Under the pieces are notes generated by a model. That model had not been told where the DNA came from. It did no database searches and was given only the letters and a program-made list of their open reading frames with translations. A stretch of DNA of 64,000 bases. Source: Myroides odoratus DSM 2801. GTDB taxonomy: Bacteria > Bacteroidota > Bacteroidia > Flavobacteriales > Flavobacteriaceae. Positions 1 through 64,000 of this stretch are shown here, in pieces. The stretch is from assembly GCF_000243275.1 (NCBI RefSeq), contig NZ_CM001437.1:152312-216311 (forward strand), given 5' to 3'. How positions within the stretch are numbered: the first letter of the stretch is position 1; every line of letters begins with the position of its first letter. Made by a program: the position numbers and the translations under genes.

Positions 1-266
1 AATTGAATACCAAAAAATAGTGTTCCATTTGCGCATTGATTCAGACAAAATCCCTTGGTCTTTTGCCCATAGACAAAACACAAGGGCAAAGGAGTATCTT
101 CCCTAAATAAGCCCGATTGTCCTTGTCGGTGTTGAAAAATCAACCCAGGATAACCATCCGCATAGATGCGATAAGAAGCGTGCTTCCAACTCGTTGCATC
201 GGAATACCAATATCCCTTTACCATCCATTGTAAAGCAGTAGGTGGTTCAAAAAGTTGTATTGTCAT
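1..266 (-). CDS. AraC-family regulator, N-terminal part (cut by window edge)
   Basis: An open frame starts at ATG 266 and runs off the left edge, giving 88 residues. It begins MTIQLFEPPTALQWMVKGYW and continues with a YGQ-type beta-strand pattern. This resembles the N-terminal cupin-like domain (DUF6597 type) of flavobacterial AraC transcriptional regulators, whose helix-turn-helix would lie outside the window. The family call is from pattern memory and the DNA-binding domain cannot be seen, so confidence is moderate. The gene lies 25 bp downstream of the 2Fe-2S protein on the same strand and might be cotranscribed with it. Confidence 0.55.
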   Translation of the reverse strand, partial: MTIQLFEPPTALQWMVKGYWYSDATSWKHASYRIYADGYPGLIFQHRQGQSGLFREDTPLPLCFVYGQKTKGFCLNQCANGTLFFGIQ

Positions 267-290
267 TTGGTCTTGAAGTAAAGACTAAAT

Positions 291-569
291 TTAAGAAGAT
301 AAAACGGCAGCTGTGACGTATTTTTCGAATATTTTTTTCGCTTTTTTCTTTGTCACTTCTTTTTTATAGGTATCGTGTTCAGAAAGGTAGACTACAGGAG
401 CCTTTTTACACATGCCTTGACATTTCATTTTACACAACGCGTAATCTGCTCCAAGACCACTTTCTTCCAGTAAGTCTTCAAAGCAGGCTTTGGCTTCTTC
501 ATTGTATCGGCAACATTTTTTTCCATCGCAAACGAAGATTGTTCGCTCACCTTTCTTAACTTTACTCAT
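291..569 (-). CDS. Small thioredoxin-like [2Fe-2S] ferredoxin-domain protein
   Basis: A 92-residue protein with cysteines at 14, 19, 20, 29, 46, 50 and 54 in the arrangement CDGKKCC...C and CKMKCQGMC. This matches the small (2Fe-2S) ferredoxin-domain proteins with a thioredoxin-like fold, where four cysteines bind one cluster. The partner and electron donor are unknown. A longer frame opens at 590, but I prefer ATG 569 because a TATATTTG promoter box at 588-595 overlaps the upstream ATG, so the longer form would not be on the transcript. The C-terminus is lysine-rich. Family assignment is fairly firm, physiological role is not. Confidence 0.8.
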   Translation of the reverse strand: MSKVKKGERTIFVCDGKKCCRYNEEAKACFEDLLEESGLGADYALCKMKCQGMCKKAPVVYLSEHDTYKKEVTKKKAKKIFEKYVTAAVLSS

Positions 570-587
570 TTGGATCAAAGTTTGCTG

Positions 588-595
588 CAAATATA
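588..595 (-). promoter_or_regulatory. Bacteroidota -7 box of the 2Fe-2S gene
   Basis: On the minus strand the sequence reads TATATTTG, fitting TAnnTTTG. Transcription would begin about 7 nt downstream, after the ATG at 590, which decides the start at 569. No convincing TTG element is visible upstream. Confidence 0.45.
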
Positions 596-634
596 TGGTT
601 ATATTTATCTATTCTAAATAAATTTTTAGTTAAA

Positions 635-1729
635 ATGCGCCCAATAAAATTGAGATATTACCTGGTAGGATTTGTTGCGTTCCTCCTACTAAAAACAACA
701 CTGACCGCTAATCCTCAATGGGTTGAACGGTTTTACACCCACGGCTTTTATGCGGTTTATCTGCGTATAATTACCGCTTGTACCAACCTATTCCCCTTCT
801 CTATTGGCGATGTACTTTACTTTGCAGTAGGCCTCTTCCTCCTGTGGAAAATTCGCCAGCTTTGGAAAAAGAACAGAGAAACAAAGCAGCGAATACGCGC
901 GTATGCCCGTTTACTTATCAAAGGGTGTTTTCTTTTTTACGTTGCCTTTAATCTCTTTTGGGGCTTCAACAACTATCGCATTCCCTTAGCCACTCAGCTA
1001 GATTTACAACAGGGATACACCAAACAAGAACTTTTAGAGCTGACGCAAGCTATGATTCAGCAAACCAATGCCTTACAATTGGCTATCACCCAAGATTCAT
1101 TACAAGCAGTTGTGCTGCCCGCCAACAAAGACCAAATTAGACAGGATGCTCAATTTGGCGTACAGCGATTAAGCGAATCAACGCAATGGTTTACCTATGG
1201 AAATCAAAAAGCCAAAGGTTCACTCTATAGTTTGCCTTTAACGTATATGGGTTTTTCGGGCTATGTCAATCCCTTTACTTTAGAAGCGCAAGTCAATACC
1301 AAAATACCCACCTCTACGCTTATCGTTACGTCTTCTCATGAAATTGCGCATCAAGTGGGCTATGCAAAAGAAAGTGAGGCTAATTTTATTGGTTTTCTCG
1401 CCACCAAAAAGCAACAAGATATCCGCTATCAATATTCCGCCAACATATTCGCCTTGCGCTATTGTCTAAAAGCGCTAGGAACTGAAGAAACAGAGGCTAA
1501 TTTCCAAGCATTGTACGCGCAGATTCACCCTGGAGTGCAAACTAATTTAATTGAAAACACACTCTTTTGGCAATCGTATAAAACGGTAACCGATTCGATT
1601 TTCAAGTTCATTTACAGCAATTTCCTCAAGATAAACAATCAAAAAGAAGGCATTCGCTCCTATAATAAATTTATCGATCTACTGATTCACTACAATAAAA
1701 AAGAGCCTGTATTTACAGGCTCTTTCTAG
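635..1729 (+). CDS. DUF3810 membrane-anchored zinc metalloprotease-like protein
   Basis: A 364-residue protein of the DUF3810 family. The first 110 residues hold three hydrophobic segments (about 8-24, 58-72 and 96-110), anchoring it in the inner membrane. The rest is soluble and contains HEIAH at 235-239, followed by ESEAN, with E248 placed as a third zinc ligand, a gluzincin-like arrangement. The natural substrate is unknown. The gene is divergent from the 2Fe-2S gene and converges with NDH-2, leaving one base between the two stop codons. A terminator hairpin for the opposite gene is written into its last codons. Confidence 0.8.
   Translation: MRPIKLRYYLVGFVAFLLLKTTLTANPQWVERFYTHGFYAVYLRIITACTNLFPFSIGDVLYFAVGLFLLWKIRQLWKKNRETKQRIRAYARLLIKGCFLFYVAFNLFWGFNNYRIPLATQLDLQQGYTKQELLELTQAMIQQTNALQLAITQDSLQAVVLPANKDQIRQDAQFGVQRLSESTQWFTYGNQKAKGSLYSLPLTYMGFSGYVNPFTLEAQVNTKIPTSTLIVTSSHEIAHQVGYAKESEANFIGFLATKKQQDIRYQYSANIFALRYCLKALGTEETEANFQALYAQIHPGVQTNLIENTLFWQSYKTVTDSIFKFIYSNFLKINNQKEGIRSYNKFIDLLIHYNKKEPVFTGSF
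1699..1726 (-). terminator. Terminator of NDH-2, embedded in the DUF3810 coding end
   Basis: A perfect 11-bp stem AAAGAGCCTGT / ACAGGCTCTTT with loop ATTT lies at 1700-1725. Read on the minus strand it is followed by a T-rich run (TTTTTTATTG), so it serves the gene ending at 1731. It lies wholly inside the last ten codons of the convergent gene. Confidence 0.75.
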
Positions 1730-1730
1730 T

Positions 1731-3035
1731 TTATTCATTATTTTTTGTAAAACTTTCTTCATTCTTTTTCTTGTATGGTCGTACGATTAAACGCGCTTGA
1801 CGATCAAACATCAAGTAGTTGTATACCCAGTTCCAGAACACCAAGAATTTGTTTCTGAATCCAATCAACGACATCAAGTGGACAAACATCCAAACGAACC
1901 AAGCAAAGAATCCACTAAAGTGAAATTTAGGTAAATCAACTACCGCTTTATTTCTACCAATGGTTGCCATTGATCCCTTGTCATTATAAGTAAACTTCTT
2001 CAATGGTTTTCCTTCTCTCAACTGAATTAAATTCGTTGCTAATAGTTGTCCTTGTTGAATAGCAGGTTGCGCCATCATAGGGTGTCCCATAGGTAAATTT
2101 TCTGTTACCATGGCCGCCACATCTCCAATAGCAAAAATATCCGTAAAGCCTTCTACTTGGTTGTATTCATTTACTTTTAAGCGGTTTCCACGTTGGATAA
2201 CCGAAGCTTCAAATCCATCAATCACAGCTCCCATTACTCCCGCTGTCCAGATTACCGTTTCGGTTTGAAACTCTAATCCTGATTTAGTTTGTACTGTTTT
2301 ACCATCAAAATTGGTTACAATTTCATTCACCCAAACATTTACACCTAGTTTTTCTAAGAATTCCTGTGCGCGTCGAGATGATTTTTCAGACATGGCATCT
2401 AATACTTTAGATCCACCTTGGATCACGTTGATTTCCATTTGTCTGATATCTAAATCGGGATAATCTTTAGGCAAAACGTGTTTCTTCATTTCTGCTAAAG
2501 CGCCGGCTAGTTCTACTCCAGTCGGTCCTGCTCCAACAATCACAAAGTTCATCAACGCTCTTTTTTCCTTTTCATCATTGGTCAATAGTGCTTCTTCAAA
2601 ATTCTCCAATACTAAGCTTCGGATGTTTAACGATTGTGGAATCGTCTTCATCGCCATACTATGCTGCTGAATAGCTGTATTGCCAAAGAAGTTAGTTTTA
2701 GATCCTGTTGCAATAACTAAATAATCAAAAAAGATAGTTCCAATATCAGCTACTACTTTTTTGTTTTCGGTATCGATGCGTTGAACTTGAGCTACGCGAA
2801 AATAAATTCCTTCATAATTTTGAACCACCTTACGAATAGGAAACGCAATAGATCCTGACTCAAGACCGCCAGTTGCGACTTGATAAAGTAACGGTTGGAA
2901 CGTATGATAATTATGCTTATCTAATAAAACAACTTGAAAATTTTTATTTTTCAATTTCTTAGCTAATGCTAATCCACCGAATCCTCCCCCAATAATTACT
3001 ACTCTCGGACGATTAGATGTAGGAATATTCATCAT
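1731..3035 (-). CDS. ndh: Type II NADH:quinone oxidoreductase (NDH-2)
   Basis: A 434-residue FAD-dependent oxidoreductase. The FAD-binding GGGFGG motif is at residues 16-21, the NAD-binding fold has VGAGPTGVELAGALAE near 165-180, and the conserved ATGSKTNFFG and FAIGDVA motifs are present. NDH-2 moves electrons from NADH to quinone without pumping protons. The C-terminal hydrophobic stretch (about 375-410, rich in Phe and Trp) fits a membrane anchor. It is a single-gene transcript with a terminator beyond its stop. A possible -7 box TAAATTTG lies at 3056-3063. Length and motifs are normal for the family. Confidence 0.93.
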   Translation of the reverse strand: MMNIPTSNRPRVVIIGGGFGGLALAKKLKNKNFQVVLLDKHNYHTFQPLLYQVATGGLESGSIAFPIRKVVQNYEGIYFRVAQVQRIDTENKKVVADIGTIFFDYLVIATGSKTNFFGNTAIQQHSMAMKTIPQSLNIRSLVLENFEEALLTNDEKEKRALMNFVIVGAGPTGVELAGALAEMKKHVLPKDYPDLDIRQMEINVIQGGSKVLDAMSEKSSRRAQEFLEKLGVNVWVNEIVTNFDGKTVQTKSGLEFQTETVIWTAGVMGAVIDGFEASVIQRGNRLKVNEYNQVEGFTDIFAIGDVAAMVTENLPMGHPMMAQPAIQQGQLLATNLIQLREGKPLKKFTYNDKGSMATIGRNKAVVDLPKFHFSGFFAWFVWMFVHLMSLIGFRNKFLVFWNWVYNYLMFDRQARLIVRPYKKKNEESFTKNNE

Positions 3036-3352
3036 AACTGCACTATTTTATCTTACAAATTTACGATTATTTATCAAGTTTTGCGTTTCCAGTTTGGGCA
3101 AATGAAGGAAACGCAAACGATCATTTTATCTACTACACAAAAAATAAAGGCTTTTACTATTCAATTACTAAAAAAAGGAGATTAAACTAACGATTCAAAA
3201 AAATTAAGCAAAATACCTTCCTCTTTTTTAATTTGTCCTAATTTTTTATTTAAAGAAAGAATTAACACTCTTCGCCCTATTTACAGGCATTACAGCTTAT
3301 TTCAGGGAGGCCTATCAACAAAAAAACTGACCCAAAAGAGTCAGTTTAATCG
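3036..3352. other. Intergenic region without a gene
   Basis: 317 bp between NDH-2 and the DUF3820 gene. It holds the probable NDH-2 promoter box (minus strand TAAATTTG, 3056-3063) at one end and the terminator of the LysM operon at the other. Between them it is AT-rich and I see no coding frame, repeat or RNA. Confidence 0.6.
3320..3348 (-). terminator. Terminator of the LysM-OsmC-DUF3820 operon
   Basis: Stem AAACTGAC / GTCAGTTT (3324-3331 and 3340-3347) with an 8-nt loop. On the minus strand the stem is followed by a run of T, typical of an intrinsic terminator just after the stop at 3353. Confidence 0.8.
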
Positions 3353-3574
3353 TTAAAAGTTATTTCGAATATTTCGGATTAACGGTTCTAAACCATTTAG
3401 TTTTAATTCGTATACCAAGGCCAATTGTTGTCCTAATTTCCCTTTAGGGAACCCTTTGTTGTGATACCATACGACGTAATATTCAGGCAAATCAATCAAA
3501 TATTTGCCTTCGTATTTGCCAAAGGGCATTTTGGCTTTAGCCAATTCAATCAGTTCTTTTTGATTGTCTAGCAT
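3353..3574 (-). CDS. DUF3820 family protein
   Basis: About 73 residues, with the family pattern MPFGKYEGKYLIDLPEYYVV and WYHNKGFPKGKLG. DUF3820 members are small proteins, some noted as quorum-regulated in Pseudomonas, but the biochemical role is unknown. A longer frame opens at 3589. I choose ATG 3574 because it overlaps the OsmC stop as TAATG, a coupling arrangement also used at the previous junction in this operon. It is the last gene of a three-gene operon. Confidence 0.75.
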   Translation of the reverse strand: MLDNQKELIELAKAKMPFGKYEGKYLIDLPEYYVVWYHNKGFPKGKLGQQLALVYELKLNGLEPLIRNIRNNF

Positions 3575-3981
3575 TATTTTTGCGTCCAATTAAAGGTTAC
3601 TTCTTTCTCAATTTCTGGATGTAAACTCAACAAAACGGGGCAATGCATCGCCACACGCTCTAAAATGATACGCTCTTTTTCATTTGCTGTACTCAACATC
3701 GACAAGTGCAAGGTAATTTTCTTAATTCTCCTTGGGTCTGCCTGCATTTCTTTGTACACTTCGATGGTTGAACCCACTAAATCTACACCTAGTTCATTGG
3801 CTTTGATTCCCATGATGGTCATCGCACAAGAACCTGCTGCATTCGTCACCATATCTGTTGGGGAAAAAGCTTGGCCTTTTCCGTGGTTATCTACTGGTGC
3901 ATCGGTTATAATATGTTCACCTGATTGCAAGTGAACGGATTCTGTTCTTAAATCTCCTAAGTATGTTATTTTTGACAGCAT
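3574..3981 (-). CDS. OsmC family peroxiredoxin-like protein
   Basis: A 135-residue OsmC/Ohr-fold protein. The family's catalytic region is visible as NAAGSCAMTIMGIKANELG around residues 47-66, and a second cysteine occurs in MHCPVLLSLHPEIE near the C-terminus. OsmC proteins reduce organic hydroperoxides through two cysteines. The start codon overlaps the stop of the LysM protein by one base (TAATG), and its own stop overlaps the DUF3820 start the same way, so all three should be translated together. A lysine-rich N-terminus of classical OsmC is absent, as in the YhfA-like branch. Confidence 0.88.
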   Translation of the reverse strand: MLSKITYLGDLRTESVHLQSGEHIITDAPVDNHGKGQAFSPTDMVTNAAGSCAMTIMGIKANELGVDLVGSTIEVYKEMQADPRRIKKITLHLSMLSTANEKERIILERVAMHCPVLLSLHPEIEKEVTFNWTQK

Positions 3982-6008
3982 TACTCTACTACTTTTACGG
4001 TTAAATCATCATTGTATTGCAGGATATACACTCCTCTATTGCGCACAGTTCCTTCTGGATTCTTGCTGTAAACGAATTTATTTTCGATTTCTGTCGATTT
4101 CAATCCCAAGGCACCTGTAAATCCGTCTTTTTGGAACATGCGCAAAATAACGTCTAAGGTTACGTCATATCCGCGAATTGCAAATCGATTCGGTACAACA
4201 TTATTCTGTGCTTTATACTCTCTTGCAAAAGCAGTATCCAAACTCGTTTCACTATCTCTGGTTACTGAAGGATACGTATAGTGTAAAGCAACTAAGGTTT
4301 CAATTTTAATTTCTCCATAGTCAAATACCTCGCTTTTATCAAAAGAAGCAACTTGAATATCGAACTTATCTGTTTTGTTTTTTAATTTATCAGTCAACAA
4401 TAGCGCAGATTCAATGCTGTTCGAATCTAGGATAAACGCATTGTTTTTCCCTGCGACTAAGGTTTTATCGATATCTTTTAATTCTTTTGTTTCGATCAAT
4501 TTAATATTCGGATAGTGACGTTGCATGAAACGCTTCGTAGAAGCTTTCTTTTCGTCTACAATAACCGTAATCTTACTGTCTTTTTGAATAAAGTATTCCA
4601 GCAAGGATTGTTTTAATACATCTCCATAAGGCATCGTTTGCACCAATTGAGAAGATGGATTGGCTTTTTCATTAGACAAAGGAGAAACCAAGATAATATC
4701 GCTATTTGGTAACGCTTTTACTGCATCGTCTACATTGCTTTGAAAAAAAGGTCCGATGACTACTTCTGTCTTCGCCAAGTTTTCACTAGCTAGGATTCGC
4801 ATTACATCTGAGCTACTTTTTGTCTCGTTAGAATCAAAAACTTTAACTGTAAGGGGTAATCCCATACCTACTGCTTTATCAATGGCTAATTTAGCTCCTA
4901 AATAAAAATCCATCGTCATATTTAAGAACCCATCCGTTTTCATGCGTTCACTTGCATTATCTCCAACACGTGAAGTATTAAACGGCAACAACAAAACTAA
5001 TTCTTTTGCGGTATAGCGATCAAGAGACTGCGTCAAATCTACAAAAGAACCTGAAGATTCCATATTCCATTTAGGCGCTGTAGTAGAACCCGAAGTTTTT
5101 ACTTCTCCTGTATGAGGCACTTTTACTTCCATGCCCACTTGTAATCCTTTTCTCAATTCAGGATTGAGTTCAATCAACTCCTCGATAGAGATATTATTTT
5201 CTTTAGCAAGACCAAAAAGGGTTTGCTTAGGTGCTACAGTAATCGTACTATATTGCTGTGCTTCCTTCGGTGTAGTTCCCGTAGTTGTCGGTTTTACCTC
5301 TGGTGTAGTTGTGGTAGAAACAGCTGCTTTACCTACTGCTGGTACTTTTATTTTCTGTCCGCTTTTCAAGCCTTCGCTCAATTCTGGATTTAACTCCATA
5401 ATTTTCTGCACACTGGTTTGATATTCTACAGCTAAACTATACAGCGTTTGTTTAGGTTCAATTTCAATTTCCTTGTATCCTATTTTTGCTTTGTCAATCG
5501 GCGTATCTGCTTTTGTCGCTGCTAGTACGACATTCACTTGTGCAGATTGATCTGTTGTTGCAGAAGTAGCGGAAGGAGAAATATAAAGGTATGTATTGGC
5601 TTTTAATCCGTTGCGTTCCAATTCAGGGTTCCATTGATACAAATCCTGCACACTCACATTGTATTGGCGACTGATACCAAAAACCGTTTCTTTTGCTTGC
5701 ACAAGGTGTGTTTTTCGTTTGCTATCGGTTGGCTGTGCCGTTTGTGTTGTTGTAGGTTTGCTCGTTACAGCAGATTTTGCTTGCGTTTTATTTGCGGGAA
5801 CTTGGATGACATCTCCTTCTTTAATTCCCGTTTTTGCATCTGGATTTAGCCTTAAAATCTCACTGACCGAAATTTTATGCTCTCTTGCTATTTTACTAAT
5901 TGTCTCGCCTTTACTTACGCGATACGTTGTATAATTTTGCTCTTGAGCGAACGTTAATCCACTGGTAAAAATAAATGCTGCTATAGCTATAACAATTCTC
6001 TTTTTCAT
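3981..6008 (-). CDS. Secreted protein with four LysM domains and a type-1 periplasmic-binding fold
   Basis: 675 residues. A signal peptide ends near LTFAQ (residue 22). Four LysM domains sit at about 27-71, 100-143, 179-223 and 253-297, joined by Thr-rich linkers. Each has the pattern QTLxxLAxExxxSxxEIxxLNPEL. From about residue 325 the protein follows the Leu/Ile/Val-binding (type-1 periplasmic) fold, including VVIGPFFQSNVDDAV and RGYDVTLDVILRMF. Peptidoglycan binding is expected from LysM. The ligand, if any, of the second half is unknown. This fusion next to guaA and OsmC is common in flavobacteria. Upstream the promoter box sits in the loop of a hairpin. Confidence 0.85.
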   Translation of the reverse strand: MKKRIVIAIAAFIFTSGLTFAQEQNYTTYRVSKGETISKIAREHKISVSEILRLNPDAKTGIKEGDVIQVPANKTQAKSAVTSKPTTTQTAQPTDSKRKTHLVQAKETVFGISRQYNVSVQDLYQWNPELERNGLKANTYLYISPSATSATTDQSAQVNVVLAATKADTPIDKAKIGYKEIEIEPKQTLYSLAVEYQTSVQKIMELNPELSEGLKSGQKIKVPAVGKAAVSTTTTPEVKPTTTGTTPKEAQQYSTITVAPKQTLFGLAKENNISIEELIELNPELRKGLQVGMEVKVPHTGEVKTSGSTTAPKWNMESSGSFVDLTQSLDRYTAKELVLLLPFNTSRVGDNASERMKTDGFLNMTMDFYLGAKLAIDKAVGMGLPLTVKVFDSNETKSSSDVMRILASENLAKTEVVIGPFFQSNVDDAVKALPNSDIILVSPLSNEKANPSSQLVQTMPYGDVLKQSLLEYFIQKDSKITVIVDEKKASTKRFMQRHYPNIKLIETKELKDIDKTLVAGKNNAFILDSNSIESALLLTDKLKNKTDKFDIQVASFDKSEVFDYGEIKIETLVALHYTYPSVTRDSETSLDTAFAREYKAQNNVVPNRFAIRGYDVTLDVILRMFQKDGFTGALGLKSTEIENKFVYSKNPEGTVRNRGVYILQYNDDLTVKVVE

Positions 6009-6029
6009 CTTGGTCGTTTTATAAAAGCG

Positions 6030-6063
6030 AATAAGTCGCTATACAAATATACAGCGACTTATT
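6030..6063 (-). terminator. Hairpin after guaA that also contains the LysM-operon -7 box
   Basis: Perfect 11-bp inverted repeat AATAAGTCGCT / AGCGACTTATT (6030-6040 and 6053-6063) with a 12-nt loop. The loop reads TATATTTG on the minus strand (6044-6051), a Bacteroidota -7 box suited to the gene starting at 6008. The hairpin lies 13 bp after the guaA stop. It may act as a weak terminator, a promoter operator, or both. No long T run follows. Confidence 0.5.
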
Positions 6064-6076
6064 TATTTTTCTAATT

Positions 6077-7603
6077 TTATTCCCATTCAATTGTTGCAGG
6101 TGGTTTAGAACTGATATCGTATACCACTCTGTTTACCCCTTTTACTCTATTGATGATTTTATTTGAAATCTCCATTAAGAACTCGTATGGTAAGTGTACC
6201 CAATCTGCAGTCATACCATCTGTAGAGGCAACTGCACGTAGCGCTACTACTTTTTCGTATGTTCTTTCATCTCCCATAACTCCTACTGAGTTTACAGGTA
6301 ATAAGATTGCTCCTGCTTGCCAAACTGAATTGTATAATCCGTGTTCTTTTAATCCATTGATAAAGATCGCATCCACTTCTTGTAATAAACTTACTTTCTC
6401 TGGTGTGATATCTCCTAAGATACGGATCGCTAAACCTGGACCTGGGAACGGGTGACGACCTAATAACTCAGGGTCAATTCCCAAAGAAGCTCCTACTCGA
6501 CGTACTTCATCTTTGAATAGCATACGCAAAGGCTCTACTATTTTCAATTTCATGAAGTCTGGTAATCCACCAACATTGTGGTGTGATTTAATCGTAGCTG
6601 AAGGTCCTTTTACAGAGATTGATTCAATTACGTCTGGATAGATTGTTCCTTGTCCTAAGAACGTAGCATCTTGAATCAATTTTGATTCATCATCAAATAC
6701 TTCGATGAACACACGTCCAATGGTTTTGCGTTTTGTTTCTGGGTCTTCTTGTCCTGCTAAAGCATCCATAAAACGTTGAGAAGCATCTACTCCTTTTACG
6801 TTTAGTCCCATTCCTTCATATTGCGTTAATACGTTAGCAAACTCATTTTTACGCAATAATCCGTTATTTACAAAAATACAGTGTAGGTTATCTCCGATTG
6901 CTTTACTTAATAAAACAGCAGCAACGGTAGAGTCAACACCTCCAGAAAGAGCTAAAACTACTTTTTCATTTCCTACTTTAGCACGTAAATCAGCAATAGT
7001 CTCATCTACGAAAGAAGCAGGAGTAAAATCTTGTTTTACACCAGCGATATCTACTAAGAAGTTTTTCAATAATTGAGCACCATCTGTTGAGTGGTATACT
7101 TCTGGGTGGAATTGAATCGCATACGTTTGCTCTCCTTCAATTTTATAAGCTGCATTCGTAACATCTGCAGTACTTGCCAATAAAACTGCATTGGTAGGTA
7201 ATGCTTTAATGGTGTCACTGTGGCTCATCCACACTTGACTGTTTTGTGGAATATCTTTTAAGAAAGGATCCTCTGCAATAAAAGCAAGATTCGCTCTTCC
7301 GTATTCACGTGTATCTGATGGAGCTACTTCCCCACCGAAGAAATGAGCTAAATACTGCGCACCATAACACACTGCTAATAAAGGCATTTTACCTTTAATC
7401 TGAGCAAGGTCTGGATGTAGAGCTTCCTGTGAACGAACAGAATAAGGACTTCCTGATAAAATTACCGCATTATACGCTGATAAATCCTCGGGTAAACCAT
7501 TATAAGGCAGGATCTCGCAGAATATATTTAATTCTCGAACCCTTCTCGCAATTAACTGTGTGTATTGCGAACCAAAATCTAAAATAAGTACATTGTGTTG
7601 CAT
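6077..7603 (-). CDS. guaA: GMP synthase (glutamine-hydrolysing)
   Basis: 508 residues from the chosen start. The class I glutamine amidotransferase domain has the nucleophile C79 (AVCYGAQ) and the H166/E168 pair (QFHPEVY). The ATP-pyrophosphatase domain has the P-loop LSGGVDSTV at 219-227, and the C-terminal dimerisation domain ends PPATIEWE. It converts XMP to GMP with glutamine and ATP. The frame opens seven codons earlier, but the conserved protein begins [13 protein letters not shown] and a promoter (7607-7639) leaves little or no leader before ATG 7603. Confidence 0.97.
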
Positions 7604-7606
7604 ATG

Positions 7607-7639
7607 CAAAAATAGATATTTCACACAGACTACAAAAAA
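7607..7639 (-). promoter_or_regulatory. Promoter of guaA with near-leaderless transcript
   Basis: On the minus strand TTTTTTG (7633-7639) and TATTTTTG (7607-7614) are separated by 18 bp, close to the Bacteroidota -33/-7 consensus. Transcription would begin almost at the ATG at 7603. Confidence 0.5.
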
Positions 7640-7787
7640 GTTTTACTGCATTTTTTTTATTGCTAAATTCTCAACACTCTGCCCTAATAAAATGAAAGAC
7701 TTAAATATTTTCACATTCCCATAAATAAAATACTTAAAAAACACGCAAAAAATATTTTACATAGTGCGAACTCACTTGATCTTTACT

Positions 7788-7795
7788 TATATTTG
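7788..7795 (+). promoter_or_regulatory. -7 box of gltS
   Basis: TATATTTG fits TAnnTTTG. It puts the transcript start after the upstream in-frame ATG at 7795 and supports ATG 7855 as the translation start. No clear -33 TTG is seen. Confidence 0.4.
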
Positions 7796-7854
7796 TGCAT
7801 CAAGTATCCCTGTTTCCCTTACGAACAGGAGGAAAAAACTTAAATATACTCAAT

Positions 7855-9060
7855 ATGGATTTTGGAATTTACGAAACCTTAATGTTAGCTTGTTTTGTTC
7901 TTTTATTAGGACATTTTATTGTATCAAAAGTCAATTGGCTACAAAAGTATAATATTCCAGAACCCGTAGTAGGTGGTTTTCTTATTGCCTTATTTACTTG
8001 GGGTGCTCATTCTTTTTTAGGCACTGATTTTACCTTTAATGAGGCCATCCAACAGAGTATGATGCTTGTCTTCTTCTCTTCTATTGGATTAAATGCTGAT
8101 TTTTCTAAGCTGCTACAAGGCGGGAAATCACTGGTTATTTTTCTCGTTATTGCTGCTTTATTTATCGTTTGTCAAAATTCCTTAGGTGTCCTTTTAGCGA
8201 AGGTACTTAACTTGGATTTGAGATTTGGTTTGATTGCAGGATCAATTACCCTTACAGGAGGACATGGTACTGCAGGTGCATGGGCGGATGATTTTGCCGT
8301 TAGTGGAAATCCCCTTTTAGGTGCAAAGGAAATCGGAATGGCTTGTGCTACATTTGGTTTAATTTTTGGTGGCTCTATTGGAGGCCCTTTGGCATACCGC
8401 CTATTGAAGAAAAACAACTACAAAGAAGTTGATCCAGCAACCATCGAAAAGCAAGAGGAAGCACAGGATATTACAAAATCTAAAAACTTCTCTCCTATTA
8501 GCTATACGACCATGATGCATACGGTAACTATGATGGCTATTTGTTTGGTTTTAGGGCAATGGTTAGCGGATTGGAATGCGCAATACTCCTTCAAGTTACC
8601 TACTTTTGTTTGGTGTTTGTTTATTGGATTACTCATTCGAAATAGTTTAACGTATATCTTTAAGTATAAAGTACACAGCAGAAATATCGACGTTGTCGGA
8701 AATACAGGGTTATCTATCTTTTTAGCTTGTGCCTTGATGTCACTGAAATTATGGCTCATTGTGGATTTAGCCTTGCCTATTTTATTGATTCTCTTAATCC
8801 AAGTAGCCCTAATGCTCTTTTTTGCTGCTTATGTTACCTACCGCTGGATGGGGAAAGATTATGATGCCATTGTACTGAGCGCAGGACACTGTGGCTTTGG
8901 ATTAGGTGCTACAGCTACGGCTGTGGCTAATATTCAAGCGGTAACTAATCGCTTTGGTCCTTCTTATAAGGCATTTTTAATTATTCCTTTAGTCGGAGCA
9001 TTCTTTATTGATATTATCAATGCACTTATTTTGAATATCTTTTTGACGTTTATATCTTAG
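7855..9060 (+). CDS. gltS: Sodium/glutamate symporter
   Basis: 401 residues from ATG 7855, nearly all membrane segments. The GltS family signature is visible in two related halves: ITLTGGHGTAGAWADDFA in the first and LSAGHCGFGLGATATAVAN in the second, each a reentrant Gly-rich loop of the Na+ and glutamate site. It imports L-glutamate with sodium at the inner membrane. A longer frame opens at 7795, but its first 20 residues are polar and unlike the family, and the promoter box overlaps that ATG. A purine run AGGAGG lies about 22 nt upstream, rather far for a ribosome site. Confidence 0.92.
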   Translation: MDFGIYETLMLACFVLLLGHFIVSKVNWLQKYNIPEPVVGGFLIALFTWGAHSFLGTDFTFNEAIQQSMMLVFFSSIGLNADFSKLLQGGKSLVIFLVIAALFIVCQNSLGVLLAKVLNLDLRFGLIAGSITLTGGHGTAGAWADDFAVSGNPLLGAKEIGMACATFGLIFGGSIGGPLAYRLLKKNNYKEVDPATIEKQEEAQDITKSKNFSPISYTTMMHTVTMMAICLVLGQWLADWNAQYSFKLPTFVWCLFIGLLIRNSLTYIFKYKVHSRNIDVVGNTGLSIFLACALMSLKLWLIVDLALPILLILLIQVALMLFFAAYVTYRWMGKDYDAIVLSAGHCGFGLGATATAVANIQAVTNRFGPSYKAFLIIPLVGAFFIDIINALILNIFLTFIS

Positions 9061-9119
9061 GGGTTATGAGTTAGAAGTTATGGGTTATGAGTTAGAAGTT
9101 ATGGGTTATGATGAGACGG
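9061..9119 (+). repeat. 21-bp direct repeat, two and a half copies
   Basis: Directly after the gltS stop the unit GGGTTATGAGTTAGAAGTTA(T) occurs at 9061 and 9082, and partly at 9103. It forms the left edge of a larger repetitive intergenic block. Confidence 0.85.
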
Positions 9120-9146
9120 TGAGATGATGAGAGGTTAGGCATGAGC

Positions 9147-9270
9147 AAACCTCACAAAGCACAGTTGCATGAGCGCGGGATGCGCCCCCTCCTTTGTCGG
9201 GGTGACATACAGGGTGTGAATTATGAGACGATGAGGATTTCTTCTTTAATCGACAATCCTCCAAAATACA
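9147..9270 (+). repeat. 124-bp direct repeat, copy 1
   Basis: The segment starting AAACCTCACAAAGCACAG and ending at the CCTCCAAAATACA motif recurs 186 bp further on, at 9333-9456, with about two base differences. It is GC-rich compared with its surroundings (GCGGGATGCGCCCCCTCC) and begins with one unit of the 16-bp minisatellite. It has no convincing coding content. Confidence 0.85.
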
Positions 9271-9284
9271 ATCCTCCAAAATAC

Positions 9285-9348
9285 AAACCTCACAAAAAAC
9301 AAACCTCACAAAAAACAAACCTCACAAAAAACAAACCTCACAAAGCAC
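9285..9348 (+). repeat. 16-bp minisatellite, four units
   Basis: AAACCTCACAAAAAAC-type units start at 9285, 9301, 9317 and 9333, the last being the first bases of the second 124-bp repeat. The same unit is found near 12.9 kb. Confidence 0.88.
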
Positions 9349-9456
9349 AGTTGCGTGAGCGCGGGATGCGACCCCTCCTTTGTCGGGGTGACATACAGGG
9401 TGTGAATTATGAGACGATGAGGATTTCTTCTTTAATCGACAATCCTCCAAAATACA
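9333..9456 (+). repeat. 124-bp direct repeat, copy 2
   Basis: Near-identical to 9147-9270. The differences seen are an A to G in TTGC(A/G)TGAG and a C to A in GATGCG(C/A)CCCC. It is bracketed by 16-bp minisatellite units on both sides. Confidence 0.85.
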
Positions 9457-9540
9457 AACCTCACAAAGAACAAACCTCACAAAGAACAAACCTCACAAAG
9501 AACAAACCTCACAAAGAGCAAAAAACAAACCTCACAAAAA
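9456..9540 (+). repeat. 16-bp minisatellite, five units
   Basis: AAACCTCACAAAGAAC units start at 9456, 9472, 9488 and 9504, then a 7-bp slip and a last unit at 9527. The array stops about 10 bp before the small membrane protein gene. No spacers are present, so it is not CRISPR. Confidence 0.88.
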
Positions 9541-9549
9541 AACATCTCT

Positions 9550-9705
9550 ATGCATCGTATTCTAGCTATTATCGTTATCTTATTAGGAATCTACATGATT
9601 TACTTGGGAATTAAAGCGAGTATGCAACCTCCTTTAATCACAGGGATAGGTTTTATCCTTATTGGAGTATTATTTTTAATGAACAAATCGAAATCTCAAA
9701 AATAG
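9550..9705 (+). CDS. Small two-helix membrane protein (51 residues)
   Basis: ATG 9550 to TAG 9705. The product starts MHRILAIIVILLGIYMIYLG and continues through ASMQPPLITG to a second hydrophobic segment IGFILIGVLFLMN and a basic tail NKSKSQK. Two membrane helices with a Pro-Pro turn are clear. No family is recognised. The good hydrophobic pattern, the clean stop and a strong terminator right after it argue for a real gene. It begins just after the minisatellite block, so the repeats form its upstream region, and a large spurious frame runs through it in another phase. Confidence 0.6.
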   Translation: MHRILAIIVILLGIYMIYLGIKASMQPPLITGIGFILIGVLFLMNKSKSQK

Positions 9706-9711
9706 ATCAAC

Positions 9712-9743
9712 AAAAAAACCAACCTCAAAAGGGTTGGTTTTTT
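9712..9743. terminator. Bidirectional terminator between the small membrane protein and fsa
   Basis: AACCAACC / GGTTGGTT stem with a run of A before and T after, so it can end transcription from both the plus-strand small gene and the minus-strand aldolase gene. Confidence 0.85.
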
Positions 9744-9783
9744 TTAGTTTGTATGTTTGTAAATAAGTTTTGTATTGTAAAGG

Positions 9784-10440
9784 TTATTGATTCCCTTTCG
9801 CGTAATCAGCTAAGAATTGAGCTAATCCGTTATCTGTTAAAGGGTGTTTCAACAATCCTAAGATTGCAGATAAAGGACCTGTCATTACATCAGCTCCAAT
9901 TTTTGCACAATTCACGATGTGCATCGTATGACGAACTGAAGCAGCTAAAATTTGTGTTTCATATCCGTAGTTATCATAAATCTGGCGAATTTCTTCAATA
10001 AGCACTAACCCATCAGTTGAAATATCATCCAAACGACCGATAAAAGGAGAAACGTAAGTAGCTCCTGCTTTAGCAGCTAATAAAGCTTGACCAGCAGAGA
10101 ATACTAAAGTAACGTTTGTTTTAATACCTTTTGATGAAAAGTATTTACAAGCTTTTACTCCTTCTTTTGTCATTGGTAATTTTACAACGATTTGTGGGTG
10201 TAAGGCAGCAAGCTCTTCCCCTTCTTTAATCATTCCTTCGTAATCTACTGAAATTACCTCAGCACTAACATCACCATCTACAATTTCGCAAATCGATTTG
10301 TAGTGGTTTAAAATGTTTGCTGCACCTGTAATTCCCTCTTTAGCCATTAGTGAAGGATTGGTAGTCACTCCATCTAATACCCCCAGCGCTTCTGCTTCCT
10401 TAATTTGATCTAAGTTAGCCGTGTCAATAAAAAACTTCAT
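9784..10440 (-). CDS. fsa: Fructose-6-phosphate aldolase / small transaldolase
   Basis: 218 residues, the length of the FSA/TalC subgroup rather than the classical 320-residue transaldolase. It begins [20 protein letters not shown] and has the [12 protein letters not shown] motif, the Schiff-base lysine in [13 protein letters not shown], and [18 protein letters not shown]. Members either cleave fructose 6-phosphate or act as transaldolase in the pentose phosphate pathway. Sequence alone does not separate the two. A -7 box TATTTTTG lies on the minus strand at 10475-10482. It is a monocistronic gene. Confidence 0.9.
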
Positions 10441-10522
10441 AATTTTAAAACTTAAAATTTGTTATGTTGTGTGTCAAAAATACAATATTAATTCCCGTTT
10501 CCGGCATCCTCACTCTTCTTTT

Positions 10523-11332
10523 TTAGCCTTTAATTTTATAGTGGTTCATCAAGAGCTTTTCGTAGGTTTTACCAGGGAGGATCTTTTTCAAAAACAAAGA
10601 GAATTTCTGCATCGGTGCTCCAATCACATAACGCACCTTCGGTTTTGGCGTTTGGATAATTTTGTAAATCGCTTGTGCCATTTCAATCGGATCTCCCCCA
10701 TCATCCACATGTTCATTCATCATCTCCAACGACATTTTATACACGTCTTCATAAGGTGATTTTTCAATCACAGGTGCATGATAACGCCCTGCTGCAATAT
10801 TCGTTGCAAAATCCCCAGGCGCTACATTAGTCACCTCAATACCAAATGGTTTCAACTCCATACGCAAAGATTCTGTAATCAATTCTAGTGCCCCTTTAGA
10901 GGAAGAGTAATAGCCACGGAAAGGCAACCCCATATACCCTGCGATAGATGTTACATTGATAATCAATCCAGTCTTTTGCTTGCGCATGGTTGGTAAAGCC
11001 GCTTTGATAACCGCAATAGGTCCAAATACATTGGTTTGAAAATTATTGACAATTTCAGCAGTAGGCACTTCTTCAATGGCTCCGGTAATTCCAACACCTG
11101 CATTGTTAATTAGAATATCCAAGCGCCCTTCTTGCTCTACTACAGTTCGAATAGCTTCCGCAATACTAGCTTCATCGCGAACATCTAATTGCACTAAAGG
11201 AAACACAGAGGTCGTTACGCGCTCTGGATTTCTACTCGTTCCATACACTTTGTATCCTTTTTCATGTAAAAAGTTACCAATCGATTTACCAATCCCGGAT
11301 GATCCTCCTGTAATAAAAACTACCTTCGTCAT
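10523..11332 (-). CDS. Short-chain dehydrogenase/reductase
   Basis: 269 residues from ATG 11332. Classical SDR features: TGGSSGIGKSIG cofactor loop near the N-terminus, NNAG (residues about 80-83), catalytic Ser in NVTSIAGYMG, and YYSSSKGALE with the YxxxK pair. The C-terminal basic segment (KKILPGKTYEKLLMNHYK) resembles SDRs acting on lipids or steroids, but the substrate is unknown. The frame opens 11 codons further upstream, yet a well-formed promoter at 11352-11381 places the transcript start after that ATG. Confidence 0.88.
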   Translation of the reverse strand: MTKVVFITGGSSGIGKSIGNFLHEKGYKVYGTSRNPERVTTSVFPLVQLDVRDEASIAEAIRTVVEQEGRLDILINNAGVGITGAIEEVPTAEIVNNFQTNVFGPIAVIKAALPTMRKQKTGLIINVTSIAGYMGLPFRGYYSSSKGALELITESLRMELKPFGIEVTNVAPGDFATNIAAGRYHAPVIEKSPYEDVYKMSLEMMNEHVDDGGDPIEMAQAIYKIIQTPKPKVRYVIGAPMQKFSLFLKKILPGKTYEKLLMNHYKIKG

Positions 11333-11351
11333 GTTTTTGCTTTGTTTGCAA

Positions 11352-11381
11352 CAAATATAGCACAACTAATAAAAAAGACAA
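11352..11381 (-). promoter_or_regulatory. Promoter of the SDR gene
   Basis: On the minus strand TTG (11379-11381) and TATATTTG (11352-11359) are 19 bp apart, a textbook Bacteroidota -33/-7 pair. It fixes the SDR start at 11332. Confidence 0.65.
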
Positions 11382-11446
11382 TTGGAAGTCGCCTTTTAAA
11401 ATCAAAGGGAATCGCAGAAGATGCCTATACAACAGAAAATAATTAG

Positions 11447-11454
11447 TATTTTTG
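11447..11454 (+). promoter_or_regulatory. -7 box of the M28 peptidase gene
   Basis: TATTTTTG fits TAnnTTTG and stands 38 bp before the ATG at 11493. A -33 TTG is not evident. Confidence 0.4.
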
Positions 11455-11492
11455 ATCACTTGTGATTCAATACATATCCTATCGAGTATCCT

Positions 11493-12515
11493 ATGAAAAA
11501 ATATAGTATCCTAGTTGCCCTTAGTGCCTTGTCGTTGGGCTTTGTTCAATGTCAATCGCCACAAACCGTGGTACAAAACACTCCTACATTGACGGAAGAG
11601 GCTTATTTTAAGCGCATCTCTTCTGATTCGATTCAGCAAAGTTTATTGGTTTTAACGGCGGATAGTTTAGAAGGACGTCGCACAGGTGAACCTGGTCAAA
11701 AGAAAGCCGCTCAATACTTGGCGAATTACTATAAAAAATTGGGAATCGGAATGCCTCCACAAACTACGAGTTATTTTCAACCTATTCCTGCCTCGTTTAT
11801 GACCAATTGGCAAATGCGATTAAAAGACAGTGAAAATGTTTGGGCATATATTGAAGGAAGTGAAAAACCAGAAGAGGTTTTGGTGCTTTCTGCTCATTTT
11901 GATCACATGGGTATTTTGCTAAACAAAATTTACTATGGCGCAGATGACAATGGTTCAGGCACTTCTGCGGTAATGGAAATTGCACGTGTTTTTCAATCTT
12001 TAGTAAAGGAAGGGATTCGACCTAAACGCTCCATCTTATTTCTCCATCTTACAGGGGAAGAGTTTGGTTTATTTGGTTCTAAATTTTACACCGAAAACCC
12101 ACCTATTCCATTGTCTAACACCATTGCTAATTTAAACATTGACATGATTGGAAGACGAAGCCCTGAACATCCTTCAACAGATGATTATATCTTTTTAGTA
12201 GGGTCGGATAAATTAAGTCAGGATTTACATGATACAGCAGAAAAAGCCAATGAGGAATCGGTGCAATTAATTTTGGATTACACCTTTAATGACGATAGTG
12301 ACCCACAGCGAATTTACTATCGATCGGATCATTACAATTTTGCTAAAAACAATATTCCGGCAATCTTTTTTTACAATGGTACGCATGATGACTATCACCT
12401 ACCCTCTGATACTTTTGATAAAATAGATTTTCCTATTCTAACCAAAAGAACGCAATTTATATTTGAAACTGCTTGGAAATTAGCTAATGGAGCAAACAGA
12501 CCTCAACTCAACTAA
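11493..12515 (+). CDS. M28 family zinc aminopeptidase-like lipoprotein
   Basis: 340 residues. The N-terminus MKKYSILVALSALSLGFVQC looks like a lipoprotein signal with C20, although Gln before the Cys is unusual. Zinc-site motifs of peptidase family M28 are present in order: SAHFDHMG, YGADDNGSGTSAVME, HLTGEEFGLFGSKF, NIDMIGR and YRSDHYNFAKNNIPAIFF. It should hydrolyse N-terminal residues from peptides in the periplasm or at the surface. The last 29 bp overlap the next gene, which is in another frame. Confidence 0.9.
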   Translation: MKKYSILVALSALSLGFVQCQSPQTVVQNTPTLTEEAYFKRISSDSIQQSLLVLTADSLEGRRTGEPGQKKAAQYLANYYKKLGIGMPPQTTSYFQPIPASFMTNWQMRLKDSENVWAYIEGSEKPEEVLVLSAHFDHMGILLNKIYYGADDNGSGTSAVMEIARVFQSLVKEGIRPKRSILFLHLTGEEFGLFGSKFYTENPPIPLSNTIANLNIDMIGRRSPEHPSTDDYIFLVGSDKLSQDLHDTAEKANEESVQLILDYTFNDDSDPQRIYYRSDHYNFAKNNIPAIFFYNGTHDDYHLPSDTFDKIDFPILTKRTQFIFETAWKLANGANRPQLN

Positions 12516-12804
12516 AAATAGAATAAAATGGGCTAAAATCGTTGATATTTCGATTTTCGTCCTTTGTTTTGTTCATTTAATCCTGTGGATTATTCGCGCT
12601 TCCTATATTACGGGTTCCCATACGGGACCATGGGCAACCTGGGTGTACAATCATTTGTATACTCCCATGTACTATGCGCTATACGCACTTCCTATTGCCT
12701 TGGGGTTTAGCGTCATAAACCGAAAACTATCGGTAGATTCTTTTGCTTTCCTATCCCTTAAGTCATTGGTTATTACGTATATTTTGATTTTTATTTTGCG
12801 ATGA
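12487..12804 (+). CDS. Small predicted membrane protein
   Basis: 105 residues with three hydrophobic segments (about 17-38, 58-76 and 86-104), separated by an aromatic loop around THTGPWATWVYNHLYTPMYY-like residues. No family recognised. The only in-frame start is ATG 12487, inside the end of the M28 peptidase gene, so the two probably form a translationally coupled pair. The first 13 residues are polar. Right after its stop comes the second minisatellite block. Confidence 0.6.
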   Translation: MEQTDLNSTKNRIKWAKIVDISIFVLCFVHLILWIIRASYITGSHTGPWATWVYNHLYTPMYYALYALPIALGFSVINRKLSVDSFAFLSLKSLVITYILIFILR

Positions 12805-12838
12805 GGCGGTGAGAATGTAGGGCGATGAGGCGATGAGC

Positions 12839-12982
12839 AAACCTCACAAAGAGCAAACCTCACAAAGAGCAAACCTCACAAAGAGCAAACCTCACAAAGA
12901 ACAAACCTCACAAAGAACAAACCTCACAAAGAACAAACCTCACAAAGAACAAACCTCACAAAGAGCAAACCTCACAAAGAGC
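12839..12982 (+). repeat. 16-bp minisatellite, nine units in perfect register
   Basis: Units AAACCTCACAAAGAGC or AAACCTCACAAAGAAC begin every 16 bp from 12839 to 12967. Variation is at one base (AGAGC versus AGAAC): four AGC units, then AAC units, then AGC again, as expected from slippage or unequal exchange. A GATGAGGCG-rich lead-in (12801-12838) precedes it. It lies between convergent genes and no terminator hairpin is evident there. Confidence 0.92.
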
Positions 12983-13020
12983 AAAAAAACAACTAGGCAC
13001 CGTTCACCGTAAACCATCCC

Positions 13021-13563
13021 CTATTTAGAAATATACTTGCTATCTATATAATCTGTTAGCCAAACACCATTAGCAGAACAGAAAAACGACACGCCATCTT
13101 CTTGCATTTTTCCTGCTAAAATCGTTAATACAACAACTCGTCCATGACGGGAACCCACGGCAATTGCGGTTTCTTTATCTTGACTCAAATGCACATGTTG
13201 GCGGTTCATTTTTTTGATTCCTTCCTTGTAAATGGAGGGCAAAAAACGATCGGCTGTTCCATGATACAAATATACTGGTGGCACTTGTGGAGTAAATTCT
13301 AAATCCACCACAATCGAATGCCCTTGATTGGCACGTATTTTCGTTTGGTCCTCATTCAAAGAATATCTTTTCTTTGTATTAGTTGCTACAATTTCATCTA
13401 ATTCTTTTCGAGTAAAGGACACGCGGTGCTTGCCACATTTTTGAATTAATTCATCAATATTTGCCCAGCCATTCGCATCTAGTTGAATTCCTATTTTACT
13501 CGGTTCATGACGCAAAATCAAAGACAAAAACTTCCCTATACTTTTCTTTCTAGCTTCTTCCAT
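13021..13563 (-). CDS. kptA: RNA 2'-phosphotransferase (Tpt1/KptA)
   Basis: 180 residues. The N-terminal winged-helix part has SLILRHEPSKIGIQLDANGWA and the C-terminal ADP-ribosyltransferase-like part has YHGTADRFL and VHLSQDKETAIAVGSRHGR, the NAD-binding and catalytic Arg/His set of the family. The enzyme moves an internal 2'-phosphate from RNA to NAD, giving ADP-ribose 1'',2''-cyclic phosphate. Its role in bacteria is not settled. The start is one base from the stop of the upstream SMI1/KNR4 gene, so they are cotranscribed. Confidence 0.93.
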   Translation of the reverse strand: MEEARKKSIGKFLSLILRHEPSKIGIQLDANGWANIDELIQKCGKHRVSFTRKELDEIVATNTKKRYSLNEDQTKIRANQGHSIVVDLEFTPQVPPVYLYHGTADRFLPSIYKEGIKKMNRQHVHLSQDKETAIAVGSRHGRVVVLTILAGKMQEDGVSFFCSANGVWLTDYIDSKYISK

Positions 13564-13564
13564 T

Positions 13565-14911
13565 TTAGGCTTGTAAATCTTCTACGGTTAATTTCATTTC
13601 TGTTAAACGATGCGTTAAATTAGTCAGGATGTAATTCTCTTCCGCACTGTCCTTATACTTGTGATACACTGCTTGATATACTGGCAGTAAACTTTCATCT
13701 ATTATGCCTCTTAGTGCTTGTAAACTATACAACACTACATTTTCATTTTCATCTTGTAATGCTTCTCTAAATAAAATGATATAGGCTTCTTTATTTTCCA
13801 ATTTACCCAGCGTATAAACAGCTTGACTGCGAATTTCAGCTTGTCTTGACGTTAATCCAGGTACAATTAAATACGCATAATTATCTGTTGCTTTTATTGC
13901 AATATAACTGTAAAAACGATAGGTTTCTTCCTCTTCTATTTTATCCTTATACGCTTCTAATACAGGAAGCCAATAGGCTTCATTTGTTCCATACCAGTGA
14001 ATTTGCTGCAAGACAAACAACAAGTTCGCTTCCACTTCTTCTTCTAAAAAAGGGATAGCACGATCAAAGGTTGTTTTCGCTAAAATCGAAATCAAACGCT
14101 GTCTTACTACAACTGTTACTTGAGGAATTGTTTCTATCACACCTTGAAGAATAGGTTCGCTTATTTCTTTTTTATTCATTAACCCATCCAAGTATTCCAA
14201 TTGCTCTTGTTCTGTGGTAGCCGTTCGAAAAGCCTCCCATAAGTCGATACTTGTTCCTCCTCTTCTGTAACCAAACCATCCAGCGTGTTCTGCGAGTAAA
14301 TCCCCAGCAATAATTTCATCCAACCAACGCTCATACCAAGCTAAAAAATCAGCTTCATAAGCAAATGCAGGTTTGTAATCATCATTGAGGTAAACAATTC
14401 TACCTTTATGCGGTCCATTTAAAATTAAACAAGTTGTAATTGCACATCCTTGCGTGCCAATAGGTAATAATCCACCAAATAAAGGCCCTACAATTGCATC
14501 GTAAGCCTCATCGGATAACTCCTCATCATACATAGCTTGCGTTAACGTTGTCCAAGTCTTATCAGTCATATCAGGATCTAATAGACAAGGATAACTCAAA
14601 TAGCGCTTAACATCCCCTGCATTGAGATCTTCTAGCCCATCCCCTAAAGGATAAATCCCATAATAAGGCCCAGCGGCACTTCCCATATAGGCGTTTTCTG
14701 TTGTGTTTCCATTTCCTATTTGGGTTACAAATGCCACATAAGCTTCGGGTAGTTTAATTCCGCACTTTTGTTCAAAAGTTGCTACTTCCTGAAGATCGAC
14801 ATTCGCACCTACGGTATATTCATGCGAATCTGCACCAAATACAACAAAATCTTCGTCGTATTGTTCAATATTCGCTAACTTTTCTTTGATTCTACTTAGT
14901 TGTATCTCCAC
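13565..14911 (-). CDS. SMI1/KNR4 domain protein with HEAT-like repeats
   Basis: 448 residues. Residues about 20-200 match the SMI1/KNR4 (SUKH) fold: FEQKCGIKLPEAYVAFVTQIGNG is its hallmark helix-strand unit. Residues 260-430 are helical repeats of the HEAT type, for example LTSRQAEIRSQAVYTLGKLE and DENENVVLYSLQALRGI. SUKH proteins often act as immunity proteins against contact-dependent toxins or in other protein contacts. No toxin gene is next to this one, so no immunity role is claimed. It lies 15 bp after the HutD-like gene and 1 bp before kptA. Confidence 0.82.
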   Translation of the reverse strand: MEIQLSRIKEKLANIEQYDEDFVVFGADSHEYTVGANVDLQEVATFEQKCGIKLPEAYVAFVTQIGNGNTTENAYMGSAAGPYYGIYPLGDGLEDLNAGDVKRYLSYPCLLDPDMTDKTWTTLTQAMYDEELSDEAYDAIVGPLFGGLLPIGTQGCAITTCLILNGPHKGRIVYLNDDYKPAFAYEADFLAWYERWLDEIIAGDLLAEHAGWFGYRRGGTSIDLWEAFRTATTEQEQLEYLDGLMNKKEISEPILQGVIETIPQVTVVVRQRLISILAKTTFDRAIPFLEEEVEANLLFVLQQIHWYGTNEAYWLPVLEAYKDKIEEEETYRFYSYIAIKATDNYAYLIVPGLTSRQAEIRSQAVYTLGKLENKEAYIILFREALQDENENVVLYSLQALRGIIDESLLPVYQAVYHKYKDSAEENYILTNLTHRLTEMKLTVEDLQA

Positions 14912-14926
14912 TTTTCTTTTTCTTCT

Positions 14927-15487
14927 TTATTTTATTTCTGGCATCGACCAATACCCTACAATAGTCGGTTGATTTACTTGTACTTCTACTGTTTGCTCTT
15001 CCTCATTGGTTATCAGAATACAATCCCACAGTTGCATGTCAAAAGATTGGGTATTAATCACAACTTCTCCCGCTGCTAACGCAAATAGCATAATAAACGG
15101 TTGATTCGTTTGAAAGGGTTCTTGACGCACCGCAACGACCTCATCGACAATCGTATCCTGCAGCATCAAATTAAAATCCGTTCCTTTTGAATAGGAAGTA
15201 ATGGTATCCGTTGACTTGAATGTAAATAGCTCGTGATTTTCATAGTGCTGATCTACGCCATTGATTGTTAAGTCTAACTTGCCATCTAACATCGCTAAAT
15301 AGCGGTGATATCCTTCAAATTTTGTAAATTCAGAAGGAATCGTTTCAATGGTGGCACTACTAATGCGAAATGCAAACTTTCGATCCGCATATAGAGCCAT
15401 TTTAGGGTAAATGCTATATTCTCTCGTTTGCCCACCTGACCATTGGTTCGCAGTCACCGTTTCTTTTTGTATAAATTCAATATGCAT
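14927..15487 (-). CDS. HutD/Ves family cupin protein
   Basis: 186 residues, beginning MHIEFIQKETVTANQWSGGQ, followed by TREYSIYP and the FRISSATIE pattern of the HutD/Ves family. The family is a bicupin of unknown catalytic activity, linked in other bacteria to histidine utilisation control. No hut gene is near. It is 55 bp downstream of the lanthipeptide exporter, so read-through from that operon is possible, but nothing in its sequence ties it to peptide modification. Confidence 0.82.
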   Translation of the reverse strand: MHIEFIQKETVTANQWSGGQTREYSIYPKMALYADRKFAFRISSATIETIPSEFTKFEGYHRYLAMLDGKLDLTINGVDQHYENHELFTFKSTDTITSYSKGTDFNLMLQDTIVDEVVAVRQEPFQTNQPFIMLFALAAGEVVINTQSFDMQLWDCILITNEEEQTVEVQVNQPTIVGYWSMPEIK

Positions 15488-15542
15488 CGTACAAATAAAC
15501 CTTGTAATTGAGAGGTTAAAACTACCACATTTTTTTGGCTTA

Positions 15543-17750
15543 TTAACTCCCTAATTCTAGTTGATTCTTGACTAGGTTATAGTATGTACCCTTTTTAGCG
15601 ACTAAAGCTTGATGGTTCCCTTCTTCTATACATTGACCTTGTTGAAGTACAATAATATGGTCTGCTTGTTTTACAGTAGACAAACGATGGGCTATGATTA
15701 ATACGGTTTTTCCTTTAAAAAACGTTTGTAAATTGTCGTGAATTATCTTCTCGTTTTCAGCATCTAAAGCAGAAGTTGCTTCGTCAAAGAACAGATAATG
15801 AGGATTTTTATACACAGCGCGAGCAATTAGGATACGCTGCTTTTGTCCGCCAGAAATGCCATTCCCTGCCGCACCAATTTTAGTTTGATATCCTAAAGGC
15901 AACTCCGATATAAATAACTCTAAATTGGCCATTTGAGCAGCATGCCTTAGTTTCGACTCATTCATTTCCTGATCACTTGTGGCAATATTACGTGCAATAG
16001 TATCTGAAAAAATAAAACCGTCTTGCATAACGACACCACAATTTTCACGAATACTCCTAGGAGAAAGTGCAGTCAAAGAATCTTCATCAAAATAGATTGT
16101 TCCATGTGTAGGCTCATAAAATTTTAATAAAAGCTTCATCAATGTAGTTTTACCACTTCCACTAGCACCAACAATAGCGGTTACTTTACCCTTTGGAAAC
16201 AATAAGTGAAGATTTTTCAACACATAGGGAGATTGAGGTCCTTCATATTGAAAGGAAAGCTTATTTAAATATATTCCTCTATTTTTCTCATTATCTTGTT
16301 TTCCTTCTGTCACGATTAGTGGTTTTAATGTTTCTTGTTCTTCTATAGGATGATGTTGTACTTCATTTAATCGGGCTAAACTAAGCTTCGCATCTTGAAA
16401 TGACCTAAAAAATGCAATAAGTTGATTAATCGGACTGTTCATTTGTCCGATGATATAAGAAACACTGAGTAAAGCTCCTAATGACATTGCTTGATGTACC
16501 ACTAAATAAGAAGTGAGAAAAGTTACCACAATATTTTTAAACTGATTGATAAATTCAAATCCAGAAAGTTGCACTTGATCTACTTTTAAAATCCGCTTAT
16601 TAATAACGAAGAGTTTTTGTTGTATTTCTTCCCACTCGATTCGTTTACTTTCCTCTAGTTGGTTCAATTTCATTTCTGAAACTCCATTGATAATTTCGTA
16701 AATTGCTTCTTGATTCTCACTGCGTTGTTGAAAACGAAAATAATCTAACATTTTTCTCTTTTTCATCCAATACAAAGACCAACCAATAGAAATAATCGTT
16801 AGACTGATATAAACAATTAAAATCTGAATATCATAGTACCACAATACCCCAAAGAAAACAGAAAATGTAAACATTGAAAAAACAGTTAGCAAACTATCCG
16901 AAGTTAGAAACTGTTCAATTCTCTCATGATCTTGAATACGCTGATTAAAATCTCCCATCAATTTAGTATCAAAAAACTTAATGGGTAATTGCAATAATTT
17001 CTTTAGAAAATCGGAGATAATTTGAATGTTGATTTGGGTTCCCATAATTAACAAGATCCAATTTCGACCTACACTAAACACAATATTACCCAAAAAAAAG
17101 GCTAGCTGAGCCATCAACACATATGTGATTACGGATAAGTTAGCTTTGTTGACTCCTTCATCAATAAGTTGTTGCGTTAAAAATGGAAAAAACAACATCG
17201 TCAAAGTACCTAAAAAAAGTAAAACAAATAATTGAAATACTTGTTTGCGGTAGGGTTTTAGATAGTGCCAAACATAGGCAAGTGTTTGTTTCTCTTGTTT
17301 TATAACTTGTTGTTCATGAAATCTTTCTGTTGGATGAACAAACAAAGCAATTCCCTTTTCACCTTCTGATAACCAAGCATGTTTAAATTTCTCTACTGAC
17401 AAAGAAATCATCCCATATCCTGGGTCTGCAATTTTATATTTTTTCTGGTTGGAAAATAAAGTAGTCGAAATTTTATAAAGAACAACAAAGTGATTCTGAT
17501 TCCAATGTAAAATACAGGGCAAAAGGGCTTGATCTAAATCTAGTGTAGTAATTTTGACTGCTTTTGATCTCATACCAATCTTTTTCGCTGCTTCTTTAAT
17601 TCCCAAGAGCGAAACACCTTCTCTTGTAATAAAACACTGTTCCCGTATATATTGAATACTTACCTTTTTCTTGTAATGATTCGCAATCATCGCTAAACAC
17701 GCGGGGCCACAATCCATTTGGTCGTGTTGGGGGGTGAAATATCTGAACAT
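15543..17750 (-). CDS. Peptidase-containing (C39) ABC exporter of the lanthipeptide
   Basis: 735 residues. The N-terminal C39 peptidase has Cys14 in QMDCGPACLA, His87 in NQNHFVVLY and Asp109 in ADPGYG, the triad that cuts double-glycine leaders. Next come six membrane segments (about 165-420) and an ATPase with GASGSGKTT, signature GISGGQKQR and Walker B YLFFDEATSALD. It should cut the precursor after Gly-Gly and export the core. It stands 3 bp after lanC, and the precursor in this operon ends its leader in GG. No HlyD-type adaptor gene accompanies it. Confidence 0.93.
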   Translation of the reverse strand: MFRYFTPQHDQMDCGPACLAMIANHYKKKVSIQYIREQCFITREGVSLLGIKEAAKKIGMRSKAVKITTLDLDQALLPCILHWNQNHFVVLYKISTTLFSNQKKYKIADPGYGMISLSVEKFKHAWLSEGEKGIALFVHPTERFHEQQVIKQEKQTLAYVWHYLKPYRKQVFQLFVLLFLGTLTMLFFPFLTQQLIDEGVNKANLSVITYVLMAQLAFFLGNIVFSVGRNWILLIMGTQINIQIISDFLKKLLQLPIKFFDTKLMGDFNQRIQDHERIEQFLTSDSLLTVFSMFTFSVFFGVLWYYDIQILIVYISLTIISIGWSLYWMKKRKMLDYFRFQQRSENQEAIYEIINGVSEMKLNQLEESKRIEWEEIQQKLFVINKRILKVDQVQLSGFEFINQFKNIVVTFLTSYLVVHQAMSLGALLSVSYIIGQMNSPINQLIAFFRSFQDAKLSLARLNEVQHHPIEEQETLKPLIVTEGKQDNEKNRGIYLNKLSFQYEGPQSPYVLKNLHLLFPKGKVTAIVGASGSGKTTLMKLLLKFYEPTHGTIYFDEDSLTALSPRSIRENCGVVMQDGFIFSDTIARNIATSDQEMNESKLRHAAQMANLELFISELPLGYQTKIGAAGNGISGGQKQRILIARAVYKNPHYLFFDEATSALDAENEKIIHDNLQTFFKGKTVLIIAHRLSTVKQADHIIVLQQGQCIEEGNHQALVAKKGTYYNLVKNQLELGS

Positions 17751-17753
17751 GGA

Positions 17754-18974
17754 TTATCCTATTAGTAAAAGTTCATTTAAATCAGGAAGAGTAGCTAAAC
17801 CCTCTTTCATTAATGTAATCCCAATACCTCCAATACCCCAATAAAAAGAAAAAGTAGCTGATTTATCGGCTTCATTAAATTTTTCATATTCAAATTGAAA
17901 TCCGGCTAGATTTTTTTTTTGTGAATCTCTAAATTTAAAAATGCACTCGAACCAGTATAAATAGGATTCTAAATAAATTTCATTATTTGTTCTATTATAC
18001 AAATCTTTATAAAGATAATAAAGACCTGAACAACCATACAAAATACTGGAATCTTGAGTATAATTTTTATTTAATCTCCTTTTAGAAGTAGAAATAAGTA
18101 ACTCATTTATCCTTTCATCAAAATTTTCAATTTCTAAAAGTCGTAAAGCATTTGAAATAGCATATAGTACACCTAAATCTCCATAACACATGGAAAGTTG
18201 TGTTATACTTGCTTTTTCATCTTGTATAAAAGTGTGAGGGAAGTATCCATCCAAATAGTTTCTCTCTCTTCTAATTAAAAAAGTGATAGCCTTAAACAAA
18301 ACATCTTCTAATTCTTTTTTATCTCCAACATAAATATTAAACTCTATGACTTTACTCAAGAAATTAATTATCATCGCCGCCCCATGTGACAATCCTAAAT
18401 AAACGCTATTATTAAATGTCGGGGAGTTCCAATAAACCTCTTCCTCATTCAGGATAATTTTATCTTTTATAACAGCTTTTACAATTAAATTTAATATACT
18501 TTTTGAAAACTCATCTTTATTATATTTATAATGATTTAAAAAATAGTACCCTGTAGAAAAGGTACCACAAAAATAATCATGATCTTTTTTATTAATAGTC
18601 TGTTTTGTTATATCGTAAAGTACCTCATTTAACTCCATACAATACGATGAAAAATCATACCTAAATTCAAAATTATTCTGAATAAACAAAAGACCTTTTC
18701 CAAAACTAGACAACATAAACCCAACAGAGTCTCCTTTATACTTTAAACTTGGATTATTAAAAATCTGGTTCGAAATATAATCAATTGATTTTTCAATTAA
18801 GAATTCACCTTTACTAAAAAAACTATCATTCTTGAAATAATCAAATGCATAATAATAAAAAATAGCTCCCCCCATCCTCCCATATTCTATAGAAGAATCT
18901 GAAAATACATGTAGGTTATGATTTATTTCTTGTTCAATAGCCAAAATAATCTCTTCTAGCTCTAATTTTTTCAT
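17754..18974 (-). CDS. LanC-like lanthionine cyclase with an altered zinc site
   Basis: 406 residues from ATG 18974. The alpha-barrel repeats of LanC are recognisable: GLSHGAAMIINFL (194-206), MCYGDLGVLYAI (262-273) with C263, and WGIGGIGITLM at the end. In NisC zinc is held by one Cys in the CYG motif and by Cys-His of the CHG motif. Here the CHG position reads ILYGCSGLYYLY (311-322), so the Cys-His pair appears to be Leu-Tyr, with C315 two residues further. The frame extends 32 codons upstream, into the lanB end. I prefer ATG 18974, 5 bp after lanB. Alignment is by eye. Confidence 0.82.
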   Translation of the reverse strand: MKKLELEEIILAIEQEINHNLHVFSDSSIEYGRMGGAIFYYYAFDYFKNDSFFSKGEFLIEKSIDYISNQIFNNPSLKYKGDSVGFMLSSFGKGLLFIQNNFEFRYDFSSYCMELNEVLYDITKQTINKKDHDYFCGTFSTGYYFLNHYKYNKDEFSKSILNLIVKAVIKDKIILNEEEVYWNSPTFNNSVYLGLSHGAAMIINFLSKVIEFNIYVGDKKELEDVLFKAITFLIRRERNYLDGYFPHTFIQDEKASITQLSMCYGDLGVLYAISNALRLLEIENFDERINELLISTSKRRLNKNYTQDSSILYGCSGLYYLYKDLYNRTNNEIYLESYLYWFECIFKFRDSQKKNLAGFQFEYEKFNEADKSATFSFYWGIGGIGITLMKEGLATLPDLNELLLIG

Positions 18975-18978
18975 GGTT

Positions 18979-21900
18979 TTATTGTTTAATTTGTCTAGAG
19001 TAGATTGAATTATATGTCTTAAACAATAAGTAGTAAAAAACCAATTCTTGTTTCCTTGCCTGAAGAACAAAAATTCGATTCAGATTCAGATGAATATAAT
19101 CCTTAATTAAAGTTATATATTTCTGATTTTCAATCACACTATTTCTGATAACTGAAACTAATTCACCTGTACTTTTTGATCTTTTTTTTAAGGGTTTTAC
19201 AAACTCAATAATTAAATCAAAATTGTTTAATCGAATAGTAGAATCTAGAAAATCTTTATTCAACCTAAATTTTTTATCTAGCGAAACTTTAAACTGTTTT
19301 GTATTAAATGCTGTATGAGATTGTTTAGTAATCTCTAACATTAGACTTCTATACATGTCTTTAAAAATTTCAACCCTATTTAAAAGTGAGATATTGAAAT
19401 CATTTAACATTAAATGAATTGAAACGACAGCAATCTTCCATCTTAGTTCATTATTAACTATTTCTTTCTTAGATAACAGTTTTAAAATTGCAATACTATC
19501 ATACATAAAGTATGTTTCTGAAAGGCTAATTAACTGAATTCCATATCGTTCTATTTCACGCTTATAGGTATCTATTTGAAAATAAGAAACTATCCCATTT
19601 TTTATTAAAACATCTAGCAAATCTTTTAAAGTAGCTAAATTATGTTTTGTTATTTTTCTTTTTATTCGAAAACGAATATGAAAATCAGGATCATTATATC
19701 GAATAAAAAACCAACAAATAGAATCTGGTAATTGTTTTACATATTTCTTTATCACTTCTTTAATAACTGTATCCCCATAATATGGACTTGTATATATTTT
19801 AAAAAAGCTCCATTCATCTCCTGGTAAAAATTGTCTTTGCACTGTGCCATCAGAAACATTTACTTTTTCCAATACTTGTGGCAATTGTTCTTCACATTTG
19901 AAAGGAAAAATAAATTCAGCAACAAATTGATCTCCTGCTTCATTAAAAAACTTTGTAGAATCCAAATACTCGTACAACCATAGTGATTGTTTTGCAATTT
20001 TTTTTATCAAAATATCTAAACAAATGTCTAATGACAAATCTAGAATTAGTATGTTGTCACGCTGTCTAATAGTACAGAATGTAGGTATATTACGTTCTCG
20101 TAATATTTGTTGTAATGTTTGTTGATTAATATTCTGATTCTTATGAATTTTCCACTGAGCTACTGAAAGTATTATCTCTTTATACTCAACCCGTGGTAAG
20201 AAATCATTATTTTTCAAATATCCCCAATTCCATTTAAATCCATGATCTAAATTATAATATTGATAATCTCCTAGAAACTTAATCACTGATAATTGACTAT
20301 TGTCAAGATTATAAGCGTTTGAATATCTTATTTTTATTTCCTTATTTAATTTTTTAGATACTAGTTTAATTCTCCCCTCTTCATACCGAATATAAATATC
20401 ATTCATCGAAATTGTATTAGACTCCTCATCTTCACTACAAGCGGCCAAATAAACTATTGAATAATTATATAAATTAGGCCGCATTAAAACATTCGCCAAT
20501 CTGTTTTTTTTATGATATAACAATTCAGCATGGATACAATTTTCAGAATCAACTTCAGTTATCTCTTTTAGACTATCAAATAGTTCTTTATCATAATAGG
20601 CATATCTAGATAAAATGTCACTAACATTACTTGTAGGTATATTGGAAAGAGGCATAAACTTAAAATTTCCATTATCAATATCTTCTTGTGTATCACAAAT
20701 AAAAGAACCAAATAGATGACAGTTTGCTCCAAACGGAATAAAAGTTGATTCTTCACTTTGTAATGTACTAATCCTTTCTTTAGTTAAAACTATCGGCTGA
20801 ATAATTGTGGTTGAAAAACATTGAATATACTCTTTAATTATCATATCTATCAATGGAGAAACTGTACCTTCGTATATAGCAGCATCTTGAAATGGAAAGT
20901 AAACGTCTTGCAATAGAGGTAGTTCTTCTAAGTTACTTCTAACAAAAACACTATAGCCTACTCCATAATCAGGATCGAGAGCAAGCATAAGAGGAACTTC
21001 TTTTGTTTCAAATTTATTATAAAATCGCTCTATAAAACTCACTAAATCCGGATTAACATTTTTTCCCCTTAGTGGCATTATTTCTTTCATTCGTTGTGCT
21101 AATAACTCTACAACATTTTTATTCACTTGATTCAAATTCAAATTTATTCTAGTATCTACTTGAAAAACTTGATCATTTATATCGATAATACCACTGATTT
21201 CACTTCGTATTTTCTCTATGTCATCTATACATTCAGAAGATTTAAAATAGTCAGAATGAATCGTCTTCTCTAAATTTATTATTGGCATTAAAAGCTTTGT
21301 GTCAATTTTATATTGAATCAAGTATTGTTCTACTTCTAATAGAGGATTAGCTAAACTTGTCATATATGGAGGCATTCTATCCACTAAAAAATTTGCATCA
21401 ATTAATAATCGAATATACTCTTCGATTTCTAATATTGACTTAGAATGACAATTGGAATTTTTTATTAGAAAAAGTTTTATATCAGCTTTTGTTATACCAT
21501 GATAAGCTATAGATAATACTTGCTCTAAAATGACATTTTTTTTTATCTCTAAAATCTCATAATTAAAATTATGATCCCAACTAATGTAACGCCAATAATC
21601 CCCTATACTATATAATGTATTATTTGGGTAAAAAGGAAGATTATTAGTTTTATTTTTTCTCACAATCTCTTCTTTCATTTTATTAATAAACAAATTATCT
21701 ACCCTTACAAAGGGCTGTAAATTGTTTGTAGCAATTTTAATCTTAGTTTTATCCATGGTAGTTTTACCCAGACCAACACCCGCAAATAGTCCATATGGAG
21801 TACTCCTTGAACACATTCGGATATAGTATTTATACATGCTCTGAAGAACACTATCAGAATAATTGAAGTCACTTACTTCTTTTTCCATCCAATTTGTTGA

Positions 21901-22074
21901 TTTATAATAAAAATCTCTAGATGACAAATAAATTGCATTCATGAATAAAGGATTCATCAAAAACTTTTTTATTTCTTGTACATCTTTATTTCTCATTGCA
22001 TTATTCAACAATTTAATATCATTAAAAGGTAGCGTAGGAACACGTATTACATAAAAATTTGTAGGATAAATCAT
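18979..22074 (-). CDS. Full-length class I lanthipeptide dehydratase (LanB)
   Basis: 1031 residues, the size of a complete LanB. The glutamylation domain has RMCSRSTPYGLFAG (86-99; R86 and R90 match the spacing of the catalytic arginines of NisB). The elimination (SpaB_C/thiopeptide-type) domain has FFIRYNDPDFHIRFRI (from 789), YKREIERYG and a C-terminal HLNLNR with H995. LanB uses glutamyl-tRNA to glutamylate Ser/Thr and then eliminates glutamate, giving Dha/Dhb. It follows the precursor gene after a 91-bp gap holding a hairpin. Base composition is more AT-rich than the flanking housekeeping genes. Confidence 0.93.
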   Translation of the reverse strand: MIYPTNFYVIRVPTLPFNDIKLLNNAMRNKDVQEIKKFLMNPLFMNAIYLSSRDFYYKSTNWMEKEVSDFNYSDSVLQSMYKYYIRMCSRSTPYGLFAGVGLGKTTMDKTKIKIATNNLQPFVRVDNLFINKMKEEIVRKNKTNNLPFYPNNTLYSIGDYWRYISWDHNFNYEILEIKKNVILEQVLSIAYHGITKADIKLFLIKNSNCHSKSILEIEEYIRLLIDANFLVDRMPPYMTSLANPLLEVEQYLIQYKIDTKLLMPIINLEKTIHSDYFKSSECIDDIEKIRSEISGIIDINDQVFQVDTRINLNLNQVNKNVVELLAQRMKEIMPLRGKNVNPDLVSFIERFYNKFETKEVPLMLALDPDYGVGYSVFVRSNLEELPLLQDVYFPFQDAAIYEGTVSPLIDMIIKEYIQCFSTTIIQPIVLTKERISTLQSEESTFIPFGANCHLFGSFICDTQEDIDNGNFKFMPLSNIPTSNVSDILSRYAYYDKELFDSLKEITEVDSENCIHAELLYHKKNRLANVLMRPNLYNYSIVYLAACSEDEESNTISMNDIYIRYEEGRIKLVSKKLNKEIKIRYSNAYNLDNSQLSVIKFLGDYQYYNLDHGFKWNWGYLKNNDFLPRVEYKEIILSVAQWKIHKNQNINQQTLQQILRERNIPTFCTIRQRDNILILDLSLDICLDILIKKIAKQSLWLYEYLDSTKFFNEAGDQFVAEFIFPFKCEEQLPQVLEKVNVSDGTVQRQFLPGDEWSFFKIYTSPYYGDTVIKEVIKKYVKQLPDSICWFFIRYNDPDFHIRFRIKRKITKHNLATLKDLLDVLIKNGIVSYFQIDTYKREIERYGIQLISLSETYFMYDSIAILKLLSKKEIVNNELRWKIAVVSIHLMLNDFNISLLNRVEIFKDMYRSLMLEITKQSHTAFNTKQFKVSLDKKFRLNKDFLDSTIRLNNFDLIIEFVKPLKKRSKSTGELVSVIRNSVIENQKYITLIKDYIHLNLNRIFVLQARKQELVFYYLLFKTYNSIYSRQIKQ

Positions 22075-22114
22075 TCTTGATTATTTTAGAATCAATAAAT
22101 ATTTTTGTTAAACA

Positions 22115-22152
22115 AAGTCTCTCCCCCATAAATTAAAAAGGGGAGTAGACTT
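22115..22152 (-). terminator. Intercistronic hairpin between precursor and lanB
   Basis: On the minus strand AAGTC-TA-CTCCCC pairs with GGGGAG-A-GACTT around an AT-rich loop, 14 bp past the precursor stop. The following sequence TTGTTTAAC is only weakly T-rich, so partial termination or 3'-end protection of the short transcript is more likely than full termination. This is a usual way for peptide operons to make more precursor than enzyme. Confidence 0.6.
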
Positions 22153-22165
22153 GTTAGCTTTAAAA

Positions 22166-22342
22166 TTAATCAACACTAGTAGTTGAAGTAGAACTACATG
22201 ATTTAGTAGTTGAGGTAGACTTACATTTAACTTTATCAGCATTCATCAATTCAACATGTCCTCCTTTTACTGAGGCCAATTGTTCATCATTTAGTTTTGC
22301 AATTCTCTTTTTGTCAAAACTCAGTTTTCCAAAATCTTTCAT
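22166..22342 (-). CDS. Lanthipeptide precursor (58 residues, double-glycine leader)
   Basis: ATG 22342 to TAA 22166. The leader starts MKDFG and holds KLSFDKKRIAKLNDEQL followed by ASVKGG, the shape of Bacteroidota class I lanthipeptide leaders with cleavage after Gly28. The 30-residue core is HVELMNADKVK, then CKSTSTTKS (40-48), CSSTSTTSV (49-57) and D58. It therefore has two Cys and 13 Ser/Thr, in two tandem nine-residue modules that are also alike in DNA. No Ser or Thr precedes Cys40 in the core. The gene lies between the TonB-type receptor gene and lanB, all on one strand. It is certain as a frame, and very likely as the substrate of the neighbouring enzymes. Confidence 0.92.
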   Translation of the reverse strand: MKDFGKLSFDKKRIAKLNDEQLASVKGGHVELMNADKVKCKSTSTTKSCSSTSTTSVD

Positions 22343-22404
22343 AATTAAAATTTAAAATTATTCTCTACTCTATTAAGGATTTTCGAGTACTTCCTTTATA
22401 TTTT

Positions 22405-24765
22405 CTATTGTGCTCTATTTTGCTCATCAAACTGAATAAATTTATTTTTTACTTTATCATTCCCAAAAGAATAGTTAATGCTGACTACAAGTTTTCGACT
22501 ATCAAAAAAATTAGTAAATTCGGACCTATATCCAGAATTATAGGAAAAACCATTACTATTTGACGTTTTAAAAAGATCTTCTACTAACAAACTAGTTGTT
22601 AACTTTCTCTTATTCAGCAAGAGTTTTAATCCTATATCAAAGCTCATCTGTTTCTCAATTTTAATATTAGAATAGGTATAGGGTAATGAATGCCAAAAAT
22701 TGACCATTAAAGAATACGTTTTATCTTTATTCAATGTAAATGTATTTGAGCTTGAGTATGAGAGTGCATAAACGCTTAGTCCTTCTGATTCCTTTATAAT
22801 TGATGTTGTTTTGTCATAGTACCCTATTACATTAATTGATGTTTCCCATCTGTTAAAAAGATTATCATTATAACTGAGTTGTAATCCTACCATATTTTCA
22901 TTAAAACTATTTTTTATTATATTAACATACTGTCCATCAATAACATTAGCGATATTAGAGGTTCCATTTTTATCATATTGATAGAATAATGTTGCATTTA
23001 ATACACTATATAAAGTATAGCTAAGTTCTATGTTATTACTAAAAACAGGTAATAAACTTGGGGTACCTGAAAAGTAGGTGTATGGATTAGTATACCAGCG
23101 AAATGGGTTTAATTCTTGAAAGCTTGGTCTTTCAATTCTTCTTGAAAAGTTTAAAGAAACAACATGAGATGTATTAGGAGAATAACTCAAGTAAACGGTT
23201 GGAAAAAATTCCCCATACTTATCTTTTGACATTGTATTATCTTCTTCCCCAATTGCATTATTGTTTAAAACTGTATACTCGAATCGTACACCCGACTTTA
23301 CTGACCATTTATCACTAATATCCTTTTGATAACTAAAGTAAATAGCATAGTTTTTTTCTTCATATTTAAACTGATTGCTTTTCTCATTATCCAAAATGAA
23401 GCTCGATTTATCAACGTTAAAATACGATACATTAGATGCATTCTTAAATAAAGAACCCTTAGTCCCAAATTCAATCATTCCATAAAAAGCTGGTAAAACT
23501 ATATCCAATTGACCTGACAAAATACTATACTTCATTAAGCTATTATTTCTCATAACTACTTGATCTAAACTAGTTTTGTTCATTGTACTAAAATCATTGA
23601 TTTTGTTAGGTATATTGCTCAGATAGTTAATTCCCAAGCTCATTTTATTTCCTATACTATCAAATTTATAATCATAATAAAGATTAACTATATGCATCCT
23701 TGTTTTCCATATTTGTTTTTGATTTGTATAAAGAATTGAGTCATTCAGATTTAAATGTTGATATATACTTGTTCCAAATGCATTCATTTTTGTGTTATTA
23801 GAGGTAAGATCATATAACAAACCTATATCTTGTTTATCATCAATTTGATAATTCATACTATAATTCCCTCCAAATATATTCTTCTGGTCTTTTCTCTTTT
23901 CATTAGTATAAATACTATAATTCTCTCCTAAGAGATTTCGAGTTCCATAAGGTTTATAGTTATTATTACTTTGACGTAGTTTCAGAGATATGGACAATTT
24001 TTTTGATTTATAATTTATAGTTCCATGTACCCCAAAACCACCATATTCATTCTTTTGATAAAAACTAGTAAGATTACCATTCCATCCTTTACTTTGATTT
24101 TTTTTCAATACAATATTTATAATGCCACTATTACCTTGAGCTTCGTACTTAGAAGATGGAGTAGTTATCACTTCAATATTTTTCACATCATTTGAAGTAA
24201 GAGATTGCAAATAATTAAATAAATCATTTTGCGTAATATTCAAAACCTTATCATTAATCATGACAACGACATTCCCTTTTCCTACAATAGAAACATTTTC
24301 ATTTTGAACATTCACCAAAGGAGTGCTTTTTAAAAGATCAATAACATTCACCCCTTGTGACATAACCGAATTTTCTACGTTAAAGACCAAGCGATCCACC
24401 TTGCGCTCGATTAATTTTTTCTTGGCTGTAATGGTAATGCTATCCAATAAAACACCTTCATCCACTTGAATCTTTCCTAAATTCATATCTTGTGCAACTA
24501 CCAAATCCTGGCTATATTTTTGCTTACCGAATTCAATTAACAGTAAGGTGTAGTTTCCATGTAACACCTGTAAAGTAAAATTCCCTAAACTATCCGTATA
24601 CGCATGAGGCGTATTTGAATTTGTACTACTGGTGAGATAAACATCCATGAATTCAACAGGTTGTTGTTTTGAATTCACCACTTGCCCTTGTAGCTGAAAA
24701 GATTGACCATAGCTCAAACAAGGAATTAGTAAAAAAACAAAATAACAAGGCGATAAATTATACAT
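22405..24765 (-). CDS. TonB-type outer-membrane beta-barrel receptor
   Basis: 786 residues. Signal peptide ending near LSYGQ, then a carboxypeptidase-regulatory-like beta domain (about 25-105, GQVVNSKQQPVEFMDVYL), a plug (about 125-225, ending EVITTPSSKYEAQGNSGII) and a barrel of the OMP_b-brl_3 type. Receptors of this type bind or move ligands across the outer membrane. Its place as the first gene of the lanthipeptide operon, 62 bp before the precursor with no promoter box between them, suggests a role in release, uptake or immunity. Which of these cannot be told from sequence. Confidence 0.88.
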   Translation of the reverse strand: MYNLSPCYFVFLLIPCLSYGQSFQLQGQVVNSKQQPVEFMDVYLTSSTNSNTPHAYTDSLGNFTLQVLHGNYTLLLIEFGKQKYSQDLVVAQDMNLGKIQVDEGVLLDSITITAKKKLIERKVDRLVFNVENSVMSQGVNVIDLLKSTPLVNVQNENVSIVGKGNVVVMINDKVLNITQNDLFNYLQSLTSNDVKNIEVITTPSSKYEAQGNSGIINIVLKKNQSKGWNGNLTSFYQKNEYGGFGVHGTINYKSKKLSISLKLRQSNNNYKPYGTRNLLGENYSIYTNEKRKDQKNIFGGNYSMNYQIDDKQDIGLLYDLTSNNTKMNAFGTSIYQHLNLNDSILYTNQKQIWKTRMHIVNLYYDYKFDSIGNKMSLGINYLSNIPNKINDFSTMNKTSLDQVVMRNNSLMKYSILSGQLDIVLPAFYGMIEFGTKGSLFKNASNVSYFNVDKSSFILDNEKSNQFKYEEKNYAIYFSYQKDISDKWSVKSGVRFEYTVLNNNAIGEEDNTMSKDKYGEFFPTVYLSYSPNTSHVVSLNFSRRIERPSFQELNPFRWYTNPYTYFSGTPSLLPVFSNNIELSYTLYSVLNATLFYQYDKNGTSNIANVIDGQYVNIIKNSFNENMVGLQLSYNDNLFNRWETSINVIGYYDKTTSIIKESEGLSVYALSYSSSNTFTLNKDKTYSLMVNFWHSLPYTYSNIKIEKQMSFDIGLKLLLNKRKLTTSLLVEDLFKTSNSNGFSYNSGYRSEFTNFFDSRKLVVSINYSFGNDKVKNKFIQFDEQNRAQ

Positions 24766-25073
24766 AATCCAACTATTTTTAATTTAAATTTTAAAAAACA
24801 AAATACTATTAATCAGTGCATTAATTAATAAAATCTAAATTAAAAAAGGGAGTCTAAATAGTAACTACTCCTAGGGGTAGTTTTTAGCTCAACACCAAAA
24901 AACTACCCCTAGGAGTAGTCTACGGATTAGGTATCTACATGCCTTTATTCCTATCACGATTCAAATATTTCATTCCTATTACGTACAACTAAGAAACATC
25001 GTTGCTCTACATCTATTCTTTTCTATTATTTTTAAAGTAAAGCCCCTTTAATCAATTATAGAAAAACAAAAAA
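24766..25073. other. Divergent regulatory region of the lanthipeptide locus
   Basis: 308 bp between the start codons of the receptor gene (minus) and the LuxR-type gene (plus). It holds the pair of palindromes at 24864-24919 and is otherwise AT-rich. A near -7 element (TATTTTG) is seen on the minus strand close to the receptor gene, but no exact TAnnTTTG box for the plus-strand gene. I see no small gene here. Confidence 0.6.
24864..24919. promoter_or_regulatory. Twin 18-bp palindromic operators in inverted order
   Basis: ACTACTCCTAGGGGTAGT (24864-24881) and ACTACCCCTAGGAGTAGT (24902-24919). Each is an almost perfect dyad around CCTAGG, and the second is the exact reverse complement of the first. 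With the adjoining T and A runs they form a 22-bp inverted repeat with a 12-bp centre; dyad centres are 38 bp apart. An 18-bp dyad fits a dimeric LuxR-type regulator, and the divergent gene encodes one, so autoregulation and control of the receptor-lan operon is inferred. Confidence 0.7.
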
Positions 25074-25793
25074 ATGGAAGTAAAACAGAAAGAAATGGAA
25101 GCAAGCGCTCCCAACTACCTAGAAGCTGTACAAGCGTTAGCTAGAATGACGTATAAAAGCATTTACATCATTGATCATCAAAAGAAAGTATTTGATTATG
25201 TTTCGGATAACCCTCTTTTTCTCTGTGGATATTCCGTTTATGAAGTACAAAAAATGGGATTTGACTTTTATACCCAATGCATTCCTGATCAGGATCGAAA
25301 TATGTTAATTAAAATAGCGGAAGCGGGATTTCATTTTTTGTATGCTATTCCCATGGAAGAACGAACACAATATACCTTAGCGTGTGATTTTCATCTGAAA
25401 CACAGGCAAATTCCCCTCCTTTTGATTCACCATGAGATAACCCCACTTTGTTTAACAACCACAGGAAAATTGTGGAAATCTATTTGTATTGTCTCACTAT
25501 CGACCGCCTATCAAATGGGAAATAGCAAGATATTTAAGTTAAACAGTACAGCCACTTGGAGGTATGATTTAAGCCACAACACCTGGGAAACCACAATCAA
25601 GCCGAAACTTTCTCCTAGAGAGTTGGAAGTTTTACAGTATGCTATCAGGGGCTATAAGATACACGAAATCGCTTCTTGCCTTTATCTAACCTCCGATACA
25701 ATTAAATTCCACCGCAAAAAGATTTTAGAAAAACTACAGGTGCACAGCATAGCTGAGGCTATTCGCTTCGCTATTGTCAACAAATTACTATAA
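25074..25793 (+). CDS. LuxR-type transcription regulator with PAS-like sensor
   Basis: 239 residues. The C-terminus (about 178-238) is a LuxR/NarL helix-turn-helix: LSPRELEVLQYAIRGYK, then IHEIASCLYLTSDTIKFHRKKI, with the usual Thr-Ile-Lys-x-His recognition helix. The N-terminus (about 20-125) reads like a PAS fold (YIIDHQKKVFDYVSDNPLFL, CGYSVYEVQKMGFDFY). No phosphoacceptor receiver is present. The ligand is unknown. It is divergent from the lanthipeptide operon across a palindrome pair, so it is the likely local regulator. The start at ATG 25074 gives a normal PAS-LuxR length. Confidence 0.85.
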   Translation: MEVKQKEMEASAPNYLEAVQALARMTYKSIYIIDHQKKVFDYVSDNPLFLCGYSVYEVQKMGFDFYTQCIPDQDRNMLIKIAEAGFHFLYAIPMEERTQYTLACDFHLKHRQIPLLLIHHEITPLCLTTTGKLWKSICIVSLSTAYQMGNSKIFKLNSTATWRYDLSHNTWETTIKPKLSPRELEVLQYAIRGYKIHEIASCLYLTSDTIKFHRKKILEKLQVHSIAEAIRFAIVNKLL

Positions 25794-25834
25794 CAATATA
25801 GGTTCTTGTAGCTCTTTCCTTGTCTCCCTATAAC

Positions 25835-25865
25835 TACAAAACACGAACTGTGTTCATGTTTTGTA
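25835..25865. promoter_or_regulatory. 31-bp palindrome with GAAC/GTTC core
   Basis: TACAAAAC, two bases, GAAC, TGT, GTTC, two bases, GTTTTGTA. Only one pair in each arm fails to match. It lies between the LuxR gene and the end of the broken S24 regulator. No T run follows on either strand, so an operator or a weak hairpin fits better than a terminator. GAAC/GTTC also recurs upstream of the broken gene. Confidence 0.45.
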
Positions 25866-25880
25866 TCATAAGTTTACCCT

Positions 25881-26700
25881 TTAAAAAAAGCGTTTAATCA
25901 CGTGAAAAATTTGAACAACATCATCCATAGCACATTCCATAATTGCATAACTGCTATTGCGACTAGACAAGATCAATTTTCTACTCTGCGGATTGTAATC
26001 TGTAATATCCTTATGAAGAATATGATCTTTGGTTACTAGTACAAAACCGTATTTTGTAGCTTTAAAACCACCTTCCCATAGATTCTTAGGAATTTCTTTC
26101 GCTAGAATTTCTGCTCCGTTTGGTGTATCCTCAATATTACCTCCGTTCATCGTATCCCCTACTACTTCAAATGCTTGATAATAACCAAGCTCAAAATAAT
26201 CCACACTAAACTCTGCTCGCACAAAGTGATCTTGAAGCAAATGAACATCTTGATACTTTTCAATATAGGCCGTATGCGCCGTAAATGGAATTTTAAAAAC
26301 CTCCATATCTATTTTCAGCCCCGAATAAAAAGTAAAAGTATTCCCGCGCTTGTTATAAAAAACTTCAGGCACCAGACTTTTGGTTAAATACGTCGCTTCA
26401 CTTTCAAATAGCACATGTATCCCCTTTTTCTGTCCTTTCAACGCTTCATCGTGCATCGTTTTGGGTTGTGAAATAAATAAACTCCCTTCTCCATTGGCTA
26501 GCCACTTGCGATTTAATATAGGAGCAAATGTGACCAATCGATTAATAAAACTTGTACTGATATTCACTTTGCCATTGACTTATTTGGGAAAAAGAAGATT
26601 TCTTATATCCTAATTTTTGAGCAAGGTCGGTATGATTTTTAGCCAACCCTTCAAAAATAATCCACTTAACTGCCTCATTGAGGCGTTCAATTTTATCCAT
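25881..26700 (-). pseudogene. XRE/S24-type (LexA-like) regulator split by a frameshift
   Basis: ATG 26700 opens a helix-turn-helix start, MDKIERLNEAVKW then IIFEGLAKNHTDLAQKLGYK and KSSFSQIS, which stops after 50 residues. The other half (25881-26567) goes on in the next frame with NGKVNISTSFINRL and a C-terminal S24 peptidase fold. Joining them at about 26574-26583, by removing one base, gives a continuous protein of about 273 residues with the usual SQI-x-NGK turn. The S24 region has GDTM where a catalytic Ser would give GDSM, so self-cleavage was doubtful even before the break. A sequencing error or programmed shift cannot be excluded. Confidence 0.75.
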
Positions 26701-26906
26701 ATCTAAATAATTTACTAAAAATACACGAACGTTATATGTAATTTTTCATGGTAGAAAAAAACTTTGTTCGTACATTTGATTTTACACTTAAATAGCAAAA
26801 ATACATAAAAATCAATATAAAATAATCAATTTTATTAATAATAATTCAAATATAAATCACATTTATTATAAAATTCAAATATAAATCCTTCTAAAAATAG
26901 ACTCGT

Positions 26907-28430
26907 ATGATGACTAATTGGCAAAACATATCCCAACAAGATTTTTCGCAAGAACTCCTTCAGCAGTTAAGCGTTTTGATTCAAGAGAAACAACTACTTA
27001 CCCTTTGGCTGGGTCCTATTTGGGGATCTTCAAACCTTCGTGGATTATGGATGTATGTACAAGATAAAGTTCAAACCTATGCGCTATTTACCACCACTTA
27101 TAGGAAAAACATCCTAGATGAAGAGCAACTGCTTATCATCATATTGGATACTGCGGATTTAACCTACCACAAAACGATAGGCAATACCCTATTCAAAACC
27201 AGCTTACTTCCCAGTCGTATCATCTGTCAAACAACAGCAATCCCTCTCCCGCACCCCGTGTCTAGCTCCTTGGTCAATTTTATTGCCTTGTATCAAGATA
27301 AACACGCTTTATTGTCTTCCTATTGTAGCGATTTTGTTGCACCAAATTATTGTGGAAGTAGCCACGCATTGCTCAAGTCATTAACCTATGATATTGATGT
27401 CTTGGAAACTGTTTTACTAGGTGTGCCTCAAACAGCGGCAACTTTAACCCATCGACTATTGCTTTTGGAACAACTTATACCTAAAATGAAAACACTATTT
27501 GTCAAACGCGAAGCAGATGCATACTACATTTTAGATGATTTGGCACAAGAGATAGAAGATGTTCCGTATACGATGTGGAATACAGCTCTTCAAAAAATTC
27601 AAAAGAAACTCCATCGTATTGTTCTTTTTGTGTTAGAGCAACTGGATGCATCACCAACACGAATACCGCGCAAACGCAACGGAAGAAAGCAAAAAAAGAA
27701 ACCTTTTACGTACCAAGAAAAACTAGCTCCCCTGTTAAGGACCAATCAAGTCGAGGAGATTTATCAATTTCATGAAATTCTTTATTTACACCCAAGAAAA
27801 CAGCAAAAACACGTTTATTTGTTGGTGATTACCAAAGAAAATCCGACCAAAGAAATAAAAAAAATCCTACAAGAAATTGAAGCAAAAAAAGAGGAGATTC
27901 GCTTTACTCTACTGGCTCATACTCGTTTTTATATTCAAGAATATGTGTATGAATTTTCCGATTTTTTCAAAACGATTATTCAATCCAAAAACAGGATTTA
28001 TGCTAGTGACTACTATCCTCATATTCATTGGTATAAGAGCCATATGAAGAATTACAGTGATTTCATCCAACGTTATCAGGGGCATTTAGCACAAGTCAAT
28101 CACACGATTCAACACCATTTTAAAAATCCGCAAGGGGACACGTTTATCACGACACATCACCTGCATACTTGTTTAGCTGTTAAATTGCACATTTACATTC
28201 TGCATCGCTTGCATTATTTACCCCAAACCAAAAACATCCATACTTTGGTTCATTTAGCCTTGTATGCCAAAGACACAGAAGCTCCTAAGTTAAAATCTTT
28301 ATATGATATCTTACATCCGCTTGTATTTGCTTATACAATCCAACATAAACAAGAGAAAAAATACAATTTGGTGCTAGATCAAGTGACTGTTCAACAGTTG
28401 CGACAATTCTTTACAACCCTCGAAATATAA
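26907..28430 (+). CDS. Uncharacterised 507-residue protein, possible NTase/HEPN-like C-terminal half
   Basis: No signal peptide or membrane segment. The first 170 residues are mixed, residues 170-250 helical, and there is a basic stretch PRKRNGRKQKKKPF near 255. From about 290 the pattern YLLVITKENPTKEIKKIL, FTLLAHTRFYIQEYV and DFFKTIIQSKNRIYASDY resembles the nucleotidyltransferase-like/HEPN proteins often seen in Bacteroidota, but catalytic motifs cannot be assigned by eye. The end (430-507) is helical and His-rich. It stands alone, between a regulator remnant and the efflux operon, converging on the latter. Function unknown. Confidence 0.55.
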   Translation: MMTNWQNISQQDFSQELLQQLSVLIQEKQLLTLWLGPIWGSSNLRGLWMYVQDKVQTYALFTTTYRKNILDEEQLLIIILDTADLTYHKTIGNTLFKTSLLPSRIICQTTAIPLPHPVSSSLVNFIALYQDKHALLSSYCSDFVAPNYCGSSHALLKSLTYDIDVLETVLLGVPQTAATLTHRLLLLEQLIPKMKTLFVKREADAYYILDDLAQEIEDVPYTMWNTALQKIQKKLHRIVLFVLEQLDASPTRIPRKRNGRKQKKKPFTYQEKLAPLLRTNQVEEIYQFHEILYLHPRKQQKHVYLLVITKENPTKEIKKILQEIEAKKEEIRFTLLAHTRFYIQEYVYEFSDFFKTIIQSKNRIYASDYYPHIHWYKSHMKNYSDFIQRYQGHLAQVNHTIQHHFKNPQGDTFITTHHLHTCLAVKLHIYILHRLHYLPQTKNIHTLVHLALYAKDTEAPKLKSLYDILHPLVFAYTIQHKQEKKYNLVLDQVTVQQLRQFFTTLEI

Positions 28431-28467
28431 TAGCGTTATTCTCATACTATTCAATCTACAGCATTAT

Positions 28468-28499
28468 AAAAAAAGGAGCTCTTTTAAAGCTCCTTTTTT
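28468..28499. terminator. Bidirectional terminator
   Basis: AAAAAAAGGAGCT / AGCTCCTTTTTTT stem with a short loop, between the convergent 507-residue gene and the efflux outer-membrane factor gene. A and T runs make it work on both strands. Confidence 0.9.
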
Positions 28500-28542
28500 A
28501 TCATGCTATTGACTCCACGATAACACGCACTTCAATTCTCCT

Positions 28543-29979
28543 CTACTTCCATCCTCCTCCTAAACTCTTATAAATATCCACAACCCCTATTAACTGTTTG
28601 CTCTTTGCTTCAATCAATTCAATTTTAGCATCCATGGCTTCTCTTTGAGTCATTAATACTTCTAAATAATCAGCTCTCGACGATTTAAATAATTCATTGG
28701 CAATACCTACTGCCTCAGATAACGTCTGGGTTTCCTTCTTTTTATATTCAAATGCATGTTGCATATTTTCAATGTTAGCCATTTGATTAGCTACATCTAA
28801 ATAAGCATTCAACAGCGTTTTATCATACTCATACAACGCTTGTATTTGACGGGCATTCGCCGTATTAAATTCAGCTTTTATTGCACTTTTATTAATCAAA
28901 GGCGCCGCTAACTCTCCCACGACAGAATACATCACAGATTCAGGCACTTTAATCAGATAGGAAGGTTTAAATGCATTTAAACCTACAGCGGCAGAAATTT
29001 CTAGCGAAGGGTAAAATTCAGCTTGTGCAACTTTTACATCTAATTGAGCAGCTTCTAACTCTAGTTCTGCTTGTTTGATATCCGGGCGATTCGACAGCAG
29101 TTGACTTGGAATCCCCGTTTTAATTGCGGTTGGCACTAAATCCATAAAGGTGTCCTTTTCGCGGACAATAGGTTGAGGATAACGGCCTAATAGCACGTTA
29201 ATTCGATTCTCTGTTTCTGTTATTTCTTGTCGAATACCAAATTCTATACTCTGTGCTTTCAAGAGCTCGCCTTCAAATTTTTTAACTCCTAACGCAGTAC
29301 CACGGGCTGCTTGTTTTTGAATAACGACAATTTCCAGTGCTTTCTTCTGTAATTCAATATATTGCAGCGTTAAATCTAATTGATTATCCAACGCCAACAA
29401 TTCATAATAAGAGGTTGCTATTTCCGCAATTAAAACTGACAGTACCTTATTTTTTCCTTCTACTGTTCCTAAATAACGCTTAACAGCCGCTTCTTTGGCA
29501 TGGTGGAGTTTTCCCCACATATCAATCTCCCAAGAAGCTGAGATTGTCCCTGAAAAATCTCCTATATTTTCAGGTACTTTTACTCCTTTTTCCATCTCAG
29601 TACCGGCATCTCCCGCTCCTTGACTTGTATATCGACCTACCTTTTCAAGGCCTGTACCAAGGCCTGCTCCTACTTTAGGTGCTAATTTCCCTTTTTGACG
29701 TAAAACATCATTTTTGGCTACTTCAATCTCCTGAAGCGTAATCAATAACTCTTGGTTATTTTTTAATCCTTCTTCGATTAATGCGGTTAAATGTGAATCA
29801 GTAAAAAACTGTTTCCAAGGGGCTAAACCAGAATTTAGGGTATCGCTTTCTTTGTTATAAGCTGAAGGAAGTTTTATTTTACTATCCTCCGTAAGCGTGG
29901 CTTGTGGGGCTTTACAACTCCACAAACTCAAACTAATCCAGGTTAAAAAACCTACTTGATATAAAATCGATTTATTCAT
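28543..29979 (-). CDS. Outer-membrane factor of an RND efflux pump (NodT/TolC type)
   Basis: 478 residues from ATG 29979. A lipoprotein signal MNKSILYQVGFLTWISLSLWSC is followed by two copies of the TolC-like OEP repeat, with LLSNRPDIKQAELELEAAQ typical of NodT proteins. It forms the outer-membrane channel. Its start overlaps the pump gene stop by 8 nt, so translation is coupled. A longer frame opens at 30012 inside the pump gene, but the lipoprotein signal defines the start at 29979. Confidence 0.92.
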   Translation of the reverse strand: MNKSILYQVGFLTWISLSLWSCKAPQATLTEDSKIKLPSAYNKESDTLNSGLAPWKQFFTDSHLTALIEEGLKNNQELLITLQEIEVAKNDVLRQKGKLAPKVGAGLGTGLEKVGRYTSQGAGDAGTEMEKGVKVPENIGDFSGTISASWEIDMWGKLHHAKEAAVKRYLGTVEGKNKVLSVLIAEIATSYYELLALDNQLDLTLQYIELQKKALEIVVIQKQAARGTALGVKKFEGELLKAQSIEFGIRQEITETENRINVLLGRYPQPIVREKDTFMDLVPTAIKTGIPSQLLSNRPDIKQAELELEAAQLDVKVAQAEFYPSLEISAAVGLNAFKPSYLIKVPESVMYSVVGELAAPLINKSAIKAEFNTANARQIQALYEYDKTLLNAYLDVANQMANIENMQHAFEYKKKETQTLSEAVGIANELFKSSRADYLEVLMTQREAMDAKIELIEAKSKQLIGVVDIYKSLGGGWK

Positions 29980-32900
29980 CTTTTTCAATGTATTCGTAAA
30001 TAGTAGATTCATCTTCGTAATGCGTTAGTTTTGTTTTCTCTGCTATCGTTCCAAAAATGTAGTAAAGTCCGGGTACGACAACTAAACCAAACAACGTACC
30101 GATTAACATTCCTCCTGCGGCTGCCGTTCCAATGGTTCTATTTCCAATTGCTCCAGGACCGCTAGCTATAGCCAAGGGAATTAATCCAGCAATAAAAGCG
30201 AAAGAAGTCATTAATATGGGACGAAAACGCAAAGCAGCACCTTCTACCGCGGACTTCAAAACGCTGTGTCCCTGTCGATGCATAAACAGGGCGAATTCCA
30301 CAATTAACACCGCATTTTTCCCCAGTAAACCAATCAACATAACTAGGGCAACTTGTGCATAGATATTATTCTCCAATCCCAAGATACTCAGACAGAAATA
30401 AGCTCCAAAAATACCTGCTGGCAGTGATAAAACAACAGGTAAAGGAAGGATAAAGCTCTCATACTGTGCAGCTAAAATGAGGTAAACAAACCCCAAGCAA
30501 ATGGCAAAAATAACAGCCGCTTCATTACCTCTTGATACCTCATCTTTCGAAATCCCTGCCCAATCAATCCCATAGCCATGAGGCAACGTTTCTTTTGCTA
30601 CCTCTTGTATCGCTTTTATCGCAGCTCCACTACTATATCCTTGGGCAGGAGCTCCGCTAATTTCAGCGGCATTGTACATATTAAAACGTGTATATTCTGA
30701 CAACCCATATACTTTTTCCATCGTTAAGAAAGCAGCATACGGAACCATTTCACCTCGGTCATTTTTTACAAACATATTCAATACATCTTGAGGCAAGGCT
30801 CTATACTCGGGTGCAGATTGAACCATAACTTTATATGGTCGATCAAATTTGATGAAACTAGTTTCATAATCACTTCCTATCAACGTTGATAAGTTATCCA
30901 TTGCTTGTGCAATAGATACGCCTTTTTGTTCCGCTTTATCATTGTCAATCTTCAATAAATACTGCGGAAAACTCGCGCTATAAAAAGTAAATACCGAACT
31001 GATTTCTGGGCGTTTACTCAATGCAGCGACAAACTCCTTACTCACCTTTTCCATCTGTTTATAATCGCCACTTCCGGCTTTGTCCAAGAGTCTCAACTCA
31101 AATCCACCTGCAGCTCCATACCCAGGTACAGCTGGAGGTTGAAAAAATTCGATCGTAGCTCCTGTTAGGCTTTTTGATTTTTCTTCTAATTCTTCAATAA
31201 TTTCTTGTGCTGACTTCTCTCGGTCTTCCCAACGTTTTAAATTAATCAAACACGATCCTGTATTAGCACTGGTTCCTTCCGTTAAAATTTCATACCCTGC
31301 TAAAGAAGAGACAGACTTTACTCCTTCAATCCCTTGAGCTAATTGCTGTAATTGAGCGGCGACTTCATTGGTGCGCTCTAATGTTGCTCCAGGAGACGTT
31401 TGAATAATGGCATAAAACATCCCTTGATCTTCATTTGGTATAAATCCCGTTGGCAATTTCATATTCAACAAATAAATAGCGCCACAGAAAATAGCCAACA
31501 TACCAAAAGTCAATACTCTTCTACTTGCCGTTTTATTTAATATGCTTTTATATCGATAAGCACCTCGAGTAAACAAGCGATTAAACCCATCTAAAAAGCG
31601 ATTCAATAGCGTTCTTTTTCTTTCTTTCCCGTGGTTGTTTCTCAAAATCATCGCACATAAAGCCGGCGTTAACGTCAAGGCCACAACACCCGATAAAACG
31701 ATCGCAGTTGCCATGGTAATTGAAAATTGACGATAAAAAATCCCCACAGGACCACTCATAAAGGCAATAGGAATAAATACGGCTGCCATCACGCAAGTAA
31801 TGGCGATAATGGCGCCACTAATTTCTTTCATCGCTTCTTGGGTGGCTCGATATGGAGATAAATGTTCTACTTCCATCTTGGCGTGTACAGCCTCAATCAC
31901 GACAATAGCATCATCGACAACAACACCAATCGCCATGACCAACGCAAAGAGTGAAATCAGGTTTAGCGTAATGCCAAATACACTCATCATGGCAAAAGTT
32001 CCAATTAAAGAAACGGGAACCGCTAACGTTGGAATTAAAGTTGATCGCCAATCGCCTAAAAAGACAAAGACAACTATACTTACTAAGACAAAAGCTTCAA
32101 CCAACGTATGCACAACTTTCTCCATCGACGCATCTAAAAAAGAAGATACATCATAACTAATTTCATAGTGCATTCCTTTAGGAAAATCCTCTTTTAACTC
32201 CGACATTAAATGCTTCACCTGATTGATGACTTCACTTGCATTACTTCCAAAAGATTGTTTGATGACAATAGCAGCAGAAGGTTTGCCATTCAGATTCGAA
32301 TAGATATCGTACATCGTGCTACCAAACTCTACATCAGCTACATCTTTCAATCGAAGAATTTCTCCTTCTGGCGTCGATCTTAAAATAATATCGCCATATT
32401 CTTTTTCTGTATTAAAACGCCCGGAATATTTCAAGACATATTCAAAGGCTTCTGCTCTTTTCCCTGAACTTTCTCCAATACGCCCTGGAGAAGCCTCTAT
32501 ACTTTGTTCTTGTAAGGCTTCCATTACTTCTTGAGCAGAAATATGAAGAGCGGTCATGCGATCGGGTTTCAGCCAAATACGCATTGCATATTCTCTATTT
32601 CCCAAAATATCGGCTACTCCTACTCCATTGATCCTTTTTAATTCCGACAAGATATTGATATCCGCATAGTTGTATAAAAATTTCTGATCTGCTTTAGCAT
32701 CGTCACTATACAAGTTTAGATACATCAACATATTGGATTCTTCTCTTGTAATTTTCACTCCTTCACGGACCACTAAAGGAGGTAATTTATTAACCGCTGA
32801 AGAAATGCGATTCTGCACATTGACAGCGGCTAAGTTAGGATCCGTTCCCAATTCGAAAATAACTTGAATGGACGCTTCTCCATCATTCCCCGCATTAGAC

Positions 32901-33136
32901 TCCATATATTTCATTCCAGGCACTCCATTAAGTGCTCGTTCTAAAGGAATAATTACAGATTTAATCAATAATTCTCCATTGGCTCCCGGATATTCTGCCG
33001 TAATATTAACCTTAGGAGGAGAAATTGAAGGAAATTGAGTTACGGGTAATTTCAATAGCGATAGTACCCCTAAGAATACGATAATCAACGAAATAACAAT
33101 CGACAGCACAGGTCTGCGAATAAATAGTTTAAACAT
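29972..33136 (-). CDS. RND efflux pump, HAE1 family
   Basis: 1054 residues, standard for AcrB-like pumps. It has the N-terminal helix RRPVLSIVISLIIVFLGVLS, two large periplasmic loops and 12 membrane helices. The proton-relay region reads VMAIGVVVDDAIVVIEAVH, with the Asp-Asp pair, and GFIPNEDQGMF starts the second loop. It is a drug/proton antiporter in a tripartite complex with its flanking adaptor and channel. Substrates cannot be predicted. The gap to the adaptor is 29 bp. Confidence 0.95.
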   Translation of the reverse strand: MFKLFIRRPVLSIVISLIIVFLGVLSLLKLPVTQFPSISPPKVNITAEYPGANGELLIKSVIIPLERALNGVPGMKYMESNAGNDGEASIQVIFELGTDPNLAAVNVQNRISSAVNKLPPLVVREGVKITREESNMLMYLNLYSDDAKADQKFLYNYADINILSELKRINGVGVADILGNREYAMRIWLKPDRMTALHISAQEVMEALQEQSIEASPGRIGESSGKRAEAFEYVLKYSGRFNTEKEYGDIILRSTPEGEILRLKDVADVEFGSTMYDIYSNLNGKPSAAIVIKQSFGSNASEVINQVKHLMSELKEDFPKGMHYEISYDVSSFLDASMEKVVHTLVEAFVLVSIVVFVFLGDWRSTLIPTLAVPVSLIGTFAMMSVFGITLNLISLFALVMAIGVVVDDAIVVIEAVHAKMEVEHLSPYRATQEAMKEISGAIIAITCVMAAVFIPIAFMSGPVGIFYRQFSITMATAIVLSGVVALTLTPALCAMILRNNHGKERKRTLLNRFLDGFNRLFTRGAYRYKSILNKTASRRVLTFGMLAIFCGAIYLLNMKLPTGFIPNEDQGMFYAIIQTSPGATLERTNEVAAQLQQLAQGIEGVKSVSSLAGYEILTEGTSANTGSCLINLKRWEDREKSAQEIIEELEEKSKSLTGATIEFFQPPAVPGYGAAGGFELRLLDKAGSGDYKQMEKVSKEFVAALSKRPEISSVFTFYSASFPQYLLKIDNDKAEQKGVSIAQAMDNLSTLIGSDYETSFIKFDRPYKVMVQSAPEYRALPQDVLNMFVKNDRGEMVPYAAFLTMEKVYGLSEYTRFNMYNAAEISGAPAQGYSSGAAIKAIQEVAKETLPHGYGIDWAGISKDEVSRGNEAAVIFAICLGFVYLILAAQYESFILPLPVVLSLPAGIFGAYFCLSILGLENNIYAQVALVMLIGLLGKNAVLIVEFALFMHRQGHSVLKSAVEGAALRFRPILMTSFAFIAGLIPLAIASGPGAIGNRTIGTAAAGGMLIGTLFGLVVVPGLYYIFGTIAEKTKLTHYEDESTIYEYIEKDE

Positions 33137-33165
33137 CTTGATTCAGTGAATTACTTAATACTCAA

Positions 33166-34251
33166 TTAATCCGCACTTAAATGCAGCGTTTTCAATACTT
33201 CTATGGGATTTTGGACTGTGGCATGAATGTGATCTCCTTCTTTTACGCGTTGAATCCCTTCAAGTAATACCTGGTCTTTAGCCGAAAGGCTATTGGAGTC
33301 AATCACATAAATATCAGGCAATTCATAGCTTACCACAATTTCTTTCGCTTGTATAATACCTTCTTTATTTACGACAAATACGAATTTCTGTCCTTGTCGT
33401 TCGAAGGTTGCTTTTTGCGGAAGAATCAACGCCTGTGCCAAAGGAATAGATAAGCGTACTTTACCGGTTTCGCCATTGCGAAGTAATTGATCTGGGTTGG
33501 GAAATTTTGCACGAAAAGCTATATTTCCCGTTTCATTGTTAAATTCTGCTTCTATCGTTTCTATTTTCCCCTTAAATGGCAAGACTTTACTATTCGCCAT
33601 CACCAATTCTACCGCTTCACTTTCTTGTTTTTGAGGAGTTGTTTTATAGTTTAAATATTCCACTTCAGATACATTAAAATAGGCATACATAGCGGTATTG
33701 TCAGATAAAGTAGTCAGCAACTCTCCTTCGTCTAATAGACTACCTAAACGCTTAGCTAAATGCCCAACGTAACCAGAAAATGGCGCTCTAATTTCGGTAT
33801 AACTCAAGTGGATTTGCGCCAATTTCATTTCGGCTTTTGCTTTTTGTAAACGCGCTAGAGCTACGGCTTTTTCATTGGTTGAAACAATATTATTACGGGT
33901 TAAGTTTTCTACATTTTCTACTTCAATTTGGGCTTCTGCTACTTCTGCTTTTGATTTATCTAATTCAGCCTCATGCAATTGAGGTCGAATTCGAAATAAC
34001 AATTGGCCTTGGGTGATATATTGCCCTTCATCGACCAATATCGCTTCTAAATACCCTTTTTCTTGGGTGCGAATTTCAATGTTTTTTACGGATTTAATTT
34101 GAGAGACATACTCTTTGGTTACAACTGTATCCCTTACTAAAGGTGTTGTAACTGGATAATCTTTAACCTCTTCTTTTTCCTGTTTTGAGGTATTACAGCT
34201 AAATAACCCCATTACAGCGCTTAGAGAAACAATATAAACTACTGTTTTCAT
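33166..34251 (-). CDS. Periplasmic adaptor (membrane fusion protein) of the RND pump
   Basis: 361 residues from ATG 34251, starting MKTVVYIVSLSAVMGLFSC, a lipoprotein signal. The biotinyl-lipoyl halves (GYLEAILVDEGQYITQGQLL and YTEIRAPFSGYVGH) flank an alpha hairpin, followed by beta-barrel and membrane-proximal domains. It links the HAE1 pump to the outer-membrane factor. Starts at 34260 and 34269 are possible but lengthen the signal peptide with a charged, unneeded extension. First gene of the operon adaptor-pump-channel. Confidence 0.9.
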   Translation of the reverse strand: MKTVVYIVSLSAVMGLFSCNTSKQEKEEVKDYPVTTPLVRDTVVTKEYVSQIKSVKNIEIRTQEKGYLEAILVDEGQYITQGQLLFRIRPQLHEAELDKSKAEVAEAQIEVENVENLTRNNIVSTNEKAVALARLQKAKAEMKLAQIHLSYTEIRAPFSGYVGHLAKRLGSLLDEGELLTTLSDNTAMYAYFNVSEVEYLNYKTTPQKQESEAVELVMANSKVLPFKGKIETIEAEFNNETGNIAFRAKFPNPDQLLRNGETGKVRLSIPLAQALILPQKATFERQGQKFVFVVNKEGIIQAKEIVVSYELPDIYVIDSNSLSAKDQVLLEGIQRVKEGDHIHATVQNPIEVLKTLHLSAD

Positions 34252-34367
34252 ATCATACATTTTGTTCATTAATTTGATTGAAAAGTCAGCGTCTCAAAAG
34301 AACGTTGACCGAAATTGCCGACAAAAGTGCTAGGCAATTAAAATGAATGCATTATAAGCTAGAAGAA

Positions 34368-34769
34368 TCAGATTCGCAATACGCGATACACAATATACTT
34401 ATAATCAAATAATTGTATAGACGCCACATAAGAAGTACGGCGCTTTTTAATAGCAAAAAGAATGAAGTACAAGGAAAATAAATAGCCGCCTACTTTTACT
34501 AAAGCAGAAGCGAAAACAAGAGAATCTTGTTGATCTTGAACATGGGAATCTCCTTCATCTAGTTCTACACTAGAAAAAAGAGAATCTTTCCTGTATTCTT
34601 CAATATTTTTTTGTGTGAATGTTCCTTTTTCTTTTCCAAGATGTTCCACTTCGATCTTTGCCTTAGTACGTGCAGCTGATCTGGTGTTTACCTCTTGCCC
34701 CAATACTTTAGTAGCCCCTATAAAAAGGAGGACTAAAACAAAGAAAATATGGGTAAGGATACGTTTCAT
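34368..34769 (-). CDS. Small membrane or secreted protein of unknown function
   Basis: 133 residues from ATG 34769. A signal peptide (MKRILTHIFFVLVLLFIGAT, cleavage near LGQE), then a charged middle with EVEHLGKEKGTFTQKNIEEY, then a hydrophobic helix (about 88-106, VGGYLFSLYFILFAI) and a basic aromatic tail. No family recognised. It is 117 bp upstream of the efflux adaptor on the same strand, but no shared role is evident. Start 34781 is possible but adds only four residues. Confidence 0.55.
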   Translation of the reverse strand: MKRILTHIFFVLVLLFIGATKVLGQEVNTRSAARTKAKIEVEHLGKEKGTFTQKNIEEYRKDSLFSSVELDEGDSHVQDQQDSLVFASALVKVGGYLFSLYFILFAIKKRRTSYVASIQLFDYKYIVYRVLRI

Positions 34770-34977
34770 AAATCGTATCAAATATAAGACGAGATTTAAA
34801 TTTACGTTTTAGCTTAACTCTTTTTAACACGTCGAAAGAATCAAATTTTTTTAACGATTTGAAAATGAAATTCTTCCTTTATTTTATCTTTTATTACTAA
34901 AACAAAATCAGAGGTGAAATTGGGATAATTGAATGCAAATTACGTATTTTTCTAGTCCACTTAGTTGGTACTTTAAC

Positions 34978-35946
34978 CTAGAATGGAATGTATATTTTTT
35001 GCAAAATCTCCTGGTATTCTTTCTGAGCCTCACTACTAAAAGTAATTCCTCCTCCACTTTTGTAATACAGCTGTTGTCCTTGTTGTTCAATAAAGCGAAT
35101 CATCACAGCCGTATCTAGTGAATCTCCAGTAAAAAGTCCACAAACACCTGTATAATACTCCCGGTCGTATTCCTCTACTGCTTCAATAATAGCTACCGTT
35201 TTTTCTTTAGGAGATCCTGTAATAGACCCTGCAGGTAACAGCTGATTTAAAATATCGCCTATGTTGTCTTGCCATCCTGCTTCTAAATCACCGCTGATTT
35301 GCGAACTCATTTGCAATAACTCTCCCTTGGTAGTTTGGAGTTTATCCAAATAGCGAAAGCGATCAACGCCTACTTTTTTAGCCACTATATTCAAATCATT
35401 GCGAATTAAATCAACAATCGTATAATGTTCTGCCGTTTCCTTTTCATCTTGGAGAATTAAGGTTTCTGCTTGTGGAATTGTAGCGTCAATGGTTCCTTTC
35501 ATTGGAAAAGAATAGATGCGATTCTCTTTGATTTGAATGAAGATTTCAGGAGAAAAACAAATCATCTGATCTTTTACCCAAAGCTTGTATTTGGCTTTAC
35601 TTGCATAAAAAACATCTTGTAAGCTTCCATCTATTTCGATAGGGGTAGAAACCGTTAAATTCATCAGATAGGTATTTCCCTTTTGAATTTGTTCAATTAC
35701 TTGATTAAATCTATTTTGGTAGGTTTCAAAGGAAAGTGGATAAGCGTGAAGTTGCAGTTTCTTACACGCTGGTTGAATCTCTTGATTGGTTACTCCATTA
35801 AAAGCAAATAAAATTTCCTCAGCATCAACCTCATCTAAAGGAATGACTTGCCCTTTTTCTCCTTTGTAATCCACAAAAAATAAAAAAGGTTTTCTCGCCT
35901 TTCCCAATGCATTCATACTTGAGATAATTGTATCTTTGATGCCCAT
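34978..35946 (-). CDS. pabB: Aminodeoxychorismate synthase component I
   Basis: 322 residues, a short chorismate-binding enzyme without the N-terminal regulatory part of TrpE. Motifs GSITGSPKEKT, YYTGVCGLF and the C-terminal YKSGGGITFSSEAQKEY are those of the anthranilate/aminodeoxychorismate group. With PabA it makes 4-amino-4-deoxychorismate for folate. The neighbouring glutaminase is divergent rather than in the same operon, with only 39 bp between start codons. A TACTTTTG box for this gene lies at 35968-35975 on the minus strand. Confidence 0.88.
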   Translation of the reverse strand: MGIKDTIISSMNALGKARKPFLFFVDYKGEKGQVIPLDEVDAEEILFAFNGVTNQEIQPACKKLQLHAYPLSFETYQNRFNQVIEQIQKGNTYLMNLTVSTPIEIDGSLQDVFYASKAKYKLWVKDQMICFSPEIFIQIKENRIYSFPMKGTIDATIPQAETLILQDEKETAEHYTIVDLIRNDLNIVAKKVGVDRFRYLDKLQTTKGELLQMSSQISGDLEAGWQDNIGDILNQLLPAGSITGSPKEKTVAIIEAVEEYDREYYTGVCGLFTGDSLDTAVMIRFIEQQGQQLYYKSGGGITFSSEAQKEYQEILQKIYIPF

Positions 35947-35985
35947 AGTCTAATCTAAATTGAAGGTCAAAAGTACAAATTGTTT

Positions 35986-36564
35986 ATGAGCCAAAAGAAG
36001 GAAATTATAATTATCGATAATCGAGATTCGTTTACTTACAATTTGTATCAAATTTTTGATGAACATCCGCTTTGCAATATCCATATTGTGCAGAGTGATC
36101 AAGTGCAGCTAGATGATTTAGCGGTCTATGATCAGTTGGTTTTATCGCCAGGTCCAGATGTGCCTCGCGCCTACCCTATTCTTTTTGATATTATTGCGCG
36201 TTATGAGCATTCAAAACCCATCCTTGGTGTTTGTTTAGGTCATCAGGCTATTGGCGAATACTATGGAGCGGAACTATATAATATCGCACAAGTATTTCAT
36301 GGGCAAACGCGTTTTTTACAGCTCCTTACCCCAGATTTGCTTTTTAACAATATCCCTGACCAAACGCCCATTGGATTATACCATTCTTGGGCGTTATCTC
36401 CACAAAACTTCCCAGAAACGCTGGAGATTACAGCAATGAGCAATGATCAAGTTATTATGGCTTTTGCTCATAAAACAAAAAACGTCAGAGGGATTCAATT
36501 CCATCCAGAATCCTATATGACTCCAGCAGGTAGACAAATGCTTGCCAATTGGATTGAACAATAA
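35986..36564 (+). CDS. pabA: Aminodeoxychorismate/anthranilate synthase glutaminase
   Basis: 192 residues from ATG 35986. Class I amidotransferase motifs are complete: DNRDSFTYNLYQ, the oxyanion region LSPGPDVPR, the nucleophile in ILGVCLGHQAIGEYYG, and HPES near the C-terminus. It supplies ammonia from glutamine to the chorismate enzyme encoded divergently. A TTG two codons earlier is possible but not needed. Because flavobacteria often have a separate trpG in the trp operon, the folate role is inferred from the pabB neighbour. Confidence 0.88.
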   Translation: MSQKKEIIIIDNRDSFTYNLYQIFDEHPLCNIHIVQSDQVQLDDLAVYDQLVLSPGPDVPRAYPILFDIIARYEHSKPILGVCLGHQAIGEYYGAELYNIAQVFHGQTRFLQLLTPDLLFNNIPDQTPIGLYHSWALSPQNFPETLEITAMSNDQVIMAFAHKTKNVRGIQFHPESYMTPAGRQMLANWIEQ

Positions 36565-36736
36565 CCGCCTGCTATTGGGTACTTTTTCAGCTTATTTCAC
36601 CTAAGGATTAGCGTCATTTTTGAAAGGTTATTCACGTGGATGAATTGTGCTTAAATCATAAAACTTCTAAAAAATATTGTCAAGCTAAATGGAAAATGGT
36701 AAATTCAAGGTTTTATAGGTTAAACAATTTTTTTAG

Positions 36737-38164
36737 ATGAAAGCTGGAATAATACAAGATCCCAAGGTTCAGAAATACCTTCCCTATTTAGGCGCTTTAG
36801 CTATTTTCATGCAAGCTTTAGATGGTACAATTCTAAATACAGGTCTTCCTTCTATCGCTAAAAGTTTAGGAGAATCTCCTCTTGAGATGCAAAGTATTAT
36901 TGTTTCCTATACCCTAACGGTAGCGTTGTTGATTCCTCTAAGTGGTTGGCTTGCCGATCGATTTGGAACCAAGCGTATTTTTATATTAGCCGTTGCTTTA
37001 TTCACGTTGGGTTCCCTGTTTTGTGCTTTATCCAATACGTTAAATGAATTAATCTTTGCCCGTATATTTCAGGCTATTGGCGGTTCTATGATGGTTCCTG
37101 TAGCCCGATTAACCCTCCTCTATGCCTATCCCAAAGATCAGCTTTTAAAGATCATTAATTTCATTACGATTCCCGCCTTAATTGGTCCAATGTTAGGCCC
37201 TACTGCGGGGGGATTTCTAGTAGAAAAATTATCCTGGCACTGGATTTTCTTGATCAACTTACCCGTAGGAATTATTGCCATCATTCTCGCTCGCTCTATT
37301 ATTCCCAACTTCACCAACAAGGTTGAGCGATTCGATGTGCTTGGATGGATCTTTTTCAGTGGTGGATTGACCTTATTAACCTTGGTTATTGAGCGCTGGA
37401 GCTCGCCTACTATATCTGTTTTCCAATTAGTCGGTTTATTGGTCTTAGCCTTATTGCTTATCGTGGCGTATATAGCCTATGCCAAACGAAGTAGTCACCC
37501 ACTCATAAAGTTAGATTTATTTAAAATCAAAACCTTAAATATTGGGTTGATTGGTAACTTAGTGACGCGATTTGGTATTGGTGGAATGCCATTAATGATT
37601 CCCTTACTTCTACAATTAGGTTTTGGATACTCTGCTTTTTATGCCGGTTTGATGATGATTCCACAAGCACTATCCAATTTAATATCTCGAAACTTTGTCA
37701 TCCCAATTGTGAAGCGCTATGGTTACAAAAAGACTTTGGTATTTAATACCATTGCAACGGGTATACTCATTAGTCTATTTTTCTTTGTCAAGCAAGACAC
37801 TCCGTTCTTTGTCATTATTTTATTGATGGTGTTTAACGGCGCTTTTAACGCGGTACAATTCACCTCTATGAATACCATTTCCCTTGCAGATTTAGACAAT
37901 TCAACATCAAGTGATGGAAATAGTTTACTATCAGTTACACAACAATTGGCAATTAGTTTGGGAATTTCCATTTCGGCTATGTTTTTACAACTCTTCCGAG
38001 GAAGTACGATTGATACACCCGACCACCCCACAGCAGTATTTAATTATACGTTTTTAGTTATGGGTATTTTAACCATTTTATCAAGTGCTGTTTTTATGAA
38101 ACTCAATAAAAATGATGGGGCTAGTTTATCTGGCACACAGGATTACGATACGACCAAAAAATAA
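36737..38164 (+). CDS. MFS multidrug exporter, DHA2 family
   Basis: 475 residues with about 14 membrane segments. DHA2 signatures are LDGTILNTGLPSIAKSLG (motif D1 region), LADRFGTKRIF (motif A) and PALIGPMLGPTAGGFLVE (motif C of antiporters). It should export drugs or metabolites by proton exchange, similar to the MdtD/EmrB branch. It has no adaptor gene next to it. A hairpin overlapping its stop serves mostly the opposite gene. Confidence 0.88.
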   Translation: MKAGIIQDPKVQKYLPYLGALAIFMQALDGTILNTGLPSIAKSLGESPLEMQSIIVSYTLTVALLIPLSGWLADRFGTKRIFILAVALFTLGSLFCALSNTLNELIFARIFQAIGGSMMVPVARLTLLYAYPKDQLLKIINFITIPALIGPMLGPTAGGFLVEKLSWHWIFLINLPVGIIAIILARSIIPNFTNKVERFDVLGWIFFSGGLTLLTLVIERWSSPTISVFQLVGLLVLALLLIVAYIAYAKRSSHPLIKLDLFKIKTLNIGLIGNLVTRFGIGGMPLMIPLLLQLGFGYSAFYAGLMMIPQALSNLISRNFVIPIVKRYGYKKTLVFNTIATGILISLFFFVKQDTPFFVIILLMVFNGAFNAVQFTSMNTISLADLDNSTSSDGNSLLSVTQQLAISLGISISAMFLQLFRGSTIDTPDHPTAVFNYTFLVMGILTILSSAVFMKLNKNDGASLSGTQDYDTTKK

Positions 38165-38189
38165 ACCTCAAGCTTTTCAGCTTGAGGTT
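38164..38189 (-). terminator. Terminator between DHA2 exporter and antiporter genes
   Basis: AACCTCAAGC / GCTTGAGGTT around TTTTCA. On the minus strand it is followed by TTATTTTTT, so it mainly ends the antiporter transcript. It begins on the last base of the exporter stop codon. Confidence 0.7.
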
Positions 38190-38223
38190 CTGCAAATTAA
38201 TATAAAACAACATAACTAAATAG

Positions 38224-40494
38224 TTATAACGATTGCATCAAAAGCATAGATGGAGCGTGATTCAACCAGATACTTCTCGTTTCAATCAATTTTTTCCAAC
38301 TATCTAACGTAATGAGCATCAAGTCAAATTCCTCAATGAATTCTTTCGACACTACTTTGTTACTTACGATGCGGATGTGATTTGGCTTATACTGTTCAAT
38401 AAGCCTGATATTTTCTTTAAACTCAGTATGATTTTCTAGTTCTCCTGTAGCATCTAAAATCGATACTTGTACGTCATTATTGCGAATCATCTTCTGTGCA
38501 TACGACAATAGTTTTAAATCTCCTTTGCTAAAAATAGGCAAGAATACATGCTCCAATTTTTGAAAATCCTTGTTAATCAGGATTCCTAGTGGCACTTTTG
38601 TTCGATTCATTATTTGCTGCGTACGTGCATTAAACCACGAATTTTCGAACAATTTTTCTCTACCTGTTACTTTGTTTAGCAACACATCTGGATTGATGAT
38701 GCGCGTTGTAAAGCCAAGGATATTTCCCAATACAGACCCGCGATAAATCGAATATCCCATTTCAATCAGGAGTAAATCACATGTCTCTTGGTGAACCATG
38801 CCTACGACATCACTTTCAATATCATTGGACACCTTATAATAGGTCTGAACCTCTTGGTCCATTTCTGTTGCTTGTTCTTGTACTGCTTCAAATATCTCCT
38901 CTTCATAATCTTGCGTATTGAAGGAGTTTAACTCTTGACTATCAATCATGTGCATCGCAGTAATACGCGTATCTACACTTGATTTACCTGTAAAGGCATT
39001 GGCTAATTTCATCAAAGGAGCTAAACTTAGTTTATTTTCAAAGAACAAGAACACTTGATATTTTCCAATAATCACCCCTTTGTGTTGTGGTTCATCTCCA
39101 AGCGGACCGAATATTTTCGCAATTAAATCCAATAAAGGCCCTGTCATAAAGGTTGTGGCTAACGCCATAATCACCATCATGGCAAATACTTCTCCTGTCA
39201 TTACTCCAAGGTCAAAACCAATATTCAAGACAATGAGTTCCATTAAACCTCGGGTATTCATCAAAGCACCAATCGTCAAGCTATCCCGCCAATTAATACC
39301 GACGAACTTGGCTGTTATGGCACTTCCAACAAACTTACCGACTGTAGCCACAAGAATGATCAATCCCGTTATTTCCCATAGGTAAGGTTCATTTAGCAGT
39401 CCTATTTCTGTACGTAATCCTGTATAAACAAAGAACAAAGGCAAGAATAAAACAACAGCTACATCTTCTACTTTTTCGATGAATATCGTTCTAAACTTCA
39501 TGTTATCTGGCATGATAGCCCCTGTCATAAACGCACCAAACAAAGCGTGAATACCAATTACTTCTGTACAATAGGCAGAGATAATCAACGTCAATAAAAA
39601 GATAGCAACAGTTCCTTTCGATAGCAATTTACTATTCCCTTGATATTTTGCAATTCGCGCCAAGAAAGGACGCACCAGCTTCAACATGACGATTACATAG
39701 ATAATAGCTAATGCTATGATATAAAGAGAGCTCACGAAACTTCCTGCTTGCACAATAGCAATTACTGCAGCTAACAAACACCAAGCGGTGATATCATCCG
39801 CTGCTGCACAGGTAATTACAATGGTTCCTATTCGCGTTTTCTGTAGTCCTCTTTCTTGCACAATCCGCGCCAATACGGGAAAGGCGGTAATACTCATGGA
39901 AATTCCCAAGAAGAGTCCAAAGGAAAGGAAATCAACACCATCTGGTGCAAACGATTCGAATATATAGTAGGCCAACGCCATTCCCAAAGCAAACGGAATT
40001 ACAATACTCGCGTGGCTAATTAAAACAGCATCATGCGCTTTATTCTTTAAGATTTTGAGATCCAGTTCCATTCCAATCACAAACATGAAGAGAATTAATC
40101 CAATTTGACTCAAGAAACTTAAATTCCCCAAAGATTGCGTAGGGAACATAACGGCTGAGAACTCTGGAAAATAAGTTCCGACCAAGGAGGGACCTAAAGC
40201 AATACCGGCGATAATCTCACCAATTACGGAAGGTTGTCCAATTTTTTTACAAATCCATCCAAACACTCTTGCAACCAAAACAATGGTTACAATTTGCGCT
40301 AAAAGTAAAGCTAAGGGACTTTCTAAATTGTGTACTAAGGTTTGAAGAAAATTTTCCCAAGCCGTATTGTCTGAAACAATGGCTTTTGTATTTACTTCCA
40401 ATTTTGATCCTTGTGTAACTACCCAATAAATAAGAGCCGTACATCCACCAATAATTGAAACATAAAGTAGGGAATTCCTATATTTTGACATCAT
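38224..40494 (-). CDS. CPA2 cation:proton antiporter with C-terminal cytoplasmic domain
   Basis: 756 residues from ATG 40494. Residues about 40-470 hold the CPA2 (Kef/NapA-like) membrane domain: GQPSVIGEIIAGIALGPSL, an Asp-Asp exchange site in ITCAAADDITAWCLLA, and NTRGLMELIVLNIG. The C-terminal 270 residues look like two universal-stress-type domains. It exchanges Na+ or K+ for protons. A longer frame opens at 40551, but the added 19 residues lack family likeness, and two ATG codons sit side by side at 40494 and 40491. A terminator follows its stop. Confidence 0.88.
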   Translation of the reverse strand: MMSKYRNSLLYVSIIGGCTALIYWVVTQGSKLEVNTKAIVSDNTAWENFLQTLVHNLESPLALLLAQIVTIVLVARVFGWICKKIGQPSVIGEIIAGIALGPSLVGTYFPEFSAVMFPTQSLGNLSFLSQIGLILFMFVIGMELDLKILKNKAHDAVLISHASIVIPFALGMALAYYIFESFAPDGVDFLSFGLFLGISMSITAFPVLARIVQERGLQKTRIGTIVITCAAADDITAWCLLAAVIAIVQAGSFVSSLYIIALAIIYVIVMLKLVRPFLARIAKYQGNSKLLSKGTVAIFLLTLIISAYCTEVIGIHALFGAFMTGAIMPDNMKFRTIFIEKVEDVAVVLFLPLFFVYTGLRTEIGLLNEPYLWEITGLIILVATVGKFVGSAITAKFVGINWRDSLTIGALMNTRGLMELIVLNIGFDLGVMTGEVFAMMVIMALATTFMTGPLLDLIAKIFGPLGDEPQHKGVIIGKYQVFLFFENKLSLAPLMKLANAFTGKSSVDTRITAMHMIDSQELNSFNTQDYEEEIFEAVQEQATEMDQEVQTYYKVSNDIESDVVGMVHQETCDLLLIEMGYSIYRGSVLGNILGFTTRIINPDVLLNKVTGREKLFENSWFNARTQQIMNRTKVPLGILINKDFQKLEHVFLPIFSKGDLKLLSYAQKMIRNNDVQVSILDATGELENHTEFKENIRLIEQYKPNHIRIVSNKVVSKEFIEEFDLMLITLDSWKKLIETRSIWLNHAPSMLLMQSL

Positions 40495-40607
40495 GATTAA
40501 GGTTTTCGATTTCAGAGACAAAACTCTGAAATTTACAGATTCAAAAACCATGCCTTGAGTTCAAACCAAGCTTTCTTGTAATGAAACGCGAAATTCTTGT
40601 AATGAAA

Positions 40608-41318
40608 TTATATCTTATCTAGGAAATCTGTTTTAAAAGTAACCCCCAAGGTCAATTCGAGGGGTTTTCCTTGCTCAGTAAATAGCTGTGTGGTGATCAA
40701 ATCATGCCCAAAAAAGCGCACAATCTTTAACGCTATAATTTCGCGTTTATTGATGCGACAAAACTTATGAGCAGGCAATACCTCTACTAATTTATCTAAT
40801 GCAATATTCTTAGCAATTAAATGCTGTTCGCCTTCTAGTATAATTTCTTTATCGCGACCGTCATTTTCACACGTTTTGATATAAAGAATATCATCAAACT
40901 GTAAAATGGCTTTCCCTTTGTTGGAATTGATGGTCAATGATGTATTTTGTTCGATGGGTTTCAACTGGCGCATTGCCTTTTGAATTGCACGTTGCAATCG
41001 CTCCTTTTTTATGGGTTTAGCGATATAATCAATTGCATCAACCTCAAAGGCTTCTAAGGCATATTCTTTATAAGCAGTAACAAATACAATTCCTTTGTTA
41101 GTCAGCAATTGAGCCACACTCAATCCGTCCATACCTGGCATATTGATATCGAGAATCGCCAATTCAAAATCCAACGAAGGGGCTTCTTCCAAAAATTGTG
41201 TGGGATCATCAAATACTTTCACTATTTCAATTTCGGGAATTTGCTCACATAGCATCTTCAAGTATTTTAACCCCAGCAACTCATCATCTAAGAGTATACA
41301 TTTTAGCTTTGAAATCAT
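40608..41318 (-). CDS. LytTR-family response regulator
   Basis: 236 residues. Receiver domain with LLDDELLGL near the N-terminus, phosphoacceptor Asp in LAILDINMPGMDGL (about 57), and FVTAYKEYALEAFEVDAIDYIAKP. The LytTR DNA-binding domain (about 130-235) has ILYIKTCENDG and HKFCRINKREIIAL. It pairs with the kinase encoded just upstream, overlapping its gene by 35 bp. Targets are unknown; there is no lrgAB-like gene nearby. Confidence 0.92.
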   Translation of the reverse strand: MISKLKCILLDDELLGLKYLKMLCEQIPEIEIVKVFDDPTQFLEEAPSLDFELAILDINMPGMDGLSVAQLLTNKGIVFVTAYKEYALEAFEVDAIDYIAKPIKKERLQRAIQKAMRQLKPIEQNTSLTINSNKGKAILQFDDILYIKTCENDGRDKEIILEGEQHLIAKNIALDKLVEVLPAHKFCRINKREIIALKIVRFFGHDLITTQLFTEQGKPLELTLGVTFKTDFLDKI

Positions 41319-42024
41319 ACAAATTAATTTTTAAGTGCATCGAGTGTACTTGCTCGTCTTCTGATTTTTCTAATTTATAATAAGGACCGTAAATCAAATG
41401 CAAACGTTCACGCAATGCGGATAAACCATATCCACCTTTTTCTTTTCTAAGTGAACCTTTTGAGGATTTCTTATTAGAAACAACTAAATCAAACTGTCCA
41501 TTTTTCAACTTAAACAGAATGGTAATAAAGGCATCATTTCCTGTTAAATCTGCGTGCTTGAAGGCATTTTCAATCAACTCCACACAAATTAAAGGTGCAA
41601 CTAAATCTTCTCCGTACAGTGCCTCTACTTCTCCAATATTCGAGCGAACATCCAAGCGAAAAAGAGGATTCAACTTAATCTTATTAATATCAATCAAACG
41701 CAAGGCAAATTCGTGTTCTTCTTTTAACGTTACTAATTTACGTTGGCTATCATATAAAATATAATCCAGTACACCTGCCATCTTATCCAAGGCATAATAC
41801 GTTTGGTAAGCATGAGATTGAATGGAATTTAAAATATTTTTGAACAAATGAGGATCCAACCTCGATTCCAAGTTCTCCAATTGCAAATATTTGATTTTAG
41901 TATCAAATAAATCTTTTTCTTTTTCAAAAGCAACGCGCTGCTTGTTGTATTGTAATAAAAAGTACAACAAGATCCCAACGATGATCAATAATAACAAGAT
42001 GATAAAAAGATATAAATACTTCAT
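41284..42024 (-). CDS. LytS-like sensor histidine kinase
   Basis: 246 residues. A single membrane helix at 4-24 is followed by a short coiled coil, then the His-kinase box LESRLDPHLFKNILNSIQSH with the phosphorylated His, and an ATPase end with VCVELIENAFKHADL and GGYGLSALRERL. No sensor domain apart from the membrane helix is present, so the signal is probably detected in the membrane or via a partner. Overlaps the response-regulator gene. Confidence 0.9.
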   Translation of the reverse strand: MKYLYLFIILLLLIIVGILLYFLLQYNKQRVAFEKEKDLFDTKIKYLQLENLESRLDPHLFKNILNSIQSHAYQTYYALDKMAGVLDYILYDSQRKLVTLKEEHEFALRLIDINKIKLNPLFRLDVRSNIGEVEALYGEDLVAPLICVELIENAFKHADLTGNDAFITILFKLKNGQFDLVVSNKKSSKGSLRKEKGGYGLSALRERLHLIYGPYYKLEKSEDEQVHSMHLKINLYDFKAKMYTLR

Positions 42025-42224
42025 GCTCTGCTCTTTTAGCTACTATTTTTCAACTGCGAATTTATACTATATGGCTCTTCCTTATGAGGATTATAGCAAT
42101 ACGGTTTAGTCGAATCAGTTGAATATTTCAGCGGTTTACTCTCTAGTATTGCAAACAAATGTACAGTTTTCTCTGTATATACTCTTTCCTTCGATTGGAA
42201 TATTTAATATTCCTTATACAAAAC

Positions 42225-42259
42225 AAAAAAAGAGAAGTTCATTTTAAACTTCTCTTTTT
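42225..42259 (-). terminator. Terminator of the lipoprotein gene at 42.3 kb
   Basis: GAGAAGTT / AACTTCTC stem bordered by A and T runs. On the minus strand it follows the stop at 42296 by about 35 bp and ends in a run of T. Confidence 0.85.
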
Positions 42260-42295
42260 ACACCCAATCATGAGTTATACTATGTTGTGCTAATT

Positions 42296-42709
42296 CTAGA
42301 AATCAATCTTAGCAATTTTGAATTCATCTCCTCTTTTGATTAAATGGAATTTCTCAACTGCTGCCGTTTTTTCGTATTGAACATCATATTCAAATTCGAA
42401 TTCTTTAATTTTTTCTTTTTTGTTTTCCTCCGTCATATCGCCCTCTTTGAAAACAGCTTTAACGATATGTCCAAGTTCTGTTTGTCTCTGCTTTAATTTA
42501 GCATAAAACTCTGCTTCTGTCGTTGTTTTAAAAAAATCTTCGTCGAGATATTGTTTCAAATCGTCATACTTTTCTTCTCCTAAATTATAGTAATACCAAC
42601 CTATTAAAGTTTTCCCTGCATTCTCATCCCCCAACGCTCTACTGTTTTTTGTTTCTTTACAACTAACGAATAGAAAAACGCTACAAATAATCACAAATAA
42701 GTTTCTCAT
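42296..42709 (-). CDS. Small lipoprotein, possibly DUF4019/NTF2-like
   Basis: 137 residues. Lipoprotein signal MRNLFVIICSVFLFVSC. The mature part begins with a helix (AGKTLIGWYYYNLGEEKYDDL) and ends in beta strands with FEFEYDVQYEKTAAVEKFHL and GDEFKIAKIDF. This layout resembles NTF2-like DUF4019 or DUF3887 lipoproteins, but the family is uncertain. Single gene with its own terminator. Confidence 0.65.
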   Translation of the reverse strand: MRNLFVIICSVFLFVSCKETKNSRALGDENAGKTLIGWYYYNLGEEKYDDLKQYLDEDFFKTTTEAEFYAKLKQRQTELGHIVKAVFKEGDMTEENKKEKIKEFEFEYDVQYEKTAAVEKFHLIKRGDEFKIAKIDF

Positions 42710-42821
42710 AAAAATTATGGTTTATAGTTAATCAATGCTTTTCCACCTCCAAGCTTGTTGTTGGAAGCACTTTAAAGTTAAGAAAAATTTATGATTTTAA
42801 CAAAATAAAAAACAATATTTA

Positions 42822-43115
42822 TTAGAAACTTTTCTTCTGAAAATAATAGGTATACACCCAGGTCAAGGTAAAGGTTGGAATGATATCCAATCCTGGAGAT
42901 AATTCTTCCACAAAATTGACTAATGCTCCTACTTTTCCTACTTTCCCAGGGTACATTTTGGCTAAGATAAAAGCCGATATGGGGGCCCAAATCACATCGC
43001 TAAATTCTCCTAAGCCAGGAATCAAATAGCTTGCCATCCCTAATAAATCAAGGAATACTCCAATAATCAACTGTCTTGTTTTGAGTGAATTTGTTTGTGT
43101 TTGTTGCTCTTGCAT
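42822..43115 (-). CDS. Small conserved-looking membrane protein
   Basis: 97 residues. Two or three hydrophobic segments (about 15-35, 40-54 and 75-92) with LIPGLGEFSDVIWAPISAF and NFVEELSPGLDIIPTFTLTW between and around them. The Pro/Gly-rich, acidic pattern looks like a Bacteroidota membrane protein of unknown function. It stands 8 bp after msrA on the same strand, so it is cotranscribed with it. Confidence 0.65.
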   Translation of the reverse strand: MQEQQTQTNSLKTRQLIIGVFLDLLGMASYLIPGLGEFSDVIWAPISAFILAKMYPGKVGKVGALVNFVEELSPGLDIIPTFTLTWVYTYYFQKKSF

Positions 43116-43123
43116 GGGTCGGT

Positions 43124-43654
43124 TTATTTTAATTTAGAAGCGTAATTCTTTTTAAATTTTTCGACTTTTGGTTTTACCACCATCTGACAATACGGATTTT
43201 CTGTTCCTTTGCGTTCAAAGTAGTTTTTGTGATATTCTTCCGCTATATAAAAGGTTGAAGCGGGACTTACTTGTGTAACAATAGGCTGATCAAAAACCTT
43301 TTCGTCATTTAAAATACCGATATATTCTAAAGCAGCTTGTTTTTGTCCTTCATCTACATAGAAAATTTCACTTCTATATTGCGTCCCCACATCCTCTCCT
43401 TGTCGATTTAACGTCGTTGGATTGTGTGTCGCAAAAAAGATTTCCAATAATTCAGTATAACTAATCTCATGTTCATTATAGGTGATTTCAATGGCTTCTG
43501 CGTGCCCTGTTTCTCCAGTACAAACTTCTTCATAAGTAGGATTTGCCTTCGCTCCTCCAATATATCCTGGAACTGCGTCGATTACTCCTTTTAGACTTTT
43601 AAATACAGCTTCTGTACACCAGAAACATCCCCCTGCTACTATTGCTTTTTTCAT
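43124..43654 (-). CDS. msrA: Peptide-methionine (S)-S-oxide reductase
   Basis: 176 residues. The catalytic Cys10 stands in AGGCFWCTEAVF and the family motifs GYIGGAKANPTYEEVCTG, GHAEAIEI, THNPTTLNRQGEDVGTQYRS and EEYHKNYFER follow. It repairs oxidised methionine using thioredoxin. There is no MsrB domain fused. The first gene of a two-gene unit with the small membrane protein downstream. Confidence 0.95.
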   Translation of the reverse strand: MKKAIVAGGCFWCTEAVFKSLKGVIDAVPGYIGGAKANPTYEEVCTGETGHAEAIEITYNEHEISYTELLEIFFATHNPTTLNRQGEDVGTQYRSEIFYVDEGQKQAALEYIGILNDEKVFDQPIVTQVSPASTFYIAEEYHKNYFERKGTENPYCQMVVKPKVEKFKKNYASKLK

Positions 43655-43799
43655 TTATTCAATGCTTTACTACTTCTTTTTACTAGGTCTAAGTTATTAA
43701 TTATCATTGGAAGTCAATAATCATTTGAAATATTTTTCCTTTTTTAATTTTTAATTGAGGTAAAACATTGTTATTTTGTAATCGATCAAAGACAGTATT

Positions 43800-44468
43800 A
43801 TGATACGAGCGACGAATATTAGAAAATCCTATGACCAGTTAGAAGTTTTAAAAGGAGTTGATATCCACATCAAAGAGCGAGAAATCATCTCGATTGTGGG
43901 TGCATCTGGTGCTGGGAAAACAACCTTACTTCAAATTTTAGGGACATTGGATAAACCTACTATTCAACCAAATAGTTCACTTTTCATTAATAATACGGAT
44001 GTGTTACAGTTGAAAGACAAAGAAATTTCGACCTTCCGAAATCTAAACTTGGGGTTCATCTTTCAATTTCATCAACTACTTCCGGAGTTTAATGCCTTAG
44101 AAAATGTGTGTATTCCAGCCTTTATTGCTGGAAGAGAGAAAAAAGAAACAGAACAAGAAGCTAAAAAATTATTGGACTATTTAGGTGTTTCACATCGATC
44201 TCACCATTTTCCTTCCGAACTATCCGGAGGAGAACAACAACGTGTTGCCGTTGCTAGAGCTTTGATTAATAAACCCAAGGTAATCTTCGCTGATGAGCCA
44301 TCGGGTAATTTAGATACTAAAACGGCAGAGAACTTACATCAGCTCTTCTTCCAATTGAGAGAAGAATTTGGTCAAACTTTTGTTATTGTAACACATAACG
44401 AGGAATTAGCTGATATGGCTGACCGCAAACTCATCATGACTGATGGTTTGATGACCAGCAATTCATAA
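43800..44468 (+). CDS. LolD/MacB-like ABC transporter ATPase
   Basis: 222 residues. Walker [11 protein letters not shown]-loop [18 protein letters not shown], signature [15 protein letters not shown] and Walker [13 protein letters not shown] are those of the LolD/FtsE group. It probably powers lipoprotein release from the inner membrane with a LolC/E-type permease encoded elsewhere, which is usual in Bacteroidota. No permease gene is next to it, so an exporter role of the MacB type is possible. Confidence 0.88.
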
Positions 44469-44482
44469 TCTTCCTACAACAT

Positions 44483-44518
44483 AAAAAAAAGGGTAGCTCA
44501 AATGAGTTACCCTTTTTT
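44483..44518. terminator. Bidirectional terminator
   Basis: AAAAAAGGGTA-g-CTCA / TGAG-t-TACCCTTTTTT, between the ATPase gene (plus) and a lipoprotein gene (minus). Confidence 0.9.
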
Positions 44519-44538
44519 ACATCCACTTATCAAGCCGT

Positions 44539-45561
44539 TTATTTCTTTTGTAACGTCAATTTGATACCATTACTTGGAATCATACTATCTAAGTATAAGG
44601 TTCCGACAATTTCTCTATTGGTATAGCTCGATACTTTAAAGTAATACTTGATTGTTGAGTGCTTATCCTCAAGAAGTAACGTGCTTGAATTGTATAAACT
44701 GTAATAACGCATTTCATCGACAAGGTACAATACCGGATTGTATTTCCCCATATTCTTAGCTTCCGCCTCCATCTTTTCCGATTTGAACTTCATTTTGATC
44801 ACATACTCGGTGTTGTTATCTTCATACCCTCTCCATTCACCATAGAACATTTGTAGATTGATATTCACGTGATTGTCGTCATCATCTCCTCCACCAGTTC
44901 CTGGATCCACATCTACTACGCGTTCCAATTGTCCTGTTTTACCATTTTTAAAACCATCTTTGATAATCATATCAACATCTAGCAAATTGGCCGTATAGTT
45001 CGAAATATTAATTACCCCATAGTCATCGTCTTGAGAACTCCCTTCAACTAAAGTCAACTGTACTCTATTTCCCTTGACGGTATAGGTTCCTTTTTTCTCT
45101 ATCCCTCCTTGTGTATAGGTAAAATTCATGTCTTTTTTGAATTCGAAAATAGTCTCTACTGTAGATGGAATAAACTTCCATTTTCCGGTTACTACGGCAT
45201 CAACATCCTCTTTGTCCATGAAGCGAATCTCAACTGTATTACTGGTTTTAAACCCTGCTTTTTGGGCATAAACTTTAAAGCTGGCTGCTGTTTTTGAAGA
45301 AAAAGTAGTAGCATTTAAGGCTTGTTCATTGACAAAAAGCTTTGCATCTGTTACGACATTTCCCTTTTCATCGACAACTTTAAATGCGATATCTTCATTG
45401 ACAAAAGCGTCCTTCGGGCTAGCCGTTAACCTCAAAGTAGGCAATTTGGTTGTGGGGGTAGTATCTGGATCTACTGTATTGTCATCTCCTTTACTACAAC
45501 TCGTTACCATAATAAACAGTAACATTAGGACATTCAATAATCCTGCTTTTTTAAAACTCAT
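44539..45561 (-). CDS. Surface lipoprotein of unknown function
   Basis: 340 residues. Signal with the lipobox in LLFIMVTSCSKGDD and an acidic tail after the Cys (DDNTVDPDTT) that resembles the Bacteroidota surface-export signal. The middle has an Ig-like beta region (LRLTASPKDAFVNEDIAFKV) and two lipocalin-like repeats (GKWKFIPSTVETIFEF and GEWRGYEDNNTEYVIKM), joined by a Gly/Asp-rich linker. No enzyme motif. It could be cotranscribed with the smaller lipoprotein 110 bp upstream. Confidence 0.65.
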   Translation of the reverse strand: MSFKKAGLLNVLMLLFIMVTSCSKGDDNTVDPDTTPTTKLPTLRLTASPKDAFVNEDIAFKVVDEKGNVVTDAKLFVNEQALNATTFSSKTAASFKVYAQKAGFKTSNTVEIRFMDKEDVDAVVTGKWKFIPSTVETIFEFKKDMNFTYTQGGIEKKGTYTVKGNRVQLTLVEGSSQDDDYGVINISNYTANLLDVDMIIKDGFKNGKTGQLERVVDVDPGTGGGDDDDNHVNINLQMFYGEWRGYEDNNTEYVIKMKFKSEKMEAEAKNMGKYNPVLYLVDEMRYYSLYNSSTLLLEDKHSTIKYYFKVSSYTNREIVGTLYLDSMIPSNGIKLTLQKK

Positions 45562-45671
45562 AGTGTGTGTGTTTAAAATAATTATAATTATGTGTGCTAC
45601 TTAGCACTCTTGATACAACTTTGGGATCAACCCTTTGGTTCCTTTTATATTCTTGTGATTATTGGGCTATT

Positions 45672-46196
45672 TTACTGTTTCTTATAGACCGAATAACTGC
45701 TATACGTTTTGCCTGCTAAACGAGTTTCTTGCTCTAGATAAAAGGTTTTTTTATCTGCACTGAAAAAAAGCTCAACTGTTTTATTTTCAGTTGTATTTGT
45801 TCCTTTCAGTTGATACTTATCCCCTCCTATTTTCGTCCAGGTTCCTAAGACTACTCCATTGGATTTGCAGTTAATCGTATTATCAATTTCAGTATAATAG
45901 TCATCATCACTTCCAAAAATGCTAATTCCTGCGCTTTTACTTGGCTCACCTGCGGCTTTGTATTTCACGCGCTCTTGACTATAGGTTTCATGGGAATACT
46001 GATCCTTTCCGAATACATAAACTTCTTTGAGATCACAGATTCCCAACGTTATCAAACGATCATTTTCTATTCTTTCTCTCAATCTCCAAATCCCAACGAG
46101 GTCTTCTTTAGGCGTATCTGAGGAATCGTCATTTTTATTACATCCTAGTAACAAAAGGAATAGGCCTATGACAGCTAAACTTCCTGCTCTTTTCAT
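45672..46196 (-). CDS. Lipocalin-like lipoprotein
   Basis: 174 residues. Lipobox LLLLGCNKNDDSS with an acidic +2 region, then EDLVGIWRLRERIENDRLI, the start of a lipocalin-like (DUF4923/lipocalin_4 type) barrel. Ligand unknown. It is 11 bp after the DUF3570 gene and so probably belongs to the same transcript. Confidence 0.65.
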   Translation of the reverse strand: MKRAGSLAVIGLFLLLLGCNKNDDSSDTPKEDLVGIWRLRERIENDRLITLGICDLKEVYVFGKDQYSHETYSQERVKYKAAGEPSKSAGISIFGSDDDYYTEIDNTINCKSNGVVLGTWTKIGGDKYQLKGTNTTENKTVELFFSADKKTFYLEQETRLAGKTYSSYSVYKKQ

Positions 46197-46207
46197 CTCT
46201 TCTAAAT

Positions 46208-47662
46208 TTATTGTACAAATTTTAATCCAACACTTACGATATTCGCACTTAACCCATCGTTTCGATCATAGTAGTTATACCTGATTTCAAAATTTTTCAA
46301 GGAGAAACCGCCAATCGCTGCTTTGCTAAAAGGATTGTTGTAAACCAAACCACCTCCATACTGATGACTATCAAAGGCGGATAAGTCGTAATCAGAAGTG
46401 TAATATTTTTGCTTGGTTGTATGTTGACCAAAGGGAGCAAAGTATTTAGTTTCACTTTGGGTATAAAAACGATACATCGGAAATAGCGTAATGCGTTCTG
46501 ATATTTTTACAGGCAATTCCAAACTAAAAGTATGCGATCGCAGTTCCCAGTCATCCGTATAAAAACGGTAATAGCTGCGTAGGGTTAACCAATTGTTGAC
46601 GTAATAATTCAGACGCATACCAATCGGTAATTTAAAACGCGTATCAGGTAGGCGTTCGATGTCATCTGCTAAGCGATACACTTCTGTATTTTGCGGAGAA
46701 TCATAGAGTGGAATATAATTTGGCGTACCTATATAGTAAGCGGGTTTATCTGCAAAATAGATGCGGTGATAAGGCGTTGATAGCAATCCCTTTTGATATA
46801 AAACATCCGCAAATACAGCGAGTTGCATTTTTTCTGTTACAATTTGTGTAGCGAATAATGAAACCGCGTATGAGTTGCGTTTATAATCATCAAAAGCGAC
46901 AAATCGATCAGGTAAATATTTAGTAGATACATTTCCGTTTTGGTCATAAATTTCCACATTAGCAAAATAGCCTGCATTTTGGAAATTAGTTCCATAGGTA
47001 TGATATTCATCTAATTCTGTAGGATAGAAAGGCTTCCACGTATCAAAATAAGCATTGGCTTTTATCCCAACTTCTGTATTCTTTTCATTGAAGAGCTTTG
47101 TTACACCAATGCCGACCCCGATGGATTCATAATCAAACTCTCTGGCAACAGCAGCATTAACCGTAAGAATGGTGTTTCTATCATCCGAACTATGGCTGTA
47201 ATTCGCTCCCAAATTGTACAAGACATCTTTGCGAGAAGGCCCTGTTGAAGCATACCAAGGGCTACCATATTGCAGTGTTTTAGTACTTTCAACTGAAGTA
47301 GCACCTGTAGAAGCACCCGTAGTATTTACTTGCGTAATCTGTCTACTCATAAAAGGGTTGATATTACTTGAAGACGCTGAAGTATAAGCTGAAAATCCCA
47401 CATCAAAAGACAATACTCCATCCAAACGCACTGGAATAGACAAAATCATATTTCCGGCGTAATTATCCAGTTCTTCCGTTCCCATTCCGCCATTTACAGC
47501 CGAATGCTTTCCTTTTTGATCATAATAACTACCTAAAAAATCGAGTTCTGTTGTTTCCAAGACTTTCTTTTTATAGCTGGGCGGGGTCGAGTTATGTTCT
47601 TGTGCAGATAGCAATCCTGATACACAGGTTAAAGACATTAAAGTAATGAGTCGTTTTTTCAT
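46208..47662 (-). CDS. DUF3570 outer-membrane beta-barrel
   Basis: 484 residues. Signal peptide ending in LLSAQ, then amphipathic strands to a C-terminal SVGLKFVQ, typical of an outer-membrane barrel, and the DUF3570 pattern with DFLGSYYDQKGKHSAVNGG and IRYNYYDRNDGLSANIV. At 114-123 it has TTGASTGATS, with TGAS and TGATS resembling the acceptor Thr/Ser sites of ApbE flavin transfer. It lies 10 bp after a DUF4266 gene and near apbE and a thioredoxin gene, a gene set also known outside this phylum. Flavinylation is an inference. Confidence 0.85.
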   Translation of the reverse strand: MKKRLITLMSLTCVSGLLSAQEHNSTPPSYKKKVLETTELDFLGSYYDQKGKHSAVNGGMGTEELDNYAGNMILSIPVRLDGVLSFDVGFSAYTSASSSNINPFMSRQITQVNTTGASTGATSVESTKTLQYGSPWYASTGPSRKDVLYNLGANYSHSSDDRNTILTVNAAVAREFDYESIGVGIGVTKLFNEKNTEVGIKANAYFDTWKPFYPTELDEYHTYGTNFQNAGYFANVEIYDQNGNVSTKYLPDRFVAFDDYKRNSYAVSLFATQIVTEKMQLAVFADVLYQKGLLSTPYHRIYFADKPAYYIGTPNYIPLYDSPQNTEVYRLADDIERLPDTRFKLPIGMRLNYYVNNWLTLRSYYRFYTDDWELRSHTFSLELPVKISERITLFPMYRFYTQSETKYFAPFGQHTTKQKYYTSDYDLSAFDSHQYGGGLVYNNPFSKAAIGGFSLKNFEIRYNYYDRNDGLSANIVSVGLKFVQ

Positions 47663-47672
47663 TGTTTTTTAT

Positions 47673-47882
47673 TTAATTGCATCCACAACCTCCACCCGTT
47701 TTACCTCCATTGGCGCCCGAAGCCCCTTCTCTGTACACCTGAAAATTAGTTTCATAGCGTTCGCATGTATGCGCACTTAGTACCATATCGGGATCATTGA
47801 TGTATTGCTTCTCGTATTCTTTGACCGTCTGACAGGACGGGAGAAGCAAGACCAAACATCCCATGTAAAATAGTTTTCTCAT
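47673..47882 (-). CDS. DUF4266 mini-lipoprotein with C-terminal GGGCGCN
   Basis: 69 residues. Lipobox LLLLPSCQ with Cys17, a middle with EYEKQYINDPDMVLS and AHTCERYETNFQVYREGA, and a Gly-rich end SGANGGKTGGGCGCN with C66 and C68. This is the DUF4266 family. The final CxC could bind a metal or form a disulfide handled by the neighbouring thioredoxin. It is 2 bp from apbE and 10 bp from DUF3570, so it is the middle of the operon. Confidence 0.9.
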   Translation of the reverse strand: MRKLFYMGCLVLLLPSCQTVKEYEKQYINDPDMVLSAHTCERYETNFQVYREGASGANGGKTGGGCGCN

Positions 47883-47884
47883 TG

Positions 47885-48814
47885 TTAAATCGTATTGGTT
47901 TTAATGTTATTTGAGGTGAATAAATTGGCTTTATGATCGACAATAACGCAGCTAGCGCTGGGAATCTGGTTGATGAGGTGCAAGCCCGTTTCAATTCCCA
48001 TCACGGCAATAGATGTTGAGATTCCGTTAGCCAATTCCGCTTTAGGAGCAAAAACAGTAACACTTGCTATTTCTGTTGTGGGCATCCCAGTGCGAGGATC
48101 AATAATATGCGAGTACTTTTTATCGCCGATAATTGCGTATTTTTCATACGTTCCCGAAGTGACGACAGCGCCATTTTCTAAAGGAAACGTAGCGAAAACC
48201 TTTGCTTTATTTAGGGGATTTACGATGCCAACCGACCACGGTTTTCCATCAGGTTGAGTTCCCCAAGCTGCCATATCTCCAGAGGCATTAACGATTCCTG
48301 CCTGCACGCCCTGCTGCATTAAAAAGGCTTTTGCACAATCTGCCGCATAGGCTTTTCCGATGGAACCAAAACCTATTTTCATCTTTTTTTGCGTTAAAAA
48401 AAGCGTTTGATTTGCTCGATCCAATTGAATTTTTTGATACCCCACATGCCGAATAGCCGCTTTTAATTCAGCAAAAGAAGGAAGCTTTTTCATGGCCCCA
48501 TCATAGATCCAAATTTGATTCAACCCAGCCATGGTAATATCAAAAGCACCTTCGGTAAGTTTGGAAAAATTCAACGCGCGAGCAGTTAATTCCAAAAGCT
48601 CTTCAGGAACTTGCACAGGCTGTATACCAGCATGAGCATTGACGATAGAAACAGGGGTATCAGGCATCCACTCTGAAAGTAGATACTCTATGCGTTTCAT
48701 TTCGGCTATGGCCCCGTCAATTAAAGCATGAGCTACTTCTAACTGATTAGCGACTATAGTAACATCGAAATTACATCCCATGAGGAAAAACGCTCGACTA
48801 AAAATGGAAGACAT
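47885..48814 (-). CDS. apbE: FAD:protein FMN transferase
   Basis: 309 residues. Family motifs: LLSEWMPDTPVSIVNAHAG, DITMAGLNQIWIY, IGFGSIGKAYAADCAK, GIVNASGDMAAWG and HIIDPRTGMPT. ApbE covalently attaches FMN from FAD to Thr or Ser of periplasmic redox proteins. The N-terminal segment is hydrophobic (FSRAFFLMGCNFDV) and could be a signal or lipoprotein anchor. Target candidates are its operon partners DUF3570 and DUF4266. Confidence 0.93.
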   Translation of the reverse strand: MSSIFSRAFFLMGCNFDVTIVANQLEVAHALIDGAIAEMKRIEYLLSEWMPDTPVSIVNAHAGIQPVQVPEELLELTARALNFSKLTEGAFDITMAGLNQIWIYDGAMKKLPSFAELKAAIRHVGYQKIQLDRANQTLFLTQKKMKIGFGSIGKAYAADCAKAFLMQQGVQAGIVNASGDMAAWGTQPDGKPWSVGIVNPLNKAKVFATFPLENGAVVTSGTYEKYAIIGDKKYSHIIDPRTGMPTTEIASVTVFAPKAELANGISTSIAVMGIETGLHLINQIPSASCVIVDHKANLFTSNNIKTNTI

Positions 48815-48857
48815 AGTAAAGGGAATGAAGAAAAATGGATGCTAAACCGTTTTAATT

Positions 48858-49271
48858 TTATTGAATAAATTCACGTAGTTTTTTGATGTAGGCTGCAGGC
48901 GTATCTTTCGAATAGCTCAATTTTCCTAGTACTTTTCCCGTAGAATTTAATACGACAACCAAAGGAAAATACCCTTCTTGGTTGTACTGATCGGCCAATT
49001 GACCATTCTCTTTCTTAACCTCTGCGGGTAACTTTGATTTCTTTAAAAAATCAGCCTTGTACAACACCCAATTCTTCTTTTCTGCTTCAAAAAGAGCAGA
49101 TTGAAAAATTTCCTTTTCTAATTTGATACAAGGAGCACACCAATCGGAGCCAGCAAAAACTAACATAATGGGTTTATCTTCTACAGTTGCCTTTTTTAGA
49201 GCATCGTTAAATGTTTGGCCTATGCAAAAATTGGTTACTACAAAGGCACAGAGTACATATAATTTTTTCAT
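48858..49271 (-). CDS. Periplasmic thioredoxin-like protein
   Basis: 137 residues. Signal peptide MKKLYVLCAFVVTNFCIGQT, then a thioredoxin fold with the redox site GSDWCAPCIKLE (C45, C48) and cis-Pro in GYFPLVVVL. It should reduce or oxidise disulfides of exported proteins. It starts the operon thioredoxin-apbE-DUF4266-DUF3570, and the CxC tail of DUF4266 is an attractive substrate. A long leader precedes it. Confidence 0.9.
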   Translation of the reverse strand: MKKLYVLCAFVVTNFCIGQTFNDALKKATVEDKPIMLVFAGSDWCAPCIKLEKEIFQSALFEAEKKNWVLYKADFLKKSKLPAEVKKENGQLADQYNQEGYFPLVVVLNSTGKVLGKLSYSKDTPAAYIKKLREFIQ

Positions 49272-49347
49272 ATTTCTTTGGGGTTATATTTTTAATCCTT
49301 CTTCATTCGATATTGTCTTTTTCAACTTTTATACAGCTACTTCTCTT

Positions 49348-49395
49348 CTTTCATCCTGAGAAAACGAAACTCAAATTCGCCTCCTTTGATGAAAG
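49348..49395 (-). promoter_or_regulatory. Hairpin in the leader of the thioredoxin-apbE operon
   Basis: On the minus strand CTTTCATC and GATGAAAG close a 48-nt element that includes an inner TGAG/CTCA pair. It lies about 75 nt after the predicted transcript start and about 75 nt before the ATG. It matches no riboswitch class that I know. It could be regulatory or chance. Confidence 0.35.
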
Positions 49396-49472
49396 GAAAA
49401 CAAGAAAATATCCTGATTTTTATTTGTTAATTATAAGTCAATACCACGTGAAGGATATGCTAATTTCGACGG

Positions 49473-49501
49473 CAAATATATATTTATTTAGACCAAATAA
49501 A
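49473..49501 (-). promoter_or_regulatory. Promoter and AT palindrome of the thioredoxin-apbE operon
   Basis: The minus-strand -7 box TATATTTG (49473-49480) is bordered at once by TTTATTT-agacc-AAATAAA (49483-49501), a 19-bp dyad placed between the -7 and -33 positions. A repressor bound there would block the promoter. A Fur-like role is possible, since the divergent genes look iron-related, but the match to a Fur box is not exact. Confidence 0.4.
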
Positions 49502-49777
49502 AACAAATAAGTTAAAATTTTACTTCAAAAAAACCAATAATGCTCTTTTCTATTCCATTTCACTCCTTGAAAACTCATTTTTTAGCATAAAATTTAAATC
49601 AAATTCAAAAAATAATTTATCGTTTTTTACATATAACAAATTTATTTCTTAAAAATAGATGAACATAATCAATATTTAAGCTAAAAATCAAACACATCCC
49701 TACTAAATAGCAAGTCTTAATTTTCATACAAAGTTAAAAAAATCTTATATTTTATTTTTAATAAATCTAAATAAACA

Positions 49778-49785
49778 TATATTTG
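49778..49785 (+). promoter_or_regulatory. -7 box of the porin-imelysin operon
   Basis: TATATTTG fits TAnnTTTG, about 40 bp before the ATG at 49826. The -33 position has only T-rich sequence. Confidence 0.4.
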
Positions 49786-49825
49786 CGTCAAAATTTACTG
49801 AATTTAATCACCTCATAACCACTTT

Positions 49826-51160
49826 ATGAAAACAAGATTACTGGTTTGTTTGGCCTTACAATGCTTCCTTACGCAAGCCCAAGACAAAGACGCTATTCCG
49901 CTTCAACAACTCAAAGAAGAATTAAAAAAAGAAATCCTCGAAGAGCTTAAAGAGGACAAGAAAAAATTAGTCAGCTTAAACAACTTTACACTAAGTGGCT
50001 ATGGCGCTGTTAATTATTACAACTATGGCCGTTATGATACAGATCCAAACATCAAGAATAAATTTGATGCGGAACGATTGAATTTGTATTTGGGCTATCG
50101 CTTCAATGATTGGATTAGCTTAAAAACGGAAATCGAATATGAACATGGCGGAACGGGTTCTACTATTGAGCTTGATACACAAGAGGAATTTGGTGAATAT
50201 GAAAAAGAAATTGAATCAGGAGGAGAAGTAAAATTAGAGCAAATTCACATTGATTTTAAAATTCGCCCCTACTTCAATGTTCGCGTTGGACGCATGAAAC
50301 TACACCTGAGTTTGGCACAAAATCTCGATCGTCCAACACAGTATTTCACCACATACCGACAAGAAATAGAAAATGAAATGCTTCCTCTGGGGTGGTATGA
50401 GAACGGAATTCAATTCTACGGTACATTCTTAAAAAATCGATTCAGCTATGAATTTTCCATCACCAATGGATTGGATGCTACTGGATTTAGCTCGAGAAAT
50501 TGGATAAAAAGAGGCCATCAAACCCGTTTTGAAATGGCCGTTGGCAATAGTTTAGCGTACGCTGCTAGACTCGATTACAAATTTGGCACCAATAAAAACA
50601 CATTTGCAGGAGTTTCAGCCTACATCAACGATGCAGCGGCTAATAGACCTAAAAATGACATGGATGTTTCTGCTTATGTCAGCATCCTAGAAGCCCATGT
50701 GAGTTATGATGAGAACTACCTAAAATTTAGTTCTGTCTTCTTATATGGAAATGTAGAGAACTCTAACATTGTCAGCCGAAAAAATGCCAATCTTTCCAAT
50801 AATCTGGGTGTGAAACGCACGCCTGTAGGGAAAAATATGATTGGTTTTTCTGGGGATATTGGGTATGAAGTGCTCCACTTTTTCAACAATACAACAACGC
50901 AAAAACTCTATCCTTTCGTGCGTTACGAATATTATGACACCATGCATGAAACAGAAGGTGCTGTAGTTCGAAAACCGCGTTGGGAAAGAAGTGTTTGGAC
51001 CAGCGGAATCAACTGGTTTGTTCACCCACAAATCGTAATTAAGGCACATTACGCCACAAGACGACTAGGCTCAGACCACTTTGATCCGGTGACTTCTTTA
51101 AATACAGGAAACAAACAGAAAGAGAATACGTTCTCTGCAGGAATTGGATTTACTTTTTAA
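49826..51160 (+). CDS. Porin-like outer-membrane beta-barrel
   Basis: 444 residues. Signal peptide MKTRLLVCLALQCFLTQAQ, then a short coiled coil (LQQLKEELKKEILEELKEDK) of the kind that trimeric porins use in the periplasm, then a barrel with alternating strands to the C-terminal FSAGIGFTF. It resembles phosphate-selective-porin-like (OprO/P) proteins. Its place immediately before imelysin and di-heme genes suggests a role in iron or metal passage. A -7 box TATATTTG stands at 49778-49785. Confidence 0.78.
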   Translation: MKTRLLVCLALQCFLTQAQDKDAIPLQQLKEELKKEILEELKEDKKKLVSLNNFTLSGYGAVNYYNYGRYDTDPNIKNKFDAERLNLYLGYRFNDWISLKTEIEYEHGGTGSTIELDTQEEFGEYEKEIESGGEVKLEQIHIDFKIRPYFNVRVGRMKLHLSLAQNLDRPTQYFTTYRQEIENEMLPLGWYENGIQFYGTFLKNRFSYEFSITNGLDATGFSSRNWIKRGHQTRFEMAVGNSLAYAARLDYKFGTNKNTFAGVSAYINDAAANRPKNDMDVSAYVSILEAHVSYDENYLKFSSVFLYGNVENSNIVSRKNANLSNNLGVKRTPVGKNMIGFSGDIGYEVLHFFNNTTTQKLYPFVRYEYYDTMHETEGAVVRKPRWERSVWTSGINWFVHPQIVIKAHYATRRLGSDHFDPVTSLNTGNKQKENTFSAGIGFTF

Positions 51161-51186
51161 TTATAAAAAACAAATAGTATAAAATA

Positions 51187-52260
51187 ATGAGAAACAAATT
51201 TTTAGCTTTAGGATTGGTTGCTACTTCTTTCATGATGATGAACTGTAGTAATAATGATGACTCCTCTACAGACACCAAAAAGGATGATTTATACGCAACT
51301 GTAATTTCAGATTTAACAGGAAGTGTTGTTACAGAAACCTATCGCGACCTAAATGACAAGGCCAATGCTTTGAGAAAAGCGATCAGTAACTTTACAGCTA
51401 ACGCAACAGATGCGAATTTAGAATTAGCCAAACAAGCGTGGATTGAAACGAGAAAACCTTGGGAGCAATCAGAAGGATTCTTATATGGCCCTGTAGATAC
51501 AGAGGGAATTGACCCAGCTATGGACACTTGGCCTGTGGATGTAGAAGCGATGAACAACATCTTGAGAAGTAATCAAGCAATCACTGCTTCTTTAATTAGT
51601 TCGAATAACGAAGCACGTGGTTTTCACTTAATTGAGTTCTTACTATGGGGAGAAACTGGTTCAAAAAAAGCAGCAGATATTACAGCTAGACAAAAAGAAT
51701 ACTTGAAAGCTGCTACAGAAGACTTACAACAAAATACGCAATTGCTTTATGACCAATGGAAAGTTGATGGTGGAAATTACGCTGCAGTCTTCAATTCAGC
51801 GGGAATAAACTCGACAAAATACCCTTCAAAAGCAGCAGCATTAGAAGAAATTGTCGATGGATTAATTACCATTGCCGATGAGGTAGGAACAGGTAAAATT
51901 GAAGATCCATTAAACTCAGAAGGAAGTACTCCTTACCCAGAAAAAGAAGAATCTCGTTTTAGTAATAATTCTAAAAGAGACTTCGCCGACAACATGAGAA
52001 GTATTGAAAATATCTATTTAGGCCAATACAATAAATCGGTTAAAGGATTATCTGAAATTGTTGCTGGAGATAACAAAGCCTTAGATACGGAAATCAAAAC
52101 AGCGATCACCGCGGCGATTACAGCTATTGAAGCAATTCCTGGAACCTTTACAGAAGCTATTTATAGCCATAGACCAGAAGTAATCAAAGCGCAAAACATT
52201 GTTAATGATTTATCTACTTTATTAGAGTCTAAATTGAAACCTTATATCAATAGTCTTTAA
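51187..52260 (+). CDS. Imelysin family lipoprotein
   Basis: 357 residues. Lipoprotein signal MRNKFLALGLVATSFMMMNC with acidic residues after Cys20. The imelysin domain carries the GxHxxE motif as GFHLIE (145-150) in EARGFHLIEFLLWGE, plus TRKPWEQSEGFLYGPVD. Imelysin/EfeO-like proteins (for example IrpA, EfeO M75) are linked to iron uptake and can bind metal. It is 26 bp after the porin gene. A terminator follows, separating it partly from the di-heme gene. Confidence 0.92.
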   Translation: MRNKFLALGLVATSFMMMNCSNNDDSSTDTKKDDLYATVISDLTGSVVTETYRDLNDKANALRKAISNFTANATDANLELAKQAWIETRKPWEQSEGFLYGPVDTEGIDPAMDTWPVDVEAMNNILRSNQAITASLISSNNEARGFHLIEFLLWGETGSKKAADITARQKEYLKAATEDLQQNTQLLYDQWKVDGGNYAAVFNSAGINSTKYPSKAAALEEIVDGLITIADEVGTGKIEDPLNSEGSTPYPEKEESRFSNNSKRDFADNMRSIENIYLGQYNKSVKGLSEIVAGDNKALDTEIKTAITAAITAIEAIPGTFTEAIYSHRPEVIKAQNIVNDLSTLLESKLKPYINSL

Positions 52261-52286
52261 TTCATCTTACTAACCCAACCTATAAA

Positions 52287-52316
52287 AGAATACACCCCAA
52301 AAGGTGTATTCTTTTT
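52287..52316 (+). terminator. Terminator after the imelysin gene
   Basis: AGAATACACC / GGTGTATTCT stem with CCAAAA loop followed by TTTT. It may limit transcription into the di-heme gene, 30 bp downstream. Confidence 0.85.
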
Positions 52317-52346
52317 CCATAGAACACCCTCTGATTTCCTCTTATA

Positions 52347-53732
52347 ATGAAATACATTTCACTTCTTACCGTACTTCTTTTTTCTTCTTTTTTTATCTCT
52401 TGTTCTAGTGATGATACTACGCCTTATGAAGAACTTCCTTCTTTGTTGGATCGTCAATTGGCGGGTGGAGCCACTACTATTTTTATCAATACCAGTAATG
52501 CGTATGGTACTCCTGCTCCTAACTTATCAGGAGCTGACCTAGCCTTACATCTAACAGGAGACTTGACTTTTGAATCCGTTTATGTGACTCCTCCGAATAA
52601 AGTAAATGGTGGTTTAGGTCCGATTTTTAATAACTCTTCCTGCATCTCTTGTCATCCCAAAGATGGCAGGGCTCCCTTCCCTACGAACCTCAACGCGAGA
52701 AGTGGTTTTTTCATGCGTGTAAGTTTACCAGGTATCGCGGATAACGGAGGCCCCGTTCCTGTTCCTGGTTTTGGATTACAAATACAAAATCAGGCGGCAT
52801 TTGGTGTTGAACCAGAGGCTCAATTTCAGGTTACTTATTCCACTATCGTAGAAGAATTAGCAGACGGAACGAAAGTAACTTTGCGTAAACCCCACTATAG
52901 TTTGGTCGAATCCTATATTCCCATTCCTGCCAATATCTTGTTATCTCCGCGTATTGGTTCTCCAGTATTTGGTTTAGGTTTACTAGAAGCTATTCCTGAA
53001 GCAGATATTTTGGCTCAAATTGATGCAAACGATGCCAATCAAGATGGCATTTACGGAAAGGCTAATTATGTATACGATGTGATTTCCAAACAAACAAAAC
53101 TAGGTCGCTTTGGATGGAAAGCCAATACGGCCTCACTCCTAGAGCAATGTGCAGCTGCTTTCAACAATGACATGGGAATTACCAACTATGTATTTCCTTA
53201 TGAAACAGGATATGGACAGACCAATGGAGATGATGGCTTGAAGGCTGGAATAGAAGTGTCTAATGCTCTTGTTGATGCGGTAACTTTTTATACCCAAACC
53301 TTGGCAGTCCCAGCTTCTCGTTTTCACGACAATCAAAATGTCCGCAATGGCGCGCGTATCTTTGAAGAAATTGATTGTGCAAAATGCCATGTTCCGAAAC
53401 AAAAAACAGGACCTAGCCCAATCAAAGCCTTAGCTTATCAAACCATTTATCCGTATACGGATATGTTGTTGCACGACATGGGGGAAGATTTAGCCGATGG
53501 TCGACCAGATTTTATGGCAACGGGCAGAGAATGGAAAACAAGACCTCTTTGGGGCATTGGTTTTCAGTATTTAGTCAACGGACACACGCAGTTCTTACAC
53601 GATGGTCGAGCAGCCAACTTGACGGAAGCCATTCTTTGGCATGGTGGTGAAGCACAACGCGCTAAAAATAAATTCAAACAGTTGTCCAAAAAGGAAAGAG
53701 AAGATCTATTAGCCTTTTTGAATTCACTTTAA
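52347..53732 (+). CDS. Di-heme oxidoreductase-like lipoprotein (DHOR/thiol oxidoreductase family)
   Basis: 461 residues. Lipoprotein signal ending FFISCSSDD. Two c-type haem sites: CISCH (99-103) and CAKCH (in EEIDCAKCHVPK, about 345), the layout of the DHOR (PF06537) family related to MauG and di-haem peroxidases. It also has HDMGEDLADGRPDF and AILWHGGEAQRAK. These proteins accompany imelysins in many iron-uptake loci, where they may oxidise or reduce iron outside the cytoplasm. The substrate is not proven. Confidence 0.9.
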   Translation: MKYISLLTVLLFSSFFISCSSDDTTPYEELPSLLDRQLAGGATTIFINTSNAYGTPAPNLSGADLALHLTGDLTFESVYVTPPNKVNGGLGPIFNNSSCISCHPKDGRAPFPTNLNARSGFFMRVSLPGIADNGGPVPVPGFGLQIQNQAAFGVEPEAQFQVTYSTIVEELADGTKVTLRKPHYSLVESYIPIPANILLSPRIGSPVFGLGLLEAIPEADILAQIDANDANQDGIYGKANYVYDVISKQTKLGRFGWKANTASLLEQCAAAFNNDMGITNYVFPYETGYGQTNGDDGLKAGIEVSNALVDAVTFYTQTLAVPASRFHDNQNVRNGARIFEEIDCAKCHVPKQKTGPSPIKALAYQTIYPYTDMLLHDMGEDLADGRPDFMATGREWKTRPLWGIGFQYLVNGHTQFLHDGRAANLTEAILWHGGEAQRAKNKFKQLSKKEREDLLAFLNSL

Positions 53733-53772
53733 AACAACGGTTTTCTTTAGGTTTAATTCCTACCTTTGTTAG

Positions 53773-54531
53773 ATGAATAAAGCTGAACTCAAAGAATTTT
53801 TAGACGAAAAAGTACTATTGTACAACAATCCCTCTTTTATAGTGGATGATCCTGTACAAATTCCTCATTTATATACGCAAAAAGAAGATATTGAAATTGG
53901 AGGTTTTCTAAGTGCAACCATTGCTTGGGGGAATCGCAAAATGATTATCAAGAATGCCCATAAAATGATGGAACTGATGGGCAATTCTCCCTATGATTTC
54001 GTCATGAATCACAACGAAGATCAGCTAGATGCTTTAACTGGATTTGTTCACCGTACCTTTAACAGTACGGACTTCGCTACTTTTATTCAGGCGTTACAGC
54101 ATATCTACCGCCATCATGGAGGTTTAGAGGGAGTATTTAGCGATTCTTCCCTGCCTCTACAGGAGCGTATTTCAAAATTTAAAACTTTATTTTTTGAAAT
54201 TCAACATCAACAACGTACGCAAAAGCACATCTCTGATCCGTTAAAAGGTTCTGCTGCGAAGCGCATTAATATGTATCTCCGTTGGATGGTACGCCAAGAC
54301 AATGCAGGCGTAGATTTTGGGTTATGGAAAGGCGTTTCTCCTAGTGAGTTATCTTGTCCGTTAGATGTACATTCAGGGAATATGGCGCGTAAACTGGGCA
54401 TTTTAAAACGCACACAAAATGATGCCAAAGCACTATTGGAATTGGATACGGCTTTGCGTGAATTAGATCCTGTTGATCCCGTGAAGTATGATTTCGCATT
54501 GTTTGGATTGGGCGCGATTGAGAAGTTTTAA
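53773..54531 (+). CDS. TIGR02757/DUF2400 family protein
   Basis: 252 residues. Conserved segments LKEFLDEKVLLYNNPSFI, IEIGGFLSATIAWGNRKMI, MYLRWMVRQDNAGVDFGLW and CPLDVHSGNMARKLG are those of TIGR02757. The function is unknown; the fold recalls helix-hairpin-helix DNA glycosylases. The C-terminus is complete (DFALFGLGAIEKF). A diverged fragment of the same gene lies 1 kb downstream. Confidence 0.9.
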   Translation: MNKAELKEFLDEKVLLYNNPSFIVDDPVQIPHLYTQKEDIEIGGFLSATIAWGNRKMIIKNAHKMMELMGNSPYDFVMNHNEDQLDALTGFVHRTFNSTDFATFIQALQHIYRHHGGLEGVFSDSSLPLQERISKFKTLFFEIQHQQRTQKHISDPLKGSAAKRINMYLRWMVRQDNAGVDFGLWKGVSPSELSCPLDVHSGNMARKLGILKRTQNDAKALLELDTALRELDPVDPVKYDFALFGLGAIEKF

Positions 54532-54628
54532 CTTCGATCAAAAATAAGATAGAAAACCTCTTAATCCATATCTCATTTGGCATAAAACTTGACAACATTA
54601 AACAGAAAATATAATATTTAAATTAATT

Positions 54629-55468
54629 ATGAAAAATAGTATTCTTTTAGTTTTATTATGTAATGTCAGTATGAAAATTTATGCACAGCAGCTTTATGTT
54701 GTCCATGAAAATGAAAATGAAATCTTTATTTATACTCAAGAACTTTTAAATGATTCTAATATATCTAAAAATGATTCTATATTCTACTACAACTATCACT
54801 ATAATGAACGTTATAGTATGTCTATATCTGAATTAAAAAATATAAAAGTATTAGATCCATATAATTCAGATAGAGAAAATGGTCTATTATTCTACGATGA
54901 AGCTATGGCTTTAGACAAATCAAAATTGACTAATATACCTTCACATTATTCCTATGCTTATATAGCTATAGGGCAAAAAAATCCCTTCTTAGCAAAAGGA
55001 GATATACATCCTGTTAAGTGGAAAGAAATAGACAAAAACACTTTAAAAATACCAAAAACATATATCGAAGAGGCTATTAATGATTCTCCTTGTAGAACTG
55101 AAAATTGGGAAGTTAATAAAATCTTTGAAAGTCAATACAATACGTATGATTTATATGCTTATGAAATAACAACGATAGATAAATGTTGGGGATATTATTT
55201 AGCCTTTATTAATAAAAAAAATGATGAAATAGTTTGGACAGAGTTATTTAGGAGTAATGAAGAAAAATATACAAATGAAATTAATCCAACTTTTAGAGAA
55301 GATCTGCATATCAATTATGATGATTACTATGATAGGATGCGAATAGGAATATTTATGAAGTCTAAATCCATAGCTTTCTTCGGAATACAGAGTTATTCCA
55401 TTGGCTGTGAAGAGATATTCTTTATTAATGATGAAACAATAGAATTATCTTGTATTAATAATCATTAA
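54629..55468 (+). CDS. Secreted protein of unknown function
   Basis: 279 residues. A probable signal peptide MKNSILLVLLCNVSMKIYAQ, then a soluble protein rich in Tyr, Asn and acidic residues, for example YYNYHYNERYSMSISELK. Three cysteines in the mature part (PCRTENW, DKCWGYY, GCEEIFF). No family recognised. It is clearly more AT-rich than the genes on either side and is bounded by the TIGR02757 gene and a fragment of the same gene, so it looks like recent accessory DNA. Confidence 0.6.
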   Translation: MKNSILLVLLCNVSMKIYAQQLYVVHENENEIFIYTQELLNDSNISKNDSIFYYNYHYNERYSMSISELKNIKVLDPYNSDRENGLLFYDEAMALDKSKLTNIPSHYSYAYIAIGQKNPFLAKGDIHPVKWKEIDKNTLKIPKTYIEEAINDSPCRTENWEVNKIFESQYNTYDLYAYEITTIDKCWGYYLAFINKKNDEIVWTELFRSNEEKYTNEINPTFREDLHINYDDYYDRMRIGIFMKSKSIAFFGIQSYSIGCEEIFFINDETIELSCINNH

Positions 55469-55501
55469 TCTTTCACTAACATCTTTTTTATCCACTTCTA
55501 T

Positions 55502-55581
55502 ATGTACCTTCATTGGATGGTGCGCCAAGACAATGCAGGCGTAGATTTCGGTATCTGGAAAGGCGTATCCCCTAATAAGTT
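55502..55581 (+). pseudogene. Fragment of a second, diverged TIGR02757 gene
   Basis: 80 bp match 54271-54350 without gaps at about 85% identity. Its frame reads MYLHWMVRQDNAGVDFGIW, then KGVSPNKL, against MYLRWMVRQDNAGVDFGLW and KGVSPSEL in the intact gene. Most differences are silent. Outside the 80 bp nothing matches. It is a remnant left by recombination, marking the border of the inserted accessory genes. Confidence 0.82.
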
Positions 55582-55688
55582 AAACTATTATTATCTACTA
55601 TAAAAGAGTTATAAACCGTTTCAATACGCTTATTATTTAAATTTAAATGGAAAGCAAAAAACATTACTATTTTTCCTATATTTAAATT

Positions 55689-56258
55689 ATGATACACAAA
55701 CTATTAACTACTCTAATATTACTTATTTATTGCTGTAATTATGCTCAAAATTATGACTTATCGAGTTTCGTTAAGCCTGGAAGTCCCTTGTATATTGGAA
55801 ATTACGCCAAAAATAGTAGAACAACTATTTCTTATCAAGGATTCTTGAAAGGTGAAATGTTGTATAATAACCAACTAATTAAACTTGATTCTTTTTATAT
55901 TCGAAACAATATTCTTAGCGATAAACAAAACAACCTAGAATATAGTTTGCGTAGTACTAAATTAAAGCAAATATCGTTTTCTAATACAGAAGGTCAAAAA
56001 CTAGACCTTTTTAGAATATTTCCTAAAAAAGAGAGTATGTATAGAGCGTTATGGCAGGATGACAATATTATTATCTATGATAATTACTTAGTTTTTGATA
56101 CTGCTATAATTGATACATATAATATAGTAGTGTATTATAAAGGTGAATATTATAATATCCCTAAAAATAAAAAGAGAAGGCAAAGAGTAATTGAAAACAC
56201 ATTTGATGATTTTAATGTAAAAAACACAATAGAACGTTGGTGTATAAAAAATATGTAG
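55689..56258 (+). CDS. Small secreted protein of unknown function
   Basis: 189 residues. Signal peptide MIHKLLTTLILLIYCCNYAQ, then a beta-rich protein with GSPLYIGNYAKNSRTTISYQ and a Tyr/Lys-rich C-terminus. No family recognised. Very AT-rich. It follows the TIGR02757 fragment by about 110 bp. The gene is intact, so it may be functional cargo of the accessory patch. Confidence 0.58.
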   Translation: MIHKLLTTLILLIYCCNYAQNYDLSSFVKPGSPLYIGNYAKNSRTTISYQGFLKGEMLYNNQLIKLDSFYIRNNILSDKQNNLEYSLRSTKLKQISFSNTEGQKLDLFRIFPKKESMYRALWQDDNIIIYDNYLVFDTAIIDTYNIVVYYKGEYYNIPKNKKRRQRVIENTFDDFNVKNTIERWCIKNM

Positions 56259-56347
56259 TAGTATTCTGCAACCTAAACAAAGCATGCTCCAAAGAATAAT
56301 CGTACCTTAGAAGGTACAATATAACGTGCAAGTAAATTAATTTCAAC

Positions 56348-56725
56348 ATGATACCGCAAATAAAAATCAAACGAATTTACGAAGAACCTTCTGCAGCAGA
56401 TGGCTATCGCGTTTTGGTCGATCGTTTATGGCCGCGGGGTATTTCCAAAGAACATGCAGCAATTGAGGAATGGGCCAAGGACATTACTCCTACTACGGAA
56501 ATTCGAAAAGCCTATGGGCATATCGTTGAAAATTGGCCAACTTTTACCTATCAATATCTACAAGAACTCAAACACAATGAATTAGTTCCTACATTCATTG
56601 AAAAATGGGAAGAATACCCAGTTATTACGTTTGTTTATGCTGCACATGACACGGAACATACGCATGCGCTGATTCTTCAAGACTATATGCAGAAATTATT
56701 TAATCAACGCTTTCAATCCTCTTAA
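56348..56725 (+). CDS. DUF488 family protein
   Basis: 125 residues with IKRIYEEPSAADGYRVLVDR then LWPRGISKEHAAIEEWAKDI, the DUF488 signature (YeaO branch). Function unknown; other members occur with oxidative or metal-stress genes. Start at ATG 56348. It stands on its own before the mercury-type operon, 73 bp upstream of it. Confidence 0.9.
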   Translation: MIPQIKIKRIYEEPSAADGYRVLVDRLWPRGISKEHAAIEEWAKDITPTTEIRKAYGHIVENWPTFTYQYLQELKHNELVPTFIEKWEEYPVITFVYAAHDTEHTHALILQDYMQKLFNQRFQSS

Positions 56726-56774
56726 TTCTTTTCCGTATTTTTTTCTTGTCTGTTTCTATTCACTTTATTATTTT

Positions 56775-56784
56775 AGCATTTGCT
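56775..56784 (+). promoter_or_regulatory. Possible ArsR-type operator
   Basis: AGCATTTGCT is a 10-bp dyad, extended by flanking TTT and TTAAA with one base out of phase, 14 bp before the regulator start. ArsR-family repressors often bind AT-rich dyads in this position. Confidence 0.3.
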
Positions 56785-56798
56785 TAAATAAACAAGTA

Positions 56799-57173
56799 AT
56801 GAAACAAAAAAATAGTTGTATTCGAGAAGAAGCGGATAACCTTCAAATTAACAGAGGAAAAAATACGCTAACGCAGGTAGCTTCTCAATTGGATTATGTA
56901 TCTCATACTCTCGCTCTTGTAGGTAATACAGCTCGCTTGCAAATTCTTTACCTCTTACATCAAGAGAAAAGACTGTGTGTTTGTGATTTAAGCGACATGC
57001 TCGAGATGACAATCTCTGCTGTATCTCAGCATTTAAGAAAATTAAAAGACCGTCAATTTCTCGATACAGAAAGACAAGGACAAACCATCTATTATTTCTT
57101 AACACAAGAACACGAGACCTTACTACTTCCTCTTTTTCAATTTATAGCCTCAAGCAATGAAGAAATCAAATAA
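56799..57173 (+). CDS. ArsR/SmtB-family metalloregulator
   Basis: 124 residues. The winged helix-turn-helix has ARLQILYLLHQEKRLCVCDL, SDMLEMTISAVSQHLRKLKD and a wing QFLDTERQGQTIYY. The CVC in the helix position (LCVCDL) is the alpha3-type metal site of ArsR/CadC regulators, so the effector is a thiophilic ion (Hg, Cd, Pb, As). It overlaps the transporter gene by 17 bp. In this phylum ArsR types often replace MerR in mer operons. Confidence 0.88.
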   Translation: MKQKNSCIREEADNLQINRGKNTLTQVASQLDYVSHTLALVGNTARLQILYLLHQEKRLCVCDLSDMLEMTISAVSQHLRKLKDRQFLDTERQGQTIYYFLTQEHETLLLPLFQFIASSNEEIK

Positions 57174-57744
57174 AATTATCGGCACAAGTATCCTAACGGC
57201 TATTGCAGCTTCTTCTTGTTGCATTCTTCCTCTTTTGGCTCTACTTACAGGTTCTAGTAGTCTACTATCCACCTTTTCTTGGTTAACTCCAATTAGGCCT
57301 TATTGTATTGGGTTTACTATTCTTGTTCTGATCTATGCTTGGTATCAACAACTAAAACCTAAAAAATCTGCAGATTGTGTTTGCCCTCCTTCAAGATCTC
57401 GCTTTATGGAAAGTCGACTTTTTTTGGGATTGGTAACCTTGTTTTCCATTGTTCTATTGGCTCTGCCCTACTATAGTTCCATTTTCTATTCCTCACCGTC
57501 CGTAGCACATTCCCTTCCTTCAACGGAATCTGTACAAACAGTTGAATTTGACATTCAAGGAATGACTTGTGACGCTTGTAGTCAACATATCCATCAGCAA
57601 ATCAGTCAGCTTGCAGGAATGCAGCTCATTCAGATTTCCTATCCGAATCAAAACGCCATCATTGCATTTGATTCTACTCAAACTTCAATCCTTACTATTC
57701 GAGAAACAGTACAGGAACTCGGCTATCAAATCAAAGAAAAATAA
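57157..57744 (+). CDS. merT: MerTP-type mercuric transport fusion
   Basis: 195 residues. The N-terminal MerT part has membrane helices with the Cys pair SSCCILPLLALL, and a Cys pair CVCPP in the loop. The C-terminal MerP/HMA domain has the GMTCDACSQH metal site at about 135-144. The protein takes up Hg(II) and passes it to a reductase. No merA is nearby, so the set may serve metal transport alone, or merA is elsewhere. Starts inside the ArsR gene. Confidence 0.88.
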   Translation: MKKSNKIIGTSILTAIAASSCCILPLLALLTGSSSLLSTFSWLTPIRPYCIGFTILVLIYAWYQQLKPKKSADCVCPPSRSRFMESRLFLGLVTLFSIVLLALPYYSSIFYSSPSVAHSLPSTESVQTVEFDIQGMTCDACSQHIHQQISQLAGMQLIQISYPNQNAIIAFDSTQTSILTIRETVQELGYQIKEK

Positions 57745-57745
57745 G

Positions 57746-57955
57746 ATGACTATACGTTTACAATCTACCCTCACTTGTCCGCATTGTGGACATCAAAAAG
57801 AAGAAGAAATGCCAACAGATGCTTGTCAATTCTTTTATACTTGCGAATCTTGTCAAACGCTTTTGCGCCCACTTGCAGGAGATTGCTGTGTGTATTGTAG
57901 TTATGGAGATGTCAAATGTCCTCCCATACAACAAAATAACAGCTGTTGCTCCTAA
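57746..57955 (+). CDS. GDCCVxC domain small protein
   Basis: 69 residues from ATG 57746. A zinc-ribbon start LTCPHCGHQKEEEMP and YTCESCQTLLRP is followed by the namesake GDCCVYCSYGDVKCPPIQ and a CCS tail. This is the GDCCVxC-containing family, whose relatives include selenoproteins and which goes with merTP genes in Bacteroidota. It probably binds thiophilic metal. It starts 1 bp after the merTP stop. The larger frame from 57569 lies over merTP in another phase and is not real there. Confidence 0.88.
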   Translation: MTIRLQSTLTCPHCGHQKEEEMPTDACQFFYTCESCQTLLRPLAGDCCVYCSYGDVKCPPIQQNNSCCS

Positions 57956-57978
57956 TGAGTTGGTGGAATTTATTCCAA

Positions 57979-58032
57979 TAAAAATGACGCAAAGTTTCTT
58001 GAAAAAGAAAGCTTTGCGTCATTTTTATTTTT
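57979..58032. terminator. Terminator between mer-type operon and ppx
   Basis: AAAAATGACGCAAAG pairs with CTTTGCGTCATTTTT, with TATTTTT following on the plus strand and a T run on the other. It serves both convergent operons. Confidence 0.9.
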
Positions 58033-58061
58033 AGCCTTTTTTGAAAAAGCACTTACCTGTA

Positions 58062-58979
58062 TTAATACGTGATCGTTTGGTATTCCAAAGGAATTTTACC
58101 AAAGTAAATGGCTTTTACAATTCCATCAGAAACTCCAATTTTTGGTACGTAAATCTGTTTTGCTCCACTTGATCTCATGGCAAACGTATAAATTCGCAAC
58201 GCAGGAATGATTACATCCGCACGATCGGGATTTAACCCCAATATTGCAATACGTTCGTCATAGGTCATTTCTGTCAATTTTGTCAATTGTTGGTTCAAAT
58301 AACTATAAGACAAAGGTTTATCCTGGCTTTTACCAGACATCTTAAAGGCTTTATTGATATTTCCTCCTGAACCGATAACAATCAAATCATGCAGGTCTTT
58401 GGTTTCTTCTCTAACCCAATTTTGGATGTCATTCCACACACTTTTAGATACCATATCGTTTAACAAACGAACGGTACCGTTGCGAAATGATTTAGAAGCC
58501 AAGGGCACTCCTTCTTTGAAAATTGTAAATTCAGAACTCCCTCCACCTACATCAACAAACATCACATTCTTCGTTTGATTGATGTAATTTTTCAAATCCG
58601 TAGAAGCAATAATCATCGCTTCTTTTTCGCCGTCAATGATATTGATTTTAATCTTGGATGCAGCAAAAACAGCTTCTGCTACTTCTTGTCCATTGTCCGC
58701 TTCGCGCATAGCACTGGTAGCACAAGCCATAAAACGCTCTACTTTATTCACGCGCATCAACAAATAAAAGGCTTGCATCGCTTCTATCATGCGTTGCTTG
58801 GATTCACTGCTAATTTCACCTTGCGTAAATACATCTTGTCCCAATCGAATAGGAACGCGAATCAGTGAACTCTTATTAAAAACGGGATCTTTCCCTTTCG
58901 CTTCCACAATATTCATAATCAACAAACGCATCGCATTGGAACCGATGTCGATTGCTGCATATTTCTTTATCTTCAACAT
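58062..58979 (-). CDS. ppx: Exopolyphosphatase / Ppx-GppA family phosphatase
   Basis: 305 residues. ASKHA-type phosphate loops AAIDIGSNAMRLLI at the N-terminus and VDVGGGSSEFTIF in the middle, and the IVIGSGGNI region. It lacks the C-terminal HD domain, as in short bacterial Ppx/GppA proteins. It removes phosphate from polyphosphate ends or pppGpp. The start is 3 bp after the ppk1 stop, so the kinase and phosphatase are coexpressed. Confidence 0.92.
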   Translation of the reverse strand: MLKIKKYAAIDIGSNAMRLLIMNIVEAKGKDPVFNKSSLIRVPIRLGQDVFTQGEISSESKQRMIEAMQAFYLLMRVNKVERFMACATSAMREADNGQEVAEAVFAASKIKINIIDGEKEAMIIASTDLKNYINQTKNVMFVDVGGGSSEFTIFKEGVPLASKSFRNGTVRLLNDMVSKSVWNDIQNWVREETKDLHDLIVIGSGGNINKAFKMSGKSQDKPLSYSYLNQQLTKLTEMTYDERIAILGLNPDRADVIIPALRIYTFAMRSSGAKQIYVPKIGVSDGIVKAIYFGKIPLEYQTITY

Positions 58980-58982
58980 GAA

Positions 58983-61091
58983 TTATCCTTTTAGTTTGTC
59001 TTTGTAATAACGATACATTTCTTTTTGAGATTGGAAGTCTTCTTTTCCATTTTTATCCCTGTATTTGTTGGATAAATCACCCGATTGAATACGCGTTTTC
59101 ACATTTCCTTTCCAGCCAATTTCAAACGTTTCAATCAATTCCTGTTTGATTCGTTCATCGTAAATAGGACAGGTCACTTCCACACGTTCATCTAGATTTC
59201 GCGTCATAAAATCCGCAGAAGAGATATATACTTCAGGGTTGTTGTTATTGCCAAAAATATAAATACGCGAATGCTCTAAGAAACGATCCACCACACTAAT
59301 GGCTTCAATGTTCTCACTCATCCCAGGGATACCTGGTACTAGGCAGCAAATCCCGCGAATGTTTAATTGTATTTTTACTCCTACATTACTCGCTTCATAC
59401 AGGCGATCCACCATTCTCAAATCCGATAAACTATTCATTTTTAGTCGGATGTAGGCTGGCAATCCATTCTTTGCATTGCGAATCTCTCGATCAATTAATT
59501 TATAGAATCCCGATCGGGTATAATGGGGCGATACCAGTAAATGCTTATACTTGTGTACACGGTAATTCACTTGTAAAAATTCAAAGACCTTAGACACATC
59601 TTTCATAATCTGATTATGAGCGGTCAACAAGGTAACATCTGTATATATTTTCGCTGAACTTTCGTTGAAGTTTCCGGTAGAAACAAAACCGTATCGCTTA
59701 ATTTTCTTATTTTCTAATCGCTCAATCACACAGATTTTACTGTGTACTTTGAGTCCTTTTACTCCAAAAATCAGTTGCACTCCTTCCGATTGCATCAATT
59801 CGGAGTAATAAATATTACTAGCCTCATCAAAACGCGCTTGCAATTCAATTTGTGCAATTACCTTTTTTCCGTTTTTCACGGCATTGATTAAAGAACTAAT
59901 AATCTGAGAATTCTTAGCCAAGCGGTACAAGGTAATTTTAATAGACAAGACTTGTGGATCCAATGCCGCTTCACGCAAGAGTCGAACCAAGTAAGAGAAC
60001 GACTGATAAGGCGTATAGATCAAATAATCTTTCTTTTGCAATTGCTGAATGATACTGTCTTCCATATCCAAATCTCGCACAGCTGCAGGTATTTGTTTAG
60101 GGTAGGTTAGATCCGATCTTCCCATTGTTGGGAAACTCATATAATCACGTCGGTTGTGGTATCGTCCACCAGGGATGATACTATCGTTCATTTCAATCTC
60201 TACATTTTTAAGTAAAAAATCCAATAGATCTTGATCCATTTCTTGATCGTAAACGAAACGAACAATTTCACCTTCCTTTCGGTCTCTCACTCCACTAGAG
60301 ATTTTTTCGACGAAAGACTTATGTAAATCCGTATCTACTCCTAACTCCGCATCACGTGTAATTTTAATCATAAAAGCTTTTTCCGCTTTATAATCGAAAA
60401 TACCAAAGATAGACGCTAGATTATCTCGAATAATATCGTCAATTAGGATGATGTATTTTTTATCATCTTCTGAGGGTAACTCAACAAATCGATTGACGAT
60501 ATTGGGAATTTCAATAATAGCATAACGCGTTCCTTTTTCGCGTTTATTTGCTTTACTTCTTTGGCTTCGCAAGGCTTCATCTACCTCAAGCTTTACTGCT
60601 AAGTACCCATGTGTATCTCTCAACAAAGGAAACGGAGCCAAGTCACTCAAGATAACCGTGACTAAATCATGCGATAGGGTATGTAAAAAATAATCTTTGA
60701 CAAAGGCTTTTTGTTTGTCATTGATTGTATTTTCATTGAGTATAAAAATTTTCTCTGCTTCTAATTGCTTTTCAATTTCAGCAAGGATACGCAAGCTCTC
60801 GCTTTGCAAGACGATTACGCGATTGGTAATTTGCGTCAACAAATCTTTGACTACTACTCCACTTCCCAAGCGACGATTGCTTTCGCCCGTTAAAACCATC
60901 CGGCGAATCGTTGCATAACGCACCCTGAAAAACTCATCTAAATTATTCGAAAAAATCCCAATGAAACGCAAGCGTTCAAGTAAAGGGACTGTGATATCTC
61001 CGGCTTCTTGTAAAACTCTTTCGTTAAAAGCCAACCAGCTTTTCTCACGATCAACATAATAATATTTAGGTGTTGCAGTAGTTGTATTCAT
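58983..61091 (-). CDS. ppk1: Polyphosphate kinase 1
   Basis: 702 residues, all four domains. YVDREKSWLAFNERVLQEA at the start, FIGIFSNNLDEFFRVRYA, the first catalytic-histidine region GLKVHSKICVIER and second phospholipase-D-like half with LNIRGICCLVPGIPGMSENI are present. It makes polyphosphate from ATP. The preceding SixA-type phosphatase gene ends 3 bp before it. Confidence 0.96.
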   Translation of the reverse strand: MNTTTATPKYYYVDREKSWLAFNERVLQEAGDITVPLLERLRFIGIFSNNLDEFFRVRYATIRRMVLTGESNRRLGSGVVVKDLLTQITNRVIVLQSESLRILAEIEKQLEAEKIFILNENTINDKQKAFVKDYFLHTLSHDLVTVILSDLAPFPLLRDTHGYLAVKLEVDEALRSQRSKANKREKGTRYAIIEIPNIVNRFVELPSEDDKKYIILIDDIIRDNLASIFGIFDYKAEKAFMIKITRDAELGVDTDLHKSFVEKISSGVRDRKEGEIVRFVYDQEMDQDLLDFLLKNVEIEMNDSIIPGGRYHNRRDYMSFPTMGRSDLTYPKQIPAAVRDLDMEDSIIQQLQKKDYLIYTPYQSFSYLVRLLREAALDPQVLSIKITLYRLAKNSQIISSLINAVKNGKKVIAQIELQARFDEASNIYYSELMQSEGVQLIFGVKGLKVHSKICVIERLENKKIKRYGFVSTGNFNESSAKIYTDVTLLTAHNQIMKDVSKVFEFLQVNYRVHKYKHLLVSPHYTRSGFYKLIDREIRNAKNGLPAYIRLKMNSLSDLRMVDRLYEASNVGVKIQLNIRGICCLVPGIPGMSENIEAISVVDRFLEHSRIYIFGNNNNPEVYISSADFMTRNLDERVEVTCPIYDERIKQELIETFEIGWKGNVKTRIQSGDLSNKYRDKNGKEDFQSQKEMYRYYKDKLKG

Positions 61092-61094
61092 TGC

Positions 61095-61583
61095 TTATTT
61101 TAAATCTCTAGGAAAAACTTTACTTATTACAGTTCCGTTTTTAATTTCTTTCCAATCCTCTTGAGGGAAGTCCATAACAACCACTCCTGATGTTGGCACA
61201 TTATCAATCGAAACCATACCAAATTTATTAACAAAATCCGTGATAGCATCATTATGTCCGAAAATAATCAGCGCATTGTGTGTATTTTCACATTTTTTTA
61301 TCGTTCGAGCCAGTTTCTTGACGTCGAAAGTATAAATATCTTCTTTTTCAATGACATAAGTTGGATTGATATCTAAGTTTTGACAAAAAAGAGCGGCTGT
61401 TTGTTTGGCTCGTTGTGCCGTACTTGTCCAAACAATAAAACGATCCGGTAAAAGTGAAGCAATTGCCTGAGAAACTAAAAGCGCATCCTGCACCCCACGA
61501 TCTTTTGAGATTGGTCTATTCTTATCTTCCGTAATAGCCTCCCAACACGATTTTGCATGTCGAATTAAAATAAGCGTTTTCAT
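61095..61583 (-). CDS. SixA-like histidine phosphatase
   Basis: 162 residues. The histidine phosphatase motif LIRHAKSCWE is at 5-14, with the second His in IIFGHNDAITDF. SixA-type proteins dephosphorylate phosphohistidine in other proteins. It heads the operon SixA-ppk1-ppx, a common arrangement in flavobacteria. Whether it acts on polyphosphate proteins is unknown. Confidence 0.88.
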   Translation of the reverse strand: MKTLILIRHAKSCWEAITEDKNRPISKDRGVQDALLVSQAIASLLPDRFIVWTSTAQRAKQTAALFCQNLDINPTYVIEKEDIYTFDVKKLARTIKKCENTHNALIIFGHNDAITDFVNKFGMVSIDNVPTSGVVVMDFPQEDWKEIKNGTVISKVFPRDLK

Positions 61584-61746
61584 AACTAATTGTTTTTTTT
61601 ACTATATTAATTTACAAAATAGTGGTTATTTTATTTTGTTTTTTCATACTTCCTATTAAATCTAAGAAAAAAAATTAGAAAAAAATATATTTTAAGCTAT
61701 AAAATAAAAACTTTACTTTTGAAGTATTATATTTTAAGCTAATACA

Positions 61747-62304
61747 ATGAAAAAATTCTCTATTGAATTCAAATGGGCTGCTTTGGCCACCTTGGCTGCA
61801 TTAATTTGGATGTTTATAGGAAAGTCGATGGGATTCCACACTGAAAAGGTGCGTTTTGAGGTACTACATGAGATGTTATTTAGTTTTTTACTCTTTATTT
61901 TTTACTGGTTGGGGATCCGACAAAAGAAGAAAGAGTATTTTGACAACGTGATGCAATGGCAACAAGCCTTTCTAACGGGGTTAGTTATGTGTATCATGAT
62001 TACCTTGTTCTTCCCTATTGTTCAGTTCATTACCTTCAATCAGGTAAGTCCACATTTCATGGAAACACTCGAACAAGCATTGATTCACGATGCTAAAATG
62101 AGTGTGGAAGAAGCCCAGAAGAATGCTTCTTTTGACTTATTTTTAAGAAATGGTGTGATGAATAATCTCTCATTTGGTATTATCTTTACTACTATAATTG
62201 CTTACTTTTTAAAAACAAAGAATTACGACCAAATAAAGGCCGCTGCACAAAAGCCAGAAATGGTTAAAGTGAAAAAGCAAAAAGGCAAAACAAAACGAAA
62301 ATAA
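61747..62304 (+). CDS. DUF4199 membrane protein
   Basis: 185 residues. Four hydrophobic segments (about 11-25, 40-60, 75-96 and 138-157), with a Gly at LSFGIIFTTIIAYFLK and a lysine-rich tail KKQKGKTKRK. The layout matches the DUF4199 family, common in Bacteroidota and of unknown function. It precedes kdsA by 18 bp, which suggests cotranscription. Confidence 0.82.
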   Translation: MKKFSIEFKWAALATLAALIWMFIGKSMGFHTEKVRFEVLHEMLFSFLLFIFYWLGIRQKKKEYFDNVMQWQQAFLTGLVMCIMITLFFPIVQFITFNQVSPHFMETLEQALIHDAKMSVEEAQKNASFDLFLRNGVMNNLSFGIIFTTIIAYFLKTKNYDQIKAAAQKPEMVKVKKQKGKTKRK

Positions 62305-62322
62305 TTCTAATACAAGAACACT

Positions 62323-63141
62323 ATGGATATCAGAAATATACCTCAAATAAAAAATACAGAAGCTGATAATTTCTTTTTATTAGCTGGACCATGTGCCATT
62401 GAAAGTGAAGAAATGGCTATGCGCATTGCAGAACACATCATAAAAGTTACGGATAAATTACAAATTCCTTACGTATTTAAAGGGTCTTTTAAAAAAGCAA
62501 ACCGTTCGAGAATTGATAGTTTCACAGGGATTGGTGATGAAAAAGCATTAAAAATACTAGCAAAAGTTGGAAAAGAATTTGGTGTACCAACTGTTACAGA
62601 TATACACGAATCTTCTGATGCCGCTTTAGCAGCTGAATATGTAGATATTTTACAGATTCCTGCTTTCTTAGTTCGCCAAACTGATTTAGTAGTTGCAGCA
62701 GCAAATACAGGTAAAGTGGTTAACTTGAAGAAAGGACAATTTATGAGTCCAGAGAGCATGAAACACGCAGTACAGAAAGTATTGGATTGCCACAATGAAA
62801 ACGTGATGGTTACGGATCGTGGAACTATGTTCGGCTACCAAGATATGATTGTTGATTACAGAGGAATTCCAGCTATGCAACAATTTGCTTCAACGGTATT
62901 GGATATTACCCACTCTTTACAACAACCAAATCAATCGAGTGGTGTAACAGGTGGACGTCCCGATTTAATTGAAACTGTAGCGAAAGCGGGAATCGCAGTG
63001 GGTGTGGATGGAATTTTCTTAGAAACACACTTCAACCCAGCAGAAGCGAAAAGTGATGGTGCGAATATGTTGCACTTGGATTACTTCGAAGACTTGATGA
63101 CTAAATTAGTTGCCATTAGACAAACGGTTCGCCAGTTCTAA
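62323..63141 (+). CDS. kdsA: 3-deoxy-8-phosphooctulonate synthase (KDO8P synthase)
   Basis: 272 residues. Motifs LLAGPCAIESEEMAMRIAEH, FKGSFKKANRSR, VTDIHESSDAALAAEYVDI, RGTMFGYQDMIVDYRG and SSGVTGGRPDLIETVAKAGI are those of the DAHP/KDO8P synthase group. It joins arabinose 5-phosphate and PEP to form the KDO core of lipopolysaccharide. Follows a DUF4199 gene and ends at a terminator. Confidence 0.96.
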   Translation: MDIRNIPQIKNTEADNFFLLAGPCAIESEEMAMRIAEHIIKVTDKLQIPYVFKGSFKKANRSRIDSFTGIGDEKALKILAKVGKEFGVPTVTDIHESSDAALAAEYVDILQIPAFLVRQTDLVVAAANTGKVVNLKKGQFMSPESMKHAVQKVLDCHNENVMVTDRGTMFGYQDMIVDYRGIPAMQQFASTVLDITHSLQQPNQSSGVTGGRPDLIETVAKAGIAVGVDGIFLETHFNPAEAKSDGANMLHLDYFEDLMTKLVAIRQTVRQF

Positions 63142-63153
63142 GGTTTATCATAT

Positions 63154-63189
63154 AAAAAGAGGATGCCAAAAAGCATCCTCTTTTTTTTT
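63154..63189. terminator. Bidirectional terminator of kdsA and the Sel1 gene
   Basis: AAAAAGAGGATGC / GCATCCTCTTTTT stem with CAAAAA loop and long T run. Confidence 0.92.
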
Positions 63190-64000
63190 AGGGTATTTCT
63201 ATTTCATTTATTCGCGCATAATCTACAATTCGCTGATACTGCGTTGCATCTTGAAATTTAGGATGCTCTTTATAATAGTATAAGAGGCGCTCTACGGCAT
63301 AAAAATAGCTTGAATGTTCTATTGCGTACTCATAGTGCTCAACCGCCTTCTTTTCGCTTTGTTTGACGCCATACCCATGATCGTATAAAATCCCGTAATA
63401 AATGTGAATATACGGCTGGTATTTGTTGCGCTTCAAGTATTTTAATACTTGATCAAAATCACTTCTCTGATAGTAAATCTCGATCAGATTTTGGGCATAA
63501 CTTCCATAATATTTTTCCGATAACACATAATAAGACACGGCTTTATCATAATCTTGTACCACGTGTTGTCCATAGAAATACAAGTCGCCTAAATTGTTAT
63601 TGGCCCAAACACATCCCAATTCAACGGCTTTCTCGTACGCTTGAATCATCGCTTCAAAATCATACGCATATCCAATGCCATTTTGATACAAATACCCGAT
63701 GGTATTCCACGCATCGGCATAGTCTTGTTCCGCAGCTTCTTCTAAATAAGCAATTCCTTTCGATATCGCTGTCCATGCATTTTCATCGGTATAAATCACG
63801 CCCAACTCATACAACATACGCGGATCTTTGCGCTCCGCTCCGATGGTAAAATACTTGATAGCTGAAGTCCAATCCTCCTCATCTCTGGCGGCAATTCCGC
63901 GTCGATATAACGTATCTACATCAAAATACGCCTCATACTGATCGCCCATTCGCTGCGTCCAAGCTTCGTAAAACGAAGTAAAAAAAGCTAAATCTTTACC
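63188..64000 (-). CDS. Sel1-repeat protein (start beyond window)
   Basis: At least 270 residues, with Sel1/TPR-like units such as YTDENAWTAISKGIAYLEEA, GYLYQNGIGYAYDFEAMIQA and LYFYGQHVVQDYDKAVSYYV. These repeats form superhelical scaffolds for protein contacts. The first ATG in view is at 63949, but the frame stays open for all 17 codons to the window edge, reading GKDLAFFTSFYEAWTQR, so the true start lies outside. Function unknown. Confidence 0.8.
   Translation of the reverse strand, partial: GKDLAFFTSFYEAWTQRMGDQYEAYFDVDTLYRRGIAARDEEDWTSAIKYFTIGAERKDPRMLYELGVIYTDENAWTAISKGIAYLEEAAEQDYADAWNTIGYLYQNGIGYAYDFEAMIQAYEKAVELGCVWANNNLGDLYFYGQHVVQDYDKAVSYYVLSEKYYGSYAQNLIEIYYQRSDFDQVLKYLKRNKYQPYIHIYYGILYDHGYGVKQSEKKAVEHYEYAIEHSSYFYAVERLLYYYKEHPKFQDATQYQRIVDYARINEIEIP

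Follow-up and report, generated by a model that had tools for sequence, protein, structure and literature searches.

A probable class I lanthipeptide operon of Myroides odoratus DSM 2801 headed by a mosaic TonB-type barrel gene

The TonB-type barrel gene at the head of a probable class I lanthipeptide operon of Myroides odoratus DSM 2801 is a mosaic: by sequence comparison, its codons 1-140 belong with a resident housing and its plug and barrel with the lanthipeptide (lan) cassette, and the reverse assignment is rejected both ways. The new point is this mosaic; the partner set itself recurs elsewhere. The window is the whole stretch of DNA analysed, 64,000 nucleotides of contig NZ_CM001437.1 (assembly GCF_000243275.1, positions 152,312 to 216,311, forward strand), and all coordinates are positions in the window and not in the whole contig. 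The order of the operon is barrel, precursor, LanB, LanC and C39-peptidase ABC exporter (C39-ABC), with a divergent LuxR-type regulator. The preferred reading, given a probability of roughly 0.6, is that of a modular RiPP locus in which a resident housing holds an exchangeable cassette and the barrel is a cognate receptor. The housing would comprise LuxR, the paired operator, the first ~140 barrel codons and the C39-ABC exporter; the cassette would comprise the plug and barrel of the barrel gene, the precursor gene and the modifying enzymes. The features are as follows.

15543..17750, minus strand: C39-peptidase ABC exporter, its clade lacking a neighbouring HlyD, putative resident housing (PF03412, tree, identity)
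17754..18974, minus strand: LanC-type cyclase, two of three zinc ligands missing (PF05147, alignment, start codon)
18979..22074, minus strand: full-length LanB dehydratase with glutamylation and elimination domains (PF04738, PF14028)
22166..22342, minus strand: precursor peptide, 58 aa (NF038153 match, composition)
22405..24765, minus strand: TonB-type outer-membrane transporter of the PF14905 family, 786 aa (Pfam, AlphaFold2, Foldseek)
22405..24345, minus strand: barrel codons 141-786, plug and barrel, putative exchanged module (identity, AU test, GC 0.276)
24346..24765, minus strand: barrel codons 1-140, signal peptide, CarbopepD-like domain and TonB-box-like stretch, putative resident module (identity, GC 0.355)
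17751..24345, minus strand: putative exchanged cassette of plug/barrel, precursor, LanB and LanC (blastn against the syntenic locus L173, GC 0.273)
24865..24880, no strand assigned: putative operator site 1, CTAC-N8-GTAG (motif pair)
24903..24918, no strand assigned: putative operator site 2, CTAC-N8-GTAG (motif pair)
25074..25793, plus strand: divergent LuxR-type regulator, putative resident housing (GerE 3.8e-16)

The minus-strand gene order and coordinates of an earlier, sequence-only reading hold, with Pfam or NCBIfam matches for every gene. NF038153, PF04738/PF14028, PF05147 and PF03412 support its assignment of the locus to the class I lanthipeptides, with GG leader and C39 exporter. The precursor matches the NCBIfam leader model NF038153 'class I lanthipeptide' at 1.7e-10, above the cut-off of the model. 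The leader comprises residues 1-28 with GG at its end (22259-22342), and the core of 30 residues (22169-22258) holds 2 Cys and 13 Ser/Thr. No Ser/Thr of the core stands ahead of Cys40, which would therefore be either free or bridged to a residue further on. The leader motif, read by eye, is LxFxKx5L. LanB is one protein of 1031 aa matching PF04738 (7.8e-94) and PF14028 (3.9e-48) over nearly the whole profiles, and NisB is among its solved relatives (E 1.7e-31). The exporter matches PF03412 at 5.6e-35, and the barrel matches PF14905 (E 1.7e-77) and PF00593 (9.7e-15). In the AlphaFold2 model of the barrel (mean pLDDT 81.3) an N-terminal domain, a plug and a barrel are present, the predicted plug and large beta barrel being those of TonB-dependent transporters; the top Foldseek matches are likewise TonB-dependent transporters (PhuR, E 3.3e-21; Cir; PqqU). 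The stretch LDSITIT before the plug, which is similar across many relatives and adjoins a low-confidence linker of the model, resembles the motif that we take to be the TonB box.

Residues 58-422 of the 438-aa LanC frame match PF05147 (E 9.7e-26), and the ATG at 18974 is, judged by position, a more likely start than a TTG overlapping LanB. The zinc ligands of LanC are presumably a Cys...Cys-His triad. In an alignment of 36 LanC rows the first Cys is kept here and CHG is replaced by LYG, leaving the NisC-type triad incomplete; CHG is kept in 20 of the 36 rows. The same two ligands are missing in 10/10 fetched cyclases of the barrel-precursor-LanB-LanC-C39-ABC operon type. At L058 a barrel goes with one LanC that keeps CHG. 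With LanC as query, phmmer retrieved no LanC among solved structures. The earlier statement that all biosynthetic steps are present is not established, the cyclase being without two of three zinc ligands. Bacteroidales LanC-like proteins without the zinc triad, found where there is no LanB, are described in a passage of PMC10352776 as likely not involved in lanthipeptide synthesis.

In the congener G828 the same LuxR, operator, C39-ABC and flanks stand at the same chromosomal position, around a radical-SAM RiPP instead of the lan genes. The G828 exporter is 82-83% and the G828 LuxR 70% identical to those of the window. Homology to the G828 locus fades at barrel codons 134-222, between which the module junction is placed with uncertainty, and returns at the first codons of the exporter. 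By blastn against L173, one match extends up to barrel codon 222 (24101), and from there to the exporter a 57-bp piece is the sole match. Barrel codons 1-140 are 69% identical to a G828 barrel and 29% to L078, and codons 141-786 are 46% identical to L078. AU tests reject a grouping of the window with L078 and L077 for the N-terminal part (p 0.0001) and a single clade of the window and G828 barrels for the plug/barrel (p-AU 3.3e-6). Over 14 lan loci, plug/barrel distances correlate with those of LanB at Spearman 0.84 and of the exporter at 0.45 (0.81 and 0.31 for 11 deduplicated loci), whereas distances of codons 1-140 correlate at 0.73 with the exporter and 0.38 with LanB (0.67 and 0.28). In partial Mantel tests each leading pair was reached in 0/5000 permutations (4/5000 and 2/5000 after deduplication), and a weak plug/barrel-exporter tie persists after correction for LanB (partial 0.30, 259/5000). 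Because the two parts of the barrel gene go opposite ways, the specificity part of the receptor appears to travel with the peptide and enzymes, and joint exchange of peptide, enzymes and most of the receptor suggests a peptide-specific receptor.

Base composition follows the same division. The block at ~17751-24345 has a GC of 0.273 against a window mean of 0.356, and GC drops within the barrel gene from 0.355 (codons 1-140) to 0.276 (codons 141-786). The exporter (0.337), codons 1-140 and LuxR (0.374) are close to the mean, the flanks of the locus are at 0.38 and 0.374, and the barrel-LuxR gap is likewise low (0.273). Low GC had been taken to indicate mobility; an internal exchange of a cassette in a resident frame agrees with this, but low GC across the whole range does not hold. 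The same chromosomal locus with another cassette was found in one genome only, G828. In the three genomes fetched from 21 others with a SUKH match (congeners G959, G925 and G792), KptA-SUKH-HutD is kept with other neighbours, and neither such a locus nor a clean empty site is present. Another locus is syntenic with Myroides phaeus and M. odoratimimus at 71-72% nucleotide identity over its aligned parts, which hints at a Myroides-like member of the Flavobacteriaceae.

The regulator had been read as a divergent PAS-LuxR, of which the LuxR part stands; the protein has no Pfam match to a PAS domain. The two putative operator sites, 16 bp each with a start spacing of 38 bp, are the sole exact matches in the genome. 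Of the barrel loci scanned, 6/7 that have LuxR carry the pair, and 9/9 that lack LuxR are free of any site. We infer that LuxR binds the paired sites. G828 has three open barrel frames, each with an operator site upstream, and one precursor was found; the first 420 nt are identical in two of the three frames. G828 has two orphan barrels, with no precursor or lan genes nearby, and Empedobacter (L077) has one.

A first scan of named genomes with the LanB protein as query gave no locus, and a second with the barrel alignment as query gave 80 loci. The same operon order, proposed earlier as a search in other Bacteroidota, is present at nine other fetched loci in Chryseobacterium, Pedobacter, Chitinophaga and one other genome, some with an extra gene; Chryseobacterium daecheongense is one relative with this order. 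The barrel is therefore a real partner, as had been noted, but not a unique one: it stands in front of GG precursors at lan and radical-SAM loci in several genera. No report of such a mosaic was found in the literature on TonB and lanthipeptides, RiPPs or GG peptides, subscription papers being mostly outside the scope.

In the modular reading, LanB would dehydrate Ser/Thr of the core, and thioether rings would be closed by the zinc-site-degenerate LanC or by spontaneous addition. The C39-ABC protein would then cleave after GG and export the peptide. The TonB-type barrel would be the transporter matched to the peptide in the outer membrane and would most likely act as a receptor, in re-uptake, sensing or self-protection, in the manner proposed for MbnT with methanobactin. 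Methanobactin operons carry their own TonB-dependent transporter MbnT, which is thought to re-import the product and is conserved less than the biosynthetic proteins, according to parts of PMC3621798; they have other enzymes and a MATE exporter, in contrast to LanB/LanC and C39-ABC here.

It is possible, at a clearly lower probability, that the barrel is the export gate, with C39-ABC delivering the peptide to the periplasm and the TonB-driven barrel, and not HlyD and TolC, passing it outside, like Oar with PopC. TonB-dependent secretion has this precedent: Oar of Myxococcus xanthus is a TonB-dependent transporter required for outward transport in the section of PMC6434023 drawn on here, although its substrate is a protease and that here a RiPP. 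An equally tentative version makes the locus an exchange platform, in which a peptide-matched barrel supplants HlyD and TolC as gate of the C39 exporter and is swapped with the peptide chemistry. In the tree clade of the window exporter, HlyD is adjacent in 0/18 and a barrel lies within 9 kb in 17/18, against 14/16 and 4/16 for exporters outside it. Pfam gave no HlyD or TolC match among the proteins of the operon, and an HMM search of window positions 12001-32000 gave no HlyD. A homologue of the L057 adaptor is present in 12/14 genomes searched and absent only from the own genome (whole genome, E<=0.001) and G828, although too-diverged adaptors would escape such a single query. On the other side, L119 and L066 carry HlyD and barrel together, five barrel genomes (G486, G476, G865, G1029, G776) encode an adaptor homologue, and the own genome encodes many TolC-like proteins, one of them near the locus (an OEP gene at 28543-30012, ~2.7 kb past LuxR, beside a large RND-like gene). 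L054 has an exporter of the HlyD-less clade and no barrel gene on the fetched stretch. A 161-aa gene after the exporter at L112 was considered as a shrunken adaptor and set aside as weak (17 bits). The orphan barrels make little sense as exporters and, with the same operator in front of them, point to a cognate receptor more than to an export channel; they also speak against a role in export alone. The earlier proposal of a barrel used instead of an adaptor and TolC-like channel is conjectural.

That the barrel is an ordinary nutrient transporter and a mere neighbour, its correlation with LanB reflecting shared ancestry of the locus, is improbable. The barrel's family does have many members in these genomes (in the own genome, 10 of 40 candidates were scored and gave 8 matches at E<=1e-100), and most fetched members lie away from RiPP genes. 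The barrel's position before GG precursors of two chemistries, and the opposite co-inheritance of the two halves of the gene, which shared ancestry of the whole locus does not give, argue against it. Receptor homologues apart from lan genes, named earlier as a refutation, make up most of those fetched (87/108 scorable rows without C39-ABC nearby), yet barrel and LanB divergence are strongly joint where both occur. A single RiPP-specific barrel clade was rejected, RiPP linkage needing ~11 changes on the barrel tree. Recent horizontal transfer of the whole operon as one island, for which the low GC over 17751-24345 speaks, is very improbable and disfavoured by the syntenic G828 locus, which shares exporter, LuxR, operator and codons 1-140 at the same chromosomal position, the first two and codons 1-140 being of near-normal GC.

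Pinensin-type loci are likewise class I loci of Bacteroidota, with LanB split into two proteins; LanB here is a single protein, whereas most relatives found in the family sample have a two-piece LanB. From Pedobacter lusitanus NL19, also of the Bacteroidota, class I lanthipeptides were reportedly described by Bothwell et al. in 2021. The cyclase there reportedly lacks the canonical zinc ligands, a likeness to the present cyclase. PedA15.2 is named a new class I lanthipeptide in a passage of PMC12328550. Bacteroidota class I precursors with an LxLxKx5L leader, GG and C39 were reported by Walker et al. 2020 (PMC7268733), and the leader motif type, GG site and C39 exporter in that account are common to both; 'TonB' is absent from its main text. 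At graspetide loci, PF14905 or TonB-linked outer-membrane proteins are among the neighbours of the RiPP genes, and TonB-related receptors near them are predicted to act in export (PMC8939145, in part). The PF14905 neighbour is shared, the ATP-grasp chemistry is theirs, and the parts of that paper used here hold no mention of mosaic barrels or operator.

Little is known of how GG-leader RiPPs of Gram-negative bacteria cross the outer membrane or are recognized there. A receptor with a specificity part that moves with peptide and enzymes, and an N-terminal part that remains in the housing, points to a peptide-receptor pair and to a junction, and with both named the pair is directly testable. A barrel gene right before a GG precursor, an HlyD-less C39-ABC and the operator pair at 38-bp spacing may serve as markers for more lanthipeptide and radical-SAM RiPP loci in Bacteroidota.

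The sequence-only reading placed a TonB-type outer-membrane transporter (barrel) gene, a precursor, a LanB dehydratase, a LanC cyclase and a C39-ABC exporter on the minus strand, with a divergent PAS-LuxR regulator. Coordinates and order are right and the regulator is of the LuxR type, but no PAS domain is matched in it by Pfam. The features are:

15543-17750, minus strand, C39-ABC exporter
17754-18974, minus strand, LanC (the ATG is the likelier start)
18979-22074, minus strand, full-length LanB
22166-22342, minus strand, precursor (NCBIfam NF038153, class I leader)
22405-24765, minus strand, TonB-type barrel (Pfam PF14905)
24865, operator site CTAC-N8-GTAG, between the LuxR and barrel genes
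24903, operator site CTAC-N8-GTAG, between the LuxR and barrel genes, 38 bp start to start from the first
25074-25793, LuxR, divergent from the operon
28543-30012, minus strand, TolC-like gene (OEP-domain match)

The precursor core has 30 residues, including 13 Ser/Thr and 2 Cys. The HTH-type gene at 25881-26700 (minus strand) looks frameshifted, since it forms two overlapping frames in the window and a single 272-aa frame in the congener genome G828 (1809-2627 of its locus L173). At 13021-14911 (minus strand) a gene for a KptA-like RNA 2'-phosphotransferase adjoins one for a SUKH/HEAT protein, a pairing retained in G828, G959, G925 and G792. At 28543-33136 (minus strand), near the locus, a large RND-like gene adjoins the TolC-like gene.

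G828 holds the same chromosomal locus, flanked on one side by KptA, SUKH, HutD and C39-ABC, while LuxR, the HTH gene and a 507-aa family gene form the opposite flank. The interval between the flanks encodes three barrels, a single GG precursor and a 495-aa radical-SAM/SPASM protein, the gene for which is likewise AT-rich (GC 0.276). Nucleotide homology between window and G828 covers LuxR and continues into the barrel gene, ending at codon 134 when the first G828 barrel is compared (71% block) and at codon 222 with the third (69% block); it restarts 10 bases past the first base of the exporter, and a single 57-bp piece is all that matches in between. Codons 1-140 of the window barrel (the N-terminal part) are 69% identical to G828 and 29% to locus L078 of Chryseobacterium daecheongense. 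Codons 141-786 (the plug/barrel) are 46% identical to L078, and from codon 151 the identity to the third G828 barrel is 14-42% per 50-residue block. In quick trees of 19 barrel rows, with just 144 columns for the N-terminal part and with the tested groups picked after the identities were known, the N-terminal part groups with G828 (SH-aLRT 96) and a grouping with L078 and L077 (Empedobacter brevis) is rejected (p-AU 0.0001). In the same trees the plug/barrel groups with L078 and L077 (SH-aLRT 100), and its grouping with both G828 barrels (p-AU 3.3e-6) or with the third (6e-7) is rejected. The low GC taken earlier as a sign of mobility does not span the whole locus but about 17751-24345; within the barrel gene, GC is 0.355 over codons 1-140 and drops to 0.276 over the remaining codons. 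The crossover region is the conserved KKKLIERKVDRLVFNVENS stretch of the barrel family; the first and third G828 barrel genes share an identical first 420 nt and diverge afterwards. The literature searched listed no paper describing a lanthipeptide locus with a mosaic receptor.

Across 14 lanthipeptide loci, plug/barrel distances correlate with those of LanB at 0.84 versus 0.45 with the exporter, and distances of codons 1-140 with the exporter at 0.73 versus 0.38 with LanB. With near-copies dropped (11 loci) the values are 0.81 and 0.31, and 0.67 and 0.28, respectively. In partial Mantel tests the observed value of each leading pair was reached in 0/5000 permutations (4/5000 and 2/5000 with near-copies dropped). 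A weaker correlation persists for the crossed pairs (plug/barrel-exporter 0.30, 259/5000; N-terminal part-LanB 0.18, 504/5000). Shortness of codons 1-140 is ruled out as the cause of their tie to the exporter because random 140-column barrel samples track LanB (mean 0.82). With sliding 80-codon windows, the switch falls between window starts at codons 41 and 121. The best explanation for the joint exchange of plug/barrel, precursor and modifying enzymes is that peptide and barrel are specifically related.

With up to two mismatches allowed, the two operator palindromes are the sole places in the window (4 strand-wise matches versus 0.2 expected). Exact matches are confined to this locus in the whole own genome and in G828, where one lies upstream of each of the three barrel genes; one mismatch adds a few sites, about as many as for a control pattern. 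The 164 loci searched (3.29 Mb) hold 56 single sites and 11 pairs less than 200 bp apart; all 11 pairs are spaced 38 and lie in loci with a LuxR gene, and 11 of the 25 LuxR loci have a pair (L053 and L177 being near-copies). Among 16 barrel loci scanned, the pair is present in 6/7 with LuxR (L037 has single sites) and any site in 0/9 without. The LuxR family and operator pair also occur outside lanthipeptide loci (L178, L181, L182, L184, L187), in L178, L181 and L184 beside C39-ABC-like genes; GNAT-like ~230-aa and ThiF-like proteins are frequent neighbours (all named by eye). Of three further LuxR loci inspected, L178 encodes an NHLP-like peptide, C39-ABC and HlyD (adaptor), L186 an NHLP-like peptide, and L182 a 3706-aa NRPS-like protein, the peptides and the latter protein being named by eye. 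In the lanthipeptide locus L196 (3594-3989, genome G1029) the LuxR gene is apparently broken into two frames, with the operator pair still there.

A quick tree built from 34 C39-ABC rows, some of them on long branches, places the window exporter in a clade of 18 (SH-aLRT 95) with adjacent HlyD in 0/18 and a barrel in 17/18; the other exporters have HlyD in 14/16 and a barrel in 4/16, two of these owing to a close second operon. HlyD status changes 3 times on the tree versus 11.1 in shuffles. Many rows entered via the barrel search. If the count is limited to the window and the rows that entered via LanB (18 in all), a barrel accompanies 4/5 clade rows versus 1/13 others (Fisher p 0.008, hand count). 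One RiPP-type adaptor query matched in 12/14 genomes, the own genome and G828 alone giving no match. The own genome (4.30 Mb, a single contig that includes the window) has TolC-like channels, as 45 OEP-domain matches, usually two per protein, were found.

The AlphaFold2 model of the barrel (30 rows; mean pLDDT 81.3, pTM 0.70) consists of an N-terminal domain, a low-confidence linker close to a TonB-box-like stretch, and then plug and barrel. Foldseek ranks PhuR, Cir (with microcin V or colicin Ia domains) and PqqU highest. An export role for the barrel is favoured by the absence of HlyD from the exporter clade. Against it, and for a receptor role (uptake, sensing, protection), stand the orphan barrels of G828, every one of them with an operator site, and the one in L077 (9983-12328). 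The latter is the top-scoring relative of the window barrel (45%) among the named-scan matches listed, and no RiPP genes were seen within 10 kb of it. The receptor role is weighted above the export role. PMC8939145 places PF14905 genes near graspetide genes, a likeness to the window locus, and predicts export by TonB-related receptors. PMC3621798 proposes MbnT, the TonB-dependent transporter of methanobactin operons, as an importer; the window likewise has a barrel in a RiPP operon.

The CHG zinc motif is retained in 20 of 36 aligned LanC rows, and all ten window-type cyclases (window, L037, L078, L080, L081, L082, L093, L099, L119, L120) retain the first Cys and have xYG for CHG. Bothwell et al. 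are said to have described in 2021 a Pedobacter cyclase that still forms rings without zinc ligands. Bacteroidales LanC-like proteins without the triad are judged in PMC10352776 as likely not lanthipeptide cyclases, but LanB is absent there. The own genome has another LanB locus, at 658 kb (L058 2319-13780, C1:652-664 kb), which encodes a barrel, a precursor, LanB, C39-ABC, a luciferase-like monooxygenase and two LanC (one retaining CHG, the other degenerate) but has neither LuxR nor an operator site.

LanB relatives occur in 35/397 genomes of the family sample, most of them with a two-piece LanB, and in 34/395 of the phylum sample (own genome counted in both). Neighbourhoods were compared for 40 of the LanB matches and for 80 named loci, the best 80 of at least 500 encoding a relative in a barrel-alignment scan. 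The order barrel, GG precursor(s), LanB, LanC, C39-ABC recurs in nine other fetched loci: Chryseobacterium daecheongense (L078), C. elymi (L081), C. endalhagicum (L082), C. shigense (L093), C. carnipullorum (L099), Pedobacter cryoconitis (L080), Pedobacter sp. ISL-64 (L119), Chitinophaga vietnamensis (L120) and another family of the same order (L037). The barrel noted earlier as an unusual partner is genuinely present, but the gene order exists in other Bacteroidota and is not distinctive to the window. All nine except L078 have an extra gene without assigned family, for a ~345-aa protein with no Pfam/NCBIfam match over cut-off (L037 6137-7177, L080 10076-11104, L081 17766-18803, L119 17189-18277; also in L082, L093, L099 and L120), which is missing from the window. 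Precursor cores in L081, L082, L093, L099 and L120 have repeated TGCGSGGSTC-like units, with at least two precursors per operon. A variant with a luciferase-like gene and two LanC genes is found in L053, L177, L196 and the own L058. In L112, L139, L162 and L173 the GG precursor that follows the barrel is accompanied by a radical-SAM/SPASM protein instead, and in the first three LanB lies on the opposite side of the barrel. Among 115 barrel rows, whose fractions are biased by selection for similarity to RiPP-linked barrels, 21 are near C39-ABC, 87 are not and 7 are unscorable at stretch ends; the family is not confined to C39-exported RiPP loci. Found in lanthipeptide loci of several genera and in radical-SAM loci, the barrel recurs alongside C39-exported RiPPs of two chemistries.
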